Source: Adineta ricciae | Lineage: Eukaryota > Rotifera > Eurotatoria > Adinetida > Adinetidae | Direction of reading: 5' to 3' | Length of the DNA: 64,000 nucleotides | Assembly (NCBI GenBank): GCA_905250025.1 | Contig: CAJNOJ010000021.1 | Location: forward strand, 558,001-622,000 | Shown here: positions 1-64,000 of the stretch, in pieces | Layout: the number at the start of each line of letters is the position of its first letter | Numbering within the stretch: the stretch's first letter is position 1 | The notes under the pieces: generated by a model | Database searches by the model: none | What the model saw: the letters and a program-made list of their open reading frames with translations, nothing else | Told to the model about the DNA's origin: nothing | Made by a program: the position numbers and the translations under genes

Positions 1-1614
1 TTCATATCCGATTATTCTCTACCGGACCTTGATTTCCTAACATATTATGCAAAAGAAAATCCGTCACAATTCTCAGCACATTCTTCTCGAGCCAAACAGT
101 CTCTTCTGCCGATGAAAAGTCCATTCATTGAACAATTAACACCTGAAAATAAACCTCGACGAACAATATTCTTCTGTCATATCCCACTTTCAACTCGTCA
201 TTCATCATCAGCGAAAGAGAAATGTCTCAAACCGAATTCAACAACGATATCTGCATGCTCGAGTACATCGAGTAGCGGCTATTTTAGTAATTGTTCGACA
301 AATCATACGCGTCATATTCAAACACCGTTAAAATCATGTTTAAAACGAACGAAAACAGATGTTTTAGCTGATGACATTGCCCAGGATGTATTTACATTCA
401 CGACTGAGCGAGTTTACAATCAAATCGATAGTTCTGAGCAACGCCGATATTCAGTAGAGCAAGAAGAACATGATCTGGGAACGAAGAAGAGCGTTAGTTT
501 TCGCGATGAAATTGCTCGAAGGTTAATTAAACCATCAACTAGTCCAAAACTTCTAGATCAAGGTATGCTGTTCTGCCACATTTATCTGGTTTTTGACAAT
601 TCTTGACTTTAGATACTTGTGATATATTACCACGAGAAAATTTGACCGATAGTCCGCCGAGTGAATTTAATTTATCCGATGGTGAGGATGATGAAGAAAC
701 AGATGAGAAAGAAGAAGATTCTTTAGTGAATTTCGTTGCTAATACCTGCGAAGATATCATCAAACCATTACCGATTCGAAATGGAAGTGATAAGCACTTG
801 ATTGATGCATTTTCTCAAACAATTCTTCGTATATTAGAAATCAAATGTAATGATCCAAAGGTAGAACTTTCTTTGACTTTATCTGCATCATCACGTGTTT
901 TTTTTTGGTCTTTAGACTTATTTTCTCAATAATCAAACAAATCCTGAATTGGATCGCATTCTTCGTTTTGATTTTTGTCCTTTATTGCGTGCAGTTCTTG
1001 AAGATGGTTTACGGCAGCATTCAGGCTCATTGTTTTCACGCAAAATGAATCTTTGGCGCTTGATTGATCTCACTACTCCGCTAAACAGTCGATTCAATGA
1101 AGCTAAAGTGAAAGTACAAACTGATTCATCAACAAATGCGGATTGGATTGAGAAATTTAATTCATTTGTCTATCAATTACTAAAGTAAGACGATGAATAT
1201 TTTAGAAATTCATTCGAATCTATTCCTATACATCGTTTCAGTCTTCATGAACTTGCTGGATGGTTAACGCATTTCGTTTTACATCGAACAGTACTGAAAA
1301 CTTATTATGAATCATGGGCATTTCTACTTGTGAATTCAAACAAGGATATTTTCGAGTGTCTTACGAATCAATTAGAAAAACTATCACCATTGTCCTTTCG
1401 ATTGAGGTATACGAGTTTATCCAATTCAAGAATTACTCTGACAAATCAATCGTCGATTCTGCCGAAAAAATTTCATGTGCGAACATGGTTACGTGAGCGA
1501 AAAACACAGGTGAAAATCTCACCAAAAGACGCAATTTCTTCGCGAGTATCCACTCTTTCTCAACGACACAAATCCGATTTAATTCCAGTTTCCAAACGAC
1601 ATGAAAAACTTTGA
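1..1614 (+). CDS. RUN-domain protein, RUSC-like (5' end outside window)
   Basis: Four exons can be joined in frame: 1-562, 613-860, 916-1184 and 1242-1614, with introns of 50-57 nt and stop TGA at 1612-1614. The frame is open from base 1, so the start lies upstream. The first half is Ser/Thr-rich and low in structure, with an acidic run (DGEDDEETDEKEED) in exon 2. The C-terminal part, from FDFCPLLRAVLEDGL through FNSFVYQLL to YYESWAFL, follows the spacing of a RUN domain: an acidic/hydrophobic helix, a core helix ending in Leu-Leu, then the H/Y-Y-x-x-W-A-F-L block. RUN domains bind small GTPases of the Rab/Rap type; RUSC proteins are adaptors in vesicle transport and signalling. RUSC1/2 also carry a C-terminal SH3, which is absent here. 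The RUN call is fairly firm; the RUSC assignment is inference. Confidence 0.6.
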
Positions 1615-1929
1615 TATCGATGCAAGAATTGCATTCTAAATGCTGAGATATTTCTTCAATAATTGTTCTTTTTTTTCTACATTTCAACACACGTGTTTAT
1701 CTATCGAAGGTTTCTCTGGCCTTTTTAACGAATTGTTTGTTCAATTCTAATTAAAAATAAATATCTGCCTGTCAAGACTTGAGAATAGCCTTTTTTTCTC
1801 CCACACCTGCTTGGAGCCAACAGAATGTCGCGAAAAAAGTAAGTGCTGTCTGTTCTTTGACAGAAATCTTTTATGCCAACAGATCTGTTGTACTGTGATA
1901 TAAAGTGATATCATCGTACAGAGAAGCAT

Positions 1930-2001
1930 GGCTTGGTGGTCTAGTGGTATGATTCTCGCTTAGGGTGCGAGAGGTCCCGGGTTCAATCCCCGGCCAAGCC
2001 C
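1930..2001 (+). tRNA. tRNA-Pro (anticodon AGG)
   Basis: The 72-nt cloverleaf is complete. The 7-bp acceptor stem pairs GGCTTGG (1930-1936) with CCAAGCC (1994-2000), and C2001 is the discriminator. The anticodon stem CTCGC/GCGAG (1955-1959 with 1967-1971) encloses the loop TTAGGGT, giving anticodon AGG at 1962-1964, which reads proline CCU. The A box (TGGTCTAGTGG) and B box (GGTTCAATCC) of the internal RNA polymerase III promoter are intact. There is no intron and CCA is not encoded, as expected for a eukaryotic nuclear tRNA. Confidence 0.97.
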
Positions 2002-2011
2002 GGCTAATTTC

Positions 2012-2018
2012 TTTTTTT
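2012..2018 (+). terminator. RNA polymerase III terminator of the tRNA-Pro gene
   Basis: A run of seven T starts 11 nt after the discriminator base of the tRNA. Such T runs on the non-template strand stop Pol III. Confidence 0.75.
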
Positions 2019-2417
2019 CGATGTATACATTTCATTCAGTGACATGAATTGATTCGCTAAAAGTAGGTTTGTTTTCGATATAAGCAATAACAACAACATT
2101 CTCCAGCGAAGAGTTTTTATATTTACTTCATAAATGAATTAAATGCTCTTCGATGTTCTTTGTCATTCTTTTCTCTTACTCGTTCTGTTCGTTTTCTTTC
2201 CTAACGGAGTCTGTTCTCTGAACAAGGCGTATAAAAAAACGACGAAAAAGAAGTGAAAATGAGAGAGAAAGTTATTTTAATTTTTTCGTTTGTCACGAAA
2301 TACATATAGAAGACGGATTTGTTATGGTAGCAGTAAAAAAAACGAACGAGAGAGCGTCACATCTACACACATACACATGGAGATTTGAATAACTTACAAG
2401 AGTGTATCGAAGACAAA

Positions 2418-2669
2418 ATGGCGATTTCCTCGCAACAAGCTACCGGTCGGCAACGCCATCCAACCTTAGTCGCGCAAACAGATGAATTCGATGAATATGT
2501 TTATTATCCATATTATGAAAAATCCGTGCCCGGTGGTGGTTATGAATATGTTCCTGAACTTGAAGAAGTTGTAGAATATGAAGAAGAACCTGTGGAATAT
2601 GTTATAGAGCGCGCGCCACAACCCTCATCACCACCACCACAACGAACGACTGTCGTACAGAGAACGTGA
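2418..2669 (+). CDS. Small acidic Tyr-rich ORF, function unknown
   Basis: An 83-residue single-exon ORF from ATG 2418 to TGA 2667-2669. It is rich in Tyr, Glu, Val and Pro (YVYYPYYEK, EEVVEYEEEPVEY) and ends in PQRTTVVQRT. It has no signal peptide or membrane segment. Its last residues resemble the C-terminus of the kinesin encoded just downstream ([14 protein letters not shown]), and both proteins stop directly after that tail. GTGAGT overlaps the stop, so this could instead be a 5' exon with a donor there, but no convincing acceptor lies before the kinesin ATG at 3222. It could be a real small protein, an alternative first exon, or a duplicated kinesin tail fragment. Not recognised as any family. 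Confidence 0.4.
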   Translation: MAISSQQATGRQRHPTLVAQTDEFDEYVYYPYYEKSVPGGGYEYVPELEEVVEYEEEPVEYVIERAPQPSSPPPQRTTVVQRT

Positions 2670-3124
2670 GTGTGAGATTAGGTCAAACTGAAGTATTACG
2701 ATCGAACAAAAAAGAGTTTTGATTTATATGCGACGTCAGAAAAACGGAACAAAGAAATGATCGTAGTATGGGTTTCTGTTGATTGATTAGCAACATATGT
2801 GTTCGAGAGAAAACAATGATGTTGTTGTTGTTGTTGTTTTTGTTGTCGTGAGTTAACTTTCAGTTCATTGCTCGCGGGCACTTTAGAGTTTCCTGTTAAA
2901 AAACAACGCTAAAATCAATGAAAATCACTATTTTCCATTTCGACTCTCTTTTCTTTCACAAAATTACCCAGAGAACTTTTCCTTTGTCGATCCAATTAAG
3001 TTAATTACCAGTTCACATTCACTCAGCTAAGATCAGCTTTTATTTTTCAAGAATCTGTTCGGTAGATAAGCAAACCAGTAGTGCATTGTTTCTTATTGCT
3101 CTATTGTGCATGAGTATCTCCGCA

Positions 3125-3142
3125 AGAGAGAGAGAGAGAGAG
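3125..3142. repeat. (AG)9 microsatellite
   Basis: A pure dinucleotide AG run of 18 nt lies about 80 nt before the kinesin start codon, probably in its 5' UTR or promoter. Confidence 0.9.
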
Positions 3143-3221
3143 GGCGAAGAAAACTATATTTTGAAGAATAACTTTTCTTCTGATTCGGAATCATTTCCGA
3201 TAAAAGAAAACTATTAGTGAA

Positions 3222-5861
3222 ATGTCCAAGCAACCGGTTAAGTCATACACTATTGAAGCACACCCATTGTTTTCATCGAAAACTAAAAACTTAGATAATG
3301 ATATCCAAATAATCCTTACTGAGCCTACTATGGTCGCAAATGAGGATTTACACAAGACGAATGTTATGTTGAAACAAGGAAATCAATCTCCTACGATCCC
3401 AAAGACGGAACAAACAGCACGAGATAACTTGAACTTTACGCAACGTAGTTTTGCATATAGTAACGGGTATATAACACGAGCAGAGAAGAAATATTGCATA
3501 ACCGAGCATTTTCTGTTACTTATCTTCATTCTTATGTCATTTAGTACCGTTCAACATGAAGTTCCGCGTTACATCGGTTCGGATAAAGATCGTGTCCGTG
3601 TTGTCGTTCGGTAAGTTCTTATTTCGACATGACACACATGCATTGCCATTGTGTTTAGTGTTCGACCGATGAGCGAACGCGAGTATGACGAGAGTCGAAA
3701 GCCACAAAAAGTTTTACATTGTGTCAACGAAAATTCTATCATCGTAAGTTTGACTTTTCTTTCGGTAATATTCTACTGTAATTTCTATCAAACAGTTCGA
3801 TGGAGGTCAACACAGTCGTCGATTTACTTTCGACAGTGTTTTCAACGAAGCATCATCACAAGACGAAGTATTTCAATACTGTGGTATCAAACGCCTAGTT
3901 GACATGGCTATTGAAGGATACATAACTACTTGTTTTGCGTACGGTCAAACTGGTAGTGGAAAGACACACACAATGATTGGAGCCCAGGGTGCTTCGATTG
4001 TATGTTTCGATTGTTTTGAATTCTTTGTTCAGACATTATTGACTCATTCATAGTTCCGCATGGATGAACAATATCGTGTGGAACATCTTGGTATAGTACC
4101 ACGTTCGATCAATTATCTTTTTCAACGATTACGTGATAAGACATTACAATCTAGTTCTCCGTATTATATCCGTGTCTCTTACTGTGAAATATATAATGAA
4201 CAAGTAGGAAAACGGAAGATGTATGATTCTCTTGTTTCAATTGACAACTTAGATTCGTGATTTAATCCGTCCTGCCAATCCAGACGCTTTGCAAGTACGT
4301 GGTTCAATTGAAGATGGATTCTACGTGGAAAATCTTTACCAAACGTATATTGAAACTATAGACGAATTACTCACTATTCTAGAAGAAGGTTTGAAACTTT
4401 CAGAAGAAAAGAATTTTTCATGTCAAATTGATTGTGTGTATTCAGGTGAACTAAATCGAGCAATGGCTTCGCATAAACTTAACGACACGTCATCGCGAAG
4501 TCATGCCCTCTTATCTATACAAATTGAACAAGATGTACAAGAATCTGATGATCCAAATGAACAAATGACTCGACAAGGCAAACTTATTTTTGTCGATTTA
4601 GCTGGTAACAGAGAGAGCATTTCTATCCGAATATACTTATCTAATCATCATCATCATAACTTTCTACAGGTAGCGAAAAAGTCAAACTTAGTCACTCTAA
4701 AGGCAAGCAGCTCGTTGAGACGAATAACATCAATAAAAGTCTACTGACACTTGGTAACTATTTCAAACCAGTTCTATTCTTCATCCATATAACACACATG
4801 GTCTTTCTAGGTACTTGTATATCGGCCTTAAGTGATCCAAGTAAACGGTCTGGTCATATACCGTATCGAGAATCGAAGTTAACTCGACTTCTAGCAGAAA
4901 GTTTAGGTGGACATGGTATTACACTGATGGTATAGTTATTAATCTATCGTTAGGAATAAGAAAAGAAACTTCTCGAAATGTCTTCTGTTTAGATAGCGTG
5001 TATATCTCCCTCAAGACTATGTGAAAATGAGAGTATGAATACATTGCGTTATGCTAATCGTGCTAAGAATATCGAAAATGAACCGGTTGTAAAGACGGAC
5101 TCGAAAGAAAATGTTATCAATCGTTTGAAACTAGAAGTGCGAAAATTGAAAGATGAGAATAATCAATTAAAGAAGAGACTAGGCGGACAAAACTCAGCCA
5201 CTAGTTTGCCACGTCTTAAACATCGAAACTATGATGAAGGTAGGTGAATTCATACGACAAAAATGTGTTTCTTAGTATTTTGTTCGATTAGGTTCACAAA
5301 CGTCCATACGTTCATCGGCAAGCAGTGAACTATATGATCGACAAGATACACAGTAACTATCATGTAAATCTGAAGTTTACAAAAAGTTTGTTTTTCGTGC
5401 TTGATTAGTGGTCGAATGAATGGCGTGTCTACTCAAAAGATTCGAAGTCATCACGAAACGTTAACACGTGAAAATGAAAAACTCGTACGACAACTGCATC
5501 AACGTGATAGAGAACAAGGCCTATCGAACGGAAAACGGGTCATTGTTATTGAGGAAGATGTACCTGATGAAGAAGTATGACTTAATTCTATCAAATATCT
5601 ACATCTGTACTCTTCTATCATTAGACATATCCATCGAGCAATCGTCAAGTTACTCGAACTTATGCAACAGAACCTAATGACGAAGTGTTCGTATTTTGAA
5701 AATGTTTTTCGAAAAAGATTTTCTTAATTTCTGTATTGTATAGATTGGAATTAGTGCGTCGGCCATCGTATTTAACAAGATATCGAACGTATCGTAACAA
5801 AAGCTCAGAGGGCGAGTCGCCACAGCGACGTACAACAACTGTCGTACGACGAGCAACATAA
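3222..5861 (+). CDS. Kinesin motor protein, KIF12-like
   Basis: Fourteen exons join to 633 aa: 3222-3466, 3545-3610, 3659-3743, 3796-3999, 4054-4203, 4253-4388, 4446-4604, 4670-4753, 4811-4929, 4993-5239, 5292-5352, 5409-5574, 5625-5686, 5744-5861. An N-terminal extension of about 95 residues precedes the motor core. Core motifs are the first strand VRVVVRVRPMSE, P-loop [25 protein letters not shown], switch [11 protein letters not shown], switch II DLAGSEK, then [16 protein letters not shown] and [14 protein letters not shown] charged coiled coil (about 430-480) and a disordered basic tail ending [14 protein letters not shown] follow. The [19 protein letters not shown] and CISPS blocks resemble vertebrate KIF12 (kinesin-12), which is linked to ciliated epithelia. 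All motor residues are present, so it should be an active microtubule ATPase. The last intron uses the weak donor GTTCGT, making the final junction less certain. Confidence 0.85.
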
Positions 5862-8256
5862 ATACATACATGACAAGGTAATGAGAGGGAAGAAGATTGA
5901 GATGACATGTGTATTTCGTAATACAGCGTAAGATTTGAATTGAATTTTAAAAAAATAAAGTGGAAAAAGTACTGCGAACATAAGAATCAGAAGTAGGAGA
6001 AAATGAATAATAAAACAACAACAACAACAACGACACTAAACGAGGCGATAAGAGCTTTTCAAGTAGATTAAACGATGAAAAATACGAACCTTGAAGAGCT
6101 AAATTGTACAAACAATAGTCATGAATGCATATGATCGTTTCATTGTGATTATTTATCAAAGATTTTCTAAATTAACAAATCTGAAAGTGATATCACTCTT
6201 GAGTTCTTTTTTTTCCTTTAATATTTGTCAATTTAATTGCAATCGATCGAATTTCTGACTATTTACCATGTCTTTCCCATGGGATTTTTCGTTTTAGTTC
6301 GACGATACTTTTCTGCAACTGATCAAATCATCCCGAGTATCAGTCAATTCTCTTCACAATGTATACATAATTTGTTCGAAAACGAATTGTGTGTTGTCTT
6401 TTATTTTCTTCTCTTTTGCTCTTATACATTTGCGTCAATAAACAGAATTCAATTTCTCTATGCATTGGATCCGTCGTACGTTTGCCCTGTCGACGAGCAT
6501 CATTATACCAATGAACCGTAGTTTATAAAGATGCTGTAGCTCATTCAAATGCGTTTCTTTAGAGACTACGTTGAAAATGTAGTGTATAAAGAAATGACGA
6601 GCAAAGTTATAATAGTACGATTTGCTGCGCTTGCACTCCGATCAAATCAACATGTCAATACTTCAAAGCCGTCTCTTGATTCAGTACTCATCAATGAAAC
6701 TTCGGCGTCTTCGTCTTCTTTCATATTCAATGTACTCTCGCCTTCAATTGAAAATATTCCAGTACTTCTGTAGAAATTCTCGATTCATTAAAAGGACATT
6801 TCGCACGACTCTTTCTCGAAAGCATTTTCAAAAGAACAAAAGAGTCAGGGACATTATGTACAGAACATCGAGAAAATATTCAGATTAGACGCTGACAACA
6901 ACGGATAGTTGTCATTTGATTTGAAACTGACGACTCAGTTTTTTTCACACAGATCACCGAATATTTATGTGCGCGTACTGACTCCGTGGTTTCTTTTGAA
7001 GAAATATAGCGATCAGTTCGGATTGTTTATCATCAAATAGAATGAAACACAGGCGACTTCTACGATGCTAACGGTGATAATATAGCGCATTCATGAAAAA
7101 GTTACTTGGTTGAGTATGAGAAAAATATGACAAAACGAAGGATGATTCATGGTCGAGTATTCTCATGGATGTAGTGCGTAAAATACGTGAAATGAAAGAA
7201 ATTGATGGTACGTTGAATTTGTCATAGACGTGATTTGCTAATAATTTATCGTGAGTTCACCAAACTAGCATATCGAGATCGCGAAATTTATGATCGCGTG
7301 TACGATCAACAGCAGAAGGTGTTGTTATATGCAGTTTACTTTCACTGACTGTACCTGGTGATACAAGGACCTTGAACAAGAGAAGCTGATAATTATAGAG
7401 AGAATAAACTATATGATTTGGAAAGTTGACCTGTTTCATCACATGGAGTAAGGATTTTATCTGTACAAATGTGAGAAACTTCGAAACAACGATTAATTTC
7501 ACAAGAGCGTAGTCCTGAATTGATCATTTTCACAATTCATAAACGTACTGAAGTGGGTGATGGTCGTCCGTTAACGAAAACACCACGGAGTTGATAGACT
7601 TCTCCATGAGCTGAGTTCCAATTGGTATCCCCAAATATAAAATCAACTAGAAATGAAGGAGCATTGACTCAGAGAATATCAACAATTCGACCAGCTTTCA
7701 TCTTTTTGCCTAAGGTGAGATTGATCAATGATATGAACAGGTCATAATTCTATTTCTTAGGTAATGACGAGATTCGAAAACAAAGCTAACTGATCTGATA
7801 AAGCACATTTCATACGCTGAATGCTTTCATATCAATAGCGATGGCAAAACCAATACATCATTTCCTTCCTCATTCTTTTTCTTAATCATACTACTCTACG
7901 TTAGTTTTCGCTTTTGTCTTCTAAATATGTACATGATACGGTCGTTCATATTCATAATCGATATTTATCTACGCACGATGTGATTTGCATTTTCATTAAA
8001 AAGAAATTATTTTTGATTTACCTGTTCTACATTGTATCATTAAACTAGCAGAGATGTCCGGTTGCAATTAAGAGATATCTACATCCAAAGGCTCACTCGT
8101 TATAGCACGGAACAACAATTTAGACTGTGCGTGCTTTTCTATATAAAAGAATCACTAAAATCATTGACATAGGAAACGACATAAATTTCTTCTTTTATTA
8201 GTAACCAACAATTCGCTATTACAGAAAAAAAACACGATAACATATGAAAAACTTCT
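5862..8256. other. Intergenic region with no intact gene
   Basis: About 2.4 kb between the kinesin stop and the RRP45 stop. Open frames here are short and without recognisable domains. A run of coding-like fragments broken by stops lies around 6,780-7,600 and is listed separately. The rest is AT-rich, with an AATAAA-type signal near 5,950 that would suit the kinesin 3' end. Confidence 0.6.
6780..7600 (+). pseudogene. Possible decayed coding remnants, including EF-hand-like peptides
   Basis: Reading + strand frames past stops gives peptides that look once-coding. IEKIFRLDADNNG followed by a stop and LSFD (about 6,855-6,920) resembles an EF-hand loop. GDFYDANGDN (about 7,050) resembles another calcium loop. 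The fragments FTKLAYRDREIYDRVYD (about 7,255-7,310) and IHKRTEVGDGRPLTKTPRS (about 7,535-7,595) are followed by stops. They lie in different frames with no splice signals that restore one open frame. This is pattern recognition only; chance similarity is quite possible. Confidence 0.25.
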
Positions 8257-9528
8257 CTAACGATGATTGATAGCTTCAATCATCTTTAATTGCTCTTCTT
8301 TGTTTTTCTCAAGAGCGCTTCTCATTTGTTTTGTTATGTCAATAACAAGATGATGTGCTACCGAGATACAATTTTGAATCTAGATTAAAAATAAAAACAA
8401 AAATTCTGTTTAACAAAGTTCTTATCGACAAACCTGAGTGCGATTCAAAGATATCTCTCCAAGCATTGTCAATGTACTCAATTCTTTGTGTTGATTCATA
8501 CCCACAGCAAACAAACCTTCCATAACTTTCTCTTCTGCTTCACATGCATCGGTCAACATATATTCTCTAAAAAAAAATATCAAGTCAATTTTCTGATCGT
8601 ATCATTCATTCTTTCTAACGTACCCGTTTTTAAACAGAGCAAAGGTTATGATGATCGGAAAGTGTAGAATACGAACTGGTTGAGGATTTCGTTCAGTAAT
8701 TGAATGCTACGCGAATACGAAGTCAAACACTTTGAGAAAACTAAAACAACGCTTACCACATGAACATCTGTTCCGATAACCGTCACAGCTGGATAACTAA
8801 ACGAAAACCAAAGTATTCCTCTATGGCATCGAAATCATTTTTACCGAAAATGAGCTAGTGCACATAATGCAGCCAAGTTCCCGCAATCAAGGATATTTCC
8901 ATCATAATCTAATACGTGCAAATTCACGCTGATTTCCCATACCTAAAAGCAAAAAGTGAGTTTCAGTCTCCTCCCCCTCAAAAGCGGCTTACATATTCAT
9001 GGGCAAGAATACACAATGATTCCATATCAACACAGCCGGATTCGCGGATATTTTGTAGCAATTGTCGACTCATCAACGTTGTCCATTGTGCTTGTCTATG
9101 AATAAAAACTCAATGGAAATGTTTCTCTTGATGAAGAGACTGTTTTACCTTCCAGTTTCAAAGTTGAACACCATTGCATGACTATTCTTCAACTGTACTC
9201 TTAATCGACCTTCACTCGGTCGTGTTTCTTTGGGTTTTACTATGCGACATGATGTTTGCGCTAATACTCTAGAAGATCATTGTAAATAAACGAACGTATG
9301 TTTATCAACTCACAAACTTCGTGAGACCGAGCGAAACAGTAACTGATCCATATTCTTCTCGAAAATCGATTTGAATGTCGCGAGTGGCAAACGGCAGGCG
9401 ACGATCGAACCTCTAGAACAAAATCAATAGTTTATGTCATGATATTTCTGGCGGATATTTACTTGACGATCTTGTAAACAACGAATAATGAAATTCTTTT
9501 CACACTTTCCAATCACTTTCGATGCCAT
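8257..9528 (-). CDS. EXOSC9: Exosome complex component RRP45 (EXOSC9)
   Basis: Nine exons join to 286 aa: 9528-9463, 9412-9318, 9268-9149, 9095-8993, 8942-8845, 8796-8757, 8706-8624, 8566-8434, 8379-8257. The protein is an RNase PH-fold subunit of the hexameric ring of the RNA exosome, which degrades and processes RNA in nucleus and cytoplasm. Family blocks follow the order of animal RRP45: CEKNFIIRCLQDRQ, RFDRRLPFATRDIQIDF, VSLGLTKVLAQTSC, CVDMESLCILAHEYVWEISV, NLHVLDYDGNILDC, ALCALAHFRYPAVTV and KVMEGLFAVGMNQHKEL. The ring subunit needs no catalytic residues, so their absence is normal. Vertebrate EXOSC9 (about 440 aa) has a long charged C-terminal tail; this protein ends soon after the fold, as yeast Rrp45 does. 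Intron 2 uses donor GTTTGT. It lies 80 nt from the next gene on the same strand. Confidence 0.9.
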
Positions 9529-9608
9529 ACTAAAAGCACAAAAAGAAATCTTGGATTTCACTGGGTTAGTCTTTATCGCTGGCTTAGTATCACAGAAAAA
9601 AAAGGAAT

Positions 9609-11219
9609 TTATTTTACATAAAAAATCTTATCAAATAGTTCGGTAAAGAATCGTTCGAAATTCAATCGATTAAATCGATCAATTCTCTCACGAACATGGT
9701 TATGAATATCACATCGTTCATCATTAGTCATTTCCATGAGTTTTTCCATATTCGTAACATAGGAGTCAACATCACATGCGAGAAAACCTGTTTGTTCGTC
9801 ATCAATGATGTCCATTTGTGTACCGCCAGATTGATGGCCGAGAACTATCAAGCCAGCAGCCATCATGCGAACCAGATCTACAAAAAATATAGAAGGTAGA
9901 ATAGCTAAACCGAAGGTTTCACATACTAATGTCAAATGCTTGATCTTTTCTCGTATGTAAGCCAACCATTGCTTGGGCAAGTTCGGCTTTCGTTTCGTTA
10001 AAACTGATATTAACCTTGAATACGACTTTATCTTGAATGTTTAAATCTTCGACGAGGAGTTGTAATTGTTCAAGATAAGCTTTCTCTTCGTCGCGTTTGC
10101 TATAACCGATCAATACCAATTTCAGTTTTGGATAGTCTTTAGATTTTCTAAAAGAAAAGCGTCGATAGTGATTGAATTTCGTATCGGTCAAGATTTGTAC
10201 CTTTGCAAAAGCTCATTGAACGTTCGAATTTGTAATTCATGTTGAGTTTCCTTCTGGAATCGTCCGATCGAAACAAAAACTGGATCTCTATCAGTTACGA
10301 TCACATCGGGAAATTGTTCGATGTCACATGGCGGATAGAGAACATGCGCTGAAGTCAATTCTAAATACTTTTTTGTCCACGATGAATTACAGTAAATAAC
10401 TTTTGCGCATCTAATACACCATCGATCGACATAGGTAATCAATTGATAATAAAATAATTCGATTTGATACAAGATTGAATTATCTTTGCCATAGTCGTCG
10501 TGGTCGTTCGTTGATTGAATTAAATGACTAGTAATGGCCGGAGAATGGACATAAGATATAATTGGAATCGAAGCCAGATAATGAAAACATAGATAAGTGA
10601 AACTGTAACCTGCTGTATCGATAAAAATGTCAGGTATGAAACGAATCAATGCTTCCAAACTGACAATAATCGAACCAATACTTTGTCCTAGCAAAGTACA
10701 TATTTTGTAATATTTCTTCTCAAGAAGAAACCGACTGCGGAGAGGAATGAATTCAATGGACGATTTCGAACTTTTAAGATCGATATCAAAATATCGTTTT
10801 ATGCGTTGAAAGACTTCGTCTTTCGATTGAACTTGTCGATTGCCGGTGTAAACAAGGATTTGGACATCGTGTTTGTATTTTCTCAGTATCGATTGTATCG
10901 CATACCATAGAACTTGTTCTTGATCGTGATCATTATCACAATATGGATGAAAAAACGCTACACTCAAACGGCTTTGTTTTTCTTTCAATGTCCATAAGCG
11001 ACAATGACGACGATACCATGGAATGAAAACAAATGTTAAAATTGGGATAAAACCAATCGACCATCCAATTAATGTTAAAATCAACCAGAAGAGGAAAACG
11101 AACAGACAAATATTTAAAAGAATCAAGGTTACAATCGAAAGAGAGAGCAGATAGATTAATGTTAAACTCCAAACGATGAATAAAAGAAATTGAAAGAACC
11201 GTTTCGGTAGATACTGCAT
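9609..11219 (-). CDS. ALG11-like glycosyltransferase with degenerate active site
   Basis: Three exons (11219-10201, 10147-9927, 9877-9609) give 502 aa, close to animal ALG11 at about 490. ALG11 adds the fourth and fifth mannose to the dolichol-linked oligosaccharide on the cytosolic ER face. Two hydrophobic stretches (about 8-68) form the membrane anchor. The GT-B fold blocks are clear: VAFFHPYC, VYTGNRQVQS, CTLLGQSIGSI, PDIFIDTAGYSFT, NSSWTKKYLEL, VLYPPCDIEQF, LKLVLIG and MMAAGLIVLGHQSGG. Sites conserved in ALG11 are replaced. The glycine loop GGGGER reads DHDQEQ (residues 97-102). The RPEK motif reads QKET. The EX7E pair (NEHFGIxVVE) reads DQAFDINLVR, so both glutamates are lost (Gln409, Arg417). 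Frame and splice sites are intact. It is probably a diverged paralogue without normal transferase activity. Confidence 0.85.
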
Positions 11220-13502
11220 GTCGAAATCAAATGAAGATATGATTCAACGGAGAAGTCAATGTAGATGGCGCTGTACGTATGAAAATCAAATGGGGTTTTT
11301 TATGCATAAAATGAAAGAAAAATTTTCGAGAGGAAAGATTTTCATTGCATGGAAAACTTGAAAAAATTGGATTTCCAAGAAACGATTTTGATTGTTATGA
11401 TTAAATAGCCAATGATGAAAGTTCCCAAGAGCTCCTTTGTGTCTCTACTCCTTTCTCTTTCTCTCTCTCTCTCTCCTCTCTTCTCTTCTCGTGCCAATTT
11501 GTTATATGATTGAACGTTCTCGTTTTCTGACTTGCGCGCGAAAGATTATCCACGCACAATCATCTCTTATCCTTTCTCTTCTTATTCATGCGTATTAGTG
11601 CTGTGCTGTTATCATCAACAACTTTCTGTATCATCTTTTCCATAAGATCACCTCTTCTCGTTGCATAATCTTCGCCAAGATTTGTTATATGGCTACTCGA
11701 AGAATACGAGTATGTCATGTATTTGATTTGTTGTTATTTCAAGTCGATATAGAACATACAAGAGAGAAAGTCTCTTACCGGTTACTCGATTCATCGCTTT
11801 CTTAACAACATTATGTGTGTCCTGATAAACAAAAACCATCACATCATCATCAATAACAATCATCTATAAAAAAAAAAGCTTTGATCAAACATGATTTGAT
11901 TGCATAAAACAATGTCCTGACATTCTTTGTCTTCTCCCTCTCTCTCGTCTTTTCTTTTTCTCTTGCATATATCTCCATAGTAAAATCGATTTCATCGGCA
12001 ACATCTGAATTCAATCGACTTTTGTTTTCAGATGGCAAACTAGTCAATGAATGACATGAGATGTCCATCTGGTACCATTGTACAGACAGACAGACGATAA
12101 TCTTTTCATTTTACATGCTTAAGCCTTATTGTTTATGGATCGATCTGAAATAACATTAGAATACGGGCTGATAATGCCGCAAGTGCTACTCATTAATAGT
12201 CCATATGTGTTTTCGCGTTCCACGTCTTTGTTTTTCCTTCTATTCTTGAACTAATTGATCTGCTCATGATTAAAAGAATAGACTAGACATAATAAGTACT
12301 CGACTCTTTTTTTTTCATGAACAACATTTCCGTTTGACATATCTTGATAATCATTTGTAACCTTCTTATGGCTTGTTTCATTCGTTCTGATTTCTACCGT
12401 TGTTCTGTATTGTGACCCCGATCGCACGAAGGTGTTGCCCTCGATCGTCGCTCTTTTTCCTCTTTCTCTGTCCGATCGTCGATCAATCTGTTGTTACTCG
12501 TTGTCCATTCATCACTGCGCAGTAATGGCAAGGAACGAGCAAAAAAAAAGAAAATTTGCCTTCTGTCTGTCGCTTATTCTCTATTTGAACAGGAAGAATA
12601 TTGAGTGGCTTTGTTTCAAGATAATTTCATTCAGACCACCAGACAATGTTGCATCCATGTCGAATCCTTTTTTCTTTTCTAGATGTTGAATAACAATGCT
12701 GAATGAATTATCAAGTAACATCATGTTGATAGAGACACGACTACGTGAGTATATATAAATATATCGATCGTATCTATTTCGTGTTTAAATCATCTGATTG
12801 AATTTGATTTCTTTTTTTTTTTGTCACTTCAATGAACCTGCGTAATTATCAATTGTCTAGAGATGGTCAGTCGAGATTAGACATAACGAGAAAAGTTATT
12901 CTTTGAGGGACCGATGTGCTTCTTCCCGTCGATGAAGATCGATTTCATTACAAGTGTTTTCTGGTTGATAAAAAATAGATTGATATATACGTATAAGAGT
13001 CATGGTGTTAGTATCCCAGGCATATCAATTAATCGATAAGAAAAATGTATACACCGAGGCGACAAAAGACAAGACATTTTCAATATTCTTTCCTATCAGA
13101 TTTTGCAATTGAAAAGAGACGAAGAAGAAGAAAAAAAGTAATAACGAGGGATATTATAACAGTTGTTCGTTCGAGTGTAGTCAATTTGACTGTTCTATCT
13201 TATTTTCTTTTCAAAATAAGATTAACGTCGAGAGTATTAATTATTCATATTCGAATTTCATAGGTAAATATTGACATAAAGTGATGATAATTTAGTCCGT
13301 CAAGAAAATCGGATAATCTGCGTGTGTGAGTGTGCTACAGCCAATTCATTACTTTACTCTCGTACTCTCTCGCATACACATGCTACTTAATAAGGATTGC
13401 ATGTCGACGTTTTATTACCACAATCGTTACGCAAGTCTTTCTTAACATGCATTTCTCTCTTTTTTTAGTTCCATATTATTCAAAATTGTCTTAATTGCTC
13501 AG
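11220..13502. other. Intergenic region between two divergent genes
   Basis: The ALG11-like gene reads away to the left and the LRR-Ig receptor to the right. I see no convincing exon on either strand. The short ORFs are low-complexity, and there are several poly-T and CT-rich stretches. Promoter elements of both neighbours presumably lie here, but none can be named. Confidence 0.55.
11461..11475. repeat. (CT)n microsatellite
   Basis: An uninterrupted CT run of 15 nt inside a longer pyrimidine-rich tract (about 11,448-11,490). Confidence 0.85.
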
Positions 13503-15624
13503 ATGAATTCACTTCTAATCATCATCGTTTGGTATTTGCCATTAATGGCCCAGAGTCAATCCGGACCATGCTCATGTCAATTAGACAGCACGGGAATGAC
13601 CATGGTATGTGTCAATGTGAATACAATTCATAGTTATCAACAGTGCGTGCATGAGCAACTGAATTTGCAATCGGATTTGAAATTAAGACGCGGAGGAGTA
13701 ATCACGAATTTAACGATAAAAAATCATCAATTACGTAGTTTAACAACTGATCTCTTTCAATTCTCCTATGGAAATACGTTTTATCAATTGACTGATTTAC
13801 GTTATTTACATATTGTACGCGGACACTTGAAACAAATACAAAATCGATCTTTAACATTAATTGAACGAGCACTTGAACATCTGGATTTGTCCAGTAATGA
13901 GCTCGAATACGTGCCTAAATTGTCAAACAACAACGAACAATATGGCAATTTAATGTATGTATAACTCTGATGTTGACAAAGGTTTATTTATTTATTTTTT
14001 TTTATATAAAAATTTAGAAAATTAATTTTATCGCATAATCAAATTCATCGTTTGTCTTTGTCCGACATTCGAGCATACAATCACTTGCAACAACTTGATT
14101 TATCCTACAATCGCTTACAATATGTTGACATGTCTATCGTGACTTATCTCACGAGTCTACGACAATTATTTTTAAATGCTAATATGCTGCGAACTCTAGC
14201 AAATAATATCACATTTCCGAATAATTTTCATTTCAAATTAAGCTCGAATCCATTAGAATGTGACTGTCGTCTCCGATGGTTACGAAATGGTTTGAATCGT
14301 TTACAATATCCTATCTTTCATGATGAACCTCAATGTGAAATGCCGAAAGCCCTAGCTGACAGAAAAATTGCCTCTCTACGTGAACAGCAATTTGTTTGTG
14401 GACCAATTATTTCCAAACCTGATGTGACAGTATTGAGTGCTAGTAATGGAGAAATTGCTACGCTTCGATGTGATGTAAGTGATGCTAATGATCGCTAACG
14501 AGAGATTAATCTTCCGTTTCTTCAAGGTTTATTCCGATCCAGGCCCCGAAGTCTGGTGGACATTTCAGAACAAAATCATCGGTAAAATGGTCACAGCTGT
14601 TAATGAACCTGATATTCATACTGGTTCGTATACAATTCGTTATTCATGTCTGTCGATTTCTATGGATTCATCATCTCCAACTTGTTTAAATAAAACAACA
14701 ACATTAACGATTTCGAATATTGGCGCAGAACATAATGGAACCTATAATTGTGTGGCTGCCATACGTAATCAAGGTCGATCCGATAATGAACATCTCTCGT
14801 ACGAATTACGTGTTCGTCGATCATCACCGTTGACGGAAAATTCGCTTCTTCTTTGGACGATTGGAATCTTTCTGTTTCTATTCGTATTTCTCCTTATGCT
14901 ATTATTCTTTTGCTGGATTTTACGTTGTCATCGAGCAAAGCAACAACAAGCACAACGAAACAAAGCTTTGTTATTTAATTATAACGGCTCAGCAATGAGC
15001 AATGGTTATGATTACAAAGAAAAACACGATGAAAATCAGCACTTTGTCGGTAATGGAACATATGATCCATATGACATGATCGATTCCAGATCGCAACTTG
15101 GTCCACCGATGTACAGCGAAGTTCGAATGGTTGATTCGACACCGTTGAGAAGTATTAATGGCGGTGGTTCCATGTCATCGACACTATTACGAAGAAATGA
15201 TCCGTTTTACGATAGCTATCGATCGGACAGACAACTTTATGAACAGGTACGGTCATAAAGTTTTATACCAGTTTAATTATACATTTCATCATCGGTATAT
15301 TCCTTTCAGATGTATCGACCATCACCCCTCGAACCTGCAGTTGTTGATGAATTTGAAGATGAAATGATCTTTCCCACAGGTTATGATGAAGATTATCAAT
15401 ATCGTGAAGATATAATGAAACCCAATCAAGCGGTTGATCCTCGACGACAAGCCAAAGTTCAACATACGAATCACGATCGATCTGCAAAGGCAACTTCTCA
15501 GCACCTCCAGTCGACAGCTATTGCTGGTCACCATAAGTTAAATGGTACATCGAATGGATTCGTTCCATCGAATTCTGATAGGGCGGAATCTCAATACACA
15601 GGTTTAATTGAATCGCAACTCTAG
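13503..15624 (+). CDS. LRR and Ig-domain type I transmembrane receptor
   Basis: Four exons (13503-13954, 14018-14474, 14527-15246, 15310-15624) give 647 aa. A signal peptide (about 1-18) leads into a Cys-containing LRR N-cap, then several leucine-rich repeats (ALEHLDLSSNELEYVP, KLILSHNQIHRLSLS, HLQQLDLSYNRLQYVDM, SLRQLFLNANMLRTL). The LRR C-cap NPLECDCRLRWLRNGL is followed by two more cysteines. One Ig domain follows (about 285-405; LRCD, VWWTF, GTYNCVA) with N-glycosylation sites. A transmembrane helix (about 411-437) ends in basic residues. The roughly 210-residue cytoplasmic tail holds tyrosine motifs (PMYSEV, PFYDSY). This architecture matches neuronal adhesion receptors of the LINGO/ISLR/kekkon/AMIGO kind; which one is undecided. 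It probably acts in cell-cell recognition. No kinase or other catalytic domain is present. Confidence 0.85.
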
Positions 15625-16086
15625 TAAACAAGCTCATATTTATATCTCTGCAATGAACAGTGTTTTCTTCTGTTTAAAATTAACATCTGGGTAGTTTCAT
15701 ATGTATGGATGAAGGAAAAATATTTTGTCAGATGTATATTTACTTGTTTACCAATTTCGTGTTTTGTTTCTTACAGATATTTTTCGCGCGTGTGTGTGTG
15801 TATAATGGTTTTTCTTTTTTTTCCTCTCTCTAGTTCTTTAACTATGGTTCGAATGGCTTGGAATTTCTTTGTTGCTTCTTGTTTAATTTCCTTTTTTTGC
15901 CAAATATATAATCAATACTGATACTCGATGAACTTGATGACTTTTGACACGATTCTTAGCCGGTTAAGACTCATTTCCGATGTATTTTATAAACTCTAAT
16001 AGAGATGTTTTGACCACACTCACAACCCTTTACAATAAAAAGCATAAAAATTCATTCCAATGTTTCTCTAGAACAGATTCATAGCA
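15625..16086. other. Intergenic, convergent 3' ends
   Basis: The LRR-Ig receptor and the small membrane-protein gene converge here. The 460 nt are AT-rich, with a TG run near 15,790 and an AATAAA at about 16,034. No further gene is seen. Confidence 0.55.
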
Positions 16087-16730
16087 TCAAATACGTCCTT
16101 CGCGCCCTACAAAAAGACACAATACATAAGAAGTTGCTATCAATTATGATAAAAACACCACTTACTAAGGATGAAAAACAGGCACATACCGATTAAGCTT
16201 AATAATAAGAGGAAACCAAAGATAATACAGATCCATGACCAACACGGGCAATCAGCGTTCAAGTTTAATGCTGGAATGAGACTAAACGAACCTTTTGGTG
16301 CCACATTGGATGTTGTCGTATACATTACTGGTTCGGGATCCGGTGGTGGTGCTGGTGAAACCTATTGTTTGATCGGTATGTTAATACAAAATAAGAATTC
16401 TCATGCGACATACGACATAAGTATCACGAGTGTGAATCAATGGAGGTGGTTTTCGATCGGGCATGAAAATCGTTTCTTTAAGTACCGGTCGATGAACGAT
16501 CTATAAGAATTCATGAAAGAAATTGAACAGCATTGGTCGAGAGCCTACTTCGACAGGTCGTTCGAATGGTTCATCGTGTTTGTAGAAGATGGCTTCGTCT
16601 AAGAGTTCTGTTTTGCCTGGTCTTCGAACCTAGATAAACTGAAAAATGTAGAAATTCTAACAGAGAATAGTTTTATTCTAACGTAGTAGTTCGGATTTGG
16701 ATCTTGAGAGAAACCACTTGCAATCGGCAT
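16087..16730 (-). CDS. Small proline-rich single-pass membrane protein, unknown
   Basis: Five short exons (16730-16683, 16629-16549, 16500-16414, 16361-16190, 16106-16087) splice cleanly to 135 aa. No single exon is long enough to stand out, and the frame is kept across all four GT-AG introns. The start ATG is the first in a short exon reading MPIASGFSQDPNPNYY. The first 85 residues are hydrophilic and proline-rich (VSPAPPPDPEPVMY). A cysteine pair CPCW sits at the membrane border and could be lipid-modified. One hydrophobic helix follows (ICIIFGFLLLLSLIG), then the short basic end GREGRI. There is no signal peptide, so the N-terminus may be cytosolic. I recognise no family. The exon chain makes it a credible gene rather than noise. 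Confidence 0.6.
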
Positions 16731-17023
16731 GTCGTCTTTTGTTTTAAAATATCAAATTGTCTGCTTTATAAAACTAAACGCAACCAGTCAAGCAACCTTG
16801 TCAACTTGCTTTTTTTTCTTCTTTTGTTCATCTATTGAATGAAATTCGAGTTAAAAGCTAACACATATCACATCGCCTGAATAATTGTCTAGGATATCGA
16901 TCGTCTCGCAAGTGAATGAAGTTTGAAGAAGTATATTTGTTTGTCAAATTCAAGTTCAAAAGAAAAAGAGAAGAGAAAGAAGAAGAAATGGGAAATTGAA
17001 ATTCATGGCAGAAAAAAGAAAGA

Positions 17024-18154
17024 TCAAAGACAAATAGTTATGAATACAAATGTCAGAATTGATAAAAACAAATGAGAGGCTAAATTTTTCGATCCATTCT
17101 TCGTTATATCGTTCTCCAATAGTTGAAGAACATAATCCGGATGATCAGTGATAAAACCATCGACTTGTACCGTATGCCAAAAGTAGTCAACAAGATTTTC
17201 GAAGCTACTCCCAGGAAATAGATCTTTTCGGAATGTATAAGGATATACTTGAAGGTTATATTCATGTGCCCATTTGGTTAAATTGCTCATCCCGACGATT
17301 GTTCCATTCGAATCATAATCCACAACGAGGAGATGGTCAGGTGCTAACGCCTGAACTGTTTGTGAGAGATTGGCAATTCCTTCTCGACTTCGATAGAAAT
17401 CATAATCACTCGACGATTCCCCGACGCGGTTCAATGTCATCAATGCAAATAGACGTAATTCACTGCCAAGATTACGACGAATGTTCATTAACTCTTCAAT
17501 ATGAAATGTTTGAATTACAACTGGATCAGTTGGTCGTGTTAAATTATAAGCCCTCAGTGTGCCAAGTACAACGCGTGAGATCGATCGATTGTTTTCAGTG
17601 TGATATTCAGGCTTTTTTATCTCAATTAATAATTGTCGTTGTCGGCCTGTTGCACGGTTAAGACCGAGTAATAACTCAATAGTTTCATTCAATGTTGATA
17701 ACCGAAAAGGTACAACAGATCTCGAAGGAAATCGTAATGGATATATCTGGGTGCCATTCAATGGTCTTACTCGTTCACGAACAGTTAACTGACGTATTTC
17801 ATCCAAAGTGAAATCAATAACGTAGTTAAGACCATTTGAACGATTTCTACCAGGATGTATTTCTGCAACATTAGTTACACCATCCAAATAGAGATCTACA
17901 TTTACAAACGAGACATTTCCTTATTAAAATACGAATATGTTTTGCTTATTACCATGAATAACAATCAACTGATTGTCTTTGCTCAAATTAACATCAATTT
18001 CAATAAAATCAGCACCGAACGCATGCGCCATGGACTGAGTAGCTAAAGTCAATTCCGGTAAATAGGCGGAACCACGATGTCCAATAACTAATGGACGTTG
18101 CTGTAAACCTTGACAGATTGCAAGGCAGTAAAAAAGCATAAAGTACAGTAACAT
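17024..18154 (-). CDS. Glycerophosphodiester phosphodiesterase, GlpQ-type, secreted or GPI-anchored
   Basis: Two exons (18154-17953, 17895-17024) give 357 aa. The start is the ATG before a hydrophobic signal sequence (LLYFMLFYCLAICQG); longer upstream ATG frames read through it. The GDPD catalytic set is complete: the HR and E of GHRGSAYLPELT, the metal-binding E and D of FIEIDVNLSKD, and the general acid HD formed across the intron (VIH-D-LYLDGVTNVAE). Later blocks are YVIDFTLDEIRQL, LLIEIKKPEYH, VVIQTFH and VDGFITDHPD. Such enzymes hydrolyse glycerophosphodiesters to glycerol-3-phosphate and an alcohol. The TNVAE and IDFTLDEI blocks resemble bacterial periplasmic GlpQ more than the animal GDE family. 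The C-terminus ends in a hydrophobic stretch (ASHLFLSILTFVFITICL) after small residues, which suits a GPI signal. This suggests a cell-surface enzyme of possible bacterial origin. Confidence 0.85.
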
Positions 18155-18832
18155 GTTTTGTGTGCAACAAAATCTACTTGGTATTGAATTAGAAGTATCA
18201 TCGTATTTATATGAAGGAAGATTCGATATGTTTTTTATCTTGTTTATGACAGAGTAAATGTTGACAAGAACTTTGCTTAAAAACGCATAGAGTATTAACA
18301 TATGGATTAGAAGATGCATCAAGTGCGCGCTGTACCAAAATGATTCTCTATAGGAAGCATCTGTCGTATGCTGTGCTGAAGAATTCAGATTTTTCGCCAG
18401 CAAGAATTCATCATTTCTCGGGTAAATTTCAAGTGCATGGTCATAAAACTATTATAATCCGACACTTTTACGAATCTTGAGCAAATTTACGGCCAGATTA
18501 GACCTTGTTGAGATGCGAAAAACAGAGCATTGAGAAAACAATTTTGATCTCTAAGAATAGTATTTGCATTTTCACCGATCATTCATTAACTCCATCTATC
18601 TTTCGCTTGTTATCAGTAACGAAAAACATTTCAATGAACAATCTACGCATATTTCACAATGGAATAATCAAAAAGAATGAACACTCATTAGCATGAACAT
18701 GCTGGTTATTTATCCTCTATCTTTACCTTTGTACTTTCACATTGTCTTTGTTACTTGAACACATACATATAATAGTAAATCGCCTTTTCTTTTTCTTATA
18801 TTAGATAATACAAACATTTCGTCTTCGTAATC
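18155..18832. other. Intergenic, shared 5' region of GDPD and TMEM59 genes
   Basis: This 680-nt gap separates two divergently transcribed genes. An open frame on the minus strand runs upstream from the GDPD start to about 18,403 but has no domain, and the signal peptide argues for the downstream ATG. Nothing else is recognisable. Confidence 0.5.
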
Positions 18833-19773
18833 ATGTTGAAACTTATCGCGTTAACCGTTTTCTTACTCGCATCACCATCATTTGGTTTAATCGAAAGTTT
18901 ACTTCAATCGCAAAGTGACTGTTACTCGGGTTGTCGATCGAATTATGCTACGAATTCAGATCATATCTTTGCTTGTCAATCAGGTTTGTTGCGAAAAAAA
19001 ATATATCTTGATAAGCGATAGAATTTGTTTTTCTCTCAGGATGCAATTACAAATTACAAGATGAAGATTGTGTAAATCAATGTCGATTGATTTCGTCTGA
19101 CAAACAAATGCAAGCTAGTTGTCTCGTCGGCTGTTCAATGAATAAAGTAGTGAGTCGAACAGATCGATTTCTATTGTAAACTTCATTTCGTGTTTAGAAC
19201 ATCCACGATCGTCCACATCGTATTGCTGTCGTTCAAATTCACAGCTCGTTGAACGACGACAGTACGGTCGAGGAACGTATTCGACCCATGGCTTCATCAA
19301 TAGCTGATAAAATCAAAAAATTCTTGACATTAGCTAAATATACCCATCTTTCATCATCGAATGATGATAGCGAACAACCGATCAGACAGTTCGTCGTTCT
19401 TCACGGAACCAAACTTGAATCTACAACGGCTCAACTTCATCACTATGTTAACCATCTTCATGGCCAATGGAATGAACTTGTCCACAAACAATCCAAAGTT
19501 GCAACTTGTTTCTTTGTTGGCCTTTGCATCTTATCCTCTTTGATGCTTTGGTGTAAGTTTTGTTGTGTTTTACCTCATCTCTCCAACATTTTCGATTCCC
19601 TAGATATGATTGTTTCACTCTGTCGTCGTCGGCCAACGTCGCAGAATATGTCTATTCGCGCTCAAGACCTTGTCTTCGATAGCAGTTATGAAAAAGAAAA
19701 AATTCAACCAAATGAATACTATTACGATGCGACACAATCCGCACCAATCAAAGTTAAATTAACACATATCTAA
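18833..19773 (+). CDS. TMEM59: TMEM59-like type I membrane protein
   Basis: Three exons (18833-18983, 19040-19149, 19198-19773) give 278 aa. A signal peptide (about 1-18) is followed by a cysteine array in the TMEM59 order: DCYSGCR, ACQSGC, DCVNQCR, SCLVGC. A luminal region, one transmembrane helix (about 190-210, CFFVGLCILSSLMLWCKF) and a cytoplasmic tail ending PIKVKLTHI follow. Human TMEM59 has the same paired CxxxC blocks, one late transmembrane segment with cysteines, and a C-terminus containing TKVNLAH. In mammals it resides in Golgi/endosomes, modulates glycosylation of cargo and can trigger ATG16L1-dependent autophagy. The match rests on cysteine spacing, topology and the tail; overall identity is low. 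Confidence 0.72.
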
Positions 19774-20154
19774 AGAAAAAGAAGTGTCTTCTTTTCCTCC
19801 TTAAATACGATTTAACCAGTCGAAGGAGATATGCCAGTCATTCATAATAAACGTTTCTTTTTTTTTCTGCAATGTAAATGATCTCTATCCTATCTACGTC
19901 GTCATCTTTTAATTCTGATAATAAAAAAAACGTCATTTTTAATCATCTATTTGTTTTCCAAAGCGCACTTTGCCTATCTAAGTCTTATCTGACTAAACAA
20001 ACTTACGTTGTCTAAGAATAGGCAACCTTGTCGATTTATTCAGAAACAAACAAATTTTGGTCATAGCAATACGAAATAAAACGATTACAAACACTTTTTG
20101 AAACGAAATCGTAGAAATGCAAAGACGTTAAGTCTACTCCGATGTGCCTTGTTT
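19774..20154. other. Intergenic, convergent 3' ends
   Basis: The TMEM59-like and spinster-like genes converge over about 380 nt of AT-rich sequence. Poly-T and poly-A runs are present; no gene is seen. Confidence 0.55.
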
Positions 20155-22367
20155 TTAGTGGACTTTACTTGATTCGTCCATTCGGAAGGCGTTTTCTGAG
20201 TTCATTGCTATGAAAAGAAAGAAATGAAATTGATAGAGCAAAACAAATGATCTTTGTTTACCTTCGATAGCAACTTCTGCTGCGCGACGATCTTTCACAA
20301 TAAAAGCCGCTGCAAAGAGGAAAGCAATTCCACCCAAACAAGCAACAGCTGGCGTTAGTAATAGCCCATTGCGTAGTGATTCCCAATGAACATCAGGATC
20401 GTTCGATTCTTTTCGAAAAAAGTCACTAATTATGCCAACAACATAAGGACTTGAAGCGTCGCCCTATGAAATACGAGATCATTCAAACAAATCTCCTCCA
20501 CAGAAACTAACCAGCAAATGCATAACAAATATTTGAAGAGAGCTTGCTGTGGACCGTCGTGATGGAACGATGATATACTAAAAACGAATTGACAATGAGC
20601 TTTTTCTGTGTTAGAGTCAGGTGAAATGGAATTTACCATTAATATATCGGATATCAGTGCCCAATTGCTAGAGAAAAGTGTTTGACAGATAAAAATACAG
20701 ATCCATGTCGCTATTGTATTGCTTTTTGAAAGTAGAAGCAGAGCAACTACGAACGGTATCCCTAAAAGTACAGCGATGCCACAAACGATCGGATCGCCAC
20801 GAGGATTTCGTTTTCGATAACTACAGCAGATGATATCTCAATATAGAAACATTTAGAAATCTTTCCTCTAACTTACCGTCTAGCGATTTCACTTCCAAGA
20901 AGTACACCCAGTAGTCCTGATACACAAGTAATGATACCGAAATACAGACTCACGCTAATGCAAGCAAACTAAGAGTGGGAATGACATGATAGGTGTTTGT
21001 TTACTTGGCTTCTGTTTCTTTGCCTCTTTGAGCTATTTGAAGGAATTTTGGACCGTGCCATGCAAGTGAGCCAATAGCAAATGCAACCCATGTGAATCCA
21101 AGAGTTGTGAAAACAAAACTTTTCCTAAAGGATCATATGATACTAAATGAAATTGATTCTAATTTTCACCAACACTCTCAAAATCTTCGAGACGTCAGAA
21201 ACCCAACTTTCTTGTTTCGTTGTTGCAGCGCCATCAGCACTACCACGAGCTGGCTCTTTGACGATAACTGCCAGCAATACGACGCAGACTATACCAAGAG
21301 GCGGTGTTACCTAAACGAAACATCGACTGACTAATAGATTTTGTCTCCATCGTGATTAGAATATCATTACTCGTAGAGCCCAACGCCAATGACCAAGTGC
21401 TTTGGCTACAGACGATCCGACAATATAACCCAAACCACTACATAACAATCTGTTCGATATGATACTCAAATTGAAATCATTCACTGANATCGTGATTAAA
21501 ATCATTACTCGTAGAGCCCAACGCCAATGACCAAGTGCTTTGGCTACAGACGATCCGACAATATAACCCAAACCACTACATAACAATCTGTTCGATATGA
21601 TACTCAAATTGAAATCATTCACTGACCCGCCTAATGGAATAGCAATGTTAAAAATAGCTAACATTAGTGTTCTCATATCATGTTTGTACATGTCTGCAAT
21701 GATAGTCGGTGCAACGCATGAATACGATGCTTCGCCAATGCCGACCAGTCCACGTAAGATTAAAAACACAACGAATAACTATAAGAAGCGAGACTTAGCG
21801 AACCGAGATATATATTCACCAACTGAACTTACATCATTTGGCACAAATGATCCAGCTAATGTTGTCACTGACCAGAAAGTAACCCCAGCAATGATTAAAG
21901 CTTTTCGACTATACCGATCTCTAAAACAACAAACTTATTCGTTGGCACCTGTAGGTATGTCCGTACAAAATTCTACCCTAAATAACCAAACAGCGGCGCC
22001 AAAGCCATGTAACTGCAAACAAATACTGTTTGAAGCAGGCCACTTTTCGTATCCGAAATATGAAAATCATTTTCAATTGATTTCAACACACCTATATTGA
22101 AATTCTCTTTCGAATAAGAATACGTTCGTTTCTTCATAGTTTATACAAACCAGCGATAGAAAATCGATCCATGTAATTCAATAAGTTGATAAAAAATAGA
22201 ACAACCATAGTGATACCATTTTTATAACGATTTCCACGAGATGACGATCGAGTTAACTGAAGAAAATCAAAGCTATGAACGCATGACAAATTCATCAAAT
22301 TCTCCTTTACTGTTGGTTGACTATCGGGTATAATTACTGCTATTGTATCAGGTATGTCCACAGACAT
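20155..22367 (-). CDS. Spinster-type MFS transporter (SPNS)
   Basis: Twelve exons give 492 aa if one copy of the duplicated exon is used: 22367-22151, 22091-21977, 21920-21833, 21778-21627, 21575-21509 (or its copy 21437-21371), 21310-21174, 21124-21005, 20954-20877, 20820-20637, 20577-20512, 20463-20262, 20207-20155. This is a 12-helix major facilitator protein. Spinster-type blocks are [86 protein letters not shown] and [18 protein letters not shown]. Spinster proteins move lysophospholipids or sphingosine-1-phosphate, at the lysosome (SPNS1) or plasma membrane (SPNS2). Subtype is not decided. The 67-nt exon appears twice on either side of a single N. Including both copies would shift the frame, so only one belongs in the mRNA. 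Confidence 0.85.
21349..21625. repeat. Near-perfect direct duplication of one SPNS exon around a single N (probable assembly join)
   Basis: The segment 21349-21487 is repeated at 21489-21625, offset about 138 nt, with one unknown base N at 21488 between them. The copies differ only by a small substitution/indel near their left ends (ATTAGAATATCATT versus ATTAAAATCATT). Each copy carries the whole 67-nt exon and pieces of both flanking introns. Confidence 0.9.
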
Positions 22368-22898
22368 GATGAACACAATCTTTTAGTGAAGATATAAATC
22401 TATATATGTCAACAAACGGTCGACCTACTTGTCAAGACATATATCCATTCGCTTCTTTTCTTCTATGTCTTTATATCTTCTTGCTTTCAAATGAAAAATT
22501 GCAGGTAAACCTTTTTAATATTGTCAGCTAGTGGCATCTTAGAAAACGGAATAGCAAACGTTGAACTTTCACTACATAATTCAGCTTAGTAATCGTTATT
22601 TGAAATATTAAGACTAGCGAAGAGAAACAAAAACTTTTTGTCAATATTATATCACCTTGATTTTAAGGAAAAAACTTCAATGATTAGTTTCGTCGTCTTT
22701 CTTCACGCTTATTGACGTCATCGCATTTTGCAATCTTTGGGGTGGACTGCTGACAACTAACAGTAATTTCTGTTGAATGTCATTACACTTACAATTAATC
22801 AACCGAACGAAAAATACATTTCATAACATCGTATTTATGTATTGAGAGAACGCATATCCTATGAGACATAGAAAGCAAGCACAATAAATGTACTTGAT
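22368..22898. other. Intergenic, divergent 5' region
   Basis: About 530 nt between the divergent spinster-like gene and the ADP-ribosyltransferase gene. No exon or named promoter element is seen. Confidence 0.5.
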
Positions 22899-25520
22899 AT
22901 GGTAAACGTCACCTGTACTATACATTTTCAAATGCCCCTATCTACGATTAATATGTATCCAGAAATTATTACTACCGAACCAATTGCATTGTCTACAAGC
23001 TATACTGAGCGCACCAAACAAATATCCGTCGTATCAAAAGACTCTATCACTCATCGATACCCAAACATGCAAAGAATCCAAAATATCGAGCTTGTCTGGC
23101 TAGATTCCAACGTCATATCTGACCAATCAATCGCTCAACTACACAACGTCGTTTACAATGTTCATACGTATACCAACAGTGAACAATGCATTAAATTTAT
23201 GCGAGGTGTTCAGGATTGCAAGGTACATTTGATTATTTCCGATCGACTTGCTCAGCATATTGTACCAGATTTACATGACATATATTCATTGGATATCATT
23301 CTCATATTTTGTTCCGACGAAAACTATGATGAACAATGGACAACGCGATGGACGAAAATTAAAGGTATTTTCACGGATATCACAAAACTTTGTGCAGCTT
23401 TACAACAAACAATCGATCAAAATGAACAAAATTCTCTTCCGATGACTTTTGTATCAGTCAACCAGAAACTCGATCAATTAGACCAAACTTATATCTATAC
23501 TAAAATGCTAAAAGAACTATTAATGGCAAGTCAATTCGAAGACAAACATATGGCACAGTTTAGTACATATTGTCGACAACTATTTGTTGACAATAATGTT
23601 CAATTGCAAAATATCACTGAATTCGAGCAATCATATTGCGACAAAACACCAATATGGTGGTATACGCATTCGCCTTTTCTTTATTCAATGGTTAATCATG
23701 CGTTGCGATTGATGATTAGTGATGTGATTGTACGAACAAGATTTTTCATTGATGCACTTCATCAACATATCGACCAATTGCACAAAATACAGTGCACAAA
23801 TCAATCGTTTATTGTACCGTTTACGGTTTACCGTGGGCATGGTCTATCGAAAACTAAATTTGAGGAATTAGTTCATTCTCTACACGGTTTTCTATCGTTT
23901 AACACGTTCTTATTCGCAAGTAAGGATCCAAGAACGTCGCATAAATTTATTGAAAGTATCGTTAAAGATTCTGATTTGATTGGGATTCATTTTATTCTGC
24001 ATATTGACCCGACACAAACAGTAACACCATTTGCTTTCATTGGTGATATTAGTTATTCACGAGACGAAAATGAAGTTCTCTTCTCTTTACATACTATCTT
24101 TCGTATCGATAGTATCAAACGGATCGATGCTGATGATAATCGTCTTTACGAAGTGAACTTGACGCTTACTGATAGTATTAACGAAGAGTTGTATGTTTCT
24201 ACAGATAGTATTAAGCCCTCAAATCTTTCAAACACTGAGGCTTGGCATCAACTAGCTGAGGCTCTACTTAAAAACAATCAATTTCGTCAAGCTGACGAGG
24301 TATATAACAGCTTATTGAATAGCACAACCATCGAAAATGAACAAGCTGTTATCTATATACAACTGGCTTGGATTCAAGAAAAACAAGAACACTATCGCGA
24401 AGCAATGCACTTCTATGAAAAAGCAATAGAAATCTACGAGAGAACTCTTCCATACAATCATTTGACTCTAGTTAATCTCTACAAATGGATAGGCAGTATC
24501 GTTTATAATATAGAAGAATATTCCAAAGCACTTTCATTGTTCAAAAAAATCCTTCATATTCAGCAGCAATCATTAGCGCCGGATCATATTGACTTAGCTG
24601 ACACTTATAACTATATTGGCAATATTTACTGCAAGATGAACGACTATGCAGAAGCACTCGCATATCATGAGAAGGCGTATGCTGTTCGACAACAATCATT
24701 ACCTACGATTCACTCAGATCTAGTCCTTTCTCTTGACAATATCGGTGTATTACACTACAATATGGGCAATTATTCGCAAGCACTCATATATCATCACAAA
24801 AGTCTCGTAATTCAACAACAATTACCATCTGTCGATCAACTTGGTTGGAGTAAATCGTACGATAACATTGCAAATGTACATTACAGTATGCATGACTATG
24901 TACAAGCACTAGAATTTTATAAGCGAGCTTTAGAAATCAAACAACAATCACCTTCACCTGCACCCATCGATCTGATCAGATCTTTTACTAATATTGGTGA
25001 CACATATGATTGCCTGAATCATTATCCAAAAGCGCTTCAATCATACGAAAATGCGCTTGCAATTCAGCAACAATCATTTCCTACTAATTATCCAGATCTT
25101 TCCAAATCCTACTATGATATTGGTCGTATGCAATACAAACTGGACAAAAATTTACAAGCATTGTCATCATTTGAGAAAGCCCTGGAAGTCCAGCAACAAG
25201 CTTTACCTTCCAATCATCCTGATTTAATAACAACGTACACCAGTTTGGCTGATGTTCACAACAGTTTAAGCGATTATTCGAAAGCACTTTCATCATACGA
25301 AAAGATTCTCGAAATACAGAAACGAATGTCACCATGTAATCCAGTTGAATTTAGTAATACTTATGTCAATATTGCTAATACACAACTCAAAATGGGTGAT
25401 CGTCCGAAAGCTCTCGTATCATACCAAAAAGTTCTCATTCTTCGTCAAACAGCACTTGCTAAAAATTCTCTTGATCGACATCAAGCTTGCGATCACGTCG
25501 CACATCCAGAAGACTCTTAA
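22899..25520 (+). CDS. ADP-ribosyltransferase domain fused to kinesin-light-chain-type TPR repeats
   Basis: A single exon of 873 aa. Residues 1-230 have no clear domain, though the segment around IELVWLDSNV resembles the lead-in found in similar proteins. A mono-ADP-ribosyltransferase fold of the arginine-specific (R-S-E) class follows: Arg312 in PFTVYRGHGLS, Ser333 in GFLSFNTFLFAS, and the ExE pair Glu390/Glu392 in SRDENEVLF. All three signature sites are present, so NAD-dependent ADP-ribosylation of a protein is plausible. From about 445 to 855 there are nine or so 42-residue TPRs of the kinesin light chain type, with recurring blocks such as YNYIGNIYCKMNDYAEAL and YEKALEIQQQS. They would recruit a partner or substrate. 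There is no signal peptide, so it is cytosolic. This architecture is, to my knowledge, common in bdelloid rotifers and otherwise patchy. The lack of introns contrasts with most neighbours. Confidence 0.85.
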   Translation: MVNVTCTIHFQMPLSTINMYPEIITTEPIALSTSYTERTKQISVVSKDSITHRYPNMQRIQNIELVWLDSNVISDQSIAQLHNVVYNVHTYTNSEQCIKFMRGVQDCKVHLIISDRLAQHIVPDLHDIYSLDIILIFCSDENYDEQWTTRWTKIKGIFTDITKLCAALQQTIDQNEQNSLPMTFVSVNQKLDQLDQTYIYTKMLKELLMASQFEDKHMAQFSTYCRQLFVDNNVQLQNITEFEQSYCDKTPIWWYTHSPFLYSMVNHALRLMISDVIVRTRFFIDALHQHIDQLHKIQCTNQSFIVPFTVYRGHGLSKTKFEELVHSLHGFLSFNTFLFASKDPRTSHKFIESIVKDSDLIGIHFILHIDPTQTVTPFAFIGDISYSRDENEVLFSLHTIFRIDSIKRIDADDNRLYEVNLTLTDSINEELYVSTDSIKPSNLSNTEAWHQLAEALLKNNQFRQADEVYNSLLNSTTIENEQAVIYIQLAWIQEKQEHYREAMHFYEKAIEIYERTLPYNHLTLVNLYKWIGSIVYNIEEYSKALSLFKKILHIQQQSLAPDHIDLADTYNYIGNIYCKMNDYAEALAYHEKAYAVRQQSLPTIHSDLVLSLDNIGVLHYNMGNYSQALIYHHKSLVIQQQLPSVDQLGWSKSYDNIANVHYSMHDYVQALEFYKRALEIKQQSPSPAPIDLIRSFTNIGDTYDCLNHYPKALQSYENALAIQQQSFPTNYPDLSKSYYDIGRMQYKLDKNLQALSSFEKALEVQQQALPSNHPDLITTYTSLADVHNSLSDYSKALSSYEKILEIQKRMSPCNPVEFSNTYVNIANTQLKMGDRPKALVSYQKVLILRQTALAKNSLDRHQACDHVAHPEDS

Positions 25521-25928
25521 TGAAGACTACCCACTCGTTCTATTGTTGTTTGTAAATAAAAATACGTTTTTTCTTTCGACAACAAAACTTGGATATTCAT
25601 ATGTGACAGCTTCGTATGAGATACAATTCGAATAGATATTTATTCATTCAGCAGAAACAAAACGATTAAATTGATTCACATAAAGAGAGATATAAGGCAA
25701 AGGTAAAAAGGCACTTCATTTCGACATAGAAACCTGAGATTAACACGAGAAGAAAGAAAAAGACAATTATACAAGATTTTCGGAAATCATTGAACAAATG
25801 CATCTGACAAACAAATATCTATGTTATTCGTTGCAAGAATGATTAAATATGAAAAACAACAACATTGAGAGATAAGGTTATACCCGTATATAAATATATA
25901 CATACATACATATACAAATCAATCTCGT
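25521..25928. other. Intergenic, convergent 3' ends
   Basis: About 400 nt between the ADP-ribosyltransferase stop and the M6 stop. The sequence is AT-rich with an ATAC-rich patch near 25,893-25,912. No gene is seen. Confidence 0.5.
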
Positions 25929-26986
25929 TTATTGATTCAATTTTGACACTTCGATTTCTTCACGAATAGCTTCTTCGTAATCACGCAATTTTCGACCGTC
26001 TTTTATGTGTGCATAATTAGCCACAAGACAGCAAAGGAAATGAATCTAAACATCCAAATCAGCAATCAATCATTTTCATTCATCGGCAATTCCTTACCAA
26101 GCCCATGACAACAAGAAATGCACCCAATAAACCAATCCAGAGTCGTAGCGCATGTTCAGTCTAAGTAAAAATTCCGAGTGAACAAGAACAATGAAAAATA
26201 CTTTCGATTTCTTACTAGTGTACACAATTCATTGAATTCTTGTTGACAAACTTTCAGATCAGGTTTCTCTCTTGGCACAGGAAGTCCGTACGTTGCAGGA
26301 GTCAAACAAGCGATGGGCGCGGCGGAGTTGGGCTGACCAGACAATGTTGGTCTTCCCCAAGTTTCGTCACAACGAGATTTCAAAACATACAACCCGACAC
26401 AAGGTATCACTGTAGTTATCATAACAATTAACCACGTGAGCAACATCAAATAGGCAATGAATGTAAACTAGAAATCATTCTTTGATGTAGACTTACAACC
26501 AAGATCTCAGTTGACTTACGAATCCTGTTACAATTCGACCACCAAGTCGAGAACGAAATCCAGTATAAACTTGATGGCGAGTAGCACCTGTGGCTAACGA
26601 TCCGACGATAAGTAATATCAACGAAAAGCCGCCCATAATCGCCATGACGAAGATAACGCTCAAACGTAATATACGAATCCTAACAGTAAAAAACAACTCC
26701 TAGATGAAGATGTGCGAAGTTCGTTGCTTTCATACCATTCAAGATCGATATATTCATATTTGAAAACATTATTGATTTGTTCAATTGACGATCGTGTTGG
26801 ATAGTAAAGGCAGCCACAGAATATTCCTGTACCTGTTAACGTGAGCATAAATGCCAATAAGGATGCAAATGGACAACTTCCACAACAGCGAAGAAAACCT
26901 GAGTGAAGAAAATTTTAGTAGAAAACAAAGCCAATCTCAAATTACACAATCAACAAACCATTTTCTTTGTATCTCATCTCGGACAT
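25929..26986 (-). CDS. Neuronal membrane glycoprotein M6 / proteolipid protein family
   Basis: Six exons (26986-26959, 26898-26736, 26679-26520, 26467-26216, 26160-26098, 26045-25929) give 260 aa, near the family's usual 240-280. It is a four-helix tetraspan: a cytosolic N-terminus with a CC pair (GFLRCCGSCPFASLLAFM, a likely palmitoylation site), TM1 with GTGIFCGCLYY, TM2 followed by GSLATGATRHQVYTGF, TM3, a large extracellular loop with four cysteines, and TM4. The C-terminal tail is NYAHIKDGRKLRDYEEAI. The CG pair after TM1, the loop cysteines and the tail (vertebrate ANWAYVKDACRMQKYEDI) match M6/PLP. M6 proteins organise lipid rafts and filopodia in neurons and epithelia. The start is the ATG of a 28-nt coding exon; an upstream 5' UTR exon is likely. 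Confidence 0.85.
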
Positions 26987-27322
26987 TGTCCGATCGGACC
27001 AAAGTTCTCGACTTCGATCAGCAAATCGACTGATATCACCTAGTAGAAAACAAGAGACAAAAACTAATTTACTCGGTAATTTTCAACAACATACGATCAT
27101 GAACAACCATATCGATAAGGTGCAAATGTTGACGATGGACGTAACACGAACCGAGCGAACGAAATGTTGACAGACAGACAAGCAGACAGAATAAACATGC
27201 AAACAAAGAATTTCATTGCTCGCGGATTTCAGCCAATGAAATGTTTTTCTTTGTCATAAACGATCGACGCCTTTCGAAGTACGAGAAGAAAAAAAAAACA
27301 GATTAGAAAAGTGTTCTAAACA
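26987..27322. promoter_or_regulatory. Shared upstream region of M6 and the SPIN90-like gene
   Basis: These 335 nt separate two divergent start codons, so both promoters must lie here or in 5' UTR exons. The M6 open frame continues upstream of its ATG to an acceptor-like TTTCTACTAG at about 27,040, which suggests a spliced leader or 5' UTR exon. Specific elements cannot be named. Confidence 0.4.
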
Positions 27323-28931
27323 ATGAATAACGATGAAATTGTCTCGGATATTATTTCATTGATTCACTCGGATACGCAATCCAGTTATGTGATTTGTTCA
27401 AAAGTTTCATCGAAAATCTTCGCTTACTTGTCGCAATTACAATTTCATGAAAACCAATGGAATGAATTGATTGCAGCAACTGAGGTAAGACAAATCAGAC
27501 GGAACTTCGCGCTTTTATTTATCTCGTTTTTCAGCACTTCGACCAAAATATTGATCACCCTGATCTTCAACAATTTCGACAATTGCTCACAACCATTAGC
27601 CACTGTGCAAATGATTGTGAAGAACGAAATTATACATTGGGACGAGATAGAAATACGCTGTTCGATTCCATTAATCAGCTACGAAATTTGCTGGTAAGAA
27701 AAAAAATCTTATTCGAAAGTAGCCTTGGCAATAATTATTGTAGAAATCGCATGTTAATCTTCGTTGTGTTTTACTCAAAAAACTAATTAAACAGGAAGAG
27801 ATACAGTTACAGCTGATTGATCTCATGAATTTAACCGGAATGGTTTGTAGCCATCATAGATCGCATAGCAAAAAACATATAATCTATTTAGAATGTTGGA
27901 AGTGATATTCACGGAGTTCTTTGTGATATTGTTTATCTCATGTGCCAAATCGATCCGACATATGCCACAATGAACGTAATCGATCATCCAATTGTGTCGA
28001 ATTGTGTGCGAATCATTCAAACGAATATAAATTCAACAGGTGGTTAGAATTCTGCTCTGCGTATGTAGCTGCTCGAAAGAAGATTTCGCGGATTGAAAAG
28101 ACATTACATGAGGAAATAGTCAGGAACTCTTATCAAACCTTTGTGTCATTTAGATGATAATTCCAAACCTACGGTCTTATCGGCTTTGAGTCTCCTATCT
28201 ACACTTATATTCACAAATGAATCATTTCCAGTGCACACCGCTGGTAAGAATATCAGTTCGTTTTGGAAATGAATAACATTGTTTTGATGTTGTAGGTCAA
28301 TTAACAAATACTAGTTTCTTAAAATCAATGTTTGAATTGATTGAGACGAATCACGAAGATGAAGATTTAGTATTTGCATCAATTAAATTCTTGCTATCAT
28401 TCAATCTACGCTTTGAATATCCGCACAAGAACCCTCTAATTGAAACATTATTGAGTATTAATGAAGAAATTTCCTCTCGCGAATTAATCGAACGGCTGAT
28501 TTTCTTATTCAATCGCAGTAGTAAGTACTATGCTGTTTTCATAAAGGTTTCTCCCAACGTCTTCTGTCATTTTAGTTGATCCGACCGAACACAAAACAAT
28601 CAATTCAATAATAAAACTTTTTCAAGACTTATTTGATGATGAAAATTCCTCCAGTGATATTTTATTATCGGATTCTAATCGACGGTTGATTATCGAAATC
28701 ATTAGTAGAGAATTATCGAATCGTTCGTGTGCTGATGAAAGCACTACAGCGTATCTTTCACTTTTAGAACTTTTGCTTCGTTCGCAAACAATTACACCGG
28801 AGACATGCACACGTATCGATGAACTTCAGACAACATTTCGATCGTATTTGTCATGTGAAACTTGTTTGCATCAGAATCGTTTTATCATTGCTGAAATCAT
28901 TGGAAAACATTCATGTTTCTCATCTGAATAA
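27323..28931 (+). CDS. NCKIPSD: SPIN90/NCKIPSD (WISH/Dip1) family, short form without SH3
   Basis: Seven exons (27323-27484, 27535-27693, 27744-27842, 27892-28039, 28154-28243, 28296-28520, 28576-28931) give 412 aa of armadillo-like helices. The C-terminal blocks follow human NCKIPSD in order: FASIKFLLSFNLRF, LIERLIFLFNRS, INSIIKLFQDLF, LIIEIISREL, LSLLELLLRSQTI and NRFIIAEIIGKH. SPIN90 and fission-yeast Dip1 bind Arp2/3 complex and make it nucleate linear, unbranched seed filaments of actin. Vertebrate SPIN90 (about 720 aa) starts with SH3 and proline-rich parts. This protein begins directly with the helical domain, as Dip1 does. The fourth intron (about 114 nt) is the least certain. The Rpn6 gene starts only 45 nt downstream on the same strand, an unusually tight spacing. 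Confidence 0.75.
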
Positions 28932-28976
28932 GGTATTCTTTTGCATTTCAGATTAGTTTTCTTTCATATCGAATCA

Positions 28977-30765
28977 ATGCCGGAATTAACAACAGACGAG
29001 AAACCGAAATCGGCCGAACAAATCGATTTAGAAGAAGCCGAAAATGCTTTAACAGGAAAAGATTATAAAACAGCAAAAGAACTATTAGAAAAACTGGGTA
29101 AGTTGTCAATATTTATTTGAATCTATTTCGATCGAATTTGACCGTTTTTTAGTGAAATTGGAAGTAAAACCTGACGATGAAGAATCCGTACGTATCAAAG
29201 AGTCAGCTATACTTGCACTCGGAAGAGTTTTCAAGGAAACCAAAGACGCTAAATGTATGAAAATGAATGATCTCGATCGATTTGTATCGCTTGGTTTTCT
29301 TTAGCGCTGGCAACATTGATCAAAACAACTCGTCCATTTCTCGGTCTTGTTAGCAAAGCTAAGGCAGCTAAACTCGTTCGAACTTTAGTCGATCTCTTCC
29401 TCGATATGGAAGCTGGTACTGGTGAAGAAGTAAATACATCTATTTCCTAATCGGAGTGACTCTAAATTGATTCATTTAGGTTTCCTTGTGTCAAGAAAAC
29501 ATTGAATGGGCTAAAAATGAAAATCGAACATTTTTGCGTCAAGATCTTGAAGTAAGTGAATTTGAGAATGAATCAGAAAAGCCACTGACTTCTTTTCTTT
29601 AACTTAGGCACGTTTGATTGCTTTGTACTACGATACAAAGAAATACAACGAAGCTCTGACGCTCGGGTCTCAACTATTAAAGGAATTGAAGAAGCTCGAT
29701 GACAAACAGTTACTCGTCGAAGTTCAACTATTGGAAAGCAAAACTTATTTTGCTCTGAGTAACATTCAAAAAGCACGGTAAAATCTATTTATTTGAAGAC
29801 GAATTCTTTCACATCGAAAGACTTTTTCTTCAATAGAGCTGCATTAACATCAGCAAGAACAACAGCGAATGGAATTTATACACCGCCTAAACTTCAAGCT
29901 AGTCTTGATTTACAATCAGGTAAATTCGAAGTGAATTCACTGTAAAGAGATTGACATTGTTCTCATTTTGAATATCCAGGCATTCTTCATGCAGCTGAAG
30001 ATAAAGATTTCAAAACGGCATTTTCGTACTTCTACGAAGCATTCGAAGGTTATGATCAAATCAATAGTAATAAAGGTGTTACTGCGTTGAAATACATGTT
30101 ACTATCAAAAGTGATGATGAATTTGTAAGTTGAACCGATTCAAATAGATGTGTACATCCGCATTGATTTCATTTGGATATTAGACCGGACGATGTCAATG
30201 CATTGATGTCAGTTAAACTAGCATTGAAATATAGTGGTCGAGACGTCGAAGCTATGAAAGCTGTTGCACAAGCAAGCAAAAAACGATCATTGGCTGATTT
30301 TCAACAGGTTTGTCGTTAAAAACACTTTCTTCGCGTGTAAATTTGATATTTGTCTAGGCATTGAAAGATTATCAAAGTGAACTATCGGAAGATCCTGTCA
30401 TTCATTCACATTTGGGCACGCTGTATGACAATTTACTTGAACAAAATCTAAGTCGTCTTCTTGAGCCATTCTCGAATGTTCAAATCGCTCATATTGCACG
30501 TTTAATTAATTTACCTCAAGTAACGCGTTAGACTTTGTCGATCTTTTCCAATCGTCTTTACCGCTTTTAGGATGTCGTCGAAAATAAACTTTCCCAAATG
30601 ATTCTAGACAGAAAACTCAGCGGTATTCTTGATCAAGGTTCAGCTAACATCGTGATCTTCGACGAACCGCAAACGGATACCCAATATCAAGATGCATTGG
30701 TCATTATTCAAAATATGTCCAAAGTCGTTGATACACTTTTTAGTAAAACCAAGAAACTTTCTTAG
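28977..30765 (+). CDS. PSMD11: 26S proteasome lid subunit Rpn6 (PSMD11)
   Basis: Ten exons (28977-29097, 29153-29254, 29305-29429, 29480-29551, 29608-29777, 29837-29919, 29980-30124, 30184-30307, 30358-30519, 30571-30765) give 432 aa; human PSMD11 has 422. Rpn6 clamps the proteasome lid to the core and base. The N-terminal TPR-like solenoid includes [71 protein letters not shown] and [15 protein letters not shown]. The PCI domain follows ([84 protein letters not shown]). The tail [14 protein letters not shown] matches the family. Introns are all 50-60 nt. This is a highly conserved housekeeping gene with no odd features. Confidence 0.95.
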
Positions 30766-31099
30766 ATTTCATTCTTTTTCAATGTTTATTTTCTTTCTTC
30801 TGTTAAATTCTTGTTCACATTCAAGCAGGAACTAAAAACCAACCAATTTATCTTTTTTTTGCTCTTGTTAACTTCAAAGAAAAGCAAGAAAATAAACATG
30901 ATAACCTTTTAAAAGTCGAGAACCATCGATACTAGTTACTGACACTTATCTGCGACATCGACATCTGATTCGATTCTCACGTTCGATACTCTACACAGAG
31001 ATGACGATGCAAAACACGGAGAATACTTTGTCATACTTCGTATTAACATTTTTATAAATCCTCGGCGAACGAAACTATACAGTACAAAAACCAGAAAAT
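30766..31099. other. Short intergenic region
   Basis: About 330 nt of AT-rich sequence hold the 3' end of Rpn6 and the promoter of the next secreted-protein gene. Nothing else is seen. Confidence 0.5.
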
Positions 31100-31747
31100 A
31101 TGTTAATAATCATTGCTCTTTTCGTCGTCACTGCATCCGTTGCTTGTGAACGTGCAACTCCACCAGCGTATCCAATCTGGCCAACTGGTTTCAAGTAATA
31201 GTTCGTGCATTCAAGATCTAATTTTATTCCTTCATCTACTTTTAGAACAGAAGCCACAATCGTCGCTTTCGATGAAGATAATCAACCTCATACGCATCGT
31301 AGTGTGTTCTATTATTCGTATACTAATCAAACAAGTACCGGACGTTTACACGGACTCGAACGACACGATCATTTCGGTTACTGCTATGGTTGGGCTTTGA
31401 ATCAACCAAGTTGCATGATTTTAATCACTGAAAATGTTTACGTGGTTGCTCAGAATCTTTGCTGTATGGCTATGCCAGGCAACTTTGGTGTGCCTATAAA
31501 TTGGCTCAAAGGTGCAACATGGCTCGGAATCGAACAGATTCACGGTCGAACAGTTGATCATTGGTATTCGCATGAACATGAATATTGGAGTGAAGTCAAT
31601 GAACCAAATAACGGTGTACGTTATTCAGGACCAAATTTTAAGACACCACGACAATTTACCGATTATGATGTTTGGCAAGTTGGTCCACAAGATCCAAGTC
31701 TTTTTGCTTTACCAAAAAATGTCGATTGCAGTCAACCTTGCCCATAA
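31100..31747 (+). CDS. Secreted protein, LVN1.2/ependymin-like
   Basis: Two exons (31100-31194, 31246-31747) give 198 aa. A signal peptide (MLIIIALFVVTASVAC) precedes the mature part. Conserved-looking features are FYYSYTNQTS, the paired cysteines of LCCMA, PINWLKGATWLG, and a later TVDHWY. The combination of a CC pair, an NWL-x-x-A-x-x-x-G block and a T-x-D-x-W block resembles the LVN1.2 development-specific / ependymin-related secreted proteins of echinoderms and other invertebrates. Those are calcium- or lipid-associated extracellular proteins of uncertain role. The call rests on motif spacing alone. The stop is TAA at 31745-31747, and the GPCR gene ends 80 nt away on the other strand. Confidence 0.55.
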
Positions 31748-31826
31748 GTTGATGTCTTTCTTTGACATTTCAAATAAAATTGAATACCTTGCGTGTTTAT
31801 GAAGACAAGCTTTTATTATAGGCTGA

Positions 31827-32978
31827 TTACAAAATCTGTGACGGTTTATACTTTTCTTCGATAATGCTCGCATTTGCCGTTAAATATCGTAATTCTGATC
31901 GATGATAATACAATTGCCGCTGTTGACCGCGATAAAAACGACATGTCAATTTTTTGATCGCTCTCAGACATTGATATCTGAATATGTCTGAAGAATAAAC
32001 GTAAACAAAAAAGCTTGTATAGTTGCTCCAGAAGAGTAAGTAAACAACTTGATTAACAAGATTTTCTTTCGCTTGATATAATGGTGATTTCTTCAAATTC
32101 AAGGTAATCAGCAAATAGCAGTTAAAGACTGAAAATGGAAGAGATGCAAAGCTTGACTTGATCGTTTGGAGGATAAGCATTAATGTCAATTGATAATTGA
32201 TTTGTCGAATACGAGCAGAAGCGGACAGAGTTCGGTGACGAAGATGACGCGCATTGGTACATGTTAATATACCGAAATAGAGCATGACAAGTGGAGGGAG
32301 AAAGCCGTTGAAGATGCACGTATAAATAATTTGTAGTAGTAAACAGGAAATTTGTTGCGATGAGTTCGAACAGATCAGTTGTTCGTTGTGTGACGAATGA
32401 TTCAAGCGGATGGAGCAGAAAATAACAGGAATAGCGAAAACGATCCAAAAGACGATCGAAAAGAGAATACAGCGCAATGCAATTGATCTTGTACTTAGCT
32501 TCCATCGTGCGGTCTTTCGTGAACTGAGAACATATCGATCGGCACTGGCGATTGTCGTTAATGTTGCTGATAGAACAGTGAAAACAAAGACTATGTAACT
32601 CTTCAGTTTACAGAAAGCATTGGAATTTATTGTCCAATCATAATCGAAACCGTATTGGAGGATGTTTGATAAAGGTCCGAAATTCAAGTGAATTAAATCG
32701 CAAATCGAAGCAACAAGAAGATAAAGTGTACACGCACGTCTCTGATATGTCCGTTGCATGAATGTTAAAACATTCATCATGGTCCCAAAGAAACAAACAA
32801 TATATAAGATAACGCCGAAGTATTTCGTGAATTGTTGAGAGAGGTGATTGTATTTGAGTGAGATGACAAAGTCCGTGCTACTATTGTTGATCATGGTAAC
32901 TCGCAGTTCTATATGCAAACTCTGTTGCTTCCAAGCATGAGAAGGTTTATTCAAAAGAGAGTGAGATGCAAGATTCAT
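31827..32978 (-). CDS. Rhodopsin-family GPCR, orphan
   Basis: A single exon of 383 aa with seven hydrophobic helices. N-glycosylation sites precede TM1. TM1 (ILYIVCFFGTMMNVLTF) keeps the G-x-x-x-N pattern. Cys before TM3 (AFCKL) and cysteines in the second loop can form the usual disulphide. TM3 ends in ADRYVLSSR, a normal DRY. The third loop is short and basic. TM7 lacks NPxxY and instead reads WSNYTSFFVYVYSS. The C-tail has basic residues and a possible palmitoyl cysteine (KKLTCRFYRG). Class A membership is clear; the ligand is unknown. It resembles the invertebrate peptide or chemoreceptor-like groups. The lack of introns is common for such receptors. Confidence 0.85.
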   Translation of the reverse strand: MNLASHSLLNKPSHAWKQQSLHIELRVTMINNSSTDFVISLKYNHLSQQFTKYFGVILYIVCFFGTMMNVLTFMQRTYQRRACTLYLLVASICDLIHLNFGPLSNILQYGFDYDWTINSNAFCKLKSYIVFVFTVLSATLTTIASADRYVLSSRKTARWKLSTRSIALRCILFSIVFWIVFAIPVIFCSIRLNHSSHNEQLICSNSSQQISCLLLQIIYTCIFNGFLPPLVMLYFGILTCTNARHLRHRTLSASARIRQINYQLTLMLILQTIKSSFASLPFSVFNCYLLITLNLKKSPLYQAKENLVNQVVYLLFWSNYTSFFVYVYSSDIFRYQCLRAIKKLTCRFYRGQQRQLYYHRSELRYLTANASIIEEKYKPSQIL

Positions 32979-33513
32979 ATAGGATTTTCTTTTCTTAATT
33001 ATTCAGTAATTTGAATAAATTAGAAAGATTTCTTTTGTTTTTCTTTGATAAATGAAAGAAGATAAGTTATAGAAAAGGATACTAAAACGCACAAACTTAA
33101 CCATGCATGTGACGTCGACAACATCCTATTTGAAGGCTCGGATTACGCAACATGAGATGTAGGAGCTTTTCTTTCTATCGACAAGTTTCGCGTTTGAAAT
33201 GTATTGCTTTCGATGAATACGGTAATTCAATCTAGGTAACGATAGTGTCACTGTAGATTTTGCTTCACAAATGTCAGCACTTGATTCAATCCGCTTTGAA
33301 GAATTTATGCTCAATCGATCATAATTAAGGCGCTTTTTGTGATAATTCAAAGGTACAGTTATCAAGCGTACTCACACTCACGATAGATTTCCTACTGAGG
33401 AAGATTATCCTTATTATAATATATCCGTTCTTCCATTATACTGATGTGACTAAAAATAACGTTGTCTGTTGTGTGTATGGTTTCATATATATATATTTAG
33501 AAAATGAGTCAAA
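32979..33513. other. Intergenic region
   Basis: About 530 nt between the GPCR start and the methyltransferase stop, with a short (AT)n run near 33,489. A 79-codon minus-strand frame at 33126-33365 has no features of a gene. Confidence 0.5.
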
Positions 33514-34398
33514 TCAACATTTCACTGCTTCAATGATAAAGAGAATTGAGGCAGCGAGCACTTGATTTGTGTTACAGGCTTCCATGTAACGCTTTTGAAA
33601 ACTTTGGCTCTCGTCTTCAGTCAAGACACCTTTTGAAACTGATATTTCACCCATTCCTTTCAATTTTACCCAATCTTTATCTTGGCTGGCGAGAAATTCA
33701 CCCGTTTGAAGGAACGCTGTTGGATTAGAATCTTTGATCTCAAAGCCTAGTTTTGGTAGCAGAAATTGCAGACGAATGCCACATCCGCCATCTCGTCGAT
33801 TAGGTAAAACTGCGTCGTATGTTTTAATCAGTGTTTCGTCGGAACTATAAAGATTTCCACTGCCGCCTTCCAATGCGATCAACCGACCGTTGACTTTCAA
33901 CACTCGTTTGATTTCCGCTAAAGCTTTGGAAAGATCAACGTGTTGAAGTGTGATATCCGAACGAACAATATCGAATGTATTGTCATCGAATTTCATTTGA
34001 AGTATATCACCACGTACAATCTCAACGGCGACATTCGATGCGAGTTGATCTTTTTGTTTAATATATAAAGCTTTAGCTTCTTCAATCAGTGTGGAGTTTT
34101 GATCGAGACCTGTTATTGATAATGTTTTGCCTAGACGTGTAGCTTCTTCAGCTACTAATAATAAATCAATTCCCAAACCGCAACCAATATCGAGAATTTT
34201 GATTTCTTGATTGTTATCGAATTGCTCAAGTTTCATTATTTCAATAACACGCTGTTTAGCTTGAACCCATTCAGGTGATAGACGTTGCCGTAATAGATGT
34301 TCAACAAGGTCTAATTTCAAACCTGATGGTAAAATATTCTTCTCATCTTTCCAAACATTACTGAAATCTTCTGTCGAAAGCTTTTTGTTTTCTACCAT
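33514..34398 (-). CDS. SAM-dependent methyltransferase, class I
   Basis: A single exon of about 294 aa from the ATG of MVENKKLSTEDFS. The frame stays open upstream, and another ATG at 34500 would add 34 residues, so the start is not certain. The Rossmann methyltransferase motifs are clear: motif I ILDIGCGLGIDLLL, the acidic end of strand 2 ITGLDQNSTLI, motif II FDIVRSDITLQHV, and motif III IKRVLKVNGRLIALEGG. The rest (RLQFLLPKLGFEI) is typical of the Methyltransf_11/UbiE-like group. Substrate cannot be predicted: relatives act on quinones, sterols or small metabolites. The intronless structure and plain bacterial-type fold leave open a horizontal origin, but the group is so widespread that this is weak. 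Confidence 0.8.
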   Translation of the reverse strand: MVENKKLSTEDFSNVWKDEKNILPSGLKLDLVEHLLRQRLSPEWVQAKQRVIEIMKLEQFDNNQEIKILDIGCGLGIDLLLVAEEATRLGKTLSITGLDQNSTLIEEAKALYIKQKDQLASNVAVEIVRGDILQMKFDDNTFDIVRSDITLQHVDLSKALAEIKRVLKVNGRLIALEGGSGNLYSSDETLIKTYDAVLPNRRDGGCGIRLQFLLPKLGFEIKDSNPTAFLQTGEFLASQDKDWVKLKGMGEISVSKGVLTEDESQSFQKRYMEACNTNQVLAASILFIIEAVKC

Positions 34399-35471
34399 TG
34401 TTGTACGAAGAAATGATGTCGCAATTGTCTTATATTTATATCGAATACTGACATAAAGATAAATATTTTCTTTATGACGTGATAGAGCGAGTAGTGACAT
34501 GAGATGAATCACTTTCACCGGTAAAGGAAACTCAACTGTCAGATGTCGTCTTGAACCGCAATTCGAACACAATGAAAACTAGAGACAAGTGCAACTTAAA
34601 GTCAAATGAAAATTCATGACGACCGTTGTTTTGTGAGAATGTGAACTGAATTTTGAGTTGGTGTTTAATCAGTAGTCATATCTAAAATGATCTTAATGTC
34701 ACCGGAACTGCCTTCTATTTCTGTGAAGAAACAACATTATGTTCATCTTTTCATACCACATACCGGAATTAGCTGTTACCATATTCTTTTAACCCTTTCT
34801 TTCGCATATTTTGTTGAATTAATCATCATAAAGCAAAGTAATCGACTTAGTGGCCGCCTGATTTTCTGTACTTTTTAATATCCTTAAGGAAGCAAATGTC
34901 AAATTGAAATATGCAGCCACTGATCGGAGATCGTCCTCAAAAGTTCTGTTAAGAAGAAATAGCAGTCTTCAAGTCGACGTTTCTAATGGCTACTCTTAAA
35001 GAGAGCGATTTTCAGATCGGTAACTGCATAGTACTTCGATAAGAGTGACAATTAAGTCATTCGATCAAACGGAGTATACAAAAAAGTCGGTTAAAAGGCT
35101 GAAATTTCTCATGCAATGCTACTCCAAGTGCTCTGAATAAACGGTGAAGATAGTTTGAATGAATGTTATTTTCTTGAAGATATATAGGACATTTCCGGGA
35201 ATTTTAATATCATTCTAAGTATACAGATTTGATTGATGTTTGAAAGAGCGGTGATATTTTCTTAACTGATTCATCGGGTAACTAAAAAAAGCATCATCAG
35301 TTGATAGCAGGTAGACTTTTCATCGGCATGTCGATTGTGGCATTTCACCTGTTCGTCTTTTGAGAATTATGCGCTGTGTCAAGATTAGACAAAATGCAGT
35401 AATCAATAATATCATGTCTATCTATGATGAATTATTTTACTTTTAGCGCTGTTTTATTGAAAACTCATTGA
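34399..35471. other. Intergenic region
   Basis: Roughly 1 kb between divergent reading frames. The left end may include the N-terminal extension of the methyltransferase (to 34500). No exon, RNA gene or repeat is recognised. An acceptor-like TTTTAG before 35448 hints at a 5' UTR intron of the next gene. Confidence 0.45.
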
Positions 35472-35840
35472 ATGAATATGAATTCAGTCAAGCCGATATC
35501 CATCGCTGATGATTGGTTCATGACACAATCGTTTATCTTCCCACGAGGTGCTTTGACTTCGATTAACCTTTCTGAAGAATTAATCAACTGCGTTCGATAC
35601 GAAGAAGAAGAATATAATAAGTTATTACATAAGTATCATCTGACTGTTGACTTGTTAGACCAACGTGAAAAAGATATGTCTGAACGATTAACTACTCTCA
35701 ATGATTTTTACACCAAAGTAACCAATATCAACCAAATTGATTTATTAAAAGATCTTCTGAACAGCTCGATGTGGAGTAACCTTTATAAACTGACGACTAA
35801 CTTAGAAAACTTATGTTTAAAGCCAAGTCAACAATTTTAA
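35472..35840 (+). CDS. Hyp. helical protein
   Basis: A 122-residue ORF with good start and stop and no internal introns. It is hydrophilic with long predicted helices (EELINCVRYEEEEYNKLL, LLDQREKDMSERLTTL) that could form a coiled coil. It has no signal peptide, membrane segment or known domain. I do not recognise it. It could be a small structural or adaptor protein; coding-like amino-acid composition is the only support. Confidence 0.4.
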   Translation: MNMNSVKPISIADDWFMTQSFIFPRGALTSINLSEELINCVRYEEEEYNKLLHKYHLTVDLLDQREKDMSERLTTLNDFYTKVTNINQIDLLKDLLNSSMWSNLYKLTTNLENLCLKPSQQF

Positions 35841-36887
35841 TGCAAAAAAGCGTCTTCGTTGTCTTTCTTTTAATTCCCAATGCACTGAATTACTCCTGAT
35901 TTGTCAATTCAACTCATATAGGTTGTGAATATTTTGTTCCGTATAAGAATTATTTGTGCGTTCATCAATAAGTGTTTTATTCACGAATATTTCATGTTGA
36001 GAAAGACATTTCCGATGTATTATTAAAACCTATTTAAGACACATAAAGAACCCCATGAAGTCTGACTATTCACACTTCTGCACTTCAGGCTAATACGATT
36101 TCAAAATTCACACGAATGCATTAGATTGCTTTGGTAATGAACATCTTAGTACTTGAATCTATTCTTCCTAATAGGCACGCACTCACACCGTCCAAAACGA
36201 CTCGTCTCTCCATGAAGAAAACTGCCTATATGCACTGCATTATGATAGACCATTGAAATCTTTTATTCAGTGATGTCATCGAACAACAGCATCTCTGTTG
36301 GGAAAAGATTCTACGCAACGTAATCGTGTAGACCTGTCAAAGAACTACAGCAGATAAATTGAAATGTTTTCCCTTATTCATTTTCCTCAGTAGAAATCAA
36401 CTAGAAATTAATCAAAACTATTCGACTATATGTATGTAGGCACAACACATAGTTCAGTATTATATAAGCAGATTAGAATAAACATGATTCTGATCGTAAT
36501 AAAGCAAAGAAATGGACACTTTCGTCTCTGCTTAGAAATCTAAATCCCATATCAATTTCTGTAGCTAGAAAACTGATGAGATTTCTCAATGTTTTATTCC
36601 GACTAAATCTCTCTATTTTGCCTCTTTTTACATCAATACTAATCACGCAAATGTCCCTTCGTATTCTCTTTTTTCTGTCTCTTTCTCTCTGGCGCTTATT
36701 TTCTAAGTCTGTTTTATATCTTAAGAGCGTGAAATACCTTCTCATTTTGTCGATTCTTCATTTGACAAGTAATACTCACTTATCTCTCCAAGCGTTCATC
36801 TCTGTCCTTTACTTTGTTGTTTGAACCTTCTTTCTTTTTTAGATAAATACACTATCCTAACATATCGTCATTTTCTCAACAAACGAA
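35841..36887. other. Intergenic region
   Basis: About 1 kb without a believable gene. The open frames near 36,470-36,820 are pyrimidine-driven low-complexity shadows on opposite strands. Confidence 0.5.
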
Positions 36888-37443
36888 ATGTTAACAAAAC
36901 TGATTCTACTCATCTCCTTGTTTCATTTAATGCAATGCTTGTCAACACGAAGTAACAGTAAGTCAAAATAATCTTTCCCGATACCGTTGATACGTCCTGT
37001 GAATGATAAAGGCGAACCCTTAGAAAGATACGTGTAACATGCGATAGTTGACTATTTCCTTTTAGTTTGGTGGAGCCGACGCAATGACGAAGCACAGAAA
37101 GATTGTGACATTGAATTTACAAATGAAAATCCATCATTGGAAGCGAAAATTTGTGGTAAGAAAGCATCTTGTTCAAGGAATCGTTTCGATGAAACTTCAT
37201 CTAGGTTATTGTTTCGCTAAATGCCAACAAAAATTTGCCGCCTGCCTTTTGGCTCAAATGAGCAGTGCCGTAGACGGCTCGTTGGATTTATGTCAAGAAA
37301 AGTCATCTGAATGTGAACAAAGCTGCTTTCACGACAAACGAACAAGTCGAATCGCTGAAGCCAATTGGGCTAAAGTCGTTAAAATCTTGCAACAATTTCA
37401 CAATCATGCACCATCGCAGGATGTGGAGAAGACAAGTCAATAG
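36888..37443 (+). CDS. Secreted cysteine-rich protein, unknown
   Basis: Three exons (36888-36957, 37066-37155, 37205-37443) give 132 aa. A signal peptide (LTKLILLISLFHLMQCLS) is followed by eight cysteines in the mature part: DCDIEF, KICGYCFAKC, AACLLA, DLCQEK, ECEQSC. The C-terminal 40 residues lack cysteine. There is no transmembrane segment. The cysteine pattern suggests a small disulphide-rich helical protein, but it matches no family I can name. The C-x2-C-x3-C cluster recalls the cysteine blocks of the TMEM59-like gene at 18.8 kb without convincing homology. Confidence 0.6.
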
Positions 37444-37669
37444 ACGCTCATACACTCTCACTTGACGACTAATGCAACTCGGTACAATCTTTATTTTGTT
37501 CGTGTGTAATATTTTCCTCATTCGATGATTAAAATAAAATAAGAAAGCTAACATGCGACGCGTATTAGTAAAAAAAACGAAAACACACTGAATAATCAAA
37601 TGAAATAACGAGATAATGTTTGCCATTGTAATAAGATAAGTATAACATAGCAGGAGAGAATGTTTCTTT

Positions 37670-39473
37670 CTAAGTCATATTCGGTTTAATTAGAACACGA
37701 CTGTAAACTTTCTCGATGGATAATTTCATTGCTGCTGAGAGGTCGGATAGAGCGTACGCTGGACCTATAACTTCGTCGTAGGGATATTTCTGGATTGTTT
37801 TCTCGAGAAAATCAACTGCTTGGTCAAGATGGCGTGGTGCGTAGTTATGAACGCCTGTTTATTTTTATGTAACAAAAGAAAAGAAGCTTAGACTTTATTT
37901 TTAATTAACATTCTCCCTTTTACCTTTTATTGTAAGACATTTGCGTATAATCTGTTCGCCAGTTATATTTAGTTCTGAATGCGGATGCACCATGCCAAGA
38001 AAAAGATATAATCCGCCTGGCTTCAATAATCGAATTCCGTCATTGACAACGGCTGATACTCCGCACACCTAAAATAATGTTATCGTGATTCGAACAGAAA
38101 GAGAAAAAAAAATGAATGTTTACTTCGACGACAACATCGATTTTGTTTGTTTCTTCATGAAGAACTTCATCTAAACAGAAAATCAACGAAAAGTCTTGCT
38201 GTGTTGACTGCCAAAAACAAGTACTAATTACTCATATCATTTGTAATTTGCGAAAGTGTGCATATGACTGAGACATGCGTTTCTCTCTTCAAGCAAGAAG
38301 TTCAAATTAATGTGCAAGAAGAACAAGACAAAAGGAACACCGAGCAACACAATGAAACAGAAATGAATTAGAAATTATGATTGTGTAGTACTTCGCCTGT
38401 CTGTATAAGTAGGAAAGCAGAAGAATCATATTAATATTTGTGCGTTCAGCTCAGAGTTTGTGGAAAATTAGATTTACCATTATAAAGTGGAATGGCACCG
38501 AAACGATCAATGAATTCCGAACGACGAATACGCATGCCCGAACAGTAAACAGTATCATATCCGAGCTCACGAAGTGCTGCGCAAGTATATAAACCTAAGA
38601 TACCATCGCCCTAAGTAATTAACAGATATAATCAGAACTGGGTTTCTCAGGGGTTCGTAATACTTATTCACCTATATTAAGTTTTAAGATACAAAGAACA
38701 GCTTATTTTCTTTCTGAACTAAACTAATTTAAGTTTCAAGAGCTCAATATATGTACCTGAACAAAAGCTCGACCGTTCTTTATTTTAGGAACGAATTCCA
38801 TCGCACACATTGTCGTAGCCAATGAGCAATTGATAGGCGCAGCGCATCGGTCGGATATGACATCAGGTATTTTCACCACGTGTGTACCACGCCGAAGAAT
38901 AATATACGATGCATAACAGCCATTGAAACCTGATCCATCACTCAATTTTGCATGACCATACTAAATAGACGAAAAGGAAAAAAGATGAAATTAACACAGA
39001 CAGACAATTCAAATTTACCTTGAATAATTTGGTACATTTCTGATTAAGTCCTTTCAGGCAGAATTCACATTTGTTACAACAATCAGCAACGGAGAATGTT
39101 AAACGATCGCCTTCAGATAAATCGCTTTCAGGCCGACGATGAGCAACAACTTCAACAACAGCTTCGTGACCAAGCACGCTTAAACAAAAATTGATATGCA
39201 CTTCTCAATTAATGTATCCAATCAATCTATTACCTTGGTGTCGGTTCAGTTCGATGACCGGTGATTGTATGCACATCACTCATACATATCGAGGCAAGAC
39301 GAACCTTTTCATATGAAAGAAAAATTCACCTCGGTATTTGTCTCACAGAAAGAATTTCAACACTTTACTTTCACAAGTATTTCTCCTGGACCCAATTCTG
39401 GTAATGATATAGTTTCGGACGTGAAAATTTCTGGAGAATGGATTCCATGGAAAATCGTACGTGTACCTAACAT
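37670..39473 (-). CDS. Zinc-dependent medium-chain alcohol dehydrogenase (HpnZ/phosphonate-associated type)
   Basis: Eight exons (39473-39369, 39304-39234, 39178-39019, 38960-38757, 38610-38478, 38170-38124, 38068-37924, 37854-37670) give 349 aa. The catalytic zinc ligands are in place: Cys in ASICMSDVHT, and His-Glu in LGHEAVVEVV. The structural zinc site has four cysteines (CCNKCEFCLKGLNQKC). The Rossmann turn is GDGILGLY. VRLASICMSDVHTITGHR, TFSVADCCNKC, KYGHAKL and the stretch AAPINCSLATT resemble the bacterial family annotated as phosphonate-catabolism-associated alcohol dehydrogenase. That group is unlike the usual animal ADH or sorbitol dehydrogenases. Substrate is unknown. The fifth intron is about 307 nt, much longer than the 50-80 nt typical here. 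It is a candidate for old horizontal transfer followed by intron gain. Confidence 0.8.
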
Positions 39474-39706
39474 TGACTCAGTATCCTGGTTGCCGATCAT
39501 TTCTCCTTCTGTTTGTTTCTTATCGCAATCATTTTAGTTAAGCTAACCGATGATGGAGTAATTAATCCGTGAACGTATTGAATCGAGTTACGATAGAGGT
39601 CATTATTCGATTGATTCGTCATATAAATGGTGCAGTTATGAACGAATAGAAATATCAGATCAAATGATTGATTGATTGATTGATCGTTCATTTAGGCGTT
39701 GGTAAT
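39474..39706. promoter_or_regulatory. Divergent promoter region between ADH and FAK genes
   Basis: Only 233 nt lie between the two divergent start codons, so both promoters must be compact or overlap. A (GATT)n run lies at about 39,666-39,683. No TATA or initiator can be assigned with confidence. Confidence 0.4.
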
Positions 39707-43183
<3,477 letters not shown>

Positions 43184-43438
43184 AACTTACATTCCCAAAT
43201 GTATATGACCTGTCGAGAACAAAACTGAATCATGTCTTTCATCGAGTAACAGTGAATAACAAATCAATGAAATCTTGTTGTAAATTTTTTTGCTGATAGT
43301 CTTATTTTCATGATATGTAGAACACATCAATAGAATAAAAAGCAAGTTCTAATTGAATGCAAGTAGTTTTGCGCTCCATCAGTTTCCATTAGCTTTTGGA
43401 TAACACATCCTTAGCAACAAATCAATAACATTTTCATC

Positions 43439-44449
43439 ATGAATCTGCATTCATTATGTAAGGATATTGAACAGTTTCTGCAACAAAATGATCATAATTC
43501 CAAAGCACAGTTTCTCAACTGGTTGAAATCGCGATTGAATATTCCAACTGATGAAACCGATCACAAATCTCTCATTAACACATCACAGCTATTTTCTTGT
43601 CAATGCGGCCATCAGTACTCGCTTCGTGTTGCGATTACCGACAATTTTCAAGAGCACGAGCGATTTGATTTTTGTACAAAATGTCAAATTGATTTACACG
43701 ACCACGAGAGCTATCGGAAACATTATTCCATGCATCAGCAAGGACAGTTATTTTGTAAATGCTGCTTACAATTCTATACGAACGAAGAAATGGAAACTCA
43801 TGATTGTGAGCAAGGAAAATTCAATGAATTGCAAAGTCTAGAACAGTTGATTCCACCGGATACGAATGAACAAGAACAAGAATCGAATCTTATGGGTAAA
43901 ATTCACGATATTTCTCTCGAAAAGGATGCGAGCAGATATATTCAACTAGAGTTTGTCAATGATGCTGATACATCGACTTCAGCACGTCTAGTTCATCTCG
44001 GTTTACCGAAGTTGACCGATTCAATCACTGAAATCCGTCATCCGGATGGTAAACGACAATTTCGTTGTCCAATCTGTTCCAATTCCTATGTTAATCGGTC
44101 AGGTCTCAATCGACACTATATCACGCATAGTTCGCAAGACTTCTGGAAAGTTGGTTCGTACGAAATCTTTCTCTTTGGACTTTATTCTCGAAGGGAAACT
44201 TCTCTTGCAGAATGTCAGTATTGTGGTAAACGATACTCTCGAAAAGATTCGTTGAAACATCATATGAAAACACAACACGCTCAAATGACTATGCCGAGTA
44301 GAACATTGAGTAAAAGCAATAGCACTTTCTACCAACAGTCAAACGAAAAATTGTATCAGTCACATCGCAAATTATCGTCGAATTCAATCAATTTGGAATC
44401 GGCATTGTCAAATGAAAAGGAACACGATGACGTGGTTTTGATTAATTGA
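43439..44449 (+). CDS. C2H2 zinc-finger protein
   Basis: The frame is open throughout, but a GTTCGT...TTGCAG intron at 44154-44210 (57 nt, in frame, stop-free) probably interrupts it; the protein would then be 317 aa rather than 336. Degenerate Cys/His sites come first (CQCGHQYSL; DFCTKCQIDLHDHESYRKH; LFCKCCLQFYTNEEMETH). Two good C2H2 fingers follow: FRCPICSNSYVNRSGLNRHYITH and, after the putative intron, ECQYCGKRYSRKDSLKHHMKTQH. The last 60 residues are Ser/Asn-rich. It is probably a nucleic-acid-binding nuclear protein. Removing the intron places the two fingers a normal short linker apart, which supports splicing. No orthologue can be named. Confidence 0.75.
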   Translation: MNLHSLCKDIEQFLQQNDHNSKAQFLNWLKSRLNIPTDETDHKSLINTSQLFSCQCGHQYSLRVAITDNFQEHERFDFCTKCQIDLHDHESYRKHYSMHQQGQLFCKCCLQFYTNEEMETHDCEQGKFNELQSLEQLIPPDTNEQEQESNLMGKIHDISLEKDASRYIQLEFVNDADTSTSARLVHLGLPKLTDSITEIRHPDGKRQFRCPICSNSYVNRSGLNRHYITHSSQDFWKVGSYEIFLFGLYSRRETSLAECQYCGKRYSRKDSLKHHMKTQHAQMTMPSRTLSKSNSTFYQQSNEKLYQSHRKLSSNSINLESALSNEKEHDDVVLIN

Positions 44450-44915
44450 AGTACTTTTTCTTGCGTCTAATAAAAAAAACCCTACTGCTATCGAATTTTC
44501 ATTCCCACGAAACAAAACAATGTAGCAATGGCAATCTTTCTTCTGAATTTGTATTCGTGTTATATCGAAGTATCGTTAAGTCTTCAGTGAAAATGAAGAA
44601 TCCGATTGATTAGACAAGTTTATATTATTAAAACAACACATTTCTTGTAACTGTTTGTCGTTGTTATAATAAATTTCAGATGTTTGATTAGCAACTACCG
44701 TGGAAACGAAAGGAGAGGAGAAAGAGTAGAACAAACTAAAAAAACGACTTTATTTGTAACTGTAGAGAACGCAAGGAGAAGAAGAGAAAAATCAAGTGTC
44801 AAGTAACAACAACAATACTTTACTAGACTTTAATTCTTCAATGTCAATTCTGATTTTTCTTTCTTCAGGCAATCATTGAACAGGTTGTAACTCGAAAGAA
44901 CTTCAATTAACAATA
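44450..44915. other. Short intergenic region
   Basis: About 465 nt, with AATAAAAA at 44,469 as a likely polyadenylation signal of the zinc-finger gene. No further feature is seen. Confidence 0.5.
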
Positions 44916-46668
44916 ATGATGACAACGGCGATCAACCCTGTTGGCCATCAATTATCGAAGACCATGTGTTCTCAGTGCAGCTCGATGGGACATTTTCAAT
45001 GTATAGATCATTGTAGAGAAGTCTTCTGTGGCAGATGTAGCGTGAAACATCGTTTTGCTGTAACGAAACAAATGGACAATTTAAGCGAAAAGCTGAAACG
45101 TTGTAAAATAGATCCGATCACCACTCACGATGAGATCGACGCGAATTTCTTGCGTACATCACAGCAAACGATTAAACGCACACGAGATACAGTTAGTAAT
45201 CTCATTGCCGAGCTTCAGCAACGTGAAAATACGATTATCAAGACAATCGAACAAGGCGTGGAAGTTCGACGGAAAGAACGAGAAAGACGTACTGAGTAAG
45301 TCTCTCTGTTCGAAAGAATCTATTCCTAATCAATTGAGAATGATTTCAGTTCGGCACTACTGACAAGTGAAGAAGCAGTTGACTACACTGAACTACTCAA
45401 AGAATGTCTCAAACAAGATCAGCTGCTTCACAATGAAACCATGGTCAATATTCAACATCGTCTGGATGCTCGAAATGCATTGGGCCAATCAGCGTCTGAA
45501 GCACAAAATCCTTTAGTTGAATTGGGAAAATTCGAACCGGAAAGACTCCTTCAACTTCGCTATGCTCCCCGAGTGGAATCTTCTCCCGCAAAAACTCGAA
45601 CAACTGCTACGACAAAAGTAACTGTACGATTAGATAAATGTAAACAATTTCAAAGTCCGTTACAAGGCACTTTCTCTGTTGGTAAACATCCGACAGCTGT
45701 ATCATTAAATGATCGTTATGCGGAAACATTTTTCTGTCGTCGGACACCAGGCAATAGTTTGATCTTACTTAGTTCCACATCCATCGATCTTGTGAATCGT
45801 GGCTCCGGTGTGGAATTAAGCGTTCGACTATCGAAAATCTTAGGCACAACAAAAGATAAACTACTAGCAGGTACTTGGTGCGAATACTCTCAACGCCTGA
45901 TACTTGTTGGCAATCACCGAATGTATTTCTATGACTTTCAAGCTCAAGAACACGCAAGAAAATTTCGATGTTCACCATTGCATGGAGATCCGGGCAATAC
46001 ACCAAGATTTATCAACTGTACACACAATGGTACAATATTCTATGGTAAAAATCAACTATCATATCTTCGACATCGTTTTTCTCTTCATTTCAGCTTTCAA
46101 ATCTGATGCAAATTCGTATACGATCGAAAAACACGCTAGTCCATTGACCTTGTTGAAGGAGCCTATTGAAGGTGAATACGAAAATACTAGTTATTTCTTT
46201 CAAACCAAACAAACTGTTACTATCCATGGCCGTATGGCAGCCATGTGTGTTACACACAACCGTATTTCCATTGTTTATCGTCGATTTCTTTCGGAGAAAC
46301 ATGTGGAACACTATCTTTGCTTTTTTGATCATAATTTCCGTCGACTGAATGATGAAAACGACATTCTACTTCCCTCAGATATAAAATGGATCACAGCAAT
46401 AACACCCTATGGCAACGATGGTCAATATCTCCTCTGTGATCCACGTGGTCAGCAATTATTATTCTATCGTATCACGGAAGGATTCTTAACTCGTCGATTT
46501 CGTACAGGTGCGATCAATGCATGTTGTTTAACCGATGGGAAACTCGTTCTATGGTTGCAAAAACAATATGCGAGTACACCAACGGGTAAACTTCATTTTA
46601 TCACCGCTCCACACCTCGACGAGCCAGCGAGCGTCGCGAAATCTTTTCCGCTATTGAAACAGAAATGA
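44916..46668 (+). CDS. B-box-type zinc-binding coiled-coil protein, TRIM-like without RING
   Basis: Three exons (44916-45295, 45350-46044, 46094-46668) give 549 aa. A Cys/His cluster near the N-terminus (CSQCSSMGHFQCIDHC, FCGRCSVKHRFAV) fits a B-box zinc site. A coiled coil (about 65-170; QQTIKRTRDTVSNLIAELQQ) follows. The C-terminal 370 residues are beta-rich with repeated short strands (RLILVGNHRMYFYDF, GQYLLCDPRGQQLLFYRI) and may form a propeller-like fold, but no NHL or SPRY signature is evident. There is no RING finger, so E3 ligase activity is not predicted. A related B-box protein is encoded at 60.0-61.2 kb. Such B-box/coiled-coil proteins are numerous in rotifers as I understand it; the function of this one is unknown. 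Confidence 0.7.
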
Positions 46669-47997
46669 CCTTTTATATTTATCTCTGCGTACATTGTATT
46701 TTTTTTACTTATTTTTTGAGAGAACAGTTTCTCTGAATCAGAGGATGAAAAAGAACACTGCAATCGACTTTTAATCATGATTAAAATCATCAACGACAAG
46801 TTCGACTCTCTAAGCAAAGAAGATTGTAAACTTTGATGTTAATGAAAAACAAAAATCTCGAGCTCGATGCACTTGCAGTTCTCTCTAATCAATCTACTTT
46901 TTTGTATTCACCTTATTATTCTTACGTCTTCGTTTGATTTCGTTCTATAAATGAGTTTATTTACAATTCAAGTAGTTAGTTTATTTCGGATGAGAGAAAA
47001 ACACCGTACTACGTCGAGGTACGTTCGTTTTATCAAACGGAAGAAGAAACGTCGTGTAAATCAGTGTGACTTGCCTTTCAATATGAGTAATTTCTTTTTT
47101 TATTTCGCCCTTCGATTGGAAAACAACATTTACCCATACGCCTAGCAAATGAAGGCCGAAAAGATGATCAGAGCCGACGGTTTTTCATAGGTGATAAACA
47201 AAGTGAAACGCATGACGTCAAGTTACCTTTTCGAACGCTGTTCACGTCAACGCACAATCATTAACTTGCCGTCAAAAACTTCCTTGCCGAAACCTAACCT
47301 AGTCGAGTATTAAGAAAATCTTCGAACGAATTCGTTTGATTTGTCGAGAGCAGAATGGCAAAAAAATTCTTCGGCACCTTAGTGAATGCGCTTTTCTCAG
47401 TACTTTTGCCTTTCTCATCGTACAAAAACAAGTGCACAAACGAAAACAACCAGCAGAAGAATTCTTAAAAATTACTAGGTAACCATTGCACATTCATTTC
47501 GTTGTTTTGCAGTCGAGATTAAGTCGATTCTTGTACTCAGACAAAGGGATCAATCTTGTCGAAAAGGAAATCTTTTCACAATCGATGACTATTTTTACGA
47601 AAAAGACATACTTTCTCTTCAATACAGTTGTATTTTAGAACGGAATACACCGAGCTCTTAATTACAGTGTGACTCATTTCTTTTCGAGCAAAAGGTAGGT
47701 GCAAAAACTCAAAAAGGAGAGATAGTTATTTACATTATTATGTCAGGAGAATACATACGAAGGAAGAAGAGATAACCAGCACGCTTGACTGATAACTATG
47801 ATTTGTCGTTCGTAATATAAAAAAACTTTTTTATCGACAAGTTTTTCTTTCTGTACAAGCGGTACATGTACGCTCGTTCTTTCACTCTCTTTTCATTTCG
47901 ATACATACACATATGCACTTCTAGAACACATCATTTTTATTTATTAATATATTGTTGGCTGTATACATACATAAACGTACCGAAGTACCGCATTGTG
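46669..47997. other. Intergenic region upstream of KLF gene
   Basis: About 1.3 kb of AT-rich sequence between two genes on the same strand. It probably holds the KLF promoter and 5' UTR; the short frames in it have no gene-like features. Confidence 0.5.
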
Positions 47998-49214
<1,217 letters not shown>

Positions 49215-50045
49215 ACAAGAAAAATAAAAGCACGAATCATTAGCCGTTACGATAGTTATGCTTGTTTTGTTTTTGTAAGATATGTACACTACGATGAACA
49301 AATTTCCTATTTGAAAAATATTTTGTTTTGTAAAACAACAGACGTTTGTGATAAACGAACTTTAGTTTTAGTTTCAAATCGATCGTCGTATAACAACTTG
49401 TTATCATTATAGTTAGACAAATGCCTTAGGCGAGTTTACTCATTATCGTCATGACGTGCAAATATAGATGATAGAGCTATGGAACAAAAACACATATACG
49501 TTTCGATTGTTTTCATCGATAATAAAAACTATTCTATCAAACTTTCGTACTTAATTCTCAACTTAAGATATCGATTCGAATAGCTCTACACTTCTCCGTG
49601 GACGATGTCAGTCTCATACGTCAATTTACGAACAAATTCCGCGACATGTGAAATATGTTGAATTCTTGACTTCCTTTCGAACGGTGTACGAAAATATCCT
49701 TTTAACCGACCTTTTTCTTTTAACAATGTCTGTTATGGTTCGTTCGTGAACAAGCATTAACACGCTATGGTACATCAATTAGATCTGCTATATTTTATAG
49801 ACGGAAAGAAGGGCGGAAGGCAAGGTTTCAATTTGTCCTGCTTGTTCTTCGAAAAACTCCTTGAAATTCTTTCGCATATCGATTGTCGCTATTCTACAAA
49901 GACCATATATTTATCTCTTCTAATCGTAGAACAGTATATCAAAGTTCGTCTTTTCTCTCTTTTTTTTCGTTCTCTCCCACATTTTATTTATCTTATCTTT
50001 TATTTCATTCACCGAGTGTACTAATAAACAATTCAATCAAACACG
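49215..50045. other. Intergenic region
   Basis: About 830 nt, with AATAAAAG at 49,224 as a likely KLF polyadenylation signal. No gene is seen; the frames near 49,770-50,020 lack coding character. Confidence 0.5.
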
Positions 50046-52156
50046 ATGCACACTGTGAGACAATCGTTTCTTCTTCGATCATTAAATTCCCGTCAAATCC
50101 GTTCGTTTTCGTCGCATTTGTTCGAGATCAACCCAGAAGTGAAATCAGCTTTAGCTGAACATCGCCCAGTTGTTGCTTGCGAAACAGCAATTCTCACACA
50201 TGGTCTGCCACGTCCAGTGAATATTGAAACATGTCTGCAAATCGAACAGATTATTCGTAAGCATGGTTCAATTCCGGCAACTATCGGCATTTTAAATGGT
50301 CGAATTAAAATTGGACTCACCCAAACTGAACTTGAACAACTTGGTTCTTCGAAAGACGTCGAAAAAGCATCGCGTCGAGATCTGCCGTATCTCATATCTC
50401 GTCGTGCATCAGCTGGAACTACGGTGGCTGCGACGATGCTTATCGCCCATCGTTGCGGCATTTCGATCTTTGCCACTGGTGGTGTTGGCGGTGTTCATCG
50501 AGATTCACAAATAACAGGTGATATATCATCCGATCTCGACGAATTAGGTCGTACACCGGTTTGTGTGATTTCAAGCGGTGTTAAATCAATTCTCGATATT
50601 CCTAGAACGCTTGAATATCTAGAAACGAAAGGTGTCGGAGGTAAGATAATTAATAAGACATAAATTTCATGTTCATTCAATAAGGAGAAGTTCGTTTTAG
50701 TTTACACTTTTGGTGAGACAAACGAGTTTCCGAATTTCTTTACACGGACAAATGAAGTTGGATCGAGATCGTGTGCTGCCATTCGAACTGTAGAAGAAGC
50801 TGCTCAACTTGTTCGTAGTATGATCGACTTGAAACTTGACTCTGGTCTGCTATTAGCTGTTCCCATTGATAAAGAAGACGAAATTGTTACAAACACTGGA
50901 AAAAACATCGAATCAATCATCGAAGAATCTCTTCAACAAGCAACAAAAGAAGGTATTATCGGAAATAAAGTTACACCCTATGTGCTCGGCAAGATTCGTC
51001 AGCAAACCGGTAATAAATCGATCAAAACGAATCAGAACTTGGTCTATAAAAATGCTCGCATTGCCTCACAAATTGCCGCATGTTTATCATCGAGCCAACC
51101 AACGTCTTCGTCACTGAGTAAGTGATCATGTTCTTCATCAAAAGACGAATGAAAGCAAATGACTTTTGACATCTCTTTCTTTTCGCTTATTTAATAAATA
51201 AAGTTTTGCTTGGCGCACGAAATCTTGATTTACATATTCAACTTCATGCTGACTTTGTTCCGAACAAAGGTTCAACTCTACCGTGTCGTTTGCAACAAAA
51301 TCTCGGTGGAGTCGCATACAATGTTACACATGCACTTCATCTATTGAAAACACCTTCGATTCGTCTTCTCACAGTTTCGGGTACATCAACAGGAATGCTC
51401 CGAACTGATCCGGTTCCGACAATTGTTCATGAAATACCGGGCGAATCTACAGCGAGTTACATTTCTCTACTTGATTCGAAATCCAGTGAACTCATTTGTG
51501 GTTTTGGTGATATGAGTATCTACGAACGACAAATTACACCAGATTTTCTCGACAAAAATCTTTCGATTCTAATTAAAAGTCAATGGATCATGTTCGATGC
51601 TAATTTAAGTCGATCCGCCATTAAACATCTCATCGATATCGGTGTCAAGTACGAGAAAAGATTAGCTTTCATATCAGCCGGTGGTCCAAGAAAAGCCGAA
51701 CGAATCAGCGAACATCTTCGAAATCTTCATGTACTCTTCTGTAATCGTTTGGAATTCGAAGCGATCACTCATTCGTCGTCAATTGAGTCGAGTTTGAGAA
51801 AGGTGTTAACAGAAAACCGAGATCTCAAGTTGATCTGCATCACCATGGGTGCAAATGGTGTTCTCGTCGGTACCAATGATCGAATAAGACGATACAAAGC
51901 ATTGGCTCTGAATAAAACTCAACATGAAATTCGAAATGTTACGGGTGCAGGCGACAGTTTCGCTGCTGGTGTGATGAGTCAATTGTTGAAATCCAATCTC
52001 GAGAATCTTGAGCGAGCCATTGCTTGCGGCTTACTAGCGGCGAAATTTACTTTAACATCCGCTAATACGATCAGTGAACGATTGCATACTATTGATGACG
52101 CGATGCTTGATGAAATTTGTTCCAACGAACTACAATATGAGAATGTTAATCTGTAA
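50046..52156 (+). CDS. Pseudouridine-5'-phosphate glycosidase fused to PfkB-type pseudouridine kinase
   Basis: Three exons (50046-50640, 50701-51117, 51204-52156) give 654 aa. The N-terminus is basic and Arg/Ser-rich (LLRSLNSRQIRSFSSHL), a likely mitochondrial targeting signal. Residues about 25-325 are PsuG: Glu46 in ACETAILTHGLPRP, the lysines of KASRRDLP and VKSILD, and GGVGGVHRDSQ. This half splits pseudouridine 5'-phosphate to uracil and ribose 5-phosphate. Residues about 345-650 are a PfkB sugar kinase: the start ILLGARNLDL, NLGGVAYNVTHAL and the catalytic NVTGAGDSFAAGV (Asp of GAGD). This half would phosphorylate pseudouridine. The two steps form one salvage/degradation route, separate genes (psuG, psuK) in bacteria. 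Such fusions are known from fungi and some invertebrates and absent in mammals. All key residues are intact. Confidence 0.9.
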
Positions 52157-52238
52157 TAAAGAAAAAAAAGTCCGTTTGTTTTCGAAAAAAAAGAACGAAT
52201 TCTTCTCGTTTTGCTTTCTTCTATTCAATGATTTATAG

Positions 52239-52862
52239 ATGACAAACAAACTTTTCATTAATCATGCTTTCTTTTGGTCATTTTGGGCAAATATTCTTTT
52301 TATTTTCGGCATGATCGGCTATCTCTTCATGGACATTCTTGATTATATGCATTCAAATATTTTCAATACATTTCTTACAAATCTGATTTATATTTTCCTC
52401 GCCTGTCTATTCGTTATCAATGCTACTCTACAATTTTTTGTTCTCTACTACATGAATAAAAATGTACAACGATATTACACCATGGTTTTATCTTGTCTAT
52501 TCGATAAAATTGCTAGTCATGCTTACCTTATCGGCGCAATCTTGGCCACCGCAAGTTTAACTAAAGCCACGACGATTTGGACATTGAACACTGTAGGAGT
52601 GTGCGGATTTGTTATTGGTGCGGCAATCAATACGATGATTCCCGCGACGGATACGATGTCAATCTGTGCAGATTATTTTAACTTATTAGGTTCTCTATTG
52701 TATCTCTTAGCAACAATTGTGACTCGGATACCGTTAACACAAATTATCGGACTCGTTGGTGATGCAGTGTACTTGATTGATTCGATTTTATATATGATCT
52801 GTTGGTTTCAAGAACGTGAGATGATGACAGATTCGTTGGGACAATACGTTTTGATTAAGTGA
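52239..52862 (+). CDS. Multi-pass membrane protein, unknown
   Basis: A single exon of 207 aa with about six hydrophobic helices (FFWSFWANILFIFGMIGYLF, TNLIYIFLACLFVINATLQF, SHAYLIGAILATASL, GVCGFVIGAAINTMI, YFNLLGSLLYLLATI, LVGDAVYLIDSILYMI). Two related-looking halves may exist (DILDYM / DSILYMI), but this is not firm. There is no signal peptide or known motif. It starts 82 nt after the PsuG-PsuK gene on the same strand. A plain integral membrane protein of unrecognised family; the regular helices and long open frame make it a real gene. Confidence 0.65.
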   Translation: MTNKLFINHAFFWSFWANILFIFGMIGYLFMDILDYMHSNIFNTFLTNLIYIFLACLFVINATLQFFVLYYMNKNVQRYYTMVLSCLFDKIASHAYLIGAILATASLTKATTIWTLNTVGVCGFVIGAAINTMIPATDTMSICADYFNLLGSLLYLLATIVTRIPLTQIIGLVGDAVYLIDSILYMICWFQEREMMTDSLGQYVLIK

Positions 52863-53111
52863 GAATTTTGTCAGATATATGGAAGATCTTTTCTCAGATA
52901 GGAATTCTAAAAAACCAAGAATAAACATTCGTAAGACGTTTGACAAGTTTTTCAATCAAACATAAGATGCATTTACTATTGAAAATAGAAGTTTCTATTC
53001 TAAGAAAATCGATCTTTTCTCAAGAATTTTATTTTTAAAAAAATATACAGATGAATCAAGAAAACATTTGTATTCTTGTTCTCAATACGTCTAGAAAATT
53101 TCCATTGATCA

Positions 53112-54954
53112 TTAGCTGCTATTTTGTAAAAGAAAAGCTAAAACATGCTGCCAACTTTGTTCACGCGATTGACACACGAGAATATTTTCTTTCTTTGCTA
53201 TGTCTTCTAGATACTTTCTCGAACGCGCGATATCCTGTCGTTCGGTTTTGCTTCGAATTTTCTCGCAGTTTTCGTTAATTGTTCGTTGCAAACAAATAAT
53301 GATGCGATACTGACGTTGACCCATCAGGAATGCGAGTTCAGTTGCCAGATGTGAAAGACGTTCTTGATCATTTATGATGTAGAACAACAACCGTGATCGC
53401 TTTCGAATGTAACTATCGTAGAGATTGTCGAGTTCGTCGTGTTCATACGAATGCTGTTCTTGAATATACTTGAGATTAAGCTCATCAAGAAGCGGAACTA
53501 CGAAGGTTTTCAACCAATATTGATCATGCTCGCCTGCTGCTATGTACAGGTCGAAGAGTGGAACGTTTTCACATGATGACGTCGGTGCGACGGGATGCGT
53601 AGGAGGAGAAGGAGGAGGAGGAATGAATGTGGACTTTAGACGTTTGTAAAGGAAAGATATTGGTTGAATTAACGACGAACTCTGTGTCAACGAAGGTGTA
53701 GGTAATGAAATGTGTAAGAAAACAGTTAAGAAGATGTGATTCAAAATAGAAATAGCGAGATAAAATCTACAAGAAACGAATGAAAAACAGAAATTGCATA
53801 TAATTAACGAAACAAGTTTATTTTCGCTACCTTGAAGACATATTTTCGTCAAATGAGTTGTCATAAACATCAGAATAGACTGATACCGATGAAGACTGAG
53901 ATAAAGTCCGATAACTTGACCCTAGTGAACCATAACCGTCATCCTCACTCTCATTTGTTGAACAAGATATCTGTGTTTTCGTCGAAGTAGATAGTCGACG
54001 AAATTGTACACCGGTTGTGAAATGAGTTGAATGTATGCATGGACTAAAAATCGGTGAAACATAACCGTTGCTTGAACTATGACGTCGAGAGGAAGATATT
54101 GGTGACGATGACGTCATTTCCGATTCAGTTACTTGCTGATAAAAATCATCAGATGTGTCATCACCTGTACAGCAACCTAGACGAAATCATTAGTGGAAAA
54201 TGAGATTTTGATCCGAAACGGAGAGTTTACCTTTATTTTCGTATCTTTGTGTAGATTTTTCTTGAACTATCACAGTTTGATTTGAATTCTCCAGAAAAAA
54301 TGTTGCACATTCTAATGCTACGGTGAGATTATCGAAAATCGGCACATTCATATTCTGTAATAATCTTCTTAGAATTCTTCTTGCTTCACAAGCATTTCTG
54401 TAATCATTTTCATCATCGATTTCATTCGAGTTCGTTTTCTCTCGGATAAATTTCACTTGAGTTCGATCATTCGACATACCATTCATAACAACAATGATAT
54501 TCCGACCACGTGCTGCTAAGTAAGATACTTCTGCTATCGCTGCTAATGATCTCGTACTGTGATCAATGACGAAGAATAGAACTGGAGCATCTTCCTTTGC
54601 ACGATACTCAATTTCCACTAAATCCGGTGTCCAATTGGGCACTTGGGGATTATAGTATGAAATCGAATGTGATTGAAAATATGGAATTGCTTGTTCATAT
54701 CTCCATGTTGTTGGATTACATGAACCACCGAGGAAAACGTCGAACTGACATCGATGTTGTTTCGGCAATGTTCGCCGGTTTGACGAACATGTAATCACAT
54801 CGATACCGTAAACACGTTGAAGAAGAAGAATTTGAAGAAATTGAAAGGCACGTTTGAATTTTAGAGTTTTACACGGGGCTTGTTTTGAAAGATCATCGAA
54901 AGTAAATGTACGGTGAAAGAAACGACATTCACTTAAACCATTCATTTTTATCAT
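53112..54954 (-). CDS. Drosophila raw-like protein with two nucleoside-2-deoxyribosyltransferase-like domains
   Basis: Three exons (54954-54231, 54176-53831, 53766-53112) give up to 574 aa. The first domain (about 68-225) reads CQFDVFLGGSCNPTTWRYEQ, SHSISYYNPQVPNWTPDLVE, APVLFFVIDHSTRSLAAIAE and RNIIVVMNGM, a Rossmann-like fold of the nucleoside 2-deoxyribosyltransferase-like type. A Ser-rich disordered linker spans exon 2. A second, more diverged copy (about 420-570) reads PLFDLYIAAGEHDQYWLKTF, LLDELNLKYIQEQ, SRLLFYIINDQERLSHLATE and YRIIICLQRT. Drosophila raw, needed for dorsal closure and restraint of JNK signalling, carries this domain type. Whether either domain binds a nucleotide is unknown. 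The start of exon 3 encodes a hydrophobic stretch (YLAISILNHIFLTVFLHI) that might be unspliced intron, so that junction is uncertain. Confidence 0.65.
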
Positions 54955-55886
54955 ATAAACACTTGTATTATTTGACTACATTGTGAGAAGTTCATCTAAA
55001 TGAAGTAATATATATACATAAGGTGGTGAAAATGAACGGCTTCAATGTCACATATATATATATATATATGTACATTGAAGACGCAATCAACAACGTGCGT
55101 CATTGAAATGCAGAGAAAATTGATGGAAGAAATAGATATGAAAATTTCTATTTTTTTATTATTCATCATGATTACTGTTTGAATAGTCAAGTCTTCGGTA
55201 CTCGACACTTAGTTTTTGTTTCGTTCTGTGCGCTTGCAATTGGAAGATGTGCCGAGCAAATAGGTTCGGCCGGAAAGCAATGAATGAATGGATGACGTCG
55301 TTTCGAAAGGTAATGAATTATACGTATAGTTAGATGGCGCTTTACGCTGCTTTGTGATCATCATTTGGCGATAGCAACGCAAGTAAAGATAAGATGTTTT
55401 TGAATTATGACATAACCTTGTGAAGCAGAGTATGTCAATGTTAGAAGATAGATACAATTACAAAAACAGATTTATTTACAAATTGGATTTCACATTTCTA
55501 ATGATGTTTGTATTGTAATTTTAGGATGGCTTGTGATACAACGAACGAAAGGGAATCAATATTTCGTGTGTAAAAGGAGAAATAGTCGAGTCGTGTTTAT
55601 TCGGTAAATTTGCAGAATTTGTATGGCAGCGCACGGTCATGTGACAAGTCGTAAACATGAGAGAAGAAGGAGAAAATGTTGAAGTTTACACAATGGAATT
55701 CGTAGTCATCGATGAGTTGATCGAAGCAAAGCAAAGCAAAGAAAAACTACCGTACAAGAAGAAATGATAAGAAGTAACATATAAGACTAGTAGGAAAATA
55801 GAAACGTAGAAGAGAAGAGAAACGGTATGCAGAACAAATCGAATTCATGAAATGAAATATTTGCTTTTTTCAAATTAATTATCAAT
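54955..55886. other. Intergenic region
   Basis: About 930 nt between two minus-strand genes, containing an AT-repeat palindrome (55040-55080, listed separately). A minus-strand frame at 55209-55457 has no supporting features. Confidence 0.5.
55040..55080. repeat. AT-repeat core with 9-bp inverted arms
   Basis: CTTCAATGT (55040-55048) and its reverse complement ACATTGAAG (55072-55080) flank an (AT)n core of about 19 nt. Together they could form a hairpin or cruciform. Confidence 0.8.
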
Positions 55887-58295
55887 TCACCGGTCAAATT
55901 CAAAATCATTGACCACTTCAATTCGACAACTTGTTCTCGCTTCTCCAAAACGATTTTTCACGAGACAATCAATACTACCAGCATCATTTCTCATACACTA
56001 AACAAACAATGAAAGTTATTCATGAACTTCTTCTTATCCATTCGTGTAGGACTTACACAAGAAAAACTGAAGACCGCTTCTTCATCATAGTAATCATCTT
56101 TCGCTTGCGATGCTGTTGAGATTAACTAAAATAGCAAATTAGTTAAAATTTCGGATATACAAAGAACGAAAACAGAATACTTTTCCATTATGAAACCAAT
56201 CGACGGTCACTTGTGGACCTTTGACAATGCATGACAACTTAACTGATTCTCCTTCGTTCACAGTAACATCAGACAATAATCGTGTGATGGAAGGTGTTGC
56301 ATCTGCTGGTGAGGCTTAGAAAAGAAACGAACGTCAGTTGATGAATCATCGAATTTGCCTTACGAACTACTAATAATTGTACGATAACTTCTTCTCTTCC
56401 GTGTGTATTCATAATTGTACATTTAACTTGGCCATTGTCTCTAAGTGTAACAGAGTCAATATCGAGATAATGGATATCATGTAATTTGTGTAGTCGATAT
56501 CTGGATGATTTCACGGCATGTGATGCAAAAGTTTCACCAATACGTGAGCCATTATGAGACCAAAAGATTGTCGGATGTGGATCACCGCCGAAGCAACATT
56601 TAAATTTAGCTAAACAAGGCGATCGTGGTGAGCACATATATGCGTTCGATGAATTTACCTGTTTCAGTGGGCAACATTAGTACTGTTTGTGGTTTGATTA
56701 AAAAATATGGTTGAACGTATCTATTTTCGTCGGTATTTGACCAAGGAGAAGGTAGATCCGATTTACGTTTCACTGCTTCACTACATGATCGATAGTTTGT
56801 TGTTATGATTGAGCCGTTATTCAACGTGTTGCGCTTTCGTACGTGTACTAGACAAAAAAAAAGACATGTTGAGAAAACGAAAATAAGATTCGGTTTTGTT
56901 CAGTAGAATGAATTAAAAGGGACACATGCACATGCATTCAAGAGAAAAGGATATCTAAGGATGAGGAGAACTCGTACTTAATCCGTGATCGAGTGAACGT
57001 TTAAAATGTTGCAATCGTTTGATGATTCGATCGATAAATGTCTTCAAAACTACTAAATAAGAAATGAAACGTATCAACAGTCATCTCAGGCTGTCTGCTT
57101 CGTCTGAAAAATAAAAAGTATCTTTTTTTCCGATGCATTACCTTTTCCTCCGTTCGCAGGTGTTTTGGTATCATTCAATGTTTCTTCATCGATAAATAAT
57201 GTTGTATGCAAATCATTGACACAAACAGAAACATGATTGACACCTTTGGATAGTGTTGAGTTGTTTTTCTGAGAATTGAGTTCATTGTTCGAAGGTGAGG
57301 AATCTAATCGGAAATTATTGTCCGAGTCGCTCATAGGAAGACATTCGTCTGTCTGACGTGTTAAACGTTTCCAGAGCGTTCGAGAAGTTTCCGATGAGTT
57401 TACAAACTTTAAAAAGAAATCTTTCGTTTTGAATATGAAAATCACGAGTTCTTACTGATGAATTCATTGTCAATGTTTGTCTATCAGTCATATCTGTATC
57501 ACTTGATGTATCATGACTACTTATCGTTGAACTACATAATCGATGTTTGGAACGTCTACGTTCACACATAGTTGGTAGAGTACCATTGATTGGTACTCGA
57601 CCATGAGATGTTTCTTTCGTGTTCTGTTGCTGAGGAATTGATGTCATCGATTCCGAGTCGGTTATTGGATCAAGCGTCGTGCGATATGAAAGAATAAAGC
57701 TCGGATGTTTACCGTTAGAATTCGATTGTTGCTCATCACCAGAATCAATCATTGTTCTCAACATTGAGTGATAGACATTATCCATGGTGTGGCGCTTTCG
57801 ACGATCGCGAATTTTTTCTCGAAAGGCTGCTGATCGAGTAGCCACTTTCGTCGGAGGCGATGACGGTGTTGCTGGTTGCGATGGTGGTTGTGATGGTGGT
57901 ATTGTGCCGGCAAAGTAACGATCATCGAGAATAGACGAATATCGACGGCGAAGTTGTCGATTATTCTGATGATTTCGCTCACGATAGAGCAAATCGATAT
58001 TATCCAGTTCAGCGGCAGATAAACGTTCGACGATAATCAAATCCGGTGGATAGCATTTTTGACGATGAACAACAGATGAATTGACGTTCTCGATTCGTTC
58101 ATACGTTGATTGATCTTCAAGAGGCGGTGGAGGTGGCGGAGAGAAACGTATATGAATAGTATCAGGAAAGATGAAGTCAGATATTCGATTGAAACTTTTC
58201 GAAACCGGCCGAGACATACGTGCCGAATGATAAGACGAGCGTTCTCGTCTATCTGATGTAAACCATGCAGATGGTATATTTTCATAAGTATTCAT
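55887..58295 (-). CDS. Palladin/myopalladin-like protein with proline-rich motif and two Ig domains
   Basis: Eight exons (58295-57456, 57406-57142, 57052-56978, 56847-56659, 56609-56364, 56314-56181, 56125-56057, 55997-55887) give 642 aa. The N-terminal two thirds are disordered, Ser/Arg-rich, with a polyproline motif IRFSPPPPPPLED of the kind that binds Ena/VASP or profilin, and a further PPSQPPSQPATPSSPP. The C-terminus has two I-set Ig domains. The first is at about 450-535 (FKCCFGGDPHPTIFWSHNG, LDIDSVTLRDNGQVKCTI). The second is at about 540-642 (PSITRLLSDVTVNEGESVKL, KGPQVTVDWFHNGK, NDAGSIDCLVKNRFGEA). There is no signal peptide or membrane segment, so these are intracellular Ig domains as in palladin, myopalladin and titin-related cytoskeletal proteins. 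It probably cross-links or organises actin. Orthology is inferred from architecture only. Confidence 0.68.
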
Positions 58296-60025
58296 AGTAT
58301 TTTCCTTCTTCTCTTATATCTAAAAGAAGAGAAAGAGAAAATTTTCTCGTCCTACAGTCAGACAACTTTTGATCAAACTGTAAAATATTCAATGAGTCTA
58401 TGTAATTTACTCATAGGATACGAAACAGGTCATCATTGAATGATCTGTAGTTAAATAGCATTAGGAGAAAGGGTGAATTGAAGTGAGGAACAGACTATTG
58501 AAAAAGAAAAAACGCGAACGACTAAATTAAAAAGTACGTATATGCGAACACATTATGTCTGAATGAATCGTTCGTATGCAAAAAAGAATACAATCGGTGA
58601 GAATAGATCAAATTTCATTTGATTACAACTCTACCGGCAATAGTAACAGTCTCATACTTATGCAAGTAGGTGCACATAAGACATGTACAAACAAGCATTT
58701 TCATTCATTGTCGTTTATAAACATTTATCAATGCAGGATACAAAATACGGCACTCATGTATATGCATATCTAACAAAAAAAAAAGATCAGGCGTACATAG
58801 TCGGAGTATAATGGATATGCCTAGATGATAATCGCAGAAATTCCCGCAAGGGAAACGTGAATAAATGAGAAGTATCTCACGGTGTGTTTCTTCCTTAGTC
58901 GATGAAAAAAACATATCGACATTACATGCGTGGCAATCGAGAGAAGAAAAATAACGCTGTTGTAAATCAAGGTTAAGCGTTATTTAGATATTCGTGAATA
59001 AATGTTGAAATAAATGATACGATGGCATCTCCTCTGAAAATCTCGATTAGTGAGTTATTCTCGAGGAGGAAATGTCACGAACTGTACGCAATTTGTAACA
59101 AAAACAAAAAAAGGATGACTTTCTCTTGCTTCATCGAAACGAAATAGAACGTGCTGAAGAAGAGTCGAATGGCCTTCGCATATAATAAATTCTATCCAAG
59201 TATGTGTAGTACGATATGCCGAGAAAAATAATCGGATTTCGGCTTCTTCTTTTTACACATACCTTCGAATATTTTGACGTTGTGGCGGATGAATCGTTAG
59301 TTATTTGTCAAAAAGTGAAGACGGACAACAAGTCACATGTGAACTGACTCGAACTAGTATCTATGTCTATGTATGTCAATTTCATCTACATATTATCAAT
59401 GTCAATGGGATGAAACTTTACTGTGTCGATTGAAACAAGGTCGATCAAAGGGAGAGAGAGAGAAAGAGAGAGATGAACGATACAATTAAATTTGTCGACT
59501 TTGATTTACTTCGTAGGCCACACAAGATCAAACAGTATTCAATTGATGAGTGTTTATGGTACATTAGGCGATGTTATGTTTCATGGCAGTTTAGAACACG
59601 AAATGTGTCACGAGTGAATCTCGTCTTTGCGTTCAAATTAACTTTAACATAGAAAAGAAAAACGAATGATTATCATACATACTTGTGATTAGTCTATTGA
59701 ACTTCGCATCGATATGGTTTCGGAAGACATTCCTTCGTATCAGTGACTATGTAAGTTTTCATGAGTTAAATGTCAATAGAGGACGTTTCGTTTCTTTCGA
59801 AAAGACAGTTAGAAATATAATTATCGACTCTTTTCATTCTCGTCGCAAGTGGTAGACGAGCTTTGTGCTTCGGGAGATCATTTTCGCAAGTAAACAGATG
59901 GTCTCTTTTGTATTGATAGAATCGTCGAGCTTTTCTCTGAATAAGAAATGAAAGCAAAACCAAGAAAAAAAACATACAAAACTACGATTAGATATGTGAG
60001 GTTTTTGGAAATAACAAGAAAAAGT
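58296..60025. other. Intergenic region
   Basis: About 1.7 kb without a believable gene on either strand. It includes a GA-rich tract near 59,449-59,473. The short frames here have no start context or domain. It lies upstream of the palladin-like gene and downstream of the second B-box gene. Confidence 0.5.
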
Positions 60026-61213
60026 TTATTGAATATAGGAAGGAAATAAATCACGTTGATAATAAAACCAAGGATAGTCATCAGATGATCTTCCTTTATT
60101 CAATGGCTTTCTTCGTACACCAACCGCTTCCAAAGAAGTCTTTTCTTGATCGACGATTCCGTCATTTCGATGACTCTTTTCCAACTGAATTGACGAACCT
60201 CTCAAAGAACCGTCCTGCTCATGTTTTAATTGAACTTGTTGAATACTATAATACGTGTCATCGTTTGTTTGATCGATCGATAATGTCGAAGATGAAGATG
60301 ACGATTTCCGTTGATCGACAGATTTCAAGACACAATCATCATCTTGATTAGAATAAGCACTGTCTGCTGATGAAGATGTACTATCACACCGATGATTAGT
60401 CGGAGGTAAATCAGGTGTTGAGGAATCGATCAGCTAAGAAATCAAATCGAGCATCTCGTTCAGATAAATTCAACAATGTGTTGTTACCTCATTCGATGCT
60501 GTGTAAATAAATTCATCGTTTTGCCAAGTTGCACTTGTACTGCGAGTCATATCCCCGAAAAGTGATTCGACTCGAAGTTTTTCATCGATAGAGAACGTTG
60601 GTAATTTAACTCGAAAGTGAAATTTTCCTGCATCGTCCATGTATTTTGCAAATGTTTCAATACGCTTTTTAATCGTTCCGATTGATTGTGTTGGATCGAT
60701 TGGAGGCGAGTTCACTGTGGGCGATGAAAGCAACGAACCAAGATTGCCTTTTTTCATTCGCATTAATTCGTTTTTATCAACTTTGATATGTTGCATTTCT
60801 TTTTCAACAAATAAATCATATTCTTTACTTAAGACTTCATACTCGTCCTGAATCGTTTGAATAATCAATGCATGAGCTTTGTTAATCGTGTTCATCGTGT
60901 CGATACGCCATTGATGGCATTGTTCAATTGTTTCATTTTTTTGTCGTTCAAGATCGGTTTTTGTATGAAGAATCTTTGTCAGAAGACAATCGCTCAATTC
61001 ATGTAAATACTCTAATTCAGCAGTGACCTTTTTGTAATGTTTATTGCAACACCGAATGCAAAGACGTTGATTACAATGACAACATTGAAACAAGCCGTCG
61101 TGCTTCTGACAATCATCACATTTTAATGGCGTTGTCATGATATCAAGGGATGATTGGTGATGAATTGAATTCATGTTGATCGATGGCTGTGGCGGCGAGG
61201 AAGTTTTCTTCAT
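60026..61213 (-). CDS. B-box-type coiled-coil protein, TRIM-like without RING
   Basis: Two exons (61213-60488, 60433-60026) give 377 aa. After about 30 residues a B-box-like zinc site appears: CDDCQKHDGLFQCCHCNQRL then CIRCCNKHYKKV. A coiled coil spans about 70-165 (LEYLHELSDCLLTKILHTK through EVLSKEYDLFVEKEMQ). The rest is disordered and Ser/Asp-rich, ending PWFYYQRDLFPSYIQ. There is no RING, NHL or SPRY domain. It shares the B-box plus coiled-coil plan with the gene at 44.9-46.7 kb, without the long beta-rich C-terminus. It is probably a scaffold or regulatory protein; partner and process are unknown. A spliceable stretch upstream (61,218-61,400) might be a 5' exon but does not join in frame. 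Confidence 0.65.
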
Positions 61214-62583
61214 TTCGGGTAGATATTGTTGACGCTAGAATTGACATCGATGGAATGTTCAGAACTATGCGAAATCGGAAAATTACATACCAATCGTCGT
61301 ATGGATGGCGAGTATTTACCTCCGTCATTAGTGAGAAATGTTGTATCGAATTTCGTTAAACCACGTCTGGACATGATTCGATCAAAGAACTTGCCCTTCT
61401 CCGGCATTGATACATACACATATACACGCACACGTCTAATCTTAACCGAGCTAATGTTGCAAGTCGAAAGACATCAACTAATCAAAAGAGCGAAGACGAG
61501 AGAGATATGTCAGCAGGATGTGTTAATACGAGAAAACAATCAGCATAAGAGCACGTATAAATATGTGGGTGGCGTAAAAACAACAACACATATATACAAT
61601 CAGCAATGATATCAATCAGTATTTATATACATTTAACTTAACGAAAGGTTGAATTGTCTATCTAATCCATTGTATCGTTGTAATTATCTTCGAAGTAGAA
61701 AAAGATATTCGTCGATAATATCTTGTCAAGGATAGTAGTGAAAGGTTTTTCTCTTTGTCATTCGAAGTCAGATAAAGTATTTGTTTACGTGTCTAAATGC
61801 CATTCTGACATGATTACTATTCGTCTTCATTTTCTTGCTGTCTCAATTAACTCGAAGGAACTATTTTAAGTAACTCGAACAAGTCCGGTAGATAAAAACA
61901 ATATTTATTTAATATGCGTATATTACAGATAAAGATTCAACAACAATAGTAGAGTTTGATGGTTGTTTGTGGTTTTTCGAATGCAGATATACGTATGTAT
62001 TGACAATGGCATCGATTTGACATGCGGTTATTCCGCTTCTCTACTCAGCAAATATTTGATCGACTCACTTGCCATATGTTTAGAATTATTCACCGATGTG
62101 TATAACGAAAAGCAAAGATGTCGAACCGATGCATATTATTTGTCGTAATCCTATCATGAAGTTTTCATCGATATTCGCCAGGAAACGACGCCATTGTCGT
62201 CGCATTGATTAGCGTGCTACTTACAGGTCCTTTCAACAAGATAATCCGTTTGATGCTCGATTTCAGAAACGAATGTTCTTAGACTTGTACGCAAAGAAAA
62301 TGTCATCAACATGAAAAAAGCCATTCTTCCTTGATTTGAGATCAAATGTGGTGATCCCTTGAAGAACATCCACAGTAAAACTGACCTTTATTTGACTATC
62401 TAAATAACGATACAGGTGATGTCATTTGAGGGTGTCATGCTACTATTGGCTGAATGTATACTGTTATATTTGATTTCTTTTCTCTTGCTGATATACTTTC
62501 CGTGCTTTTCTTTTTATTGACAAAGTAAGTATATATAATGCTTTGTCAAAACAACGAAATAAACCATACTTTTTACATAGAGA
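61214..62583. other. Intergenic region between divergent genes
   Basis: About 1.4 kb. A + strand frame of 127 codons at 61226-61609 overlaps the promoter side of the B-box gene and has no domain or coding bias I can defend. No RNA gene is seen. Confidence 0.45.
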
Positions 62584-63309
62584 ATGTCGAATAAAGGTCT
62601 CGTCGTGATCACTGGTGCAAGTTCTGGTATCGGTGAAGCAGCAGCTCGATCGTTTTCTCAAGCCGGCCATCCGTTACTACTACTCGCTCGCCGTCTTGAA
62701 CGTCTAGAAGCATTGAAACTACCCAACACAATCTGCGAAAAGGTGGATGTTACCGACCGTGATCAAATTAAATCAGCTGTTGAGAAAGCCGAAAAACAAT
62801 ACGGTCCAGTCGATTGTTTGGTCAATAATGCAGGTGTGATGTTATTAGGTCAATGCGATACCCAAGATCCGAAAGAATGGGAGCAAATGGTACAAGTTAA
62901 CATCATGGGTGTTCTCAATGGTATTCATGTTGTTCTTGCTGGAATGAAAACACGTCGTCATGGAACAATAATCAACGTTAGTTCGGTTGCTGGACGAAAG
63001 ACGTTTCCTAATCATGCTGTTTATTGTGGCACGAAATTCAGTGTGCACGCATTCACCGAACAGATCCGAGAGGAAGCAGCGTCGTATGATGTTCGTTTTA
63101 TCAACATTGCACCCGGTGTTGTTGAAACCGAACTCTTATCGCATACGACATCGACAAAGATTGTAGACGATTATAAACAATGGAAAAAAGAAATGAGTCA
63201 ACCGTTGGAAAGTGAAGATGTAGCGAATTCGATTATGTTTGCATATCAACAGCCACAACGTGTTTGTATTCGGGAAATCGTTCTTTGTCCAACAAGACAA
63301 GATAAATAG
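62584..63309 (+). CDS. Short-chain dehydrogenase/reductase (classical SDR)
   Basis: A single exon of 241 aa, the usual length for a classical SDR. The cofactor turn is TGASSGIG with a following basic pair (ARRLERLEAL), favouring NADP. Next come the DVTDR acid, NNAG, and the catalytic tetrad: Asn of VNIMGVLNGI, Ser of INVSSVAGRK, and Tyr/Lys of AVYCGTKFSV. The segment NIAPGVVETELLSH is typical of the group that includes bacterial YdfG-like 3-hydroxy acid dehydrogenases. The substrate is probably a small hydroxy acid or carbonyl compound. It has no introns in a neighbourhood rich in them, so a bacterial origin is possible but unproven. All catalytic residues are intact. Confidence 0.88.
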   Translation: MSNKGLVVITGASSGIGEAAARSFSQAGHPLLLLARRLERLEALKLPNTICEKVDVTDRDQIKSAVEKAEKQYGPVDCLVNNAGVMLLGQCDTQDPKEWEQMVQVNIMGVLNGIHVVLAGMKTRRHGTIINVSSVAGRKTFPNHAVYCGTKFSVHAFTEQIREEAASYDVRFINIAPGVVETELLSHTTSTKIVDDYKQWKKEMSQPLESEDVANSIMFAYQQPQRVCIREIVLCPTRQDK

Positions 63310-63531
63310 ATGAATGACAATGTTCATTAGTTTTCTTTTTATGAATAACATCATTGCGATTATCGGCTTTGTTGCGCTGTTCTTTATGAAAAAATAGACT
63401 ACAAACATACATTCTCATAACTGAATACAAGGTGTGTCAAGCTAGAAATACAATGCTGTTATAATACTATTTGTACAAATGAACGATGGAACTGTTCATC
63501 TTGAGCAATCTGACTGAAAGACGAAAACGAT

Positions 63532-64000
63532 TCAGAATGACGGTTTTCGCTCCTCTTGTTCTTCAACATCGAGTAAAAGAGTCGTACAAGTTGTTGTATG
63601 ATGTCGAATGATCACATTGGAGTCCATTCTTTCTTGACTTTTTCTCAACATCGTATGATTGAGAAAACTTTCCACGGTCGATAAATGTAAAGGCATTATA
63701 TAATGTTTTCGTAGTTGGATAAATTGCATATTTCGACTCAATGTTATTGCTAACCACCAGCGAAAGTTGATTCGCTGATGATTTGTATAGAAATAAGCAT
63801 CGCGTTTGGATGCTCGTAAATACTGATGACGTTGTTCGATTTGTTCGTTAACAATCGAACAGAAACAAACGAGAACTGGATGGGTGTGAAGACATTCCAT
63901 ATGGATGAATGAGACGTAGGAAATATAGCCACTGTCCATTTTCTCCAATGCTCGGCCGAGAATGCAATAATCCAAACGAGGAAGAAAGAGAAATGTTGCT
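63532..64000 (-). CDS. Unidentified protein, 3' part only (5' end outside window)
   Basis: On the minus strand a frame runs open from the window edge to TGA at 63534-63532, at least 155 residues, with no in-frame start needed inside the window. Recognisable segments are LDYCILGRALEKMDSGY, HTHPVLVCFCSIVNEQIEQR and INFRWWLAITLSRNMQF, all mixed hydrophobic/charged as in a folded cytosolic protein. The end (EEQEERKPSF) is charged. There is no signal peptide, membrane helix or known motif. I do not recognise the family. The coding look of the frame and its continuation to the edge support a truncated real gene. Confidence 0.45.
   Translation of the reverse strand, partial: ATFLFLPRLDYCILGRALEKMDSGYISYVSFIHMECLHTHPVLVCFCSIVNEQIEQRHQYLRASKRDAYFYTNHQRINFRWWLAITLSRNMQFIQLRKHYIMPLHLSTVESFLNHTMLRKSQERMDSNVIIRHHTTTCTTLLLDVEEQEERKPSF

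Follow-up and report, generated by a model that had tools for sequence, protein, structure and literature searches.

How can a gene for a housekeeping glycosyltransferase keep an intact reading frame when the residues that mark its catalytic sites have been replaced? ALG11 is the GDP-Man:Man3GlcNAc2-PP-dolichol alpha-1,2-mannosyltransferase, recognized by the Pfam domains ALG11_N (PF15924) and Glycos_transf_1 (PF00534), and assembly of the N-glycan precursor is essential and highly conserved. The window analyzed here, a stretch of 64,000 nucleotides from Adineta ricciae (contig CAJNOJ010000021.1), contains an ALG11-like gene, designated W (Table 1). A first-pass annotation, made from the sequence alone, had described it as an intact, spliced 502-aa ALG11 homologue with clean splice sites, and the gene model bears this out: 502 codons and a stop are distributed over three exons separated by two short GT-AG introns, and both Pfam domains are present in the order found in ALG11, above their curated cut-offs (ALG11_N, 191.6 bits, E 2.3e-56, cut-off 29.8; Glycos_transf_1, 65.5 bits, cut-off 26.4). 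Our analysis leads us to conclude that W very probably has no ALG11-type catalytic activity, as judged from its motifs, and is retained by selection. On balance we favor a fuller account in which W is an ALG11 ohnolog born of tetraploidy whose activity disappeared early and which persists as a pseudoenzyme, perhaps as a partner in a complex.

Table 1. Positions of W, its exons, introns and altered motifs, and of the duplicated block, in window coordinates
Feature	Position	Strand	Basis or remark
W, ALG11-like gene, 502 aa, most likely ohnolog of the intact C25 ALG11	9609..11219	-	gene model, Pfam, alignment
W exon 1	10201..11219	-	
W intron 1, 53 nt, GT-AG; position as in C25 intron 1 (44 nt)	10148..10200	-	
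W exon 2	9927..10147	-	
W intron 2, 49 nt, GT-AG; position as in C25 intron 2 (61 nt)	9878..9926	-	
W exon 3, including stop codon	9609..9877	-	
W N-terminal hydrophobic segment, residues 1-67	11019..11219	-	hydropathy like intact copy; predicted helix
W degenerate glycine-rich loop DHDQEQ, residues 97-102 (intact copy GGGGER)	10914..10931	-	
W degenerate QKET, residues 322-325 (intact copy RPEK)	10245..10256	-	
W Gln409, first position of EX7E (intact copy Glu)	9940..9942	-	
W Arg417, second position of EX7E (intact copy Glu)	9867..9869	-	
Block collinear with C25 ~163-294 kb, inverted, one out-of-order match	301..52820	.	neighbors of W, most likely ohnologous

An essential enzyme requires a working copy, and the first-pass annotation had predicted an ordinary ALG11 elsewhere in the genome. 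We searched 130,461,839 bases in 1033 contigs, an assembly that may be incomplete, with ALG11_N and with W as queries, and scored all candidates of both searches. Two ALG11 loci were found, W and a gene at ~268.8-270.5 kb of contig C25. The C25 gene encodes 517 aa with the motifs GGGGER, RPEK and EHFGIGVVE and scores higher than W for both domains (301.5 and 90.6 bits); it is the predicted copy, and the idea that the ordinary ALG11 is missing is ruled out. Since each ALG11 was found once, the assembly seems to hold no separate alleles of either. The two proteins are 50% identical, 16 residues of the C25 protein are absent from W, and the C25 introns split the same codons as those of W. Hydropathy of the W N-terminus matches that of the intact copy, and residues 158-226 are the most conserved of nine hand-cut stretches (67% identity). 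In an AlphaFold2 model of exon 1 alone (mean pLDDT 49.9), the N-terminal helix is the only confident part.

The neighbors of W are collinear on both contigs, showing that the pair is the product of a large-block duplication; this context, unseen by the first-pass annotation, accounts for the existence of two ALG11 copies. The likeliest relation between W and the C25 gene is that of ohnologs in a tetraploid of the bdelloid type, with whole-genome duplication as the inferred source of the block, a status that we derive from the collinear blocks, from bdelloid kinship, and from published bdelloid pairs. Kinship by sequence rests on one ionotropic receptor of the genome (L044), which among solved structures matches the AvGluR1 ligand-binding domain best (260.7 bits; next 170.8). 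AvGluR1 comes from the bdelloid Adineta vaga. The GC content of the window is 36.5%. For comparison, the accessible part of the bdelloid genome study PMC5916493 reports 35.6% for A. ricciae, describes gene pairs that are diverged and collinear, as is the W/C25 block, places the tetraploidy before the split of the bdelloid families, and gives a mean ohnolog KS of 1.27 for A. ricciae and 0.61-0.70 for three other bdelloids.

The block takes up almost the entire window. Ten stretches of it were also scanned against Pfam, three of them without a match. The others contain a kinesin (~4.7 kb), an LRR/Ig-like gene (14.0-15.2 kb), a GDPD phosphodiesterase (17.0-17.9 kb), a rhodopsin-type GPCR (31.9-32.9 kb), a protein kinase (42 kb) and a C2H2 zinc-finger gene (48-49 kb). 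The GDPD gene (17039-17908) matches C25 twice at ~252-260 kb, with 63% and 39% identity, which suggests an extra copy there. A tRNA-Pro (AGG) at 1930-2001 falls within the stretch 1901-2023, which is conserved at the ohnologous site on C25.

Comparison with the C25 protein confirmed each replacement that had been noticed in W: DHDQEQ for GGGGER, QKET for RPEK, and Q409 and R417 for the two glutamates of EX7E. The glutamates of the loop and of RPEK are retained, the lysine of RPEK has become T325, and charged and amide side chains occupy what was the glycine loop of the N-domain. These changes are not scattered at random over the protein. Of the 12 motif residues, 10 differ between the copies, compared with 242 of the remaining 489 (Fisher p=0.036), and a separate omega for the 12 codons is 0.56, against 0.148 elsewhere (2dlnL=10.9, p=0.001). 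The nonsynonymous changes in the same codons number at least 14, or ~0.5 per nonsynonymous site. For residue-matched draws the probability of reaching 14 such changes was 0.005, and that of reaching 10 changed residues was 0.011; circular shifts did so in 16 and 20 of 500 cases, respectively.

A wider set of GT4 sequences places these losses in context. We compared both ALG11 copies with twelve others, comprising eleven loci of the genome (one of them ALG2-like and taken here to be ALG2) and the segment in PDB 2f9f; twelve loci had been fetched for PF00534, and L014, which has a stop in frame, was left out. Four C-domain columns, K325, E409, E417 and P424, are invariant in 12/12 of the other sequences. 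K325, E409 and E417 are present in the C25 protein and replaced in W, by T, Q and R, respectively; at P424 both ALG11 copies have Ile. An initial comparison with eight sequences (the ALG2-like gene, six more genome loci and the 2f9f segment) had given seven invariant columns, of which six were common to C25 and three of those six were lost in W. Together with the statistics above, these columns uphold the earlier reading that several catalytic sites have been lost, and they locate the changes at motif positions. Among near-invariant columns common to C25, W keeps L350, G354 and F383 (10/12 each) and G422 (11/12), and has Asp at G412 (10/12). Not every change in W is a loss relative to GT4, since its Arg320 is the residue of 10/12 other sequences, where intact ALG11 has Gln. 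A further conserved-looking stretch of the N-domain, VHYPTIS.DM, reads VHSPAIT.HL in W; we assume that it takes part in acceptor binding. In PglH, as described in the accessible text of PMC5792488, contacts to sugar and ribose come from the EX7E glutamates and those to the pyrophosphate from R191 and K196; mutation of either glutamate to Ala costs ~300-fold. Given these mutant costs and the residues lost, we infer that W would be unable to perform ordinary GDP-mannose transfer.

Is such a protein still under selection? A pairwise codon model over 501 codons of W and C25 gave an omega of 0.148 (dN 0.408; dS 2.76, near saturation), and omega=1 was worse by 71.8 lnL units and is rejected; the first-pass annotation had named a ratio near 1 as the mark of neutral decay, and the value obtained is not near 1. 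In 13 neighboring groups, which are tblastn matches grouped in open frames rather than verified gene models, omega ranged over 0.056-0.268, dN over 0.116-0.498 and dS over 1.57-3.92. Left out of these groups beforehand were the tRNA stretch, the out-of-order match at 7540-7653, three matches of unclear strand at 16168-16742 and a lone match at 37066-37431. The dS values exceed the KS published for bdelloid ohnologs in the available part of PMC5916493, the two estimators being different. The ALG11 pair has the third highest dN and the second highest omega of the 14 gene groups, and because of the latter we regard its constraint as weaker than usual. This selection evidence comes from one gene pair in one species.

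The state of the reading frame and the load of motif changes behave as two clocks that disagree. When neutral decay was simulated from the C25 sequence, with base frequencies and kappa chosen manually to approximate the genome composition and with no insertions or deletions, the probability of no stop was 0.168 at 0.02 substitutions/site and 0.013 at 0.05, and no stop-free frame survived in 400 runs at 0.10; from W the values were 0.160, 0.003 and 0/400. At a neutral divergence of 0.05, by comparison, at least 14 nonsynonymous changes in the motif codons would have P=3e-10, and even at 0.3 P=0.043. Since a stop-free frame limits unconstrained evolution to ~0.05 substitutions/site and the motifs carry ~0.5 changes per nonsynonymous site, the protein was apparently maintained for a long time after its catalytic function had gone. 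Multi-nucleotide mutations would soften this argument, but we judge that they would fall short of the tenfold effect required. If C25 simply kept the family motifs, the changes belong to W and correspond to a near-neutral rate over much of its history. Two histories fit, and both imply a function: an early release of the motifs from a constraint that continued to act on the rest of the protein, or positive selection on the motifs. A long-standing neutral pseudogene is contradicted by omega, the stop-codon simulation and the motif-codon load, in keeping with the view of the first-pass annotation that a simple dead gene is less likely.

Assigning changes to one branch is less decisive. A relative-rate test on the C-domain against the ALG2-like protein counted 21 W-specific and 12 C25-specific changes, a difference that is not significant (p=0.16). 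By raw count, private changes were likewise more numerous in W than in C25 against each of seven other GT4 sequences taken singly (for example 20 to 7, and 10 to 8 at the narrowest). If dN divides 21:12, simple arithmetic on that C-domain ratio (p=0.16) puts omega on the W branch near 0.2. Searches of viral, bacterial and archaeal collections with C25, W and their two-row alignment as queries yielded no outgroup ALG11, and little was expected there.

What might a catalytically inert ALG11 do? The accessible portions of PMC4973528 and PMC8827073 describe a complex of Alg1, Alg2 and Alg11 whose activity reportedly depends on heteromer formation. Because ALG11 acts with ALG1 and ALG2, and because W keeps the hydrophobic N-terminus and the conserved 158-226 region, the role that we favor for W, by analogy and at somewhat less than even odds, is that of a non-catalytic partner within the ALG1/ALG2/ALG11 complex. 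ALG11 would have been duplicated in an ancient bdelloid tetraploidization to give W and the C25 gene, and W would have lost its mannosyltransferase activity long ago while the rest of its frame stayed constrained; it may now belong to the complex, alongside active ALG11 or instead of it, and could tune assembly, stability or rate. In the genome searches ALG14 matched at one locus and the ALG2-like gene gave one match, so that no matching duplication was seen for these two partners.

The folds of the AdoMetDC prozyme and of the inactive deoxyhypusine synthase subunit are unrelated to the ALG11 type. As far as the accessible texts go, the T. brucei prozyme (PMC5201418) and the trypanosomatid deoxyhypusine synthase subunit (PMC3663545) resemble W in being dead paralogues beside active ones, and they have been shown to activate the active partner, an effect that for W would be a matter of analogy. 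The pseudoglycosyltransferases VldE and ValL likewise resemble glycosyltransferases yet deviate from the usual transfer reaction; according to the portions available of PMC3441724, PMC3288074 and PMC12041759 they make a C-N bond, whereas no chemistry is indicated for W. Compared with ALG11 itself, W is alike in its domains, its hydrophobic N-terminus and the intron positions of the intact copy, and unlike it in the glycine-rich loop, RPEK and both EX7E glutamates, which ALG11 has and W has replaced.

W could instead act outside the N-glycosylation pathway as a membrane-bound binder or scaffold, for example as a sensor of lipid-linked glycans, and the evidence of constraint would be identical to that for a complex partner. 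The altered VHSPAIT.HL stretch also fits such a role, which we nevertheless consider improbable: nothing positive points to another pathway, and the hydrophobic N-terminus and N-domain are ALG11-like. Still less probable is that W lost its function very recently and has yet to acquire a stop or frameshift. The third-highest dN, the excess of W-specific changes against the ALG2-like protein (p=0.16 notwithstanding) and the 16 missing residues would suit recent loss, but the gap between a frame that allows ~0.05 unconstrained substitutions/site and motif codons that carry ~0.5 changes per nonsynonymous site argues against it, as do splice sites that lie at the C25 positions; W may, for its part, have been silenced after a long phase as a pseudoenzyme. 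The first-pass annotation had offered a pseudoenzyme or a transferase whose mechanism or donor is novel, and the first of these is what omega, the simulation and the motif losses favor; a transferase whose altered pocket serves another donor or acceptor, or another catalytic mechanism, is very unlikely, for although Arg320 agrees with other GT4 proteins, the frame is under selection and positive selection could also produce fast motif-codon change, the glycine loop, the GT4-invariant lysine and both EX7E glutamates were lost together across three motif blocks, the PglH substitutions are costly (PMC5792488, accessible text), and no substitute catalytic residue can be named nor anything else that points to replacement chemistry.

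If W is indeed an inactive ALG11 that has long coexisted with an active copy, it would offer a natural test of non-catalytic roles of ALG11, especially in the ALG1/ALG2/ALG11 complex, and would illustrate how, in an ancient tetraploid, a duplicated housekeeping enzyme can be put to a different use. More speculatively, and with considerable doubt, a dead ALG11 fixed since the bdelloid tetraploidization could be an obligate non-catalytic subunit that controls synthesis of Man5GlcNAc2-PP-dolichol, or a binder of lipid-linked glycans outside the complex, and in either case would add a level of control over N-glycosylation that is absent from other animals. We found no report of W in the literature on Alg11 with rotifers or pseudoenzymes, a search that covered mostly papers available without subscription.

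The genome searches also gave observations on other families. The best PF00534 score in the genome belongs to L003 (G000:C458), a GT4 gene in a single frame that looks bacterial and BshA-like and that would reflect horizontal transfer or a contaminating contig. PF10613 has 67 matches in the genome; quite a few of them lie in uninterrupted frames of 700-1000 aa and some are adjacent on one contig, which makes an expansion of ionotropic receptors likely; of the long frames, L044 is the one that was compared with solved structures, AvGluR1 being best. For another glutamate receptor of the genome, the best match is vertebrate-type glutamate receptor 3.
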